Shown here: positions 1-41,914 of the stretch, piece by piece
How the letters are laid out: each line of letters starts with the position of its first letter
How positions within the stretch are numbered: position 1 is the first letter of the stretch
IMG/VR virus record: IMGVR_UViG_3300025853_000198
Coordinates: 1-41,914 of that record
Direction: 5' to 3' (one strand)
Length of the DNA: 41,914 bases
Source of the DNA: a virus
The notes under the pieces: generated by a model
Seen by the model: the letters and a program-made list of their open reading frames with translations, nothing else
Database searches by the model: none
What the model was told of the DNA's origin: nothing
Position numbers and translations under genes: made by a program

Positions 1-88
1 GTGGTATTATTTGGGGAGGGATTGAGATGGTGTAGAAGGGTTTTGAGGGGAGGTGAGTGATGATGAGGTTGTTGGATTGAGTTTTTAT
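1..88 (-). CDS. G-free array ORF alpha, partial at window edge
   Basis: The frame opens at ATA-AAA-ACT (ATA at 86-88), the same start box used by ORF gamma, and is TAA-free for 29 codons to the left edge. Predicted peptide begins (M)KTQSNNLIITHLPSKPFY if ATA initiates. Only A, C and T occur. It follows ORF beta after a 91-base gap that contains hairpin H1. No function recognised. Support comes from the shared start box and the array pattern; with so few codons visible this is the weakest member. Confidence 0.35.
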   Translation of the reverse strand, partial: MKTQSNNLIITHLPSKPFYTISIPPQIIP

Positions 89-113
89 GGTATTGAGGGG
101 TTGAGGGTTGTGG
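79..113 (-). repeat. Array leader/start box, copy before ORF alpha
   Basis: On the - strand it reads CAACCCTCAACC, then ACC-ATA-AAA-ACT. It follows hairpin H1. The ATA-AAA-ACT variant is shared only with the box before ORF gamma; both of these lie after a hairpin and a long gap. Confidence 0.7.
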
Positions 114-144
114 AATTTTTTTTTTTGAAGAATGAAAAAAAATT
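114..144. repeat. Hairpin H1 in the C-free tract
   Basis: Arms 114-123 and 135-144 (AATT plus T-run against A-run plus ATT) form a 10-bp all-A/T stem around a loop holding GAAGAATG. It lies in the long gap between ORFs beta and alpha. It belongs to a family with H2 and H3: similar loop, different stem sequences. A terminator, processing site or DNA structure is possible. Confidence 0.6.
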
Positions 145-179
145 GTTGGGTGTGAGTATGTGGGGTTTTTTGTTGAGGG

Positions 180-455
180 TTAGAGGATGATTGGGAGGAG
201 AAAAGGGATGTGGATGATGTGGAGGTGTTTTGTGGTGGTTTTGATAATGGTGGTGGTGAAGGGAGAGGATTGGAAAATGATGGAGGTTGGTGTGGTGAAG
301 TAGGTGGTGAAGTAGTTGGTGAGAGTGTTGGGATAAGAGATAAAGGGGTAGAATAGTTTGTTGGGATAAGATGTATTGAGTTGGAATTTTGTGTTGTTGA
401 TGGTGAAGTTTGTGATGTTGGGGAGTTGGGAGATTTGGAATGTAGTTTTGATAAT
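180..455 (-). CDS. G-free array ORF beta, 91 codons
   Basis: Starts at ATT-ATC-AAA-ACT (ATT at 453-455) and ends at TAA (180-182) inside another TAACCCTC box. An in-frame TAA lies two codons upstream of ATT, and no ATA, TTA or CTA occurs near the start. So neither a normal start codon nor a G-to-A-converted one is available there. The product would begin (M)IKTTFQISQLPNITNF and use only F, L, I, S, P, T, Y, H, Q, N and K, with a hydrophobic end (HIPFLLPIIL). Codon third positions are mostly C or A. Unrecognised protein. Start lies 18 bases after the stop of ORF gamma. A degenerate copy of the start motif (encoding TIIKTT) occurs inside the frame near 237-252. Confidence 0.45.
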   Translation of the reverse strand: MIKTTFQISQLPNITNFTINNTKFQLNTSYPNKLFYPFISYPNTLTNYFTTYFTTPTSIIFQSSPFTTTIIKTTTKHLHIIHIPFLLPIIL

Positions 456-480
456 GGTTTAGGTGGTTGAGGGTTAGTGG
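442..480 (-). repeat. Array leader/start box, copy between ORFs gamma and beta
   Basis: One of the fullest copies: - strand TAACCCTCAACCACCTAAAC leading into ACCATTATCAAAACT. The first TAA is the stop of ORF gamma, a second TAA closes the frame two codons before ATT, and ATT opens ORF beta. No purine-rich ribosome-binding sequence is present. Confidence 0.85.
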
Positions 481-1277
481 GAGAGGTGGGAGAGGGGTGA
501 GTTTTGATGAGGAAGGTTTTGTGTGTGGAAATGTGGATTGGAAATGTGTTGGATAGGTGTTTTGATGGGGTGTTGGTTTTTAGGTATGTTGAGAGTGTTG
601 GGAGTTTGGTTGAGTGGTTGAGGAGTAGGTTGGTTGTTGATGGGATTGGGGATAGTGGTGATGTGAATTTTGTTGGTGTTGGGAATTGGTTTGTTGATTT
701 GGATGGTGGGTGATGATGTGGGGAAATGTGTGGGTAGTTTGGGATTGGTGTATTTTTTGTTGTTGGGATGGTTTTGTGGATTGGGTTGTGGTTTTGTTTT
801 GTGATGGAGGATGGTGAAGTTGATGTGGATGATGGAGTATGGAGTGATGTGGAAGAGTTTGATGGTATTTTGGATGAGGAGGAGAATGTTGGGAGATTGT
901 TTTGTGATGGAGATAGTTTGTGGTTGTGTGTTGTTGATGTAGGTGATTTGGAGTTGGTAGTAGTTGTTGTTAGGTTGGAGTTTGGGTTGTTTTTTGAGGT
1001 TTGTGGGGTGGTTGTTGGAAGATAGGTTGTAGATGGGTTTAGTGTGTGGGTTAAAGTTGGGAGATTGGATAGATATGGAAGATGTGATGATGTTGAGTTT
1101 GGGGTGTGTGGTATTGATGTGTTTGAGGAAGGATTTGAGTGTAGGTTGTTGAGATGTGAGTTGGATGTGTTGTGGTGATGAGTTGTGAGATGGTTGGTGA
1201 GTGAGTAGGATATTGTAGGTGTTGAGGGTTGTGGTTGAGGGTGAGGTGGTATTGGGGGATGTGGTTGTAGTTTTTAT
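474..1277 (-). CDS. G-free array ORF gamma, 267 codons (longest)
   Basis: Starts at ATA-AAA-ACT (ATA at 1275-1277), 67 bases after ORF delta, with hairpin H2 in the gap. Ends at TAA (474-476) inside the leader box of ORF beta. Only four TTA triplets lie on the + strand across it, at 580, 970, 1039 and 1051, none in this frame, so 267 codons contain no stop. Codons are dominated by AAC, ATC, CTC, ACC, TTC, CCA and CAA. The product would be rich in N, P, T, I, Q, H and K, without acidic residues; one internal stretch, SPNILLLIQNTIKLFHITPY, looks protein-like. No family recognised. On the + strand the in-register frame is interrupted by TGA and TAG, which favours the - strand as sense. Confidence 0.45.
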   Translation of the reverse strand: MKTTTTSPNTTSPSTTTLNTYNILLTHQPSHNSSPQHIQLTSQQPTLKSFLKHINTTHPKLNIITSSISIQSPNFNPHTKPIYNLSSNNHPTNLKKQPKLQPNNNYYQLQITYINNTQPQTISITKQSPNILLLIQNTIKLFHITPYSIIHINFTILHHKTKPQPNPQNHPNNKKYTNPKLPTHFPTSSPTIQINKPIPNTNKIHITTIPNPINNQPTPQPLNQTPNTLNIPKNQHPIKTPIQHISNPHFHTQNLPHQNSPLSHLSH

Positions 1278-1293
1278 GGTATTTAGAGGGTTA
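1267..1293 (-). repeat. Array leader/start box, copy before ORF gamma
   Basis: Diverged copy: - strand TAACCCTCTAAATACC, then ATA-AAA-ACT. Lies just downstream (in - direction) of hairpin H2. Confidence 0.75.
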
Positions 1294-1311
1294 AAGGTTT
1301 GTATGTTTGAG

Positions 1312-1350
1312 AATTGATTATTTTTTGAAGAATGAAGAAAATAATTAATT
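1312..1350. repeat. Hairpin H2 in the C-free tract
   Basis: Arms 1312-1324 and 1338-1350 form a 13-bp stem with one G-T (wobble on the + strand, A-C mismatch on the - strand). The loop TTGAAGAATGAAG matches the H1 loop. The stop codon of ORF delta (1345-1347) lies in the stem, and ORF gamma starts 35 bases further on. Confidence 0.65.
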
Positions 1351-1743
1351 TGAGTTGTTATGGATGGATTGTTTGATATGGAGGTTTTGGGTTGTGAGTT
1401 TGAGGGTTATGGTGTAGAGGTTTTGGGTTTGTGTGATGATGTGGATGTAATAAGGTTGGTGGATTGTGGAGTTTGGAGGAATGATGTATTGATAGAGGTT
1501 GGGGTTGTGGTTGTTGAGTTGGAAGTGTGTTAAGGAGATGTAAGGTTTGGAATAAGGGGTAGAGATGATGTGTGGGTGAATAGTGAGGTGTTGTGTTTGG
1601 ATGATGAGTTGTTGGATTTGTTGGATGGGGTTAGGTATTTGGAAGAGAGGTTGTTTTTGAAGTGAAGAAAGAGGGATTTTGATTGAGTAGTTGAGGTTGT
1701 GGGTGAGTTGGATGAGGGGGTGTGAGTTTGTAGTTTTGATAAT
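1345..1743 (-). CDS. G-free array ORF delta, 132 codons
   Basis: Starts at ATT-ATC-AAA-ACT (ATT at 1741-1743), 19 bases after the stop of ORF epsilon and in a different frame from it, yet the open frame again begins exactly at the box. This is strong evidence that the box marks the reading frame. Ends at TAA (1345-1347), which lies in the stem of hairpin H2. The product would begin (M)IKTTNSHPLIQLTHNL and contains QIPNPIQQIQQLIIQTQHL. It is Q/N/I/T/P/H-rich with no acidic residues and no recognised family. Third codon positions are mostly C, then A. Confidence 0.45.
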   Translation of the reverse strand: MIKTTNSHPLIQLTHNLNYSIKIPLSSLQKQPLFQIPNPIQQIQQLIIQTQHLTIHPHIISTPYSKPYISLTHFQLNNHNPNLYQYIIPPNSTIHQPYYIHIITQTQNLYTITLKLTTQNLHIKQSIHNNSN

Positions 1744-1769
1744 GGTATGTTTGGGTTGAGGGTTAGGAG
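1730..1769 (-). repeat. Array leader/start box, copy between ORFs epsilon and delta
   Basis: - strand TAACCCTCAACC, a variable stretch, then ACCATTATCAAAACT. One base longer than the copies at 442 and 1999, so the upstream stop and downstream start are in different frames; the downstream frame still opens at ATT. Confidence 0.85.
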
Positions 1770-2011
1770 TAGATGTTAGGATTAAGTTGTTGGAGGATAG
1801 TGTTGAAGTTTGTGGTTGTGTTGAATTTGAATGATTGAGTAGTGAAGTTGAGGTGGTTTGTGAAGGTGATTGTGTTGTAGGGTGATTTGAAGTGGAGGTT
1901 GGTTGTGATTTGTGGATATGGTTGTGATGAGTTGAGTAAGAAGAATTGGTTAATGGTTTGGAGTTGAAGGATTGAGAGATATGGGATGAGTGGGTATGGA
2001 GTTTTGATAAT
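1763..2011 (-). CDS. G-free array ORF epsilon, 82 codons
   Basis: Starts at ATT-ATC-AAA-ACT (ATT at 2009-2011), 18 bases after the stop of ORF zeta. Ends at TAA (1763-1765), the first codon of the box that precedes ORF delta. The product would begin (M)IKTPYPLIPYLSILQLQ and contain ITTNLHFKSPYNTITFTNHL. It alternates polar and hydrophobic residues and has no acidic residue. No homologue recognised. Same reduced codon set and box-to-box boundaries as its neighbours. Confidence 0.45.
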   Translation of the reverse strand: MIKTPYPLIPYLSILQLQTINQFFLLNSSQPYPQITTNLHFKSPYNTITFTNHLNFTTQSFKFNTTTNFNTILQQLNPNIYS

Positions 2012-2036
2012 GGTATAGGTGGTTGAGGGTTAGAGG
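1999..2036 (-). repeat. Array leader/start box, copy between ORFs zeta and epsilon
   Basis: - strand TAACCCTCAACCACCTATAC, then ACCATTATCAAAACT; nearly identical to the copy at 442-480. Contains the stop of zeta and the start of epsilon, 18 bases apart. Confidence 0.85.
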
Positions 2037-2185
2037 TAGTTTTGAGGAGAGGTTGTGAAGAAGTGGAATTTAAGTGAGTGTAGTTTGATAATGATGTGGA
2101 AGTGTGTTTTTTTATTGATAATGGTTATGTTATTAAAGGGAGTGGTGAGAAGGAGATTGGTGATGGGGGATGTAGTTTTGATAAT
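2030..2185 (-). CDS. G-free array ORF zeta, 51 codons
   Basis: Starts at ATT-ATC-AAA-ACT (ATT at 2183-2185), with an in-frame TAA two codons before it, and ends at TAA (2030-2032) in the leader box of ORF epsilon. Hairpin H3 lies 36 bases upstream. The product would begin (M)IKTTSPITNLLLTTPFNN and is short, basic and hydrophobic. No family recognised. It is the first array member whose start and stop both coincide with boxes. Confidence 0.42.
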   Translation of the reverse strand: MIKTTSPITNLLLTTPFNNITIINKKTHFHIIIKLHSLKFHFFTTSPQNYL

Positions 2186-2202
2186 GGTTTAGTGTGTTGA
2201 TG
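2172..2202 (-). repeat. Array leader/start box, copy before ORF zeta (start half only)
   Basis: The start half TAAACCATTATCAAAACT is intact, but the CCCTCAACC half is not recognisable. Degenerate relatives of the motif also lie near 2080-2099 and 2114-2140 and do not open long frames. Confidence 0.65.
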
Positions 2203-2221
2203 TTGTAGGTTGGAAGTGAGA

Positions 2222-2251
2222 AATTATTTATTTATGAAGAAATGAATAATT
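2222..2251. repeat. Hairpin H3 in the C-free tract
   Basis: Arms 2222-2232 and 2241-2251 form an 11-bp stem with one T-G wobble on the + strand; the loop includes TATGAAGA. It sits between candidate ORF eta, whose stop lies in the stem, and ORF zeta. Confidence 0.6.
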
Positions 2252-2455
2252 GATGTGAGTTGGTAGGGTGTTGGAAAGAGGGTTGAGGATGATGTTAATA
2301 TGTGAATGGAGGGAGGTTGATAGGTTGTTGTGGTATGGTATGTGGGTGAAGGGTGGGAGAAGAGTGGAAGAAGAATTATGAAAGGATGATAATGTTTGGG
2401 GTAGAGATGACACCTGGCCCGGGGGGTGTAAATAAAATGTAATGATACCAGACAC
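2228..2455 (-). CDS. Possible leading array ORF eta, crossing the composition boundary
   Basis: A frame opening with GTG at 2455 in ordinary DNA crosses the boundary at 2410/2411 and continues through G-free sequence to a TAA at 2228-2230 inside hairpin H3, as ORF delta ends inside H2. Predicted start VSGIITFYLHPPGQV, end LPTHINYSFLHK, 75 codons. Its second half has the AAC/ATC/CTC codon style of the array. No start box is seen, and another frame (2224-2463) is also open, so both start and frame are uncertain. It may be a fortuitous fusion of flanking sequence to array sequence. Confidence 0.25.
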   Translation of the reverse strand: MSGIITFYLHPPGQVSSLPQTLSSFHNSSSTLLPPFTHIPYHNNLSTSLHSHINIILNPLSNTLPTHINYSFLHK

Positions 2456-2556
2456 CTACCCACGTACAGTTTTCCTTCCGCCGAACACTGCGGATAGGTA
2501 TTCTAGTTCACTATGGCGCAGCAGCTAGAACCTATAGATTTTGGTATAAGAAGATG

Positions 2557-2574
2557 TTATTACCGATGTAATAA
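2557..2574. promoter_or_regulatory. Operator-like palindrome TTATTACCGATGTAATAA
   Basis: Perfect 7-bp inverted repeat (TTATTAC / GTAATAA) around CGAT. The same motif recurs at 30701-30717, directly upstream of the primase gene, and as a half-site at 2746-2756. It is probably a binding site for a phage or host regulator; the regulator is not identified. Confidence 0.55.
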
Positions 2575-2703
2575 ACTTGATATATATATAGATCCTATCC
2601 GTTTTATTACTGTTATTATCAGTATTAGAGAATTTCACAGAAAAAAAAAATTTCAAAGCTCAAAGTTTTTAATAAATCAAAACTGATAGTCACACCGATA
2701 GTC

Positions 2704-2728
2704 TAAGTGATTGACTATCAATGACTTA
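2704..2728. promoter_or_regulatory. Operator-like dyad, 11-bp arms
   Basis: TAAGTGATTGA and TCAATGACTTA around CTA match as an inverted repeat except at one position. The dyad overlaps GACTATC, the inverted partner of the two GATAGTC repeats just upstream. It resembles a repressor site in front of the packaging operon. Confidence 0.5.
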
Positions 2729-2938
2729 GGGATTATTAGGGCAAATTATTACCGATGGTCACTCGTTAACACATTTGATAACCTATAGCTTTTCTTATAG
2801 GTTTACGAATCATAGGGATTTAGCTCTGCACTATTTTGGTTTTCAAGTTTACAACAATCAAAATCGTTGCTATTATAGAGGAGAGAACAGAAGACAGAGA
2901 ACAGAAGGTTATGAGGCCCTGGAGTCCCTGAGTAAGAT

Positions 2939-3526
2939 ATGTCAAGCCCACAAGTTACATTGGAAGGTGAATTGTTAGATCGTGTACTAACTGGAGAACT
3001 TACAAGAGAGGAAGCGGTTGCGATGAAGCTAGGGGCAGCGCCGGCGTCATGGCAACAGGGACAGAAATCCCCTGCAGAACGTGTGCGTGAAAACCTAGCG
3101 GAGGTATCCGCTCCACACCGACGCCAGAGAGAAAGGCGTAATCGCGCGGATCAAGATGCTGAGTTAGCTCCGACCACTCCTACCAGCACATCAAGAGACC
3201 TAGTAGCAGGGAAGAGAGGGAAGCTTACTGCGGCTGAGTTGCGACAAGTTCTTGATCTTGCTATTGAGGAAACAGGCCTTGAGCCTGTTTACGAACTCTT
3301 GAGAATGGTAAGAGCAGGCGAAGTTACCATGGATCAGAAGATCAAGATCTTGTCGGAAATCAATTCCTACAGAATGCCCAAGCTCAAAGCGGTAGAGTAT
3401 AAAGGTGAGATGGATCTGAATATCACGGTGCAAGTTAAACAATACGACACAAACGTACAATCACAAGATAGCGGCAAGGAATCTATCTTGATAGAAGCGG
3501 AGGAAGTGGCAGATGGGAGCAATTGA
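2939..3526 (+). CDS. Probable terminase small subunit
   Basis: 195 codons, directly upstream of and overlapping the large terminase gene by 14 bases, the usual position of the DNA-recognition subunit that brings concatemeric phage DNA to the packaging motor. The N-terminal third is charged and probably flexible. The C-terminal part contains KIKILSEINSYRMPKLKAVE followed by a beta-prone stretch, like the oligomerisation end of podovirus small terminases. I recognise no catalytic motif, as expected. The ATG at 2939 lacks a strong Shine-Dalgarno sequence. The call rests mainly on position and C-terminal character. Confidence 0.65.
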   Translation: MSSPQVTLEGELLDRVLTGELTREEAVAMKLGAAPASWQQGQKSPAERVRENLAEVSAPHRRQRERRNRADQDAELAPTTPTSTSRDLVAGKRGKLTAAELRQVLDLAIEETGLEPVYELLRMVRAGEVTMDQKIKILSEINSYRMPKLKAVEYKGEMDLNITVQVKQYDTNVQSQDSGKESILIEAEEVADGSN

Positions 3527-4877
3527 ACTACCGTATAACTGGGACCCTCGTTATTACCAACAACCAGTCTGGAATCACATGATGCCAGAGAAGGAGGGCC
3601 TGAGAGCAGTCTGCGTATGGCATCGACGAGGTGGTAAGGATCTCACTTGTGTGAATATCGCCCAGACAAAAATGATGCAACGGGTTGGGACGTACTGGCA
3701 CATGCTGCCCACATATAAGCAGGGCAGACAGATTGTGTGGGACGGCTTTACTCGTGATGGCCGAGCGTTCACAGATCATTTTCATCCGGATCTTATTCAG
3801 TCGAAGAATAATACGGAGATGAAGATCACGCTTAAGAATAAGAGTGTGTTCAGGGTGGTGGGAACGGATGACATCAACTCGCTAGTTGGCACGAATCCAA
3901 TTGGGGTTATTCTGTCAGAGTATTCGTTGCATAACCCTCAGGCGTGGGATTACCTTCGACCTATTCTGGCTGAGAATGGTGGATGGGCATTGTTCATCTA
4001 CACCGCTCGTGGGCATAATCATGGTTACCAATTGCTGAAGACCGCGAGGAAAAATGTGGCGATGGGACGCGAAAAATGGTTTTGCGAGGTCCTTGTGGCA
4101 GGTAATAATGGCACACAGAAACCAGTGGGAAAGAATCCCGACGGATCCCTGGTTATGGCACCGGTCGTCTCTGATCAAATCATCCAAGAAGAGCGTGATG
4201 CGGGAATGGAAGAGGAGATGATCCAGCAGGAGTTCTATTGTTCATTTGATGCAGCTATGGTAGGTGCTTATTATGGCCCGCAGATGACACAAGCAAGGAA
4301 AGACGGACGGATTACGAATGTGCCATACGATCCAGCTTTGCCCGTTACTACATCGTGGGATCTGGGTATGGATGACAGCACGACTATTTGGTTCATGCAG
4401 CGCACATCAATGGAAGTACGGATAATTGATTACTACGAGAACAGCGGCGAGGGTTTGTCTCACTACGCTCATGTTCTTCGGGAGAAAGGATATTCTTACG
4501 ATAGGCACTTTGGCCCACATGATATTAAGGTAAGGGAGCTTGGGACAGGGAAGTCCAGATGGGAGGTAGCTAAGCAGCTGGGTATTACGTTTACAGTGGT
4601 TCCCACACTGTCGAAAGATGATGCGATTGAAGCGGTTAGAGGATTGTTGCCATATTGCTGGTTTGACGAAAGCAAGTGTGACCGTGGGATCGATGCACTT
4701 GTTTCATATCGTAAAGAGTATGATCCAATTAAGAAGGTGTTCAAGAAAACTCCGGAACATGATTGGTCTTCTCATGCCGCTGATGCTTTTGTTCCACTCG
4801 CTCTGAAAACAAAAACCGGGATTGTTAGAAAGCAACGCCCTCAAATACAGGCACAAGATGACTTCCAATATCTATAA
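3513..4877 (+). CDS. terL: Terminase large subunit (packaging ATPase/nuclease)
   Basis: 454 codons, full length for a podovirus TerL. The N-terminal ATPase has a deviant Walker A, HRRGGKD (residues 37-43). A Walker B-like GVILSEYSL carries the catalytic Glu, and the coupling motif YTARG follows. The C-terminal RNase H-like nuclease starts at SWDLGMDDS, with late acidic and histidine residues in DWSSHAADAF. The protein docks on the portal, translocates DNA into the prohead and cuts it at the end of packaging. It overlaps the small-subunit gene. Confidence 0.95.
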   Translation: MGAIELPYNWDPRYYQQPVWNHMMPEKEGLRAVCVWHRRGGKDLTCVNIAQTKMMQRVGTYWHMLPTYKQGRQIVWDGFTRDGRAFTDHFHPDLIQSKNNTEMKITLKNKSVFRVVGTDDINSLVGTNPIGVILSEYSLHNPQAWDYLRPILAENGGWALFIYTARGHNHGYQLLKTARKNVAMGREKWFCEVLVAGNNGTQKPVGKNPDGSLVMAPVVSDQIIQEERDAGMEEEMIQQEFYCSFDAAMVGAYYGPQMTQARKDGRITNVPYDPALPVTTSWDLGMDDSTTIWFMQRTSMEVRIIDYYENSGEGLSHYAHVLREKGYSYDRHFGPHDIKVRELGTGKSRWEVAKQLGITFTVVPTLSKDDAIEAVRGLLPYCWFDESKCDRGIDALVSYRKEYDPIKKVFKKTPEHDWSSHAADAFVPLALKTKTGIVRKQRPQIQAQDDFQYL

Positions 4878-5223
4878 CATAGTAGTGACTACTCCTTTTT
4901 GTCATATAATTGGTAACTACGATCAGGGTTACTTGTGGATAGAGTATTTTGACGGGGATATTAAATCCTGTTTACAAATGATAAACTTCGAGGTATCATA
5001 CATAGGCTTTGCTCGGGCTATGCGAGGGAGGCCCAATGGAAAATGGTACAACTTTAACCGCTTTAAACAACATGTCATTCGGAAGCAAACCAAGCCCACC
5101 AGACCCAGTTCCTGTAGCGCCGGCCCCAGACAAGGCAGCCAAATCGTTTTCAAGTATTTTGACAGCCGAGCGCCGGAGGAAGGCGAAGGGGTTTCAATCG
5201 ACAGTGCTTACTGGGACAGATGA
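4858..5223 (+). CDS. Uncertain overlapping ORF between terminase and portal
   Basis: 121-codon frame starting inside the end of terL (ATG at 4858) and running across the first 150 bases of the next small gene in another frame. The first 70 or so residues look protein-like (GYDQGYLWIEYFDGDIKS), and without it about 190 bases before 5072 would be non-coding. The tail resembles a shadow of the 5072 frame. No family recognised. It may be a real short gene whose 3' end overlaps, or it may be spurious. Confidence 0.35.
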   Translation: MTSNIYNIVVTTPFCHIIGNYDQGYLWIEYFDGDIKSCLQMINFEVSYIGFARAMRGRPNGKWYNFNRFKQHVIRKQTKPTRPSSCSAGPRQGSQIVFKYFDSRAPEEGEGVSIDSAYWDR

Positions 5224-5239
5224 CAAGCTAGGAGCATAA
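5072..5239 (+). CDS. Small proline-rich phage protein upstream of portal
   Basis: 55 codons, MSFGSKPSPPDPVPVAPAPD, then an AERRRKAKGFQSTVLTG segment. This layout (short Pro-rich start, basic AERRR helix, STVLTG-type end) is familiar from small unannotated proteins placed beside the portal gene in many podoviruses. Function unknown; a minor head or connector role is possible. ATG at 5072 was chosen because homologues begin with this MxFGS pattern. It stops one base before the portal ATG, so translation is probably coupled. Confidence 0.7.
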   Translation: MSFGSKPSPPDPVPVAPAPDKAAKSFSSILTAERRRKAKGFQSTVLTGTDDKLGA

Positions 5240-5240
5240 C

Positions 5241-6881
5241 ATGGTCATCTCATCTAACCCGCTCGCAGACCAGCTGATTAAGCGTCGTGAAGACCTTAAG
5301 ACAGCTCGGTCTATCCTTGAGGCTGATTGGCAGGTAGTCGCTGATCTTGTTCGAGATCACACAGCTGATTTCTACGGCAGTAAGCTGCAACCCACTGACC
5401 ACCGTCGTGAAGGACAATATGATTCGACACCAGTGGACGCCCTGGAGGAATTTGCAGGTGGATTGATGGGGTTCCTCACGAATCCAACTGATCGCTGGTT
5501 CTCGCTTACAGTTGAAGAGCCACAGGATCTAGGGTATGACCACGAAGCCCTGGAATGGTTGGAGCTCGTGGCTGACATCATTTACAAGGAGTACAATAAG
5601 CCGGCTGCCTTGTTTAACAGCTGCATCCACGAGACTTATTTGGACATTGGTGCATTTGGCACAGCTATTCTTTACCAAGACTGGAACTTTAAGAAGCAAT
5701 CACTCCGCTTTAAAGCATATCCATTGGCTGACTGCATTTTGATGGAAAACGCTGACGGTGATGTGGACACTTTGTATCGTTCATGTAAGCTGTCTATCCG
5801 GCAAATGATTCAACAGTTTGGTTTTGATGCGTTGCCTGATAAACTGAAGGACAAAGCAGACACACATCCAGATGAGATGTTTGAGCTTCTTCATGCCGTC
5901 TTTCCTAGGGAAGATCGTGACACTAATAAGTTCACGCGTAACAATAAGAAGTTCGCCTCAATCTATATCCATCTTGATGATAAACATATTCTTGAGGAAG
6001 GTGGTTTTGATAGCTTCCCGTTTCATTGCCCTCGCTGGTTGAAGTTGGCTGGTCAGATCTATGGTAAAGGGCCAGGCGTAAAATGTTTGCCTGACATCAA
6101 GATGTTGAATAGGATGGAGATTACGCTGATCAAAGCAGCGCAAAAACTTGCTGATCCTCCGATTCAAGCTGAATCGGAAGGATTCATGCTTCCCATTCGA
6201 ACATCTCCGGGGTCGATAATCTTTAGGGAGCCGGGAATGGAGCCGGCTGAGTTGCTCACTCCTAAGGGGTCAGTGACATACCCAATCGGCGAAGAAAAAG
6301 CGGAACAAAAGAGAGAACACATTCGTAAGTGTTTCTTTAACGATGTGATCAAGATGGAGAAGGAGAAGGTTGAGATGACCGCCTTTGAAGTTGCTGATCG
6401 TCGTGATGAAAAACTGCGAAAAATGTCTCCTATGCTAGGCAGGCTGCAATCTGAGTTGCTTGATCACATGATCATGCGAAGCTACAGTCTATTAGACCTT
6501 GTAGGGAGGATTCCACCCGCTCCGCCCTCCCTGCAGGGCCATCGTCTGCGTGTTGGGTATGAGTCTGCCGCTGCTCGTGCTCAAACCGGTGTCAAAGCCC
6601 AGGCGATGGCCCAATTCTTTCAAGACCTCATTCCCATGGCGCAGGCGAAACCTGATGTCATTGACGCGATTGATGATGACATGTGGATTCAAGAGCTTGC
6701 TAAAGCTCGAAAGGTTCCTATGGTTGTTGTTCGGTCACTTGAAGAGATTGCTGCTATCAGGCAAGAACGCCAGCAGCAACAACAAATGCAGCAAATGGCT
6801 GAGGTTGCGGGACCTGCCAGTCAAGCTGTTAAGAACGTAGCAGAAGCACAAGAAGCGCTGGGTGGAAGCGCACTACTGTAA
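5241..6881 (+). CDS. Portal (head-tail connector) protein
   Basis: 546 codons, typical of the T7 gp8-type head-tail connector family. The N-terminal region has the family pattern of RREDLKTARSILEADWQVVA, an early aromatic GGLMGFLTNPTDRWFSL segment and an ETYLDIGAFGTAILY helix. The C terminus is glutamine-rich (QERQQQQQMQQM). Twelve copies form the vertex through which DNA enters and leaves, and on which terminase and then the tail assemble. Placed between terminase and scaffold, as expected. Confidence 0.93.
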   Translation: MVISSNPLADQLIKRREDLKTARSILEADWQVVADLVRDHTADFYGSKLQPTDHRREGQYDSTPVDALEEFAGGLMGFLTNPTDRWFSLTVEEPQDLGYDHEALEWLELVADIIYKEYNKPAALFNSCIHETYLDIGAFGTAILYQDWNFKKQSLRFKAYPLADCILMENADGDVDTLYRSCKLSIRQMIQQFGFDALPDKLKDKADTHPDEMFELLHAVFPREDRDTNKFTRNNKKFASIYIHLDDKHILEEGGFDSFPFHCPRWLKLAGQIYGKGPGVKCLPDIKMLNRMEITLIKAAQKLADPPIQAESEGFMLPIRTSPGSIIFREPGMEPAELLTPKGSVTYPIGEEKAEQKREHIRKCFFNDVIKMEKEKVEMTAFEVADRRDEKLRKMSPMLGRLQSELLDHMIMRSYSLLDLVGRIPPAPPSLQGHRLRVGYESAAARAQTGVKAQAMAQFFQDLIPMAQAKPDVIDAIDDDMWIQELAKARKVPMVVVRSLEEIAAIRQERQQQQQMQQMAEVAGPASQAVKNVAEAQEALGGSALL

Positions 6882-6882
6882 T

Positions 6883-7182
6883 ATGGACAGAATAAGACGA
6901 ATAGCGGACATGTTGTTGGATAGGAATTCGGTTCGCCGATCTTACCAACGAATCTTTGATGGACCAGAAGGAGAGTTCGTTCTACAGCATTTGATGAAGG
7001 TTGGTTTTGTAAACAAATCGACTTTTGTTAAAGGTGATCCCTACGAGACGGCACTCAATGAGGGAGCACGAAGGCTTGTGTTGTCGATATTGGCACAGGT
7101 CTATGGACACGAGAAAACAGAACAACAAATAATACAAGAACAAATAAAGTATCATGAAGACCACATGGCGGATTATTCGTAA
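6883..7182 (+). CDS. Bbp19-like small phage protein
   Basis: 99 codons. The core LLDRNSVRRSYQRIFDGPEG, then LMKVGFVNKSTFVKGDPYET, matches the small Bbp19-like family found between portal and scaffold genes in many podoviruses; its molecular role is not established. ATG at 6883 begins MDRIRRIADMLL, directly after the portal stop; a longer frame from 6862 would overlap the portal. The next gene starts within its last codons. Confidence 0.75.
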   Translation: MDRIRRIADMLLDRNSVRRSYQRIFDGPEGEFVLQHLMKVGFVNKSTFVKGDPYETALNEGARRLVLSILAQVYGHEKTEQQIIQEQIKYHEDHMADYS

Positions 7183-8005
7183 TCCGGAACCAGGTGATCC
7201 CACAGGCGGGGCGCCCATCATTCCGGACAATTGGCAACAAGCAGTTCCAGAGGACATCAGGAACTTCGGCACATTCAAGGACATCAAGTCAGTCGCTGAT
7301 TTGGGTAAGTCATGGATGGCCGCTACTCAAATGGCATCTAGCCGTGTAGCCTTGCCTGGGCCTGATGCCACTGATGAAGATCGAGCGAACTTTTATAACA
7401 AGCTCGGTCGCCCAGAAACAGCTGACAAATACAATGTGTCTTCTGAGTGGGAGGCTCCGGAAGGTTTTACGCTTAATGAAGAGTTTCTCAATACAGCAAA
7501 AACCAAGATGCACGAGCTTGGTTTGTCTGAGAAGCAAGGCAATGATTTGCTTACCTGGTATCATGAGACACTGGGTTCGGATTTCAAAGCACATCAAGAA
7601 GCAACTCAAGCAGAGCGAGATGGAGCTCAAGCAAAGCTGCAAGAGATCTTTGGCGATAAAACCCAGCAAACTGTGGACATCGCTCGTGCGGCTCTTAAAA
7701 AGTTCGCTTCAGACGAATTCGTCAACTATCTCGATGAATCAGGCTTAGGGTCTCACCCTGACATGGTGAAATTCATGCACGACCTTGGTTCTAAGGTGCT
7801 TGATGATGAATCGTTGATTGGAGCAGGTTCAGGCAACTTCGATGTGATGAATGAGACTAAGGCAAAGCTTGAGATCGACAAACTCAAGACGAACCAAGAG
7901 TTCATGTCTGCCCTCACAACAGTCACTGATCCAGGCCACCAAGCAGCTGTTCAACGCTGGCGTGACCTCTACCGTCAGGCGTTCCCGGGGACTGAACCAG
8001 CCTAA
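7154..8005 (+). CDS. Probable capsid scaffolding/assembly protein
   Basis: 283 codons directly before the major capsid gene, the usual place for a podovirus scaffold. The N-terminal section WQQAVPEDIRNFGTFKDIKS followed by VADLGKSWMAA and a GRPETADKYNV segment is characteristic of this assembly-protein family. The remainder is largely helical and charged, suiting a removable inner scaffold. It has no transmembrane segment or catalytic motif. Start 7154 overlaps the previous gene by 29 bases; a later start is possible. Confidence 0.75.
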   Translation: MKTTWRIIRNPEPGDPTGGAPIIPDNWQQAVPEDIRNFGTFKDIKSVADLGKSWMAATQMASSRVALPGPDATDEDRANFYNKLGRPETADKYNVSSEWEAPEGFTLNEEFLNTAKTKMHELGLSEKQGNDLLTWYHETLGSDFKAHQEATQAERDGAQAKLQEIFGDKTQQTVDIARAALKKFASDEFVNYLDESGLGSHPDMVKFMHDLGSKVLDDESLIGAGSGNFDVMNETKAKLEIDKLKTNQEFMSALTTVTDPGHQAAVQRWRDLYRQAFPGTEPA

Positions 8006-8162
8006 TTTTCCCCGTTAAAAAAGATTGTACATAGGCATACAACAATGTAGATTGTCCATGTGAATGCGAGGGAACCTTCGGGCCTTGCTGACATGCCGGG
8101 CCGCTGTATGGCGGAAACCCAAAACCCACTCAACAAACTGTAAACTAAACGAAAGGTAAAAC
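8006..8162 (+). promoter_or_regulatory. Leader upstream of the major capsid gene
   Basis: 157-base gap, long for this compact region. It holds TTGTA/TACAA inverted halves (8025-8042), a CC-TTCG-GG mini-hairpin, and GGG-CCGC...GCGG-AAA-CCC, which can form a stem with a three-base bulge. A purine-rich GAAAGG lies before the ATG. It may carry a promoter or an RNA element boosting capsid expression; I match it to no known riboswitch. Confidence 0.35.
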
Positions 8163-9053
8163 ATGTCATTTCAAGTTGATACCGCGTTGGTCCAAGCTTA
8201 CAGAGCTAACATTGAGATGGGGCTGCAGCAAAAAGGTTCCAAACTTCGCAAATACGTGCGTAACGAGACTCAGTCTGCTGAGTTCGAGTACTATGACCGT
8301 ATTGAGTCCGTCGAGGCGGTCGAAGTGACGAATCGTCATGCTGATACCCCGCTTATCTCGACTCCCCATGACAGGCGTCGAGTAGCTCTGCGAGACTTTG
8401 ATTTCGCGGATTTGGTTGATCGCAAGGACAAAATTCGTATGTTGGCTGATCCAACTTCGAGTTACGTCACGAACGCTGTTTGGGCTCTTGGCCGTAAGTA
8501 TGACGATCTTCTGATTGAGTCTGCTTCTGCTGTGGCTTATACAGGCAAAACTGGTTCCACCACTGTTTCTCTTCCGGCTGCTAACACCATTGCAGTCGAC
8601 TATGTTGAGTCCGGTGCTGCTGCTGATTCTAACCTCACCCTCGGTAAGCTCCGTCGCGTGCGCACGTTGCTTCGTCAAGGTGAGGTTGGTGACGAAGAGC
8701 CTCTGATCTGGGTCTGTGATCCTGAGCAGATTCAATCGTTGCTTCGGCAGCAGGAGATTGGAAGCAGTGACTACAACAACATCAAGGCGCTTGTCGAAGG
8801 TGAAGTTGATCGGTTCATGGGCTTCCACTTTGTGTGGTCCAACAAGCTCACGACTGACGGCAATAACGTGGTGGACAACATCGCGTTTGCTGGCTCCGGT
8901 CTTCTGCTTGCTTCTGGCGCGGAGATCATGGTCGATGTCGGTCCCCGGCGAGACAAGCGCAATTCCGTCCAGGTTTACGCCTCGATGAATGCTGGCGCTA
9001 CTCGCATGTGGGAAGAACGTGTGTACATCGTGAAATGCGATAGTGACCTCTAA
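8163..9053 (+). CDS. Major capsid protein
   Basis: 296 codons. The order MSFQVDTALVQAYRANIEMG, a beta-rich stretch with DTPLISTPHDRRRVALRDFD, helix DRKDKIRMLADPTSSYV and a C-terminal IMVDVGPRRDKRNSVQVYAS matches the HK97-fold capsid family of marine-type podoviruses. It forms the icosahedral shell. It has its own leader with a good ribosome-binding site and is followed by a probable decoration gene and a strong terminator, consistent with high expression. Confidence 0.9.
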   Translation: MSFQVDTALVQAYRANIEMGLQQKGSKLRKYVRNETQSAEFEYYDRIESVEAVEVTNRHADTPLISTPHDRRRVALRDFDFADLVDRKDKIRMLADPTSSYVTNAVWALGRKYDDLLIESASAVAYTGKTGSTTVSLPAANTIAVDYVESGAAADSNLTLGKLRRVRTLLRQGEVGDEEPLIWVCDPEQIQSLLRQQEIGSSDYNNIKALVEGEVDRFMGFHFVWSNKLTTDGNNVVDNIAFAGSGLLLASGAEIMVDVGPRRDKRNSVQVYASMNAGATRMWEERVYIVKCDSDL

Positions 9054-9070
9054 GAGAAAGGTAAGCTACT

Positions 9071-9577
9071 ATGGCTGATTACAAATCACAACAGCAGTTG
9101 CAGGTTGCCCCACCCAACTACTCGCCTCTCAAGCCCAATGAATTGGGTGGTCGGTTGCGTGTTGCTTGGTGGGAATTCAACACCACCGACGATCCCACGT
9201 CTACTATGGTTGAAGACGACGAGGTGATCCTCGCCGTGATCCCCAAGGGTGCTCGCATCCTCGGCATTGAGTGGGCGTGTGAGGCTGGTGGTGCTAACCA
9301 AGTGGTTGACGTTGGCATCCGAGGAAACGATGGAACCGGCTACTATAATGAAGCTGGTACTCTCGCCGACGACGATAACTTCTTCACCATCGACGGTGCG
9401 GTTGACATCCACGCAGCTGGTGACCCCGGCCTCGCAGCTAACACATTGACGAACAACTATGGCTATGTGACGGACAAAGAAGTCCAGATCACCATGAAGT
9501 TCTTCGATGACACAGGCTCGACCGCAGTTGCCGCTGATAAAGACGTCAACGGCCACATCACGTACGTTGTTGACTAA
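9071..9577 (+). CDS. Probable capsid decoration/stabilising protein
   Basis: 168 codons immediately after the capsid gene, with a strong GAGAAAGG ribosome site. It is beta-rich (LRVAWWEFNTTDD; DEVILAVIPKGARILGIEWA) and acidic, without helices long enough for a scaffold. Position, size and beta character fit a head decoration protein. The family is seen beside capsid genes, but function here is inferred from context. The terminator follows 6 bases later. Confidence 0.65.
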   Translation: MADYKSQQQLQVAPPNYSPLKPNELGGRLRVAWWEFNTTDDPTSTMVEDDEVILAVIPKGARILGIEWACEAGGANQVVDVGIRGNDGTGYYNEAGTLADDDNFFTIDGAVDIHAAGDPGLAANTLTNNYGYVTDKEVQITMKFFDDTGSTAVAADKDVNGHITYVVD

Positions 9578-9583
9578 ATCACA

Positions 9584-9609
9584 GGGGGGAGGGAAACCTC
9601 CCCCCCTTT
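9584..9609 (+). terminator. Rho-independent terminator after capsid genes
   Basis: GGGGGGAGG, loop GAAA, CCTCCCCCC, then TTT: a nine-base G/C-rich stem. It separates the highly expressed head genes from the tail genes; the next ATG is only five bases downstream of it. Confidence 0.85.
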
Positions 9610-9614
9610 CTACC

Positions 9615-10217
9615 ATGCCTGCAGACGTTGAAATTGCAAACAGCGCCTTATCGCTAATTGGCACTTCGAACTTTCTGACTTCGTTGTCAGATGATACGAC
9701 AGAAGGTCGAGTGTGCTACAGAATGCTTCCTATTTCTAGGAAGTTTGTTTTGCGTAAACATCCGTGGAACTTCGCTGAAGCCAGAGAAACCTTAGCCGCT
9801 TTGACTTCAACCCCAGCATTTGGCTACACCAATGAATTTCAATTGCCCGGAGATTGTCTCCGGGTTCTCTCCGTTACGAACGGAGATTTCCCACATAAGA
9901 TTGTGGGTAAACACGTCCACACAGATGCTTCCAGTATCAACCTACGCTACACTTTCGATGAGACGAATTATGGCAATTGGGACGTGATGGCAGCTGAGGT
10001 TTGTGCTGCTCACCTTGCTTTCAAGATCTCTTACACTGTGACAGGTGAACAACAGATTCAACGCGATCTGTTCAACTACTTCACCCAGCTCAAACGTGAC
10101 GCTGGCTTTGTTGATTCTACTGAAGATCCTGCTCCACAAGTCGAGGCAGACGAATGGCTGGAATCGCGTGAAACTTATCGTGGTGATCGTGGTTTCGTGC
10201 GTGACCCCATGACCTAA
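9615..10217 (+). CDS. Tail adaptor (tail tubular protein A-like)
   Basis: 200 codons. IANSALSLIGTSNFLTSLSD, then VCYRMLPISRKFVLRKHPWN and FQLPGDCLRVLSV, are hallmarks of the T7 gp11-type tubular protein A family, which forms the ring linking portal and nozzle. ATG at 9615 is chosen because MPADVEIAN is the usual family start; longer starts would run through the terminator hairpin. Its stop overlaps the next start (TAATG). Confidence 0.88.
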   Translation: MPADVEIANSALSLIGTSNFLTSLSDDTTEGRVCYRMLPISRKFVLRKHPWNFAEARETLAALTSTPAFGYTNEFQLPGDCLRVLSVTNGDFPHKIVGKHVHTDASSINLRYTFDETNYGNWDVMAAEVCAAHLAFKISYTVTGEQQIQRDLFNYFTQLKRDAGFVDSTEDPAPQVEADEWLESRETYRGDRGFVRDPMT

Positions 10218-12676
10218 TGCCAAGAGCAGATACACTTCAAACCAACTTCACTACAGGCGAGGTTTCACATAAGATCCGTGGTCGTGTTGACATTAACCAA
10301 TACTTCAACGGCGCTGAGACGATCGAGAATTTTCAAGTGATGCCACAAGGAGGCTTGCGCAATCGCCCTGGTACTAAGCATCTCTCTGAGGTTCACGATT
10401 CATCCAAACGGACTCGCCTGGTTCCTTTCACCTTCTCAGATGAGCAGGCTTACATGCTTGAGTTCGGTGATTACGTCATTAGAATCTATCGTAATGACGC
10501 GCTTGTTGAAGTATCAGGCATGCCAATCACCATTGCAACACCGTATACGGAAGACGAGATCTTCGAGCTACAATGGACTCAGTCTGCAGACGTCTTGTAT
10601 TTGGTGCACAAGAATCATTATCCGAAAAAGCTGAGCAGAACCGCTCACACTATGTGGACGCTGACAAATTATGCGAACACAGATGGTCCGTATTTCGATC
10701 TCAACAAAACTGAAATTACGCTACAAATACACACAATCGTAGACTCACGCACCTTGAGTTGGTCTACTGGCACAGCCGCTTTTGTAAGTGGAGATGTTGG
10801 CGACTATGTTGAATGGCGCGATGGTGACCAGTGGCGGCTAGGCCAAATCACTTCATACGTTTCAGCCAACGAGGTGGTTGTCGACGAAGTGGACTCATAT
10901 TTTACACCACCGGATGATATTCAGATCACGTTTACCACTGGCCCACAGCTTGATGCAATACCTAACACGATTATCACTTTTGGCCCTGGGGATGTTGGTA
11001 AGTATGCTCGTGACAATTCTGGAAATGATAGCTGGCACCAGATTACTTCCTACATCAGTCAAACTCAGGTTGCTACAACTGCTGCTTTGGCTGCAATTGC
11101 TACTCCTCCGACTTACCCAACAGATATTATTATTCCGGGTACGCGGACTATCACAGCTAAGGTAACAGCATCAGACGCTTTGTTTTCCTCAGGAGACGTT
11201 GGCCGGCAGCTCAGGTTTGATTACGACGGGACTAAGGTTTGGGGAACTATCACCAATGTGGTTGACTCTACGAATGTGGACGTTACCCTTAACAGCACCC
11301 CACCAGTTGATCCAGACCAAACCAACAATCAAATTTACAACCATGGATACACTAAGCTATGGCAGTTAGGCGCATGGTCAGAAACCACAGGCTATCCTCG
11401 CACTGTGGTGTTTCATGAGCAGCGCCTTGTGTTTGCTGGTTCTAAAGCGCAGCCCCACACTATTTGGAGTTCTGTTTCTGGGGACTTCGAGAACATGTCT
11501 CCAACAGAGGCCGATTCATCTGTTGAGGACGACAATGCGATCAATAAGACCTATGCCGATAACCATATCAGCATCCCAGCGTTTTTATCTTCAGGGCCGG
11601 TGTTGCTTCTAGGAACTGACGGAGGGGTGTATCAGATGAAGGCAGCGAGCATCAACGACCCGATGACTCCGGCCAACACAATAATTGCACCACAAACAAA
11701 TTCCGGGGCTCAGCAAACATTGCCAGCTCAGAAGGTTGGCGTCGCCACTTTGTACGTCCAGAAAGGTGGTAGAAAGCTGCGTGAGCTAACCTACAATTTT
11801 GAGATCGATCGTCACGTGGCAGCAAACATCACTGTGTTTGCTGACCATCTGTTTCAAGCAGATCAAGCTGTTGATTTGTGCTACCAAGAAGAACCGTACG
11901 GTGTCTTGTGGCTTCTTCGCAATGACGGACAGCTTGTAGGTGCAACTTATGATCGTGAGCAAAAGGTTATCGCTTACCACAGACACATCATTGGCGGCAC
12001 AAACGCTGTGATTGAATCTATCGCTTCGCTGTATGACACGGCAACGGATGAAGATGCTTTATACATGGTGGTAAAGCGACTGATCAACGGTGCCGAGGTG
12101 CGCTATGTAGAGAAGCTCACCAAAAGCATTTACCCATCGTCTGCTACTGACAACCTCAATCTGGCCTTTCTTGACAGCCACTATAAGTATACTGGAACGG
12201 CCACCTCTACTATCACAGGGCTATCGCACCTTGAAGGAGAGACAGTGGGAGTTGTTGCTGATGGTGCATACATTGGAGACAAGACTGTCAGTAGTGGTCA
12301 AATCACCTTAACTGACACAGCTACAAACGTGTATGTCGGATATACGTACACAGCCCAAGTCGTATCACTGCCAATTGAAGGTGGCTCACAGATTGGTGCT
12401 TCATTGTCGAAGAAGAAGAAAGCATCGCAAATCAGCATTAGGGTCGAAGATACGACAGGATTGACATACGGCGTGCTGGGCTCCACCGAATCCCTGGTTG
12501 ACTTTCGCTCGGCTGGTGCTCCCATGGATGAAGTCCCGCCGATGAGATCTACCGATGTCAAGAAAACGATTCAAGGCGGTTGGGAGCCAGATACTCGCTG
12601 GGTCATTAAACAGACGCAACCATATCCGTTAAATATCGTGGCAGTGTTAACGGAAGTAACAACTGGACATGGATGA
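10217..12676 (+). CDS. Tail nozzle (tail tubular protein B-like)
   Basis: 819 codons, the size of T7 gp12-type nozzles. The N terminus has the family signature FTTGEVSHKIRGRVDINQYF and VMPQGGLRNRPGTKHL. The rest is beta-rich, with repeated FxSGDVGxY segments (near residues 190, 255 and 325), suggesting tandem small beta-domains. It forms the hexameric tail tube through which DNA exits. Coupled to both neighbours by overlapping stop and start codons. Confidence 0.88.
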   Translation: MPRADTLQTNFTTGEVSHKIRGRVDINQYFNGAETIENFQVMPQGGLRNRPGTKHLSEVHDSSKRTRLVPFTFSDEQAYMLEFGDYVIRIYRNDALVEVSGMPITIATPYTEDEIFELQWTQSADVLYLVHKNHYPKKLSRTAHTMWTLTNYANTDGPYFDLNKTEITLQIHTIVDSRTLSWSTGTAAFVSGDVGDYVEWRDGDQWRLGQITSYVSANEVVVDEVDSYFTPPDDIQITFTTGPQLDAIPNTIITFGPGDVGKYARDNSGNDSWHQITSYISQTQVATTAALAAIATPPTYPTDIIIPGTRTITAKVTASDALFSSGDVGRQLRFDYDGTKVWGTITNVVDSTNVDVTLNSTPPVDPDQTNNQIYNHGYTKLWQLGAWSETTGYPRTVVFHEQRLVFAGSKAQPHTIWSSVSGDFENMSPTEADSSVEDDNAINKTYADNHISIPAFLSSGPVLLLGTDGGVYQMKAASINDPMTPANTIIAPQTNSGAQQTLPAQKVGVATLYVQKGGRKLRELTYNFEIDRHVAANITVFADHLFQADQAVDLCYQEEPYGVLWLLRNDGQLVGATYDREQKVIAYHRHIIGGTNAVIESIASLYDTATDEDALYMVVKRLINGAEVRYVEKLTKSIYPSSATDNLNLAFLDSHYKYTGTATSTITGLSHLEGETVGVVADGAYIGDKTVSSGQITLTDTATNVYVGYTYTAQVVSLPIEGGSQIGASLSKKKKASQISIRVEDTTGLTYGVLGSTESLVDFRSAGAPMDEVPPMRSTDVKKTIQGGWEPDTRWVIKQTQPYPLNIVAVLTEVTTGHG

Positions 12677-13107
12677 TCAGGGAGCTAACAACTTCAGATT
12701 TGTGCGAGTTAGTCAGCCATTCTAACTTCTGTGATTCAATAATTGCCAACACAGATTACTGGGAACTGCTGGTTAACCACCCGGCTTCAAAGGCTTGGTC
12801 TTATTGGGTTAACGACAAATTGATGGCAGCCGGTGGAGCTGTTTCAGTGTGTCCAGGGAATGGTGAGGTTTGGCTGGCGATAACTGACACGTTGATGAAA
12901 AAGCCTAAACGGTTGTTAGTTGAGGTTCGTAAGATGATCGAGCATCTGAAGACCTGTGGCTTGTACCACAGATTGCAGATGGTGATTGCTCCCACAGATA
13001 AGCTTAAATCGTGGGCAGAACACCTAGGATTTTCAAGCGAGGGGTTGATGAAAAAATATTCCCCGGATCAACAAGACATGATAAGATATGGATTAGTATG
13101 GGATTAG
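12673..13107 (+). CDS. Internal virion protein A-like (GNAT-fold) protein
   Basis: 144 codons between nozzle and internal virion genes, exactly where T7 gp13 lies. It resembles a GNAT acetyltransferase fold: strands around WSYWVNDKLMAAGGAVSV and VWLAITDTLMKK, and a helical ending KLKSWAEHLGFSSEGLMKKY. T7 gp13 is needed for virion morphogenesis; whether this member has acetyltransferase activity is unknown. It overlaps the nozzle gene by ATGA. Confidence 0.7.
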   Translation: MIRELTTSDLCELVSHSNFCDSIIANTDYWELLVNHPASKAWSYWVNDKLMAAGGAVSVCPGNGEVWLAITDTLMKKPKRLLVEVRKMIEHLKTCGLYHRLQMVIAPTDKLKSWAEHLGFSSEGLMKKYSPDQQDMIRYGLVWD

Positions 13108-13595
13108 AAACAGCAACCATCTTAGGTATCTCAGCGGCGGTATCAGCCATTGGTACTGGCGTTGCAGCATATGGATCCATCGCCTCGAGTAAGGCGGCTG
13201 CAGACGCAGCTGACTATGAGGCGCAAGTGGCTGAAAACAATGCCAAAGCACAGGCGCAGCAAGCTCAAATAGACGCTGATCGACTTCGTCGTAGAAATAG
13301 AAGATTGCGTGGTAAGCAAACAACAGCTGCACTAAAATCAGGTTTTACTATCTCAGGTTCAGTTCAGGACATCATTCGGGACTCTGGTATTGAAGGTGAG
13401 AAAGACGTTCTAGCACGTTTGTACACCGGATCTGTTGGCGCTAATAGGTCAAAGCAACAAGCTAATCTATCTCGCTTCAGCGCCAAGAATCTGAAAACAT
13501 CTGGCTATGTTCAAGCTGGCGGCTCTGTTCTATCTGGAGCAGGTTCTGTGCTAGGAACTTACGGACGAATTAAGAATCCCTCATTTGGAAGTTAA
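13098..13595 (+). CDS. Internal virion protein B-like (ejection protein)
   Basis: 165 codons. A hydrophobic N-terminal segment, ILGISAAVSAIGTGVAAYGS, is followed by a long Ala/Gln-rich coiled coil (ADYEAQVAENNAKAQAQQAQ) and an Arg-rich stretch. This is the architecture of T7 gp14-type proteins, which are ejected first and insert into the outer membrane of a Gram-negative host. ATG at 13098 overlaps the previous gene by 10 bases; the longer frame from 13011 would lie entirely within it. Confidence 0.75.
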   Translation: MGLETATILGISAAVSAIGTGVAAYGSIASSKAAADAADYEAQVAENNAKAQAQQAQIDADRLRRRNRRLRGKQTTAALKSGFTISGSVQDIIRDSGIEGEKDVLARLYTGSVGANRSKQQANLSRFSAKNLKTSGYVQAGGSVLSGAGSVLGTYGRIKNPSFGS

Positions 13596-13596
13596 C

Positions 13597-15990
13597 ATGC
13601 CAATCATTCCACAACAGCAATCTAACGGGTCGGTATTAACCGGTTCAACAGGGCCAAATGCTAATCCAACAGCTTTTGGCGCTAATCTTGCCCCTATTGG
13701 CAGGGGTCTACAGGGTTTAGCCAGTGGCGTGGAACAGTTTGGCGAAGCACAAAGCCTGAAGATTAAGCAAGCTCAGTTTGAATCAGATAAGCGCAAATTG
13801 CAGGATAGCCAGCGCTGGGTTGCTGTTGAAGACAGCGCTTTTCGTCGTAACATGGCCGAGCGTATGGCAGAGCCAGAGTTTCTAGGGTCTGAGAACATGG
13901 CGGATTTGCTGGTTCAGCATTCTGAGCAATACCTTCAAGCGAAGAAAGAAGAGGCTCCAGATGATGAGACATATGAGGCATTTGCAGCAGGTGTTCGTGA
14001 TTACGTTACATCAAAATATCCGCAAGCACTTATTGGTGCTCAACAAAACAAGGTAGAGAATGATTTGGCAGCTGTCAGTCGTGTGGCTGACAATGCTTTT
14101 ACCACATACACTTCGTCTGTGGATACAGATCCAAATGCACTGTCTGAGTTAGAGGCAGCTGTATCTAAGCTGTATGGTCAAATCGAGGGCTTCCCAGAGA
14201 AGACACAGAAGCAGCTCTTCAAAGATGTTCGTCTTGGGATGGTTGAAACAATCATGGATGAAGAGCCTGAGTATGCTGAGGCTATTGTAAAGAAGTCCGA
14301 AGAGTTTTCACCGTCAGAAAAGAAACAGTTGTTGTCGAAGATTGGTCGAGCAAGAGAAGCAACGACAGCTCGTGATCGGTGGGGGTTTGAGGAGGAGGTT
14401 GAGAACGCTAAGATCCAGATGTTCGACAGCCCCACTGCTTCTAATCCCAAGTCAAAAGCCGATTATGTTGCACTGTATGGCGAAGATCAAGGGACAGTTC
14501 GCTGGCAACAAGACAACCACGACTTTGACGTTCGAGCACTGTCATCTGCAGCAGCAGAGTCTGTCTCGTGGATGAAACCCGATGATCAGAGGCGCGAGAT
14601 CCAGAAGTCTGGGGAACCTCGTAATAAGCTCGAGGTTGATACGCTAAAGATGCTTGAAACCAAGTTGGCAGCTAATCGACGGTTGTATGATACCAATCGA
14701 GTTGGCTGGATGCGTGCTTACCATCCTGTGGTAAGTGCTGCTTTTACTAAGATGCAAAAAACAGTTGGAGCTAATAGAGAATTTGCCGCTCGTGATTACT
14801 ATGCCTCTGTGATGAAGTATCAGGGTTTCCCACAGTCTGGAGATGACCAACGAATGTATCAAGGCAGGAATCAGGCTGACCGACAGTTGCTTGGCGATGA
14901 AGAAATTCTCACCATCGCGAATGGAATCAATAGCGGCAATCCGAAAGAAGTGTTGTCTCGAATCGATCAAGTACTTAAGAGCTTTCCAGAAGAACTACAA
15001 TATCAGGTTTTTGACGATCTAGTCAACCATGCACCAGCTGGTAAAGGTATTTCTCAAGCGTATCAACTTGCATTCCAAAACCGTAGTGCACCTTGGATTG
15101 ACATTTACCTCGGAGCTCTATCATCCAGCAAAGATCTTGCTAAGATTAGCGGAGAACGTAAAGCAAACTTTGAATCGGCTTTTGTTGCAACCACTGCCTT
15201 TCAGCAATTGAAACAAGGCATGTTCGGTGATACAGCTGGTAGGACGTCAGAACTGGCTGGTGTGATTCACGGTGGTGTAGCTCTTGCACAGGTGTTCGCT
15301 AACCAGGGACTGTCTATGGAGCAAGCGGTTGTTCGTGCTTCAGAGCGGTTGATTAGCGAGACTATCGGTTTTACTCGAATCAATGACCAAGTTCTTACCT
15401 TCCAGAAGATTAAGCCAGACGGCGGGATTCGTTCACAGGAAGAGATCGATGACATCGGTCGTCGTCTGGCTGTTTCTTTGAGGTATGTCGATCCAAGAAA
15501 GATTGACATAACGCCATTTACAACTTTGCGAGCGTCTGGCCTACCTGAGAACTCTGACGAACTGCGCCATGCCTTGTATATGGACATTACCGCAAACGGT
15601 TTTTGGCAACCAGGCAAAGATGGGCAATCGGCTTCTTTGTATGTCTCCGGCGACAACGGACCGATTCAAGTCACTGATTCAAATGGATACCCGTTCATGA
15701 TTCATTTTGACGAGTTGCCTGACTTTACAACATGGAACGATATTCCGGTGTCTGGGATAGGTGGTGCCACTCAACGTGTGCAAACAAAAATGCAGCCTCA
15801 AAAGACATACGATATTACAGACCGAGTTGGTGGCATCTGGCCCTTTGGCAGGGAACGAACGAACTTTCCTATGCAGCCAGATTGGATTCGCGCTGGTGGT
15901 GAACGAAAAGCGAAACTAGAGAAGCTTCGTAAAGAAGTTGAATCACAGCTTTCAAATGACCCGAACATTCAATTTATCCCTAGCAATTAA
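13597..15990 (+). CDS. Internal virion protein C-like (ejection protein)
   Basis: 797 codons, mostly helical and charged, comparable to T7 gp15 in size and position. The N terminus is Ser/Thr/Gly/Asn-rich (residues 1-45), followed by long helices (SLKIKQAQFESDKRKLQDSQ). No catalytic motif or membrane segment is apparent. Start 13597 has a GGAAG site and the MPIIPQQQSNG start; the upstream in-frame codon at 13585 gives no better ribosome site. It is probably part of the tube through which DNA crosses the periplasm. Confidence 0.72.
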   Translation: MPIIPQQQSNGSVLTGSTGPNANPTAFGANLAPIGRGLQGLASGVEQFGEAQSLKIKQAQFESDKRKLQDSQRWVAVEDSAFRRNMAERMAEPEFLGSENMADLLVQHSEQYLQAKKEEAPDDETYEAFAAGVRDYVTSKYPQALIGAQQNKVENDLAAVSRVADNAFTTYTSSVDTDPNALSELEAAVSKLYGQIEGFPEKTQKQLFKDVRLGMVETIMDEEPEYAEAIVKKSEEFSPSEKKQLLSKIGRAREATTARDRWGFEEEVENAKIQMFDSPTASNPKSKADYVALYGEDQGTVRWQQDNHDFDVRALSSAAAESVSWMKPDDQRREIQKSGEPRNKLEVDTLKMLETKLAANRRLYDTNRVGWMRAYHPVVSAAFTKMQKTVGANREFAARDYYASVMKYQGFPQSGDDQRMYQGRNQADRQLLGDEEILTIANGINSGNPKEVLSRIDQVLKSFPEELQYQVFDDLVNHAPAGKGISQAYQLAFQNRSAPWIDIYLGALSSSKDLAKISGERKANFESAFVATTAFQQLKQGMFGDTAGRTSELAGVIHGGVALAQVFANQGLSMEQAVVRASERLISETIGFTRINDQVLTFQKIKPDGGIRSQEEIDDIGRRLAVSLRYVDPRKIDITPFTTLRASGLPENSDELRHALYMDITANGFWQPGKDGQSASLYVSGDNGPIQVTDSNGYPFMIHFDELPDFTTWNDIPVSGIGGATQRVQTKMQPQKTYDITDRVGGIWPFGRERTNFPMQPDWIRAGGERKAKLEKLRKEVESQLSNDPNIQFIPSN

Positions 15991-16081
15991 GTCATAAAAC
16001 ATATAACGGGTTTGATCCCTAGGCATACCTTAGGTCATTTCAGGATATATTTTGAATATAATCACACATTGAAAAAGCCCC
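15991..16081 (+). repeat. R element copy 1, upstream of ejection gene
   Basis: About 90 bases shared with 38538-38628: GTCATAAA, the core TATAACGGGTTTGATCCC plus TAGG (16002-16023), an imperfect CCTAGG repeat, GATAT/ATAT stretches, and GAAAAAGCCCC at the end. A third core occurs in reverse at 27629-27650. This copy fills the gap before the gene at 16097 and may be a phage promoter or operator. Confidence 0.8.
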
Positions 16082-16096
16082 GTCCTTAGACAAAAC

Positions 16097-18229
16097 ATGT
16101 TCTTTTTCTCACAACCTGATGCCAGAACCACAGGGCAGCGATCTACTTATGATGTGCCGACAAGCACATTCCTAAGCACGTCGTTTGATCAAGGTGTTCA
16201 TGACGGTGCTTTTGAAAGCATGCGCCGTATTTCTGAATACTTCACTGCGGCTGACGGGGCTATTCTTTCTCCGGAGGATGCGAACAAAAAATACGGGCTT
16301 GAAGGTCTCACGTTTTCTGACCCCATACTCGAGGGACAAGCACAGTTACTACACGACCGCAAGAAGAAAGAATTGTTCCGCGGTCTCATCTTGTCGCAAC
16401 CAAAGACATTTGGCCAAGGGGCTGGGGTGTTCGGCGCCGCTATGATCGGGTCTATGTTGAACCCAGTGGACATTGGTTCCGCCTTTCTTCCTATTGTAGG
16501 ATCGGCTAAAGCAGCGACAGCTGTAAAAGCAGGCGGTGGTTCTGCTTTGCGCACGAAAATGGCAGGAGGCTTACTCACCTCTTCTGAAGCCCTGGCTGCC
16601 CGTGGTCTTCCTCATGGTAAGTTTACCATGGCCATGATCGATGGTGCTGCTTCACAAGCCATAGTCGAAGTTCCACTGTTGGTCTCTAACCTACAATCGC
16701 AAGCCGATTACGGGGTTAGAGATTCTTTGCTTAACATTGCAGCAGGCGGTGTTTTGTCCGGCGGTATTCGTTTGGGTCTCGAGAAAGCGGCTAAGGTTTA
16801 TGGCCGGTTGACTGGCGCCACTAAAGATGCCATGTTTGTTGAGGGGATGAATGACATTGCAGCTGGTGAACCTATCACTCGTTTGCACAAGTATGTGGAC
16901 ATTGATGAAGGAGCCATCCGAGCTGAGGTTGAAGAAGCGATGGGTAGTTTTGATCCAACTGCTGTTAGAAAGAAGATTGAGGGTGAGGTTGACAAGAAAG
17001 AGATCGAAGATCTTCTTGTAGAGCGGTTTGCTTCTACACATGAGAGAATCCCACGTAGTGAGCTAAGGCCAGTGATTAAGTTGGTGAGAGAGCAGCTTCT
17101 TGGTGATGAAATCGAAGCGGCAAAGAAGTATTTTACTGATGTTGCCTGGGGCTTAGCCCACGGCAAAAAGCTGCAAGAAATAAGCTCTGCTGGTGTTTCA
17201 CAAGAATTTCGTGATGCGCTTAAAGAAGCCTTTCGGACAAACAAGATCACCAAAGTTACAGTAAAACCAAAACCAGGTGAATTGCCGAAAACACGAATCG
17301 AGGCGAACAACTTCTTTGAAGAGTGGGAGGTTCGCCGAGTAGCACAAGAGATGAGTCGGCGACAGCTTTATCACCGTAAAGTAACAAATGACGCTGGAAC
17401 TGTTTCACTTGATGATTTGCATCGATTACAAGCAAAACTTGAGCTGACGGTGAAGAAAAAGGTAAACAAGATTCGTGGATCAAGAGTGGCTAGACTTTTG
17501 GCTGAGGCAAAAACCGATCACGCGAAGAGAAGTAAGCAGTTATTCTCTGAATACCGAGAAAGAGAAATTCAGAAACAAATTAAAGAAGGCCATGTTCGTA
17601 CACCCGATCAGATTAAGAATGGGACTCGTGAAGAAATCCCAACAGACACAGAAATAAACCTAGTAACTAGGGATGTAGAGGATCTCGCCGACAACTTGCT
17701 TGAAGAAGTAAAACAGCTGCGGGCTGATGCTGAACGCGTCAGGGCTGAGGTAGCGGAAGCTAAAGCCAGTGAAGTACCACTTTCAAAAGAGGAGAAAATC
17801 AAGCAAGATGCTGCCAAAGCACGAGAAGAAGCTGACAAGCCAAAAAAGAAATTCACCCCCAAGCAACTTGCCCAAAAAGAAGCAGAGGCCGATTATCTGT
17901 TGGATTTAGCTGAAGAACTTGAAGAAGAGCTAGAGGGTATTGTTACTTTCCAGAAGAGTGAGATTATTGACCCAGCAGATCCAGACGCTCCTAAGCAACC
18001 TGTGGATCTTGATCCAGAGTTAAGAGAAGCTCGCAAGACATATGAACAGGAAGTTAGAGATCCAGGGGATCAACGACCCATAGACGAATCTCAGCCTCGC
18101 GATAAAGCGAAACCATTACCAGATAAGCCAGGAAAGCCTAAGAAAGAAATTGTTGTACCAGTTCCTAAAACACGAGCAGCAGCTGATGCATATCGTAAGT
18201 TGCTACCTTGCATGAAACGTAATGCCTAA
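16097..18229 (+). CDS. Large internal virion/ejection protein with Ala/Gly-rich hydrophobic segment
   Basis: 710 codons. Residues about 105-150 form a Gly/Ala-rich hydrophobic region (GVFGAAMIGSMLNPVDIGSA) and another lies near 205-235, both possible membrane-inserting segments. The C-terminal half is Lys/Glu-rich coiled coil and Pro-rich linker. It lies after the gp15-like gene and before another giant protein, so together they probably correspond to T7 gp16-like ejection functions split over two genes. I see no clear lytic transglycosylase motif. Confidence 0.6.
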   Translation: MFFFSQPDARTTGQRSTYDVPTSTFLSTSFDQGVHDGAFESMRRISEYFTAADGAILSPEDANKKYGLEGLTFSDPILEGQAQLLHDRKKKELFRGLILSQPKTFGQGAGVFGAAMIGSMLNPVDIGSAFLPIVGSAKAATAVKAGGGSALRTKMAGGLLTSSEALAARGLPHGKFTMAMIDGAASQAIVEVPLLVSNLQSQADYGVRDSLLNIAAGGVLSGGIRLGLEKAAKVYGRLTGATKDAMFVEGMNDIAAGEPITRLHKYVDIDEGAIRAEVEEAMGSFDPTAVRKKIEGEVDKKEIEDLLVERFASTHERIPRSELRPVIKLVREQLLGDEIEAAKKYFTDVAWGLAHGKKLQEISSAGVSQEFRDALKEAFRTNKITKVTVKPKPGELPKTRIEANNFFEEWEVRRVAQEMSRRQLYHRKVTNDAGTVSLDDLHRLQAKLELTVKKKVNKIRGSRVARLLAEAKTDHAKRSKQLFSEYREREIQKQIKEGHVRTPDQIKNGTREEIPTDTEINLVTRDVEDLADNLLEEVKQLRADAERVRAEVAEAKASEVPLSKEEKIKQDAAKAREEADKPKKKFTPKQLAQKEAEADYLLDLAEELEEELEGIVTFQKSEIIDPADPDAPKQPVDLDPELREARKTYEQEVRDPGDQRPIDESQPRDKAKPLPDKPGKPKKEIVVPVPKTRAAADAYRKLLPCMKRNA

Positions 18230-20804
18230 GCCAAGAAGAAAAATTGATGACTGTATGGCTGCTTTGAGAGAAGCAGTGGGAACTGACACTTTGTCCAATA
18301 AAGAGGCAGAGAAGATCATTAATGCCATTGCAGATAAAGCACAAGCTAGAGCAGACAAAAAGGGAATCAGTATCGAAGAGGCATTAACTGAGATCGAAGG
18401 AGAAATCATCCCAGAAGCTGATTTGCTGGACAAAATTCTTCAGCGGAATAAGCTGCTGTCCCTTAGTTCAAAACGTAAGGTGCTGCACATTGTTCGTAAG
18501 TTCCCAACGTCTGGTTTGGGGTTGCGAGCTTTTCTTGAAGGATCCGAACGTAAGCTTGGTGGAGCTCGCTTATCTGTTGATGCACGCATTGACGCATTGC
18601 ACGGCAAGTATTCAGGCAGGTTGATCAGTGAGCTTAAGCAAGAAGGCTTGTTCAAGGATTTCACTGGTTCTACCATGGACAAAGACATTTGGCTTGAAAT
18701 GGGCGCCCGCGGCACAGACCAAGTAGGGAGAACCGGCAACAAGAAAGCAGCTCGTATTGCGGAGTTGATCGACACCCTGTATGATGAAATCATCTCACAC
18801 CAAAACTCTGTTGGCGCGTACATCAAACGCCTGCCAGGATACATTATCCGACAAACACACGATAGAATAGCTCTTCGTGGTTTAGGTAAAACTAAAGAAG
18901 AGGCGTTTGATGTGTGGTTTGAAGATACGCTTCCTCTTCTCGATTTGGAGAAAACATTCGACACCAAAGATCCAGGAACAGTTAAAGCTCGACTTCGCAA
19001 GATATTCAATAGCCTGTATTCTGGGCATCACGGCGCTCCAGACAACCCAGCTGAGATCCACGGGTTTACTGCCACGATGAATCTAGCCAAGAAAGCAAGT
19101 GCCTCACGTGTTCTGCATTTTAAGGATGCAGAAGCAGCTTATAACTACAACCAGCTTTTCGGGCTGCGTAAAATGAGCGACTCAGTGTTCAGTGACTTGT
19201 TCTTTCGTTCGCGCAACATCGTGCTGATGGAGTCATTCGGTCCAAATCCAGAAGAAACCTTTAATGCAATCGTTCGCCAGTTAAAAGATGAAGCCAGAGA
19301 CCTCGGCGATGCAAAGGAAATCGACTCATTAAATGATCGCCGAGTCCAAGGAGCTTTTGACCAAGTAACAGGTAAGTTCGATCACCCTGAGAATTTGACC
19401 ATAGCCAAGCTTGGTGCTGGTGCACGAGCGATTTCACTTATGGCGAAAATGGGCGGTGTCGTTCTATCGTCACTGGGCGATAAAGCATTCTTGCAAGCTG
19501 AAATGGCTTTCCAGGGTATCGATCAATTAGACACGCTGGGTAAGCAAATCACTGGCATGGCGGAGAGATCACCTGAAGGTCAAAAGATGTTGAGCATGAT
19601 GGGTGTGGCTCTTGATGGAATCCATGGTAACACACTATCTCGTTTTGCTATACACGACACTATTGCCAGTGGCATTCATAAAACGCAACAGAAGTTCTTC
19701 GACTGGAACTTTATGAATTGGTGGAACGATCGGATGAAAGCATCTGCAGGTGAACTGATGTCCCACCATCTTGGCGATTTAGCTGATACAGGTTGGAAGG
19801 CAATGGACGAACGCACTCGCTCAGCCTTGGAGCTCTATAACATCGACGAGACCGACTGGGACGCAATGAGAGCTCACGTTTACAAGAACGAAGAGGGAAC
19901 CGCTTATTTGGTACCTGACGAGTTTGAGAAGATTCCAGATGCAGTCATAGACAAAATGCTTCAGCGAGACAACCTGAAGCTGACTGATGCAAATCGTAAA
20001 CGAGCTAGAAGGGAGCTCGATTTAAAATACCGCACCTATCTGTCTGATCGAGTTAACCACGCTGTTCCCACTCCAGGTGCTTCTGAAAAGAAACTGGCAG
20101 TGCTTGGGACACAGGCAGGCACACCACTTGGTGAAGCAGTAAGGATGTTCACGTTGTTCAAAATGTTCCCGATCACAGTGTTTGGTAAAATACTTGGTCG
20201 CGATTTCTTCAATGATGCAGCTGTGTCAGCAGCGCCAGACTCATGGTCAGCGGCCAAAGCGTTTTTGCAGAGTAACCACCAAGGGAAAATCCGCATTGCT
20301 CAGCTAGTCGCGATGACAACTATCGGGGGCTATTTGTCTGGCGTAGTTAAAGATGCGCTCAAAGGTAAAACTCCAAAAGCCCTGGTCAGCGATGGCAAGA
20401 TCAATACTGACGTGCTGACTGACGCAGCAATGAGGGGTGGCGGGTTAGGTATTTTTGGCGACTTGCTGTTTCAAGAATACGATAAGTCATATAACAATGC
20501 CTTGTCGATTTTTGCTGGACCTATTGGTGGACAGATTCCAGATGTATTCGATGCTTTTCAAAAAGGTAAGGATGCAGCTTTCGGTGACGGTGAGTTTCCA
20601 GGTCGGGAGATCGAGAAATTAACACGAGATAATATTCCCGGCATAAATTTGTTTTACATCCGTCCAATTTTGAATTATCTTGTTCTATGGAATCTTCAAG
20701 AAATGATGGACCCAGGTTCATTGAAACGAACAGAAGATTCTGTTAGAAAATATAGCCATCAAGATTACTTTATCGAACCGTCTGAATCTTACCTCGGAAA
20801 ATGA
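18222..20804 (+). CDS. Giant internal virion protein (ejection), gp16-like
   Basis: 860 codons, coupled to the previous gene by an 8-base overlap. Mainly helical; near the C terminus a hydrophobic stretch RIAQLVAMTTIGGYLSGVVK is followed by GGGLGIFGDLLFQEYDKSYN, then a hydrophobic INLFYIRPILNYLVLWNL. This ending recurs in very large internal proteins of many podoviruses. It is likely ejected with the DNA and associated with the inner membrane. No enzymatic motif identified. Confidence 0.68.
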   Translation: MPKPRRKIDDCMAALREAVGTDTLSNKEAEKIINAIADKAQARADKKGISIEEALTEIEGEIIPEADLLDKILQRNKLLSLSSKRKVLHIVRKFPTSGLGLRAFLEGSERKLGGARLSVDARIDALHGKYSGRLISELKQEGLFKDFTGSTMDKDIWLEMGARGTDQVGRTGNKKAARIAELIDTLYDEIISHQNSVGAYIKRLPGYIIRQTHDRIALRGLGKTKEEAFDVWFEDTLPLLDLEKTFDTKDPGTVKARLRKIFNSLYSGHHGAPDNPAEIHGFTATMNLAKKASASRVLHFKDAEAAYNYNQLFGLRKMSDSVFSDLFFRSRNIVLMESFGPNPEETFNAIVRQLKDEARDLGDAKEIDSLNDRRVQGAFDQVTGKFDHPENLTIAKLGAGARAISLMAKMGGVVLSSLGDKAFLQAEMAFQGIDQLDTLGKQITGMAERSPEGQKMLSMMGVALDGIHGNTLSRFAIHDTIASGIHKTQQKFFDWNFMNWWNDRMKASAGELMSHHLGDLADTGWKAMDERTRSALELYNIDETDWDAMRAHVYKNEEGTAYLVPDEFEKIPDAVIDKMLQRDNLKLTDANRKRARRELDLKYRTYLSDRVNHAVPTPGASEKKLAVLGTQAGTPLGEAVRMFTLFKMFPITVFGKILGRDFFNDAAVSAAPDSWSAAKAFLQSNHQGKIRIAQLVAMTTIGGYLSGVVKDALKGKTPKALVSDGKINTDVLTDAAMRGGGLGIFGDLLFQEYDKSYNNALSIFAGPIGGQIPDVFDAFQKGKDAAFGDGEFPGREIEKLTRDNIPGINLFYIRPILNYLVLWNLQEMMDPGSLKRTEDSVRKYSHQDYFIEPSESYLGK

Positions 20805-22717
20805 TTACAGCAACCACAGAGAGGGAGCAATTTGCAGGGGATGGTTCTACCACCGGTTTTTCTTGGCCATACATGCTTTTAGAGGAAGCAGACTTGGTTG
20901 TGCTTCTTGAGACCTCAGCCGGTGTTGAATCTGTTCAAGCCATTAATAGTCAATACACCATAACAGGTGTGGGAACGGGCTCCGTAACCGTGACAATGGT
21001 TACTGCTCCAGCATCCGGTCAAACACTGACTATCTATCGCAGTACTGATAGGGATCAAGAAACTGATTACACAGCCAACGGAGATTTCCCAGCTGAAACA
21101 CACGAAGCAGCTTTAGACAAGCTGACTTTGATGGTGCAAGAGTTGCAGCGTCAAATCGATCTCGCTATCAAGTATCCAGACGGGGAACCGCCTTCTGGGC
21201 TTGTCGACAAGATCAGCACAAAGCCAAATCGAACGAACAAATATCTCGGTTTCGATGCTTCAGGTAACCTTATTCTTTCGTCCGTTGATCTTGCTGCCCT
21301 TGAACTGGTTGCTCCGACAACTGTTGATACCGCTGATTTGGTTAATGATAGTGTTACTGCCGGTAAGACCATGATTGATAACCACTTTTACTGTGGGGTG
21401 TCAAGTGGAACCAACACACTCTCAGTTACCTCAGGTAAAAGTGTTTCGTCATACACCAACAAAGGTGGTATGATTGTATCGTTTAGAGCAGCTGCAGCTA
21501 ACACAGGCAACGTTACACTCAACCTCGACGGTTTAGGAGCTGTGCCTGTTCGCTGGCGCCTCAATCAATTAAAGCCCGCAAGCTTGAACGTTGGTTACCT
21601 GGTTGTAGTTGTGTTTGACTGGCAAAACTATATGTGGCGACTTCTTACACCGCCGCTTATTCAGTCTACAGAAGAATCAGTTTTCATTGATGATGATGAT
21701 GGTTCAGCGAACTCCATTCTCATTAATACATCTGGTAGTAATGCTTATGATACAGACCGCTTGTTCATGGTGAACATTGCGGCCACTAATACACACTCAG
21801 CAGTTAAGTTCAACTACGGCGATGGTGAAAAAGATCTCACTAGACCGGGAGGTGTCCCATTACTGCCCGGTGATGTTGTTACAGGTGAACAAGCGTTGAT
21901 CTATACAAAATCAGCGACTGAGCACCAGTTACTTAACCCAGCAAACCCACTTTACAAAGGAACTCCAGGGTTTCGTAATCTTGTGTGTAAGCGAAACACA
22001 GCTACTCCTACCACACAGCTAGATGTTGATGCTGACAGTGTCGATCTAATTGGGCGAACAGGCGCTTTTGCTAACGTCTTGTGGTCATTGCATGCTGTTA
22101 ATTTTACCATCGATGCAACGGGTACTGGACAAAATGGTTTGGACACAGGTTCTCTTGCAGCAGACACCTGGTACTATATTTGGTTGGCACTTGATAACAG
22201 TGACGGGACCAGTTACGCCATTCTCTCTACAGCTAGTGCGGCTGGTTCTGTTACATGGGCAGACTCTAGCAATGATATTTTTGTTCGCATGGTTGGTGTG
22301 GTAAGAACCAACGGTTCAGCCCAGTTTGAGACGTTTCACCAGCAAGGCAACGAAGTAGCCATCGGAGCCCTGGAGATCTTTTCAAACCAGAACAACACTT
22401 CTTACACATCAATTCAATCAGTTACTAGCACAAACGATATTGAAGATGTTCTCCCTCCAATAGCCATCAAAGCCAGGGGCACGTATGGAAAAGTCAGTAA
22501 CAACACAAGTTTTCTTGGAGCCCTAGCTTCTACCTCAGCTGGCTTAGGTGAGATTGTGTTTGTGCACAATGATGCAAACAACGGTGCGTATGGCGGCTTT
22601 GATTACTACGCTAGCCCGTTTGAAATCCAACTAGTAGAATCACAGGACTTCTATTATAAAGCCACGACTAGCCACAACCCCCGCTTAGAAATCTGCGGCT
22701 ACACACTCAGCTTATGA
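20801..22717 (+). CDS. Tail fibre protein with T7-type N-terminal anchor
   Basis: 638 codons. The first 130 residues (EQFAGDGSTTGFSWPYMLLE, IYRSTDRDQETDYTANGDFP, then helix ALDKLTLMVQELQRQIDLAI) are the T7 gp17-like anchor that attaches fibres to the tail. The rest is beta-rich and specific to this phage: the receptor-binding part. Base composition is still like the rest of the genome. It overlaps the previous and next genes by ATGA. Confidence 0.85.
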   Translation: MITATTEREQFAGDGSTTGFSWPYMLLEEADLVVLLETSAGVESVQAINSQYTITGVGTGSVTVTMVTAPASGQTLTIYRSTDRDQETDYTANGDFPAETHEAALDKLTLMVQELQRQIDLAIKYPDGEPPSGLVDKISTKPNRTNKYLGFDASGNLILSSVDLAALELVAPTTVDTADLVNDSVTAGKTMIDNHFYCGVSSGTNTLSVTSGKSVSSYTNKGGMIVSFRAAAANTGNVTLNLDGLGAVPVRWRLNQLKPASLNVGYLVVVVFDWQNYMWRLLTPPLIQSTEESVFIDDDDGSANSILINTSGSNAYDTDRLFMVNIAATNTHSAVKFNYGDGEKDLTRPGGVPLLPGDVVTGEQALIYTKSATEHQLLNPANPLYKGTPGFRNLVCKRNTATPTTQLDVDADSVDLIGRTGAFANVLWSLHAVNFTIDATGTGQNGLDTGSLAADTWYYIWLALDNSDGTSYAILSTASAAGSVTWADSSNDIFVRMVGVVRTNGSAQFETFHQQGNEVAIGALEIFSNQNNTSYTSIQSVTSTNDIEDVLPPIAIKARGTYGKVSNNTSFLGALASTSAGLGEIVFVHNDANNGAYGGFDYYASPFEIQLVESQDFYYKATTSHNPRLEICGYTLSL

Positions 22718-22980
22718 CATCAGTAACAGTTACAACCTCAAGCACGGAGATTCTTGCCCACGCAAAATCTCGCAAATTCTTTGCCTTGTACAACAACGGT
22801 GCTTCCACCGTATATTTGGCTTTTGATGGAACCAGCGCAGCTACCACAGCAGCAGGTTTTCCATTGGCTGCAGGTGCTTCACTAATCATCCACAACAATG
22901 GGCCTAATGCTTATTTAGGCCCTGTTTATGGCATTGCAGCATCAGGTACCGTTGATGTAAGAACACAGCAAGCAGGTTAA
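22714..22980 (+). CDS. Small beta-rich tail-associated protein
   Basis: 88 codons, almost entirely short beta strands and Gly/Ala/Ser turns (KFFALYNNGASTVYLAFDGT). It lies inside the fibre cluster, coupled by ATGA to the anchor gene. No specific homologue recognised; similar short proteins occur as fibre tips or caps. Function inferred only from context. Confidence 0.6.
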   Translation: MTSVTVTTSSTEILAHAKSRKFFALYNNGASTVYLAFDGTSAATTAAGFPLAAGASLIIHNNGPNAYLGPVYGIAASGTVDVRTQQAG

Positions 22981-22981
22981 T

Positions 22982-24181
22982 ATGATCGATTTTAATGTAC
23001 CAAGCTCAGGCGGCGGAGGCGCTCATGCCACTGATCACGAACGCGGTGGCAGTGACGAGATTGATGGCGATCATCTTGATATCGACTTCACGCCGACTAA
23101 CTATACACCAGCCACAACACCCGCTGAGGCAGCCAATGTTGATGACCTAGCAGCTCACCTATATGGGCTTGACCAAGTCCTGGCTAATGCAACAAACTGG
23201 GACACGGCATTTAGTTGGGGGGACCACTCGGGGCAGGGATACATCACAGCGTCATCTAATGACACGCTGACCAACAAGACCATCGATGCCAGCCAGTTGG
23301 AAGTGACCAACAACTTCGACTACGGCGAATACAACGTCTACGCCAACCTGTTCGGCGCGACGTTGGACAGCACCACCTACGCTGACCTGAGCAGCACCGA
23401 GTGGGAGTTTTACGTCGGAGGGTCGGCAGTCCTGCATCTGGACAGTGTGCAGGACGCTACTTTCTATGGCAACATCGCTGGCCCGACGACGCAGGTCTCG
23501 TCGCACCACATCCTCGACCTGATTGCCTCGGCACCGAGTGCCCCCGGCGGAGGCACCTCCCACCTTTACGCAAAGACCGACGGTGAGTTGTATTTCTACG
23601 CCGACGGCGGCAGCGAGACCCAGGTCACCAATCAGACTGGAGGCGGCGGCGGCGGTAGCGGTGTCAGCCCACAACCCATCCAGTTGGACAGCGGCGCGTG
23701 GTATGCTCCGGTCACCAACGGCGCGGCCCCCGGCTTCGTTGAACTGGCCACCAACGATGTCGCCCTGCCCACGTTCGACTTCGACGACACGACGCAGGAG
23801 TATGCCCAGTGTCGCCTCAAGGTGCCTGCGGACTGGGATGGCAACGACATTACGGTCAAGATCGAGTGGACTGTCGCCACAACCCCAAGCGGCACCGGTA
23901 CCGATGCTGTAAAATGGAATCTCCAGACTCTCCCGCTGGCGAACGACGAGCAGATGGACGCTGCGTGGTCTACTGCGGACACTGTGACCGACACCGCCAA
24001 CACCACAGCGGGAGCGAACAAAATTTACGAGACGGCGGCGTTTACCGTCGCCGCTGCCGATGTCGGAACTGCGGGAGAGATGCTGTTCCTGCGTCTGTCG
24101 CGCCACGCCGGCGACGCCGCCGATGAGATTGTTGGCGACGTCAAATTCATCTCTGCGACATTTTTCTTTGACTACGCTTAA
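22982..24181 (+). CDS. Tail appendage/receptor-binding protein, mosaic composition
   Basis: 399 codons. The N-terminal region (GGGGAHATDHERGGSDEIDG and TNWDTAFSWGDHSGQGYIT) is a pattern common in phage appendage proteins. A Gly-rich linker follows near residue 220, then a beta-domain ending in ISATFFFDYA. Up to about base 23250 the DNA resembles its neighbours; after that it becomes markedly GC-rich with C/G third positions, continuing into the next gene. This suggests that the distal domain was acquired by recombination. Confidence 0.65.
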   Translation: MIDFNVPSSGGGGAHATDHERGGSDEIDGDHLDIDFTPTNYTPATTPAEAANVDDLAAHLYGLDQVLANATNWDTAFSWGDHSGQGYITASSNDTLTNKTIDASQLEVTNNFDYGEYNVYANLFGATLDSTTYADLSSTEWEFYVGGSAVLHLDSVQDATFYGNIAGPTTQVSSHHILDLIASAPSAPGGGTSHLYAKTDGELYFYADGGSETQVTNQTGGGGGGSGVSPQPIQLDSGAWYAPVTNGAAPGFVELATNDVALPTFDFDDTTQEYAQCRLKVPADWDGNDITVKIEWTVATTPSGTGTDAVKWNLQTLPLANDEQMDAAWSTADTVTDTANTTAGANKIYETAAFTVAAADVGTAGEMLFLRLSRHAGDAADEIVGDVKFISATFFFDYA

Positions 24182-24960
24182 TGAGGGCATACCGTCGACA
24201 TGACAGTCAGGTGCTCGATTGGCAACGCCGAGCGGCAGCCAATAGTGGCAAACCATCTTCTCGTAGTTCTATCGCGCTGGACCGGTTCATGCAGCGGGCT
24301 CGCGCAAACGCATTCTGGACAGAGTGCGAGTATGTCTTGCCGTTGGCCGGCAATGACTTGGCAGCGGCGCTGACTCCACTACGAGCCGACTATGGCAACG
24401 ACCCCACCACCAACAACGGGTTTGTTGCCGGCGACTACGACGAGGCCAACGGTTTGAGCGGCAACAGCGGCGACTATCTAGGGTCTGGTATTACTCCTTC
24501 TTCCAGCTTGGCCCTCTACGACGTCCACGTTTGCGCCTACACCGACAAGACTGGGACTGACAATGACGTTGCCATAGGCTGTGCGGACAGTTTGTCGACG
24601 GCGTTTTTGCTCTATATCCGCCACGGTGGTACGACGACCTACACTGACCTCTGGCGTCGGAATTACGGAGGTCGTATTGCTGCCACTGACACGATGGGCG
24701 GTGGGATGCGGTTGATGACGCGCACCGCCTCAAACCGGCAGGACTTGTATACCGGCAATGGGTCAACGTCGTTCAGTTCCATCGCCAACAACACCAACAC
24801 GCTCATCGGATCGCGCCCCGGACGCGAGTTACACATGATGGGCAACAACGAAGTCGGAACGCCCTCCAACTTCTTCCTCTCAGACATGCAATGGATGTCC
24901 GTCGGTCTGTCGTTTGACTCGACGCAGGCGTCCAACTATTTCAACGCGGTTCAAGAATTT
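23250..24960. other. GC-rich island in fibre genes
   Basis: By eye, C and G at third codon positions rise abruptly near 23250 and fall back near 24960, spanning the distal part of one fibre gene and most of the next. The long antisense frame (23252-24256) is a by-product of this composition. Consistent with horizontal exchange of a receptor-binding module. Boundaries are approximate. Confidence 0.65.
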
Positions 24961-24987
24961 AACACTATACTTGGGAGACAAAGCTAA
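24181..24987 (+). CDS. Probable lectin-like tail protein
   Basis: 268 codons, coupled by TAATG. Its layout of beta strands (SLALYDVHVCAYTDK, LYTGNGSTSFSSIANN) and the C-terminal helix DSTQASNYFNAVQEFNTILG are typical of concanavalin-like carbohydrate-binding phage proteins that end in a short helix. It probably contributes to surface recognition. It is almost wholly within the GC-rich island, unlike genes on either side. Confidence 0.55.
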   Translation: MRAYRRHDSQVLDWQRRAAANSGKPSSRSSIALDRFMQRARANAFWTECEYVLPLAGNDLAAALTPLRADYGNDPTTNNGFVAGDYDEANGLSGNSGDYLGSGITPSSSLALYDVHVCAYTDKTGTDNDVAIGCADSLSTAFLLYIRHGGTTTYTDLWRRNYGGRIAATDTMGGGMRLMTRTASNRQDLYTGNGSTSFSSIANNTNTLIGSRPGRELHMMGNNEVGTPSNFFLSDMQWMSVGLSFDSTQASNYFNAVQEFNTILGRQS

Positions 24988-25388
24988 TGGCATTACGCAC
25001 ATACACTCACCCACAAGGGGTTACCAAACAGATTGACTCGAATGACGTTGCACAAATTGCTGTGGCTGAGCGTAAGGGTTATGTTTACACGCCGCCTCCG
25101 CCAGCAACTGCGGAAGAGATTGAGGCAGCCCGTCAGGCGGACATTACTGCAGCAGCTGCAGCACAAAAAGATATTATTCGAACACCAAGTGTACAGGGTC
25201 AAATTAATTTGCTGATGCGTGCTATTAAGCGTGTGCGCAAAGAAAGTAAAGGACAAGCACAAGCATCGGAAAAAACCTTACTGGATCAGCTCGAATCCCT
25301 GGCTGATCAAATCGAAGCCATTGACGCGGAAGAAGAACGTCTATTGGCTGATCCAAACCTAACACTGGCTGATGCCGTTTGGCCATAA
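24987..25388 (+). CDS. Hypothetical coiled-coil protein
   Basis: 133 codons, coupled by TAATG to the lectin-like gene. Starts MALRTYTHPQGVTKQIDSND; the C-terminal half is a predicted coiled coil (ASEKTLLDQLESLADQIEAI). Composition returns to that of the rest of the phage. Placed between fibre genes and lysis candidates; it might be a tail accessory or chaperone. No family recognised. Confidence 0.6.
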   Translation: MALRTYTHPQGVTKQIDSNDVAQIAVAERKGYVYTPPPPATAEEIEAARQADITAAAAAQKDIIRTPSVQGQINLLMRAIKRVRKESKGQAQASEKTLLDQLESLADQIEAIDAEEERLLADPNLTLADAVWP

Positions 25389-25395
25389 ACGATTT

Positions 25396-25836
25396 ATGAA
25401 AAAAGTAATAGTGGCAACACTAATCGGGCTTGTTCTTACTGGCTGTGCCACAGCCATTGGTAAGCAACGGGCGTCACAAGTCAACAAGTTTTTGGCGATC
25501 GATTCCAATGGAGACGGAATTGCGGATCTAGCTGGTACACTAACTGTTAAACGACAGTTTGACAGTGCCACAGGAATGCTACTATCTGAGGAACGGACAC
25601 TGACACACGTTCTTTATAGTAAGGAAAAAGACAAATCAAATCTTGGTGCCAGGGGTTTGTTGGCTATACAAGCTGTGGAAGGCTTTGAACACAGCCGAAC
25701 TGGCTTCACAGGTAGTTCTTCTACCTCAGGGGCAAAAGTGTATAAAGGAGACGCTGATGAAAAAGCCATTGGGGCTGCAGGTACTGCGGCTGGTAATGTT
25801 ATCGGTGCTGCAGGAAATTCACTAATCAATCCCTAG
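25396..25836 (+). CDS. Lipoprotein, possible lysis/outer-membrane component
   Basis: 146 codons from ATG 25396. MKKVIVATLIGLVLTGC is a short lipoprotein signal with lipobox LTGC; the preceding in-frame ATG (25372) would bury the signal, so 25396 is chosen. The mature part contains a DSNGDGIADL calcium-loop-like segment and a Gly/Ala-rich end. It lies before a membrane-anchored coiled-coil gene, so an outer-membrane spanin-like role is conceivable, but it is much longer than Rz1. A lipoprotein tail or exclusion factor is an alternative. Confidence 0.6.
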   Translation: MKKVIVATLIGLVLTGCATAIGKQRASQVNKFLAIDSNGDGIADLAGTLTVKRQFDSATGMLLSEERTLTHVLYSKEKDKSNLGARGLLAIQAVEGFEHSRTGFTGSSSTSGAKVYKGDADEKAIGAAGTAAGNVIGAAGNSLINP

Positions 25837-25842
25837 TGAGCT

Positions 25843-26127
25843 GTGGAATTTACTTTACCTCAGTTACTTGTGCCCGCCATTGTAGCATTGAGCGGTGTTA
25901 TTACCGTTCTGTGGAAACAGACAACTGATCGTCAGACAAAGACAGAAGAAAAATTAGTACAATGTGAGGAGCAGCATGTTCAACACAACACAAGAATGAT
26001 TCACCTGTCTGAGAAGATAGGAAAACTTGAAGGAAGACAAGCCGGGATCGAGGAACTGTCACAAGCCGTGCTTAAGGAGGTAAGGAATGCTGTTTCAGAA
26101 AATACACGCACAGACGAAGGGAATTAA
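25843..26127 (+). CDS. Membrane-anchored coiled-coil protein (holin or inner spanin candidate)
   Basis: 94 codons with GTG start at 25843. One N-terminal transmembrane helix (QLLVPAIVALSGVITVLW) is followed by a charged coiled coil (EKIGKLEGRQAGIEELSQAV). This topology fits a class II-like holin or an inner-membrane spanin. It is the last late gene, and its end overlaps the convergent helicase gene by 4 bases. Confidence 0.6.
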   Translation: MEFTLPQLLVPAIVALSGVITVLWKQTTDRQTKTEEKLVQCEEQHVQHNTRMIHLSEKIGKLEGRQAGIEELSQAVLKEVRNAVSENTRTDEGN

Positions 26128-27599
26128 ATAGTTTCTCCGATCATTACCTCCCTAAATTCTGTCATAAAGAATTCTGCAAGGTCTCGCTTCTCACGCAACG
26201 CTCTAATAATAGCGATATCCAATGTGTTACGAACCGCATATTGAATATATGTACAATGGTATTTTTGCCCAGGGCGATGAATACGATCTTGCGATTGCTG
26301 GAACAATTGTAGACGATGGTTCAGGCTGTAGTAGAACATCAGATGAGACTCACGCTGAAGGTTCAACCCCCGAGAACCAACAGCAAGATTAGACACGAGC
26401 CAATCAGTCTCGTCCCTCTCTTTCCACTGTGCAAGCTCTAGGTCACGGGAATCTATATTCTGGCCATCATATCTCATAACACTTTCATCGCCGTATTCTG
26501 CTTTCAAAGCATTACAGACTGCATCAACGTCGTGAGTGAAGTGGCAGAATACGATACGCTTGCCACCTGTTGTTAGTGCGTCATCCATGAACGTGTCTAA
26601 CCGTCGGTTGGGTATCTCCCTGATGACACCTTCATCGTCCTTAACAAAGCCACAAGCTATCTGCATTAGCTTGGTCATTGTCGCCATTGCTGAGGTACTT
26701 GTGAGCATACCGTCTTCGAACTCAACAACAGCCGTCTGCCGAAGATCATCATAGATCTGTCGTTGTTCGTCGGTTGCTTCAATGTAACGAGTCTCGAATA
26801 TCTTATCGGGGAGATCGAGACAGGTTTCTTTCTTGAGGCGTGAGCTGAAGTCGTTGAGTCGTTTGGATAATTCATCTTGGTTTACTAGTTGAAGAACTCG
26901 TTCAAACTTCATCCAGGGCTTTGATGGGTCTATCGATACGTCTTGGATGACAGCATAGTAGTGCCGGAAGTTAAACTCAGACTTGAAGCCTAAAAGCCCT
27001 GGCTCAAGAAAGTTGCACTGACCGTAGAGGTCGAGCGGAGACTCGGCTGTCGGCGTTCCAGTAAGTATCCTACGGTATTTGGCTTCTCTCCCGATAGCTA
27101 CAATGTTCTTATGTCGCTTTGACTTGGTGTTCTTGATGGTGTCAGATTCATCAACCACAACCATGCATCGATGATTGGCAACAAACTTCTCACAGAGACC
27201 CACTGCTTTGCCTCGTGATAAAGCTTCAGCATTGATACACAATACATCAAGCTGTTCACCATTGGGTTCCATGGCTGCCTCGAGGTTTTGCTTCTCGTGC
27301 TTGCGCATACTGGCAGCGTAGTAAGTGCAGTAGTGGTTGCAGCTTAGGTGCTCAGGAACGTGCTCAAGATACCATCCCATGTAGGAACCTTTGTTCGCTA
27401 CTACTAGTAGCCCATCAATTTCACCCTTGGCGAATAGCCAAGCGGCTGTGTCTAGTGTGGTCTTCGACTTCCCACACCCCATCTCCCAGAACAAAGCAAA
27501 GGTTTCTCGCTCACGCGATAACTCAAATACTTCTTTCTGATGCTTAAACGGTTCCGTTTTGTATGAGAACGAGGGAATTTTTGATATATCTCTTATCAT
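26124..27599 (-). CDS. SNF2-type superfamily 2 helicase
   Basis: 491 codons. Motif I WEMGCGKSKTTLD, motif II VVVDESDTIKN, motif III LTGTPTAES, motif V SNLAVGSRGLNLQ and motif VI QSQDRIHRPGQ are all present in order, the last as in SWI/SNF-type ATPases. It probably remodels DNA or protein-DNA complexes during phage replication or recombination. Last gene of the leftward replication arm; a reversed R element lies just upstream. Confidence 0.9.
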   Translation of the reverse strand: MIRDISKIPSFSYKTEPFKHQKEVFELSRERETFALFWEMGCGKSKTTLDTAAWLFAKGEIDGLLVVANKGSYMGWYLEHVPEHLSCNHYCTYYAASMRKHEKQNLEAAMEPNGEQLDVLCINAEALSRGKAVGLCEKFVANHRCMVVVDESDTIKNTKSKRHKNIVAIGREAKYRRILTGTPTAESPLDLYGQCNFLEPGLLGFKSEFNFRHYYAVIQDVSIDPSKPWMKFERVLQLVNQDELSKRLNDFSSRLKKETCLDLPDKIFETRYIEATDEQRQIYDDLRQTAVVEFEDGMLTSTSAMATMTKLMQIACGFVKDDEGVIREIPNRRLDTFMDDALTTGGKRIVFCHFTHDVDAVCNALKAEYGDESVMRYDGQNIDSRDLELAQWKERDETDWLVSNLAVGSRGLNLQRESHLMFYYSLNHRLQLFQQSQDRIHRPGQKYHCTYIQYAVRNTLDIAIIRALREKRDLAEFFMTEFREVMIGETI

Positions 27600-27619
27600 A
27601 ATTTTATCCAGTTATTTCA

Positions 27620-27655
27620 TAGGAATGACCTAGGGATCAAACCCGTTATAGGTAT
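27620..27655 (-). repeat. R element copy 3 (reverse orientation)
   Basis: On the - strand it reads TATAACGGGTTTGATCCC plus TAGGTCATTCCTA (core 27629-27650), matching copies at 16002-16023 and 38548-38569. It lies about 30 bases upstream of the SNF2-type gene and points towards it. The similarity continues weakly into the start of that gene. Confidence 0.8.
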
Positions 27656-27660
27656 TTCAA

Positions 27661-29166
27661 TCAAATATCATAGTTTCTATTAGTGCGGGGCTGTATTATC
27701 CAGAGCTTCTCCTTGGCACGAGTTATTGCGACGTACCATACCCGATGTTCACTGTCTGGATCTTGCTCATACTCTTGGTAGGTTCGAAAGGCCATGTCAG
27801 TGCATACAACGACGTTGTCAGCTTCTCCACCTTTAACACCATGAATGGTAGAGATGTGGATTCGAGGCTTTGCAAGAAGTTTTTCTCCACGACGTCTAGC
27901 TGCCAAGAAATACTCACGTTCTCGTTGAGGAAAACGATCAAGCGCTTCGTGCCATATTGCACTAGTACATAAGCCGAACTCCGATTCAAGATCGTCGATA
28001 TTAACTGAGTGCTCGTCGTTGGCGTCTTTGATTTTGGTTTTGAATCCATACTTGATGCCTTGTTTAACTGTGATGTATTCTGCAATTGCTTTGAACTGTC
28101 CCATAGTGATAGTCCCACCTGATCGTAGCATCTCCCAATCTTGAATAGCTGTCAGTAACTTTTCATTGACAGCTTTCTTGGCATTCGACGTGAACACGTA
28201 ACCTTGATCCATGCAGTAATTCTCGAACTGCTCTAGCAGATAGACATTGCGAGCGAGCAACATCCAACTACCTTCCGACATGTCGATCTGGTTTACATCA
28301 GAGACGTACTCAATAGATCCCTGGCTGCCCTCTCGTGGCTTCCATTCTTTCTGAACTCGATCTCCGATCTGGTTGACCAGTGTATCTGCTACAGAGGCAA
28401 TCTCAAACGGAACACGCCATGATTGTGCCAGGACTTCTTTGGATCCTTCTGCATGGATGAATGAGTCAACGTCTGCTCCTGCCCACTTGAAGATTGCTTG
28501 ATCATCATCACCTGCAATGTATGCTTCATCGACACGCTCCTTGATCTTGTTGACCAGCTTCCATTGCAACGGAGACAAGTCTTGTGCCTCGTCAACGAAT
28601 AGGATATTGACATCAGGGATTAGGTTCTGTTCGGTAAACCTCACCACCATTTCGGTGAAGTCGGTTTTACCGAGATCGGTTTTATACCTAGCGATTGTGC
28701 CTGCAACCTGCTCCAACTGATACCAATAGATGTCTTCGTTGTTTTCTTCCCAATATGTTCTCAAGTCCTTGCCAAGCACGGCTGCTTGATTGACCATGAA
28801 GAACAAGCGATCACCAGTTGATAACCCAGTGACTGTTCCATCTTCTTGAATACCGCCATAAGTAAGTTGGAGTCCAAGCGTTTGAGCGATTTTTCGGTAG
28901 TCATACCAATTCATTACCTCATGTCTGGACAAACCGAGTTGATGATAGGCAAGCGAGTGGATGGTTCTAAACCACGGGAATTCTTTTGGGTTAGCTCCAG
29001 TTGCCAAATGAATCCTGTGACGTGCTTCTTCTGCTGCCTTGCGGGTGAACGCAATGTAGCAAATCTTTTCTGAGCCGTAACCGTCTTCAAGACAATCTTG
29101 CACGATGTTAATAAGCCTGGTTGTTTTACCGGTTCCAGGTGGACCGTAGATAAGTTTCGTATTCAT
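27661..29166 (-). CDS. UvrD/Rep-like superfamily 1 DNA helicase
   Basis: 501 codons. Walker A GPPGTGKTT near residues 8-16, motif Ia YIAFTRKAAEEARHRI, motif II FVDEAQDLSPLQW, motif III region YIAGDDDQAIFKWAGAD, and motif VI YVAITRAKEKLWII. A complete SF1A helicase, likely 3'-to-5', acting in replication or recombination. Its start abuts the stop of the primase gene. Confidence 0.92.
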   Translation of the reverse strand: MNTKLIYGPPGTGKTTRLINIVQDCLEDGYGSEKICYIAFTRKAAEEARHRIHLATGANPKEFPWFRTIHSLAYHQLGLSRHEVMNWYDYRKIAQTLGLQLTYGGIQEDGTVTGLSTGDRLFFMVNQAAVLGKDLRTYWEENNEDIYWYQLEQVAGTIARYKTDLGKTDFTEMVVRFTEQNLIPDVNILFVDEAQDLSPLQWKLVNKIKERVDEAYIAGDDDQAIFKWAGADVDSFIHAEGSKEVLAQSWRVPFEIASVADTLVNQIGDRVQKEWKPREGSQGSIEYVSDVNQIDMSEGSWMLLARNVYLLEQFENYCMDQGYVFTSNAKKAVNEKLLTAIQDWEMLRSGGTITMGQFKAIAEYITVKQGIKYGFKTKIKDANDEHSVNIDDLESEFGLCTSAIWHEALDRFPQREREYFLAARRRGEKLLAKPRIHISTIHGVKGGEADNVVVCTDMAFRTYQEYEQDPDSEHRVWYVAITRAKEKLWIIQPRTNRNYDI

Positions 29167-30701
29167 TAGAATTCGGGATCTGCTTGCTTAGGCAGGTCGA
29201 GTGATTCCACAACAGCAAAAATGTTGTTTACACTGAAGTGGTTTACTCCTTTTCCTTTGAGGTTGCTGAACTTCTTCACGCAACCCCACTCTCTCAAGTA
29301 CATGGCTACTTTATTCATCTTGAACTCTTGAAACCGTAGCCGGTCAAGATAAGCGATGAAGTCTCGTAACCTGAAGTGGTAGACATTGTCGACTAGTGTT
29401 GGACGTCCAGTCAGCATGTCCTGCATCTCTTGTCCACAAGCTTTGTTGGTCAGGAAATCTTCCAAGTGATTCCGCAACTGGCCTTGTGGTGTAGCATCCT
29501 CTGATACCTCTACTTCGTTTACAGCTTGAAGTAACTCTGCAATGATGTTCTGCCACTCATCTCGCTTTGGAATCTGTGGCATTACATTGATAACCTCCAT
29601 ACACCGTCGTTGAAACCTCACAGGCATTTGTAAGTCTTCAGTTGACAGTTCGATACGGTGGGTTTTATCGCCAACCTCTACATCGATAAACCAGATAGCT
29701 GGATTGGTGCAGAGCTTGGTTAGCGTTCCCATAACAGGTAATCCACTTCCACCACCCACTCCATGCTTACATAAGCGACACTTGTGTGAGTTGCAGTGTT
29801 GTTGGATTGGAGCTGTTTTGCAGGTGTATTGGTAGTCTTTCTTCCGTACTGAATTCATTATGCCAACAACCTCAGTGGCTGTTAGTGGTGGATCCATATA
29901 CTTCTGGTTCATCTTATCCAACACCGCTTGCCATGCATCTGGATATGCTTTCTTAGCGAAAACAGCCAGATTGAGCAGCCCATTATTCCTCGTGCCTTCG
30001 GGAAAGCCTTGGTGGCAGAGGTGTGTTAAACACGGTGGAGCACCGTCAAGATCTGATTTCTTGGCTTCATGTTCGACTGCTACGAACTCTGCAGGATCTA
30101 CCCGCATAGCTTCAGCTGTCATCAAGAAATCTTCTAAACTTAGAGGTTCACCGTCGGCAGACAAACCTGGTCGATCGGTCTTATTGCCTTCGAAGTATGG
30201 CATGTTGATCCATTGACCGATGTCCCCACGATCAGCAATGATATTCGCTTGTCGTGGAAATATCTCACTGCCTCCAAAACCTAGAGAAGCAGCAATACTT
30301 CGAAGTTGTTCGATGACTGGACCTGCTGGTGTCCAATCACGGAAGAAGACATACAGATGAATGCCTCCTGATTTCGTTTTACAGGGTACTAGAGGGAGCT
30401 GTTTTTCGATTATCTCCTGACATAGCTTCGGGATGTCTAACGAATACTCGTCAATGTCGATGGCACCGAACATCACTTCAGACTTATCTGTAATAGGTAT
30501 AACTCCAAGCCCCTGGCTGCCCTCAAGATGATACACCCATTCTTGTGGTGTGAGCTTTTTTCGGACAGTAGACGGTTTACCTGTTACTTTGCCTGATGCT
30601 TTGATGGACGTATGTTTGCCTAATCGATATAATCCGTAAGCCTCAGTATAACCGGAAAACAGATTCATTAACCTCGTAATCGGTGCTGGTATAGAATTCA
30701 T
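29166..30701 (-). CDS. Primase of the archaeo-eukaryotic type
   Basis: 511 codons. The catalytic DxD lies in FGAIDIDEYSLD (about residue 95-105), then SGGIHLYVFF and EIFPRQANI: the three-motif pattern of archaeo-eukaryotic primases, closest to the TOTE-type primases seen in phages. A Cys/His cluster (HCNSHKCRLCKHG) after residue 300 is probably zinc-binding. The C-terminal domain looks like a helical or winged-helix primase tail. Lacks a helicase domain, which the adjacent SF1 and SF2 helicases may supply. Confidence 0.85.
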   Translation of the reverse strand: MNSIPAPITRLMNLFSGYTEAYGLYRLGKHTSIKASGKVTGKPSTVRKKLTPQEWVYHLEGSQGLGVIPITDKSEVMFGAIDIDEYSLDIPKLCQEIIEKQLPLVPCKTKSGGIHLYVFFRDWTPAGPVIEQLRSIAASLGFGGSEIFPRQANIIADRGDIGQWINMPYFEGNKTDRPGLSADGEPLSLEDFLMTAEAMRVDPAEFVAVEHEAKKSDLDGAPPCLTHLCHQGFPEGTRNNGLLNLAVFAKKAYPDAWQAVLDKMNQKYMDPPLTATEVVGIMNSVRKKDYQYTCKTAPIQQHCNSHKCRLCKHGVGGGSGLPVMGTLTKLCTNPAIWFIDVEVGDKTHRIELSTEDLQMPVRFQRRCMEVINVMPQIPKRDEWQNIIAELLQAVNEVEVSEDATPQGQLRNHLEDFLTNKACGQEMQDMLTGRPTLVDNVYHFRLRDFIAYLDRLRFQEFKMNKVAMYLREWGCVKKFSNLKGKGVNHFSVNNIFAVVESLDLPKQADPEF

Positions 30702-30717
30702 ATTACCGATGTAATAA
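30701..30717. promoter_or_regulatory. Operator-like palindrome upstream of the primase
   Basis: TATTACCGATGTAATAA, a second copy of the palindrome at 2557-2574 (six perfect arm bases). It begins at the primase ATG and extends upstream, so a bound protein would be expected to block expression of the primase and helicases behind it. Confidence 0.55.
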
Positions 30718-30726
30718 CTGTGGACA

Positions 30727-30761
30727 CTAAAATAGCCCGGGAAGATTTCTCCTCCCGGGCT
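30727..30761 (-). terminator. Terminator after the ssDNA-binding candidate
   Basis: AGCCCGGGA and TCCCGGGCT form a 9-bp stem (30734-30761), followed on the - strand by ATTTTAG. It separates the gene at 30768 from the primase. Confidence 0.8.
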
Positions 30762-30767
30762 ATTCGA

Positions 30768-31532
30768 TTAGATGACTTCGGTATCAGCGTCCGCTGAACC
30801 ACCGCCGATTTGAGCGATAGGTGCTTGGCCAGAGGCACATTCTTGTGCGATCTGACGGCACTCAGCGATAAGCCCTCCATCGGAGTTCCACTCGCCAGAC
30901 TCGATCCCCCAACCATACCAGCTGCCCTTTTCATTGGACTCCACCTTGGTGGTTAGCAGGTATTGCTTGGCGAACATCGGGACGTTCTTGCCATTGGCCT
31001 TAAGACCCATCATCAGGTTCAGCCAGAACCTGGACTTCTTCAATTGGGTTGAAGAAAGTGCGATAACCGCTGGAACCCAATCATCCTCTTGCTTGAGCTT
31101 CACAAAGAAGTGTGAAGTCTCGATGATAGTATTCCCATTCGGAAGAACAGGAATACCTTTATCGTTCTTGCTTGTACCACCAAGAACGCGTGGGTCGCTG
31201 TGAGCGCCCACAATACCGCCGCCGCTTTCGCGTGGTTTCCATTCGACATACAGAGTCAAATGGCCACAAGGAATAACCTTGATCGGTTCTCCCTCAGGGC
31301 TGTAAACAACCTCTCGGGAGAGTGTGTTAACGACACACCCGGCTTCTGCTCCTTCGATCTTCTTCTCAGGGAAGTTCGGGTGGGTCTTGTCAACCTCCGG
31401 ACTGCTCTTCTGAAGAACCGTCAGAAACGGTGTTCCGAGATCCTTGGTCGAGGTATTCTCGAAACCAGTTTCTCCTTCGTATGCTCCCCAGTCGTATGTA
31501 TCGACTGCCGCTGTGTTTTTCTTTGCTGCCAT
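30768..31532 (-). CDS. Probable single-stranded DNA-binding protein
   Basis: 254 codons. Beta-rich core (GEPIKVIPCGHLTLYVEWKP; FWLNLMMGLKANGKNVPMFA) with an acidic tail ending SADADTEVI, as in T7 gp2.5-like and other phage SSBs. It sits between the primase and a conserved replication-cluster protein, and has its own terminator, implying high expression. The fold is inferred from composition and context, so this is a moderate call. Confidence 0.55.
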   Translation of the reverse strand: MAAKKNTAAVDTYDWGAYEGETGFENTSTKDLGTPFLTVLQKSSPEVDKTHPNFPEKKIEGAEAGCVVNTLSREVVYSPEGEPIKVIPCGHLTLYVEWKPRESGGGIVGAHSDPRVLGGTSKNDKGIPVLPNGNTIIETSHFFVKLKQEDDWVPAVIALSSTQLKKSRFWLNLMMGLKANGKNVPMFAKQYLLTTKVESNEKGSWYGWGIESGEWNSDGGLIAECRQIAQECASGQAPIAQIGGGSADADTEVI

Positions 31533-31541
31533 AGTTTTTCC

Positions 31542-32099
31542 TTATGCTGTCTTGATGGTTGTTTTGTTTCCAATGTAAGTCCCGAAAAGTTCCTCGGGAG
31601 GTGGGTTTCCTGCTTCAACCTGCTCCCGAATGAAACCTTTCATCGTCATCGGATGAATGTTCCGCTTCAGGGTGGCCGGTAGGCCTGCATCTTGAAGAAG
31701 ATCTCGGGCTTTTTTGGCTTCGTCGATTTGACCCTTACCAAATGTACTGGTTACGTTACATTTGATGATGGCATCGAGTTGCCGTTTCTCAAGCCAAGCA
31801 AACGCCTCACCCTCTCTTCCGTCTTGTATTCGACCGGAATAGAATGGCGTGACTTTGATACGTGCTCCGTTAACCACAGTTTCTGATATGCCTTTCGACA
31901 TAAGAAACTCGGGGAACCTGAGTTCCACAAGATCACGTAATTTTTGTTTGGCTTCCTTTAGTTGCGCTTCGAGTAGTGCAACTTGATCCTCCATAGCAAC
32001 TTGCTGTTGAGCAAGACCTGCTATCGAGTGTAGGTCATCTTCGTTGACCTCTGTTTCTGTTAGCGCAGATAGCGCTTCATTTTCTGGTTTCATAGGCAT
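31542..32099 (-). CDS. Conserved phage replication-cluster protein
   Basis: 185 codons. The N-terminal half is a coiled coil (QQQVAMEDQVALLEAQLKEA). The middle has GARIKVTPFYSGRIQDGREG and EAFAWLEKRQLDAIIKCNV, a pattern I recognise from proteins beside SSB-like genes in podoviruses and siphoviruses. Function not known; a role with the neighbouring DNA-binding protein is plausible. Confidence 0.65.
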   Translation of the reverse strand: MPMKPENEALSALTETEVNEDDLHSIAGLAQQQVAMEDQVALLEAQLKEAKQKLRDLVELRFPEFLMSKGISETVVNGARIKVTPFYSGRIQDGREGEAFAWLEKRQLDAIIKCNVTSTFGKGQIDEAKKARDLLQDAGLPATLKRNIHPMTMKGFIREQVEAGNPPPEELFGTYIGNKTTIKTA

Positions 32100-32140
32100 T
32101 GTTTTCTTTAACCGTGAGAGACTATCTTATCTCCTGTTTA

Positions 32141-32542
32141 TCAATATGTAAACAGAAAAGAAAGAGCGTCATCCAATGAATCCATCGGCGTCTCATATTG
32201 CCAATGTGTTTTGATGGTGACATATTTTCCGCTGTTGCCACGTGGTTCTACTTGAAAGTGTGGAAAACGATACCACCTCACAGAACGTAAGGCGCGTGCC
32301 GCTACCCACACTTTTCCTTTCCACATCTTCGCCCGACGAAACCCCCAAGCATATTGCTCTTTTCTGAGGAATACCTTACCACCAGCCTGTTCCACCTTCA
32401 ACTCAATCCAACACTCCTTGCCGTCGAAAGAACAGCAATTAAGATCAGGTACGCCAGAGCCAGTTGAGGTTTCAATCCGCTGAAAGTCGACATCTTTAAT
32501 CGCTGTCTTCAGCTCACGATAGAATTTAGATTCGGGGTTCAT
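32141..32542 (-). CDS. VRR-NUC nuclease
   Basis: 133 codons with the PD-(D/E)xK core GSGVPDLNCC...CWIELKVE, then FLRKEQYAWGFRRAK: the standard VRR-NUC arrangement. Stand-alone members of this length cut branched DNA and may serve as Holliday junction resolvase for replication concatemers. Directly downstream of the DNA polymerase gene. Confidence 0.82.
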   Translation of the reverse strand: MNPESKFYRELKTAIKDVDFQRIETSTGSGVPDLNCCSFDGKECWIELKVEQAGGKVFLRKEQYAWGFRRAKMWKGKVWVAARALRSVRWYRFPHFQVEPRGNSGKYVTIKTHWQYETPMDSLDDALSFLFTY

Positions 32543-32567
32543 ATTTTGTCCCTCTGGTGCTGGTCTT

Positions 32568-34448
32568 TCATAACCAGTGGTCTCCTACATCCATGTCTGC
32601 CTTCAGTGGAACGCACATATCCACACAGGTTTCCATGACTCGTTTTATTTGTCCTGCTTGTTCTTCATCAACGACCGGACAGTTTAGTTCGTCGTGAACA
32701 GTCATATACGGAACAATGTCAAGTTCTTTCCGTACAGTAATAATCGCCCGCTTCATCATATCAGCAGCACTTCCTTGGATTAGTGCATTCAACGCCTTGA
32801 ATGACCAAGCACGTTGCACTGGAACATTTCCAAACGAGTGTTTGTTTTTCGATGGTGCCCGTCGATCATCAAAAGCACGCGGCTCCCAATAATTGAAGTG
32901 TCGCCGTCGGCCCTCAAGAGTGCGAATCCACCCTCTCGACGAAGCCCTGGACATGCAGAGCTCTGCCATTTGCTTAACGAACGGAACCTTATCGTTGAAT
33001 TCCTCAATGATCTCTTTAGCTTCAGCCAGGGGCTTGTTGAGCTTACTTGCCATCTTTTCTCCACCCATGCCGTAGCATAACCCCAGATACATGTCTTTGG
33101 CTACGCGACGAGATACACCAGCAGCCTCAACGAGATACTGGTAGAAGTCCATATCTGGATTGTCACGATATTGTTTTGCTGCATCCTCCGCTCCCTCCAT
33201 CTTGCACATAGTAGCGAAGTGCGTAAGTATTCGTGGCTCTTGTTGACTGTAGTCGAGCTTCGCCCACATCATTCCTTTGTCGGCGATAAACATACTTCGA
33301 ATGAGTCTTCCTTCCACATTGGTTCCACCGTCACGGGATTTTTCAGATGGAAACTGTTGCGCATTAGGCTGCTTTGACGCCATACGACCTGTCCTGGTCC
33401 CGCCGTCATCGGACTTGAGTTGTACCCAGTTGGGATGGATTCTACCATTAATGAGATTGCCGCGTATCCATCCGTCAAGGCAAGTGTGTCGCATACGGTT
33501 AACATGTCGAATTCGTTTAATATCGTTAAGCAGCGGGTGATCTTGCTGCATGATAAACTCCTTAGTAATACTCGCATTTCCTTTGGCGGTAAAAGGGTAT
33601 CGAACGCCGTTCTCATCGCATAGTTGTGCAATGCTTGGAGTTGACCATTCGTCAACCTGAGCTCCCCATTCGCGTAAGAAATGTAAGCGTAGCTCGTTTT
33701 CCTCTTCGATGAGGTTGTCTGATACTTGCTTTGCTTTTTCTTCATCAATAGGTATTCCTTTCAGTCGCATTTCCAATAGTATTGGCAACAACTCGCATTC
33801 CATTTGGAAGATGTCTTCCAAGTCTTCTGATTTCAGAATAGGCGACATTTTCTCGAAGATCAAGACTGGCGCTTGAGCATCCCATTCTGCGTATGGTCCC
33901 ACATATTGTGGAGGTAACTTCCACATCTCTCGCTTAGGATCAACACCCCAGGCAGATGCTGCTTCTTTTAGTAGATCTTCTGCTTTATTTGACCCAAGAT
34001 ACCGTTGACATAGTCTCCCGAGACTGTATCCCCGTTCATCTTCTTCATCGATGAGCGCTCCAGCAATCTGTATGTCAATGATCCGGCGTTTGCACGTAAC
34101 TCCAATAGATTCAAGTGCTTCCAGATCATATCCCAAGTTGGCACCGCAGATGTACTTATTAGGATCTCCGAGCAGATCAGAAAGGTATCTGGTAACCTGA
34201 TCTCGGTCCATTCGAAGATTATGGAATTCTGAGATTGGGAAGTACCATCCACGATCGCGAGTCCCAACGCTGATACCTGAGACTGTCGCATCACCTCGAC
34301 AGAATCCTGGACCATCTGTTGTAAGTCGTGGGTCTTTAGTTTCGGTATCAAGCCCAATGATAGCTTCTGATGAAAGGTTTGGGAAGTCCAATGGGATTGC
34401 CCAATCTGATCCTGGTTTGAAGAAGACGTCTTGCACATATTCAGACAT
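32568..34448 (-). CDS. Family A DNA polymerase with 3'-5' exonuclease
   Basis: 626 codons. The proofreading exonuclease has DTE (residues 34-36), ANLGYDLEAL and YAEWDA. Polymerase motif A is AKLDYSQQEPRIL, motif B RRVAKDMYLGLCYGMGG and motif C TVHDELN. All catalytic carboxylates are present, so it should be a full replicative enzyme. Starts 8 bases within the dCMP deaminase gene. Confidence 0.95.
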   Translation of the reverse strand: MSEYVQDVFFKPGSDWAIPLDFPNLSSEAIIGLDTETKDPRLTTDGPGFCRGDATVSGISVGTRDRGWYFPISEFHNLRMDRDQVTRYLSDLLGDPNKYICGANLGYDLEALESIGVTCKRRIIDIQIAGALIDEEDERGYSLGRLCQRYLGSNKAEDLLKEAASAWGVDPKREMWKLPPQYVGPYAEWDAQAPVLIFEKMSPILKSEDLEDIFQMECELLPILLEMRLKGIPIDEEKAKQVSDNLIEEENELRLHFLREWGAQVDEWSTPSIAQLCDENGVRYPFTAKGNASITKEFIMQQDHPLLNDIKRIRHVNRMRHTCLDGWIRGNLINGRIHPNWVQLKSDDGGTRTGRMASKQPNAQQFPSEKSRDGGTNVEGRLIRSMFIADKGMMWAKLDYSQQEPRILTHFATMCKMEGAEDAAKQYRDNPDMDFYQYLVEAAGVSRRVAKDMYLGLCYGMGGEKMASKLNKPLAEAKEIIEEFNDKVPFVKQMAELCMSRASSRGWIRTLEGRRRHFNYWEPRAFDDRRAPSKNKHSFGNVPVQRAWSFKALNALIQGSAADMMKRAIITVRKELDIVPYMTVHDELNCPVVDEEQAGQIKRVMETCVDMCVPLKADMDVGDHWL

Positions 34449-34866
34449 GTTGTTCCATGGTTAAATTGTATACTTTTGCGATGCGGAGTGTTTTGTCGAG
34501 ATCATCAGTCTCGTAGCCTGTCCTATATAAAACCCGCTTGATTCCAAGAGCTAACAACAGTATGCAGCATGATGGGCATGGGCGAGTTGTGGTAGCCACT
34601 GTTTCTGCCTCACCTCGTTTGATAAGAGCAGCCAGGTTTTGTTCAGCGTGAATCATGTAGTCACGTCTGAAGTTTCTGTCTTCCCAATACTTCTTCGGTA
34701 TTTCCATACCTGTTGGAAGACCGTTGTATGAAGTAGCTATAACACGCCACTCTTTTGTGAGAGCCACAGCACCGACTTTGCGGTACGGGTCTTCAGACCG
34801 CAAAGCAGCTGTTTCAGCTAGCCGTAAGGCGTAGTCAATTTTACTTATTCTAGAACTATTTTCCAT
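34441..34866 (-). CDS. dCMP deaminase
   Basis: 141 codons. Zinc site HAEQN (His73, Glu75) and PCPSC (Cys97, Cys100), with an early GAVALTKEWRVIATSYNGLP. It converts dCMP to dUMP, feeding dTMP synthesis. It overlaps the dCMP-hydroxymethylase-like gene by 22 bases, so the two enzymes that compete for dCMP are probably expressed together. Confidence 0.92.
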   Translation of the reverse strand: MENSSRISKIDYALRLAETAALRSEDPYRKVGAVALTKEWRVIATSYNGLPTGMEIPKKYWEDRNFRRDYMIHAEQNLAALIKRGEAETVATTTRPCPSCCILLLALGIKRVLYRTGYETDDLDKTLRIAKVYNLTMEQHV

Positions 34867-35624
34867 GGCTCCCTCCTTCCTACTTCTTCGTTTGCTTTGT
34901 AATCCAACCAGTGTATGAATTCCCCTGGAGAACTAAATAAATCTGGTGTCAATCTATCTGGGCTCGTGAATTCATCGCAGTCGTACATTTGGTTGTTGAT
35001 GTCTCCGTCATGAGTGGTATACAGGTGTCGATTACCTGCGAATATACCTACTTCGCCTGTTGTCAAGTTACTATAACCTTCTTGCCGCAGTTTAATTGCT
35101 AGCATAGTGGCGATGCATGAGAAGTTGAACATGTCATAAGGCAGTCCAACCCAGACGTCAGAACTACGCATGTTAACTGTGGTTTCTAGCTTGTCGTTAA
35201 CGATCTCAAACTGCATTGAGATGGTGCATGGTATGTCTAAGCTATTAGCTGGGCGTGGCTGCCAGATAGTAACAACTGCTTGTCTCGTTTCTGGGCTCTT
35301 GATTAGTAGATTGGTGAGCCACCGCCATTGTTGCATAATGTGCGGTCCGTAAGCGCCCATAAAGGCGTGTTCGTTGTCGGAATACTGCCCCATGAATTCT
35401 GGCATTGATTCCACATCGTTTCTTCCAGCGCAAGTCCAATAGGCTTCTCGCACCATGAAGTTGTAATTCAGGTTTCTGAATGAGCTTAGCACAACAGGCT
35501 GTTGTGCATCATATACTAATAAATGCCGGCGAGCAACTTGGGCATCACCGTTTCTAGTAGACTCGTACTCTCCGTTTTCCCAGACGTGTTTTAACGTCGA
35601 TAACCAGGCGTCAGTTGCATTCAT
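34845..35624 (-). CDS. dCMP hydroxymethylase-like (thymidylate synthase family)
   Basis: 259 codons. Thymidylate synthase fold: TRQAVVTIWQP, catalytic Cys133 in LDIPCTISMQF, phosphate-binding Arg153 and Asp156 in NMRSSDVWVGLPYD. Position 164, 31 residues after the catalytic Cys, is Asp. In thymidylate synthases this residue is Asn and selects dUMP (E. coli Asn177); T4 dCMP hydroxymethylase has Asp there. The usual PCH is PCT. So the enzyme likely modifies dCMP at C5 (hydroxymethyl, or methyl as in some phages). Coupled to both neighbours by overlaps. Confidence 0.8.
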   Translation of the reverse strand: MNATDAWLSTLKHVWENGEYESTRNGDAQVARRHLLVYDAQQPVVLSSFRNLNYNFMVREAYWTCAGRNDVESMPEFMGQYSDNEHAFMGAYGPHIMQQWRWLTNLLIKSPETRQAVVTIWQPRPANSLDIPCTISMQFEIVNDKLETTVNMRSSDVWVGLPYDMFNFSCIATMLAIKLRQEGYSNLTTGEVGIFAGNRHLYTTHDGDINNQMYDCDEFTSPDRLTPDLFSSPGEFIHWLDYKANEEVGRREPWKIVLE

Positions 35625-36142
35625 ATTACTTCCTCACATAGTATAGCAGTTGCTTGTTGTATTGCTGTTTTACGCTCATTCATCGGGATTGAAAATAGAA
35701 CCCCTTGGAATAGTGAAGAACAAATACGAACAAACTCTTCAGGTTTAAAGCGACGTTTCGCTCGCTGTGATCTGTTCCATTCTGACCCGTAAACACAATG
35801 ACGCAGGGCTTTTGCGATTAACGTTAGCGCTTGGCTTCTACGAAAGCGTTCACAGTTCACCATATCCAGTTCGTGTTCCACATGAATTTCCATTCCAGAG
35901 ATTTTGTACTTGGAACAGAGATCTTCGACACAAAGAAGCGTATTCAGACAAAAAGCTGCTTTAGCTTCATTGCGGTGTTCTGGGCAATCAATATTGTCTA
36001 GTTGGTACGCGGCTATTAGGAACCGTCGTTCCCATGGCTGAGGTAACCGCCCAGATTGATTATACCTTCGGGCCCAAGCGACCAAGTCCAACAAATTAGT
36101 GGACTTGGTCGCCCGGGGCATTGCTTGCTCGGAAAAGATCAT
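35621..36142 (-). CDS. Hypothetical protein in nucleotide-metabolism operon
   Basis: 173 codons, coupled by ATGA to the MazG-like gene upstream and by 4 bases to the hydroxymethylase-like gene downstream. Mainly helical, with conserved-looking cysteines (NIDCPEHRNEAKAAFCLNTL). No family recognised. The operon position suggests a role with the modified-nucleotide enzymes, but nothing in the sequence proves it. Confidence 0.65.
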   Translation of the reverse strand: MIFSEQAMPRATKSTNLLDLVAWARRYNQSGRLPQPWERRFLIAAYQLDNIDCPEHRNEAKAAFCLNTLLCVEDLCSKYKISGMEIHVEHELDMVNCERFRRSQALTLIAKALRHCVYGSEWNRSQRAKRRFKPEEFVRICSSLFQGVLFSIPMNERKTAIQQATAILCEEVI

Positions 36143-36681
36143 TTGACGAGATCTCCTAGGTTAGGTGCCTCCCAGCCCTCTGGTTTTACCACGTCGAACT
36201 CGCCTCCGCGATCTGATCCTTCTCCTTTTGAGATGACTTTCTGCATGTTGGCTTTGTGGACACGCCGCCAAGCCTCCGGGAAGTTAAACCCATGTAGATA
36301 CACTGTGCCGATGGCGAAGTACACCAGGTCGACAAGTGCGTCAAGGATCTCTTCCTTGTTGCCACTCTCAACAGCTTCCTTGTACTCGCCCAGCTCTTCG
36401 GCCATAGTGATCTCACGAAACTCTTGGAGATCTTCAGGCAGCAAACGACCAGGCCCAGTATACTCACGCAAGAACTTCTCGTGGAAGCACTTGATGTCGT
36501 CCCACATATCTTGGCTGAACTCGTTAGTTGGCGTCGAGCCAAACCGGTGGATCAACTCAGCAATGCCACGAATCATCATACCTTCACCGGTCTCATATTG
36601 CGGATCTTTGTGTTGGAGTCCGTTGATTCGAATATATGCCAAGCGGTCAAGCAAGGCCCTGTGAATTTGGTCTACTTTCAT
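36139..36681 (-). CDS. MazG-like nucleoside triphosphate pyrophosphohydrolase
   Basis: 180 codons. The helical metal-binding pattern AEELGEYKEAVESGNKEEIL, then DALVDLVYFAIGTVYLHG, is that of MazG/PRA-PH all-alpha pyrophosphatases, and the tail has KVISKGEGSD. Probably hydrolyses an NTP or dNTP to the monophosphate; next to dCMP-using enzymes it might supply or clear dCTP, but substrate is not readable. Confidence 0.8.
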   Translation of the reverse strand: MKVDQIHRALLDRLAYIRINGLQHKDPQYETGEGMMIRGIAELIHRFGSTPTNEFSQDMWDDIKCFHEKFLREYTGPGRLLPEDLQEFREITMAEELGEYKEAVESGNKEEILDALVDLVYFAIGTVYLHGFNFPEAWRRVHKANMQKVISKGEGSDRGGEFDVVKPEGWEAPNLGDLVK

Positions 36682-36682
36682 A

Positions 36683-37531
36683 TTAGTTGATTTTCATATC
36701 TGCCCAGTTTTCAGACGATCCCCAAGGACGTTCCTCGTCACGGAAGCCATTGGGAAATTGTTTTTCGTAGTTATCACCTTGGATTGGACTCAGCTCCCAA
36801 AGGGCATTACGAGACCCCTGGGGATAGAGTGGAGCAAGGACGCAGGACAAAAAGTTCGTGTCGTAATACTCTCTCAGGCGTTTGAATACTTGGATTTCGT
36901 GCTCATCCAAGAGATGTTGATAATCCCGTATAGATGCGAAGGTTCCGTGAACCGCTTCAATAGCGAATCCATGTTCTTCGAATACGGCACCCAGGGCCTC
37001 ATAGCGCATCTCGTTTACATGGTTTCCTGCACATGACTTCCGATCCCAGCAAGGAGTGCTGATGAAGATAGATCCAGTTGGTTTGATCAACCGCATCATT
37101 TCATCGAGCATCTTATGCATGAGCTCTGGTTCGACATGTTCAAGCACTTCGAATGAGGTGATCAGGTCGAATGATTCAGCATCCTCTTCGATGTCTACTT
37201 GACCGAAAGCGCACTGCTCCTTCAGTTCAAGTGGCCACGATCCAGTGTGGAATACTTGCTTGGCTTCGTCTTTGACTCGACCAGCATCGATACCGAGATA
37301 CCTTGCTGGCTTCATTTTCATTGAGTAAAGCATCTTCGCCATTGGAAGCTCTTTACCACAACCGACGTCCAGTATGTTGGCTGTTGCCCACGTCTTCTTG
37401 GCCATCAACCGTTTACAGACGTGTGACCACCGCATACAGTGGGCAATGTAATCGCGATGGATAAATCCTCGCTCCTCTGCGTTCTCCAGTGAGAGATACG
37501 TCTTGTCTATTGTTTTTCCTAGTTTGTTCAT
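36683..37531 (-). CDS. Class I SAM-dependent methyltransferase
   Basis: 282 codons from ATG 37531 (a TTG seven codons earlier is less likely). Motif I ILDVGCGKELP near residue 55, acidic motif II YLGIDAGR, and DLITSFEVLEHVEPELMHKM, typical of methyltransferases acting on small molecules, RNA, or lipid/glycan. It lacks the catalytic signatures of DNA C5 or N6 methyltransferases. A modification function in host takeover or nucleobase hypermodification cannot be decided. Confidence 0.78.
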   Translation of the reverse strand: MNKLGKTIDKTYLSLENAEERGFIHRDYIAHCMRWSHVCKRLMAKKTWATANILDVGCGKELPMAKMLYSMKMKPARYLGIDAGRVKDEAKQVFHTGSWPLELKEQCAFGQVDIEEDAESFDLITSFEVLEHVEPELMHKMLDEMMRLIKPTGSIFISTPCWDRKSCAGNHVNEMRYEALGAVFEEHGFAIEAVHGTFASIRDYQHLLDEHEIQVFKRLREYYDTNFLSCVLAPLYPQGSRNALWELSPIQGDNYEKQFPNGFRDEERPWGSSENWADMKIN

Positions 37532-37602
37532 AGTACCGCTTTTTAGTTTCAATCAGCGTAAGTATTATATTACGGATATGTATTTCTGTAAACCGAATTG
37601 TT

Positions 37603-38523
37603 TCACATATCGTCTACGTGCCTTTCTCCAACGAACACAGGCGTGCGGGGCTTATTTTTGGTGCCGTACGGTTTGTATTCGACTGTCACAAGTCGATCTT
37701 TATACCACGACTGGTGAAGCCAAATCTGTTTTCGCATAGCATCGTCAAAACCAGTTCCAACTTGGAATGGCTCGAACTCGCCAGCTATGTCTTCGACAAC
37801 CAAAGCGCCAAGCGTATTCATGCCGACCATGTTTTCTTTCTTAGTTGAACGTTCCATATAACCAAGAGCATTAGTCTCTGCTTCGTTTGCATTGTGCATC
37901 TTCTCAGTGAAGCCAATAATTCGACACTCAATGCGCCTTTTATCTACTATTTTGAGAAGCCACCCTTGTTTGTAAGTGCTGCGACCGAACTTGTATGGTC
38001 CTTCGGGATGTCGGACACAAGCTCCTTCATAACCTTCTTTCGCCCATTGGTCACACCATTCAAGAAGGTTTTCAGGTGAGAAGACTTTCAGCTGTGGGAT
38101 GCAGACTAGCCATTCTGGTCTTTTATAGCACACTTCTTCGAGAATTTGCAATCGCTGGCTGAAGGTGCGTCTTTCATCTTCAAAGTAATCAAAAACGTGG
38201 TATTCGAAGTCAGGCATTCCGCCATGAGCCATAACTTGTGACTGCACACTTTGGAAGTTCCCTCCTTTAATAACGATCTCTCCATCGAGATACGGCGGCA
38301 ACTGCCCCACTGTCTGATAGATGTGGTTGTTAGGGATTGATTTAAGACTCCTGCTAGATGGCGCACAACGAAGCCCTGGACCACCTGGTTGATTCATTGT
38401 CAGGCATCGTATGCCGTCGAGTTTTGGTGAGGCGATTACTGGGTATGCCAGGGATTCGATGTATTCATCGAACGGCATTTCTTTTGGTTGCTGTGCCGCC
38501 AGCATTGGTTTGAATGCTTTCAT
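37603..38523 (-). CDS. ATP-dependent DNA ligase
   Basis: 306 codons. Nucleotidyl-transfer motif I SPKLDGIRC with Lys34; motif III and IV regions FEYHVFDYFED and YEGACVRHPEGPYKFGRSTY; motif V WLLKIVDKRRIEC. Short phage-type ligase with an OB domain at the end, sealing nicks during replication and repair. R element copy 2 lies just upstream. Confidence 0.92.
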   Translation of the reverse strand: MKAFKPMLAAQQPKEMPFDEYIESLAYPVIASPKLDGIRCLTMNQPGGPGLRCAPSSRSLKSIPNNHIYQTVGQLPPYLDGEIVIKGGNFQSVQSQVMAHGGMPDFEYHVFDYFEDERRTFSQRLQILEEVCYKRPEWLVCIPQLKVFSPENLLEWCDQWAKEGYEGACVRHPEGPYKFGRSTYKQGWLLKIVDKRRIECRIIGFTEKMHNANEAETNALGYMERSTKKENMVGMNTLGALVVEDIAGEFEPFQVGTGFDDAMRKQIWLHQSWYKDRLVTVEYKPYGTKNKPRTPVFVGERHVDDM

Positions 38524-38537
38524 TTCAAGACTGATTT

Positions 38538-38628
38538 GTCATAAACTTATAACGGGTTTGATCCCTAGGTCATTCCTAGGGACATTTCGAGATATTTTCA
38601 ATGATATATCATATTAAGAAAAATCCCC
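38538..38628 (+). repeat. R element copy 2
   Basis: Core TATAACGGGTTTGATCCC plus TAGG (38548-38569), then a perfect hairpin CCCTAGG-TCATT-CCTAGGG. The 90-base similarity to 15991-16081 extends to the final CCCC. Located just upstream of the ligase start but oriented towards the + strand, opposite to flanking genes. Confidence 0.8.
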
Positions 38629-38638
38629 GAATTTTGAG

Positions 38639-39178
38639 TCAATCAAACCATTCAGGTGTGGGGCGTTTAGACCAGACCATACTGAATCGATTCTGTTTAG
38701 TCTTGTAGAAAGAACGGTAGGATTGAATTGGGTCTGGTCCCATGCATTCTGGATTAGAACCCATCGCCAAACGGAATGGAGTCATTCCTGCAATTGGTAT
38801 TGAATTTGGGCAATCTGCAAGGGCATTGATAAGCTTGGTCTCAGTGACATGAGTTTTTCCGTATCGATAAGTGTACTCCTCACACAAAGCGACAAAGAGT
38901 TTAAAATGCCAATAGTAATTGTCACTGCTTTCTCTTGTCCAAATCGTGCAAGGATGGTTCATGTGGACTGCCTGATACATTTGATTCTCACGATCATCAG
39001 GCAGAACCCATGTTCTATGGTTGCGACCATTGCGAACCTGAATTTGCTCAGTGCCATCCAGCATACGATGAGCAGTAGATAGCATCTGAGCAGATTCTAG
39101 GATCATCTTGACAACGTGCTTGTCACAGTGTTCACGGGCAGCAATCACAGGGTTTTCATTTAAGACAAAGATGTTCAT
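38639..39178 (-). CDS. Pyrimidine-dimer DNA glycosylase-like protein
   Basis: 179 codons. MNIFVLNENPVIAAREHCDK and HVVKMILESAQMLSTAHR, then NHPCTIWTRESSDNYYWHFK and a late TPFRLAMGSNPE, match the phage family related to T4 endonuclease V (pyrimidine-dimer excision). Such proteins recognise damaged DNA; whether this diverged member keeps activity is unknown. Confidence 0.78.
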   Translation of the reverse strand: MNIFVLNENPVIAAREHCDKHVVKMILESAQMLSTAHRMLDGTEQIQVRNGRNHRTWVLPDDRENQMYQAVHMNHPCTIWTRESSDNYYWHFKLFVALCEEYTYRYGKTHVTETKLINALADCPNSIPIAGMTPFRLAMGSNPECMGPDPIQSYRSFYKTKQNRFSMVWSKRPTPEWFD

Positions 39179-39196
39179 AATAAAAAGAGGCTTACA

Positions 39197-39382
39197 CTAC
39201 TTAATCGGGTCGTATTCTAAGTTAAGGTCCAACAAATTCTTGTATCGTCTGGTGCGTTGGCATGCGCCGCAGGTTACTTTATTTAGTTCACGTCTTGATG
39301 TGGGGTGGAACTGGGGCATGGGCAAGTTAAGGCCACAAGCACTGGTGTTTTGTGAGTATTTCGATTTTAAGTGTATTTTCAT
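39197..39382 (-). CDS. Small zinc-ribbon-like protein
   Basis: 61 codons. MKIHLKSKYSQNTSACGLNL and VTCGACQRTRRYKNLL give a CxxC and one further Cys, a pattern typical of tiny phage zinc-finger proteins. Lies 18 bases before the glycosylase-like gene in the same operon. Confidence 0.6.
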   Translation of the reverse strand: MKIHLKSKYSQNTSACGLNLPMPQFHPTSRRELNKVTCGACQRTRRYKNLLDLNLEYDPIK

Positions 39383-39408
39383 ATCGCTAACCTTGTGTAG
39401 AGACTAAG

Positions 39409-39440
39409 AAGGGGAGAGCAACCGAAATTACTCTCCCCTT
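39409..39440 (-). terminator. Terminator-like hairpin
   Basis: AAGGGGAGAG and CTCTCCCCTT form a 10-bp stem after the gene at 39456; the - strand tail is pyrimidine-rich but has only a short T-run. Confidence 0.65.
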
Positions 39441-39455
39441 CCAGCACCCGCAGAA

Positions 39456-39767
39456 TTACTTCTGCACTTTCACGAAACCATGGTCCGTCAAGCGCTTCTG
39501 ATAGTAGCTCAGAATGCGGCCGATGGGTTGTTTCGTGGTGATCACCTTTTCCGCCTGGGCGAGCAAGGCTTCGCGCGTAATACCACCGCCGCCAGCCTTT
39601 TTGATCAGCTCTTTGATCTGCTCAGCCTGGGGCGGGAGCTTGTGGTCCTTGTTTTCACCGACATAGATGAACTTGTCTTGAGCTCCGCCGGTTTCCCGCT
39701 TTTTGCCACCTTCCTTGTTGGGAGTCGGGTTGGTGGGTGCCGCTTTCTTTTCCGTTTTTTCTGACAT
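39456..39767 (-). CDS. Small basic protein with C-terminal winged-helix-like motif
   Basis: 103 codons. Lys/Pro-rich, disordered N terminus (EKKAAPTNPTPNKEGGKKRE), then a compact domain ending TKQPIGRILSYYQKRLTDHG. The RIxxYY pattern recurs at the end of the protein encoded at 41299, so the two may share a small nucleic-acid-binding domain. Has its own terminator; probably an early gene. Confidence 0.6.
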   Translation of the reverse strand: MSEKTEKKAAPTNPTPNKEGGKKRETGGAQDKFIYVGENKDHKLPPQAEQIKELIKKAGGGGITREALLAQAEKVITTKQPIGRILSYYQKRLTDHGFVKVQK

Positions 39768-39870
39768 GATGTTATCTACTTACTTGGTTTTTGTTGGTGT
39801 GCTCTCGCACGTTGTGTTAACAGAATAAGTGTAACATATTACATACACCCTGTAAACCGGATAAATGCAT
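39768..39870. promoter_or_regulatory. Intergenic region with TGTAA dyad
   Basis: Contains TGTAACATATTACA (39830-39843), an inverted repeat with 5-base arms, between two leftward genes. Probably a regulatory site for the gene at 39456. Confidence 0.35.
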
Positions 39871-40218
39871 TTATTCACTGGCATTTTCGAGTACGCTCTC
39901 CAGTATGGATTGCCAGGCTTGTGAATGTTTCTTGTACTGCGGATTGATCATGAAGCAAGTTATGATCTCGCTTCCAGCATATACTAATATGCCCATCGTT
40001 TCTAGATATAGCAGGCATATCTCTAGCTTCGACTTTTTCGTCTTATACCACATACCGAAGAAGCATGAATGAATTTCCGCGTTTTGAAAATTGCTTAGCA
40101 GTGTTTCTTCGGTTATCTCTATTTGAGCGGCATGTCTATCTGGTTTCTTTTTGAAGACACTAAGCATCGCATCGCGCATTTTTTCGGGTGTGAGTGGTCC
40201 AACCATTATTGTATTCAT
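39871..40218 (-). CDS. Hypothetical early protein
   Basis: 115 codons, MNTIMVGPLTPEKMRDAMLS at the start and a helical end. Two hydrophobic stretches (LEICLLYLETMGILVYAGSE) could be core strands rather than membrane segments. No family recognised. It lies downstream of a terminator, so it should have its own promoter. Confidence 0.55.
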   Translation of the reverse strand: MNTIMVGPLTPEKMRDAMLSVFKKKPDRHAAQIEITEETLLSNFQNAEIHSCFFGMWYKTKKSKLEICLLYLETMGILVYAGSEIITCFMINPQYKKHSQAWQSILESVLENASE

Positions 40219-40270
40219 TTTGACTAGTTTTCGTGGAACGTGTGCAGTCTACTGGTTTGCTTTAGGTATT

Positions 40271-40301
40271 AAAAAAACCCCGGTCTGTTTAAAGACCGGG
40301 G
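40271..40301 (-). terminator. Strong rho-independent terminator
   Basis: CCCCGGTCT and AGACCGGGG form a 9-bp stem with a T7 run on the - strand side. It ends the unit containing the DUF932 gene and the small membrane ORF. Confidence 0.88.
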
Positions 40302-40307
40302 CTGTGT

Positions 40308-40457
40308 TTATCGGAAGTATTTTCTCACCAGGCAGGTAATGACGTATGCCAGTAAAGGTGACACCATAATGGCGATTGATTTTAGTTTTGCATCACGTGA
40401 TCTTTTTGCTCGTATCTGGTAAGACTTCAGTTCTTGAAGCTTTCGGCCAGATCCCAT
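40308..40457 (-). CDS. Small overlapping membrane protein, 49 codons
   Basis: ATG at 40457 lies inside the end of the DUF932 gene in another frame, and the stop is immediately before the terminator stem, leaving no unused sequence. A basic N terminus (KLQELKSYQIRAKRSRDAKL) precedes one membrane helix (IAIMVSPLLAYVITCLV) and RKYFR. No Shine-Dalgarno site is obvious, so translation would depend on coupling. Function unknown. Confidence 0.5.
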   Translation of the reverse strand: MGSGRKLQELKSYQIRAKRSRDAKLKSIAIMVSPLLAYVITCLVRKYFR

Positions 40458-41212
40458 AGTTGTGTATTGATGAGTATGTCGCGATCAATTGATTTGATGG
40501 GTTGACTGCGTCCGAGTGAACGCCCGTGTACATCTTTGAGGTGGTCGCTTTGACCGCCGCGGATGATGTTTTCTTGAACTCTGTTGAATATTTTCCACAG
40601 ATTGTTTTGTGTGTCAGCTTCGCGTCTAGGCTCAAGAACAGTGGTTGTGCCGATAGGAGATCGTTTGATGTCACCGTAACGTATTTCTAGTGCTTTAGTA
40701 GCAAATTGAATTTGTTCGATGTTGTTTAGTTCACGATTTCGCATGCTGTCGATAGATTCAGCTGTTTGACGCAGTTTGAATCCCATTCGTTCAGTTGCCA
40801 TTGTGACCTGTTCGAGTGTTATGTCTTGGTGTTTGAACTTGACTTCGTCCAATGTTTTCTTCGATATGATGAGACCGTTAGTACAGACAAACACATGTAT
40901 ACCACCCAGCAGAGTATACTTAGTTGTACGGTCAGCAGAATTGATGAGAGCAATTGTAGGAATTTCTTCATATGTTTGTAATGCTGATGCTCCGAAGGTA
41001 ACGATGTGCTTTTGAAAGCCCTGGCGATCTGGTGTTCGTACTTTTTGTTCAGACGCGCTGATGATACCCCAGCCGTTTTTCTGTAGAGCTTCAACCATGT
41101 CCGTTGTGTGGACTGGTACATAGCGTTCAGATGCAGCAGATACCGGTTCTTTTGCAGCAATGGATGGAGCTCGTAAGATGGCTTGGTCGATGGATAAGAA
41201 GTTAGATTTCAT
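40427..41212 (-). CDS. DUF932 (phage/plasmid-like) protein
   Basis: 261 codons. ERYVPVHTTDMVEALQKNGW, FVCTNGLIISKKTLDEVKFK and NNLWKIFNRVQENIIRGGQS are characteristic of DUF932 proteins, common in phage early regions and plasmids. Their biochemical role is not established. Located between two terminators, in the early region. Confidence 0.85.
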   Translation of the reverse strand: MKSNFLSIDQAILRAPSIAAKEPVSAASERYVPVHTTDMVEALQKNGWGIISASEQKVRTPDRQGFQKHIVTFGASALQTYEEIPTIALINSADRTTKYTLLGGIHVFVCTNGLIISKKTLDEVKFKHQDITLEQVTMATERMGFKLRQTAESIDSMRNRELNNIEQIQFATKALEIRYGDIKRSPIGTTTVLEPRREADTQNNLWKIFNRVQENIIRGGQSDHLKDVHGRSLGRSQPIKSIDRDILINTQLWDLAESFKN

Positions 41213-41266
41213 AGTGCTATATTATTCCAAGATTGACTAACGGGGAACTTTATTTTGAATAAGAAA

Positions 41267-41288
41267 GGGGAGAGGTTGCCCTCTCCCC
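41267..41288 (-). terminator. Terminator after the first leftward gene
   Basis: GGGGAGAGG, loop TTGC, CCTCTCCCC: a 9-bp stem, followed on the - strand by TTTCTTATTC. Separates the 41299 gene from DUF932. Confidence 0.78.
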
Positions 41289-41298
41289 TGTTGGTGGT

Positions 41299-41901
41299 TT
41301 ACGTGGTTTGAATGATTTTACGGTTGATGAGTTGAGGGCGATAGTATTGGAAGATTCGCCATGCGTCTTGTCGCGTCTTGAGCTCAGTCGCTCGTTTGTA
41401 TACTTGTTCTTTGAGAACAGCCTCAGTTACCTCGCCTTTGTCGTCGAGGTTGTCTTTCATGATTTGCAAGCATGCTTTGGCTTGAGGAGTCTTGATCTCG
41501 TCGATTGTAGCCTGATCAGCTTCTGCATGCATTTTGTAGACGCGGGTGCTCAGTGAGGATTTGCGCTTTTTGGATCCATCGTTGTTGGTTTCAGCGATAA
41601 CGTTGGTGCGGTCTTCTGATTTGTTTGCCATTTCAAACCAGAGGAGTTGTGTGATCTCGAATTTTTCGAGATTTTTGGCAGGCTCCTTACCAAAGACAGC
41701 TTTGTGTTTTTCGATGGCTTGTTGCTTGGTTTTGAACGTGTCGTCGTATGTTTCCCATTTTTTGTGAATGACGCTGATTTTGTCCTTCGGAAAGTGCTGT
41801 GCTTCCGGCCTGGTGAATCGATACCATTTGTCGTCTCCGACTTGTGCCACCATACATTGGCGAAGGATTTCATTGCCGATGAGAAGGCGGTCTTTGTACA
41901 T
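41299..41901 (-). CDS. Hypothetical early protein, possibly cut by the window edge
   Basis: 200 codons from ATG 41901; the frame is still open to the last base (ADAP precedes MYKDRLL), so the true start may lie beyond the window. Mostly helical, charged, with C-terminal TRQDAWRIFQYYRPQLI resembling the end of the 39456 product. No family recognised. It is the most upstream leftward gene seen, so likely expressed early. Confidence 0.65.
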   Translation of the reverse strand: MYKDRLLIGNEILRQCMVAQVGDDKWYRFTRPEAQHFPKDKISVIHKKWETYDDTFKTKQQAIEKHKAVFGKEPAKNLEKFEITQLLWFEMANKSEDRTNVIAETNNDGSKKRKSSLSTRVYKMHAEADQATIDEIKTPQAKACLQIMKDNLDDKGEVTEAVLKEQVYKRATELKTRQDAWRIFQYYRPQLINRKIIQTT

Positions 41902-41914
41902 TGGAGCGTCTGCC

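Follow-up and report, generated by a model that had tools for sequence, protein, structure and literature searches.

A probable guanine-free gene array at the head of a putative early phage operon, and a cytosine-free operon in an unrelated T4-like phage

Long genes written with only three bases occur at least twice, with a different base missing from the sense strand each time, and genes of this kind seem not to have been described before. The first case lies in a 41.9-kb phage record (IMG/VR record IMGVR_UViG_3300025853_000198), which is 41,914 nucleotides long and is called the window here. It carries terminase, portal, capsid and tail genes on the plus strand and replication and nucleotide genes on the minus strand. 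At its start the plus strand is free of C and the minus strand correspondingly free of G, and the six minus-strand reading frames in this tract are, judged from codon statistics and variation between contigs, very probably coding. We tentatively propose that an early operon may have been rewritten in a three-base alphabet, using eleven amino acids and starting at AUU or AUA, so as to evade a block that hits one base in early RNA synthesis or stability, and that a T4-like phage would independently have chosen the complementary solution of omitting C. For the reading as a whole, in which the tract holds genuine early genes and each single G is banned, at the level of the early transcript or of its template, including the explanation by a penalty on G, we estimate a probability of about 0.4. 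If it holds, selection on single transcript bases can outweigh selection on the encoded proteins, and phage infection would involve an unrecognised base-specific pressure with a sequence signature by which it can be found.

The first-pass annotation had described the tract as C-free, and this is confirmed and enlarged by a second contig of the same phage (IMGVR_UViG_3300034374_012381, here L003; 99.9% identical). In L003 the complete tract spans positions 5211-7743, that is 2,533 nt with zero C, and is flanked by ordinary DNA on both sides. L003 links the window end to the window start via 1,643 extra bases; since it joins both ends, the phage genome has a size of about 43.56 kb and is either circular or permuted. 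The tract is located beside the terminase genes, between the late operon on the plus strand and the early-type operon on the minus strand, and the two operons are divergent. Features of the tract and other minus-strand genes of the window are collected in Table 1.

Table 1. Features of the C-free tract and other minus-strand genes (window positions; L003 positions where stated)
Feature	Position	Strand	Remarks
C-free (+) / G-free (-) tract	1..2410		zero C in 2,410 bases
Frame 1	2033..2185	-	51 codons; ATT start after ACC; in-frame TAA 2030-2032 opens TAACCCTC
Frame 2	1766..2011	-	82 codons; ATT start; stop 1763-1765 opens TAACCCTC
Frame 3	1348..1743	-	132 codons; ATT start; stop 1345-1347 where hairpin begins
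Frame 4	477..1277	-	267 codons (265 in L003); ATA start; stop 474-476 opens TAACCCTC
Frame 5	183..455	-	91 codons; ATT start; stop 180-182 opens TAACCCTC
Frame 6	1..88 (partial in window)	-	ATA start; 50 codons in L003 (5426-5277), closes on TAACCCTC
Box-like ACCATTATCAAAACC	237..251	-	within frame 5, in frame
Box-like ACCATTATCAATAAA	2111..2125	-	within frame 1, in frame
Hairpin, A-T pairs only	114..144	-	between frames 5 and 6; 1-nt indel between contigs
Hairpin, A-T pairs only	1312..1350	-	between frames 3 and 4; loop CATTCTTCA, same as hairpin 114..144
Hairpin, A-T pairs only	2222..2252	-	upstream of frame 1
Ordinary early genes	39871..41914	-	downstream of tract, same direction; joined via L003 3696-5210
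Deoxycytidylate deaminase-like	34441..34866	-
Thymidylate-synthase family pyrimidine hydroxymethylase	34845..35624	-	Asp (PYD) where thymidylate synthase has Asn
MazG/PRA-PH-type NTP pyrophosphohydrolase	36139..36681	-	same cassette as hydroxymethylase

Re-reading of the sequence bore out the earlier claim of six minus-strand frames that begin at ACC-ATT or ACC-ATA boxes, and the frame that is cut off in the window is completed in L003. The start boxes read ACCATTATCAAAACT in four cases and ACCATAAAAACT in two, and each is followed by a frame. That the stop codon TAA opens a box at the frame ends was also seen correctly and extends to the completed partial frame: five of the six frames stop in frame on TAACCCTC, the exception being frame 3, whose TAA forms the first bases of a hairpin. 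Both start and stop positions are in this way fixed relative to the frames. The predicted products are confined to 11 residues (Lys, Asn, Thr, Ile, Gln, His, Pro, Leu, Tyr, Ser, and Phe), as writing without G costs AUG and nine amino acids, including all those encoded by GNN codons. The C-terminal part of frame 4 is rich in Pro and Asn. Single-sequence AlphaFold prediction of frame 3 gave an all-beta model of low confidence (pLDDT 58, pTM 0.57), for which no significant match was found in the PDB; the model carries no weight in the argument below.

The first-pass annotation had inferred a gene array written with three bases. The length of the frames by itself proved a weak argument: a G-free strand has TAA as its only stop, so long open frames arise in any phase, and the longest TAA-free frame (438 codons) is none of the claimed ones and sits in the wrong phase. 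Open-frame length was for this reason dropped as proof of coding. What stood is the joint openness of the frames, since in dinucleotide-shuffled interiors all six were open in 0 of 4,000 trials (the product of the single probabilities is 2.8e-5). The array itself is supported by several further sequence-based results. The codon-position chi2 over the six frames is 106, whereas none of 1,000 dinucleotide shuffles exceeds 20.7, and the box-anchored combination of phases ranks first of 729 for codon-position signal. When the G-free codons of a codon table taken from the ordinary genes of the phage are used for scoring, the claimed phase comes out best in 6/6 frames. Applied in a sliding window, the codon model switches its preferred phase near the boxes from frame 1 through frame 3 and on entering frame 4; in the second half of frame 4 the phase is poorly resolved. 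At third positions the ratio of NNC to NNT is 220:48 in the claimed phase versus 112:42 and 126:101 in the other phases, and the early genes likewise prefer C over T at this position. Comparison of the window with L003 revealed two indels in the tract, consistent with variation that respects the frames: a 6-nt in-frame deletion in frame 4 (815..820 on the minus strand, bases missing in L003) and a single T in the poly-T arm of the spacer hairpin at 114..144. The frames would presumably be translated from AUU and AUA and expressed early.

In the explanation that we favor, the tract would be the promoter-proximal part of a minus-strand early-type operon with at least six small protein genes, parted by short spacers and hairpins made only of A-T pairs. 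Since AUG needs a G, their starts would be AUU or AUA, set in an ACC-AUN context. G would have been kept out base by base, from codons, spacers and hairpins alike, with the exclusion fading over the next 6 kb, and each G would carry a penalty in the early transcript or in its synthesis. Candidate agents are a host chain terminator of the ddhGTP type (bacterial viperin type) or a G-specific ribonuclease, a modified template C being a further candidate. The first gene products might then lift the block and leave later genes free to use G. The per-base ban is supported by the 502 nt outside the frames, which are as G-free as the frames themselves, and by hairpins rebuilt from A-T pairs only: those at three places in the tract are weak as RNA, while farther downstream two ordinary hairpins, with -14 to -17 kcal/mol, lie among the early genes. 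A gradient of G likewise speaks for this reading. In the minus direction the tract runs directly into ordinary small ATG genes, several of them in an ACC-ATG context, and the sense-strand G content per 500-nt bin is 0 for 2.5 kb, then 0.10, 0.15, 0.17, and 0.19, reaching ~0.25 after some 8 kb. The depletion persists for ~6 kb in the early operon, while the upstream edge of the tract is sharp. A codon- or tRNA-level cause is ruled out by the same 502 nt. The sacrifice of AUG and of the GNN amino acids implies either a pressure against single Gs that outweighs good start codons and the chemistry of the proteins, or a mutational process under which G cannot persist there. Bacterial viperins can make ddhCTP, ddhUTP and ddhGTP, which are base-specific RNA chain terminators (PMC10732462). 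That the cause lies with the early transcript or with its template is slightly favored, while any one specific agent is unlikely at best. Some observations speak against the proposed penalty: neither a viperin nor a G-specific RNase could be tied to this phage, the lowered T content of the early genes is left unexplained by it, and a possible open reading frame entering the tract from a GTG at window position ~2455 would have G in its first codons.

A second case was identified in the T4-like phage IMGVR_UViG_3300008266_000014 (G001/L083), which is unrelated to the window phage and encodes a gp23-type head protein, sheath and polymerase. Three C-free runs of 188, 1,372, and 108 nt follow one another, broken by a single C and by a terminator, and the resulting operon without C measures ~1.4-1.7 kb. 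Its four genes have ATG starts and SD-like leaders, and their sense strand is C-free. To our knowledge, this operon has not been described previously. According to our proposal it would be the same response, directed to a block on C, and both cases are described by one RNA-level rule, namely that a gene block close to the promoter is transcribed into RNA lacking one base. The few Cs near the gene block are located in the terminator stem, which is compatible with a ban at the RNA level as stopping is wanted there anyway. Against such a penalty, the C-free stretch continues ~90 nt past the terminator and begins ~225 nt ahead of where transcription plausibly starts. To its left, 217 nt of the opposite strand contain no C. 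An effect on a DNA strand fits this better than one on RNA alone. The search of this phage for a thymidylate-synthase-family hydroxymethylase, QueC or TGT/DpdA was negative; a modified G, considered as an explanation for this genome, was rejected as neither QueC nor TGT was found.

An unlikely though plausible alternative is that the template itself is modified: C replaced by hydroxymethyl-C or a larger derivative would hinder the unmodified host RNA polymerase, and the first genes would lie on a C-free template until the proteins made from them adapt the polymerase. What is banned in the early genes is precisely the C of their template strand, and the depletion weakens downstream. Moreover, a hydroxymethylase carrying Asp as in T4 is encoded in the window, together with a dCMP deaminase and an NTP pyrophosphohydrolase. 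The base-discriminating residue is Asp in the window, in MW202510, AXL3 and T4, and Asn in PaMx11, so that the enzyme is a probable dCMP hydroxymethylase as T4 gp42 and a candidate for base modification. By analogy, phage AXL3, which shares the hydroxymethylase cassette, may indicate the consequence: its DNA resists restriction except at A/T-only sites, being cut only by 2 of 37 enzymes (PMC7504290). However, no such depletion was found in MW202510, the closest known relative with the same cassette, or in AXL3, PW916, MW202621, and HTVC200P. In the T4-like phage, furthermore, the template lacks G rather than C, and the modification genes sought in its genome were not found.

Quite improbable, in our view, is a directed and strand-specific loss of C, for instance by a deaminase or nuclease acting on single-stranded DNA around an origin or end, with the frames as older genes that were kept or as relics. 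The total absence of C, spacers included, would suit such a process, as would the C-free strands of the T4-like phage, which diverge from one switch point as around an origin, and ATA starts resemble ATG after C-to-T conversion on the other strand. Yet C-to-T conversion should raise T on the plus strand, whereas A and T in the tract stayed at the level of the neighboring genes and the gain on this strand is in G. ATT is found in four of the six starts, the frames retain the codon bias of the phage and carry their indel in frame, and the terminator stem of the T4-like phage still has its Cs. A G-to-A conversion of ordinary genes was likewise ruled out, because A and T equal those of neighboring genes and Lys is too rare.

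About as improbable is selection for an unstructured, leader-type mRNA, in which the absence of G would prevent G-C and G-U pairs and keep the first genes, which have no Shine-Dalgarno sequence, open to ribosomes. The early genes, which are poor in both G and T and enriched in A and C, point in this direction, and the tract RNA is predicted to have almost no folding. Removing C, as in the T4-like phage, likewise abolishes G-C pairs. However, a lone G forms no structure, yet none occurs in 2,533 nt, and the loss of AUG should cost translation more than would be gained.

That the tract is a non-coding DNA element such as a packaging site, a telomere-like end, an origin or a set of cassette sites, with frames that are accidental, is very unlikely: its site between divergent early and late operons beside the terminase genes, the GAGGGTTA boxes, and the repetition of boxes and hairpins would fit, but the codon statistics, the phase resets at boxes and the in-frame stop boxes do not. 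An assembly or chemical artefact such as bisulfite-like conversion, to which the extreme composition by itself might point, is practically dismissed, as two overlapping contigs with natural variants join the tract to normal DNA on both sides, a third contig spans its terminase-side edge, and conversion yields T-rich, not G-rich, sequence.

Homologous arrays, with or without the frames, were found neither in the viral collection nor in phage records, Pfam or PHROGs. A blastn search of the tract against phages returned only the same phage, DNA pattern and protein scans of viral contigs added only the T4-like phage by its C-free content, and the six frames had no homologue in Pfam and PHROGs; searches of Rfam and for tRNAs gave nothing. 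There was no other one-base-free run of at least 110 nt in 2.45 Mb of phage and bacterial loci, and 30 virus records related by their terminase held no such run of 80 nt. C-free runs of at least 156 nt occur in 14 of 398 Pseudomonadota genomes, where among the matches listed they are simple repeats or extremely AT-rich DNA with the exception of one 177-nt run, and in none of 17 further genomes. Three viral contigs contain C-free runs of 175-228 nt around GAT repeats. A search of the literature on cytosine- or guanine-free phage genes yielded nothing relevant.

Compared with known systems, MW202510 (Podoviridae sp. ct3Et533) and AXL3-type phages share genome layout, terminase, polymerase and the nucleotide-modification cassette with the window phage, but their corresponding region is normal in base composition and holds no array. 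The T4-like operon resembles the tract as a kilobase-scale gene block in which one sense-strand base is absent, spacers included, and in its small genes without known function; it differs in lacking C rather than G, in its ATG starts with SD-like leaders and in having no sequence similarity. Prokaryotic viperins attack RNA synthesis base-specifically and might offer a motive to omit one base; they are, however, a host defence, none is seen here, and the link is a conjecture. A precedent for initiation without AUG and without a Shine-Dalgarno sequence is Escherichia coli infC, which starts at AUU. The tract would share with initiation of this type an AUU or AUA start and the lack of a Shine-Dalgarno sequence; but while the known cases are single autoregulated genes in ordinary sequence, the tract would be a whole array and would offer a natural test of how ribosomes initiate without either signal.

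Inside the C-free tract, the phase of the GTG-initiated reading frame at its upstream edge is the one preferred by the codon model, derived from the ordinary genes of the phage, and the frame ends at the first hairpin, so that it possibly constitutes an additional gene. The two hairpins among the early genes of L003, the second contig of this phage, lack T-tails and may be processing or regulatory elements. The segment differing between the window and L002 is present in inverted forms (GGGAAACC versus GGTTTCCC) flanked by short inverted G/C repeats; this may reflect a hairpin-mediated micro-inversion.

Features and their coordinates
Feature	Location	Remarks
Reading frame, 75 codons, GTG start	L003 7561-7788	begins in normal DNA, enters tract
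Two strong, near-identical hairpins, GATACATCATCT...AGATGATGTATC	L003 3905-3945, 4570-4612	between ordinary early genes
Inverted segment, window versus L002	window 9590-9600	where two reading frames overlap
dCMP deaminase, Asp-type pyrimidine hydroxymethylase, kinase-like protein, NTP-PPase, methyltransferase	window 34441-37552	cassette
C-free operon, four genes	L083 1910-3593 (G001 contig 151383-153066)	T4-like phage
Short G-free, then C-free run	L193 (AXL3) 47438-47518	early/late divergence
Short G-free, then C-free run	L194 (PW916) 18958-19037	early/late divergence

The nucleotide-modification cassette of the window also occurs in the phages AXL3, PW916 and MW202510. It suggests that what is called a 'thymidylate synthase' in AXL3 acts as a dCMP hydroxymethylase; this would account for the restriction-resistant DNA of AXL3.

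In the T4-like phage G001, the sense strand of the operon comprises C-free runs of 188, 1,372 and 108 nt, interrupted by one C and the terminator. Directly to its left, the same strand is G-free over 217 nt, and the C-free strands therefore diverge from a single switch point. The G-free and C-free runs of AXL3 and PW916, both GC-rich, span approximately 35-48 nt and adjoin one another where early and late genes diverge, and they display the polarity of G001 at miniature scale.
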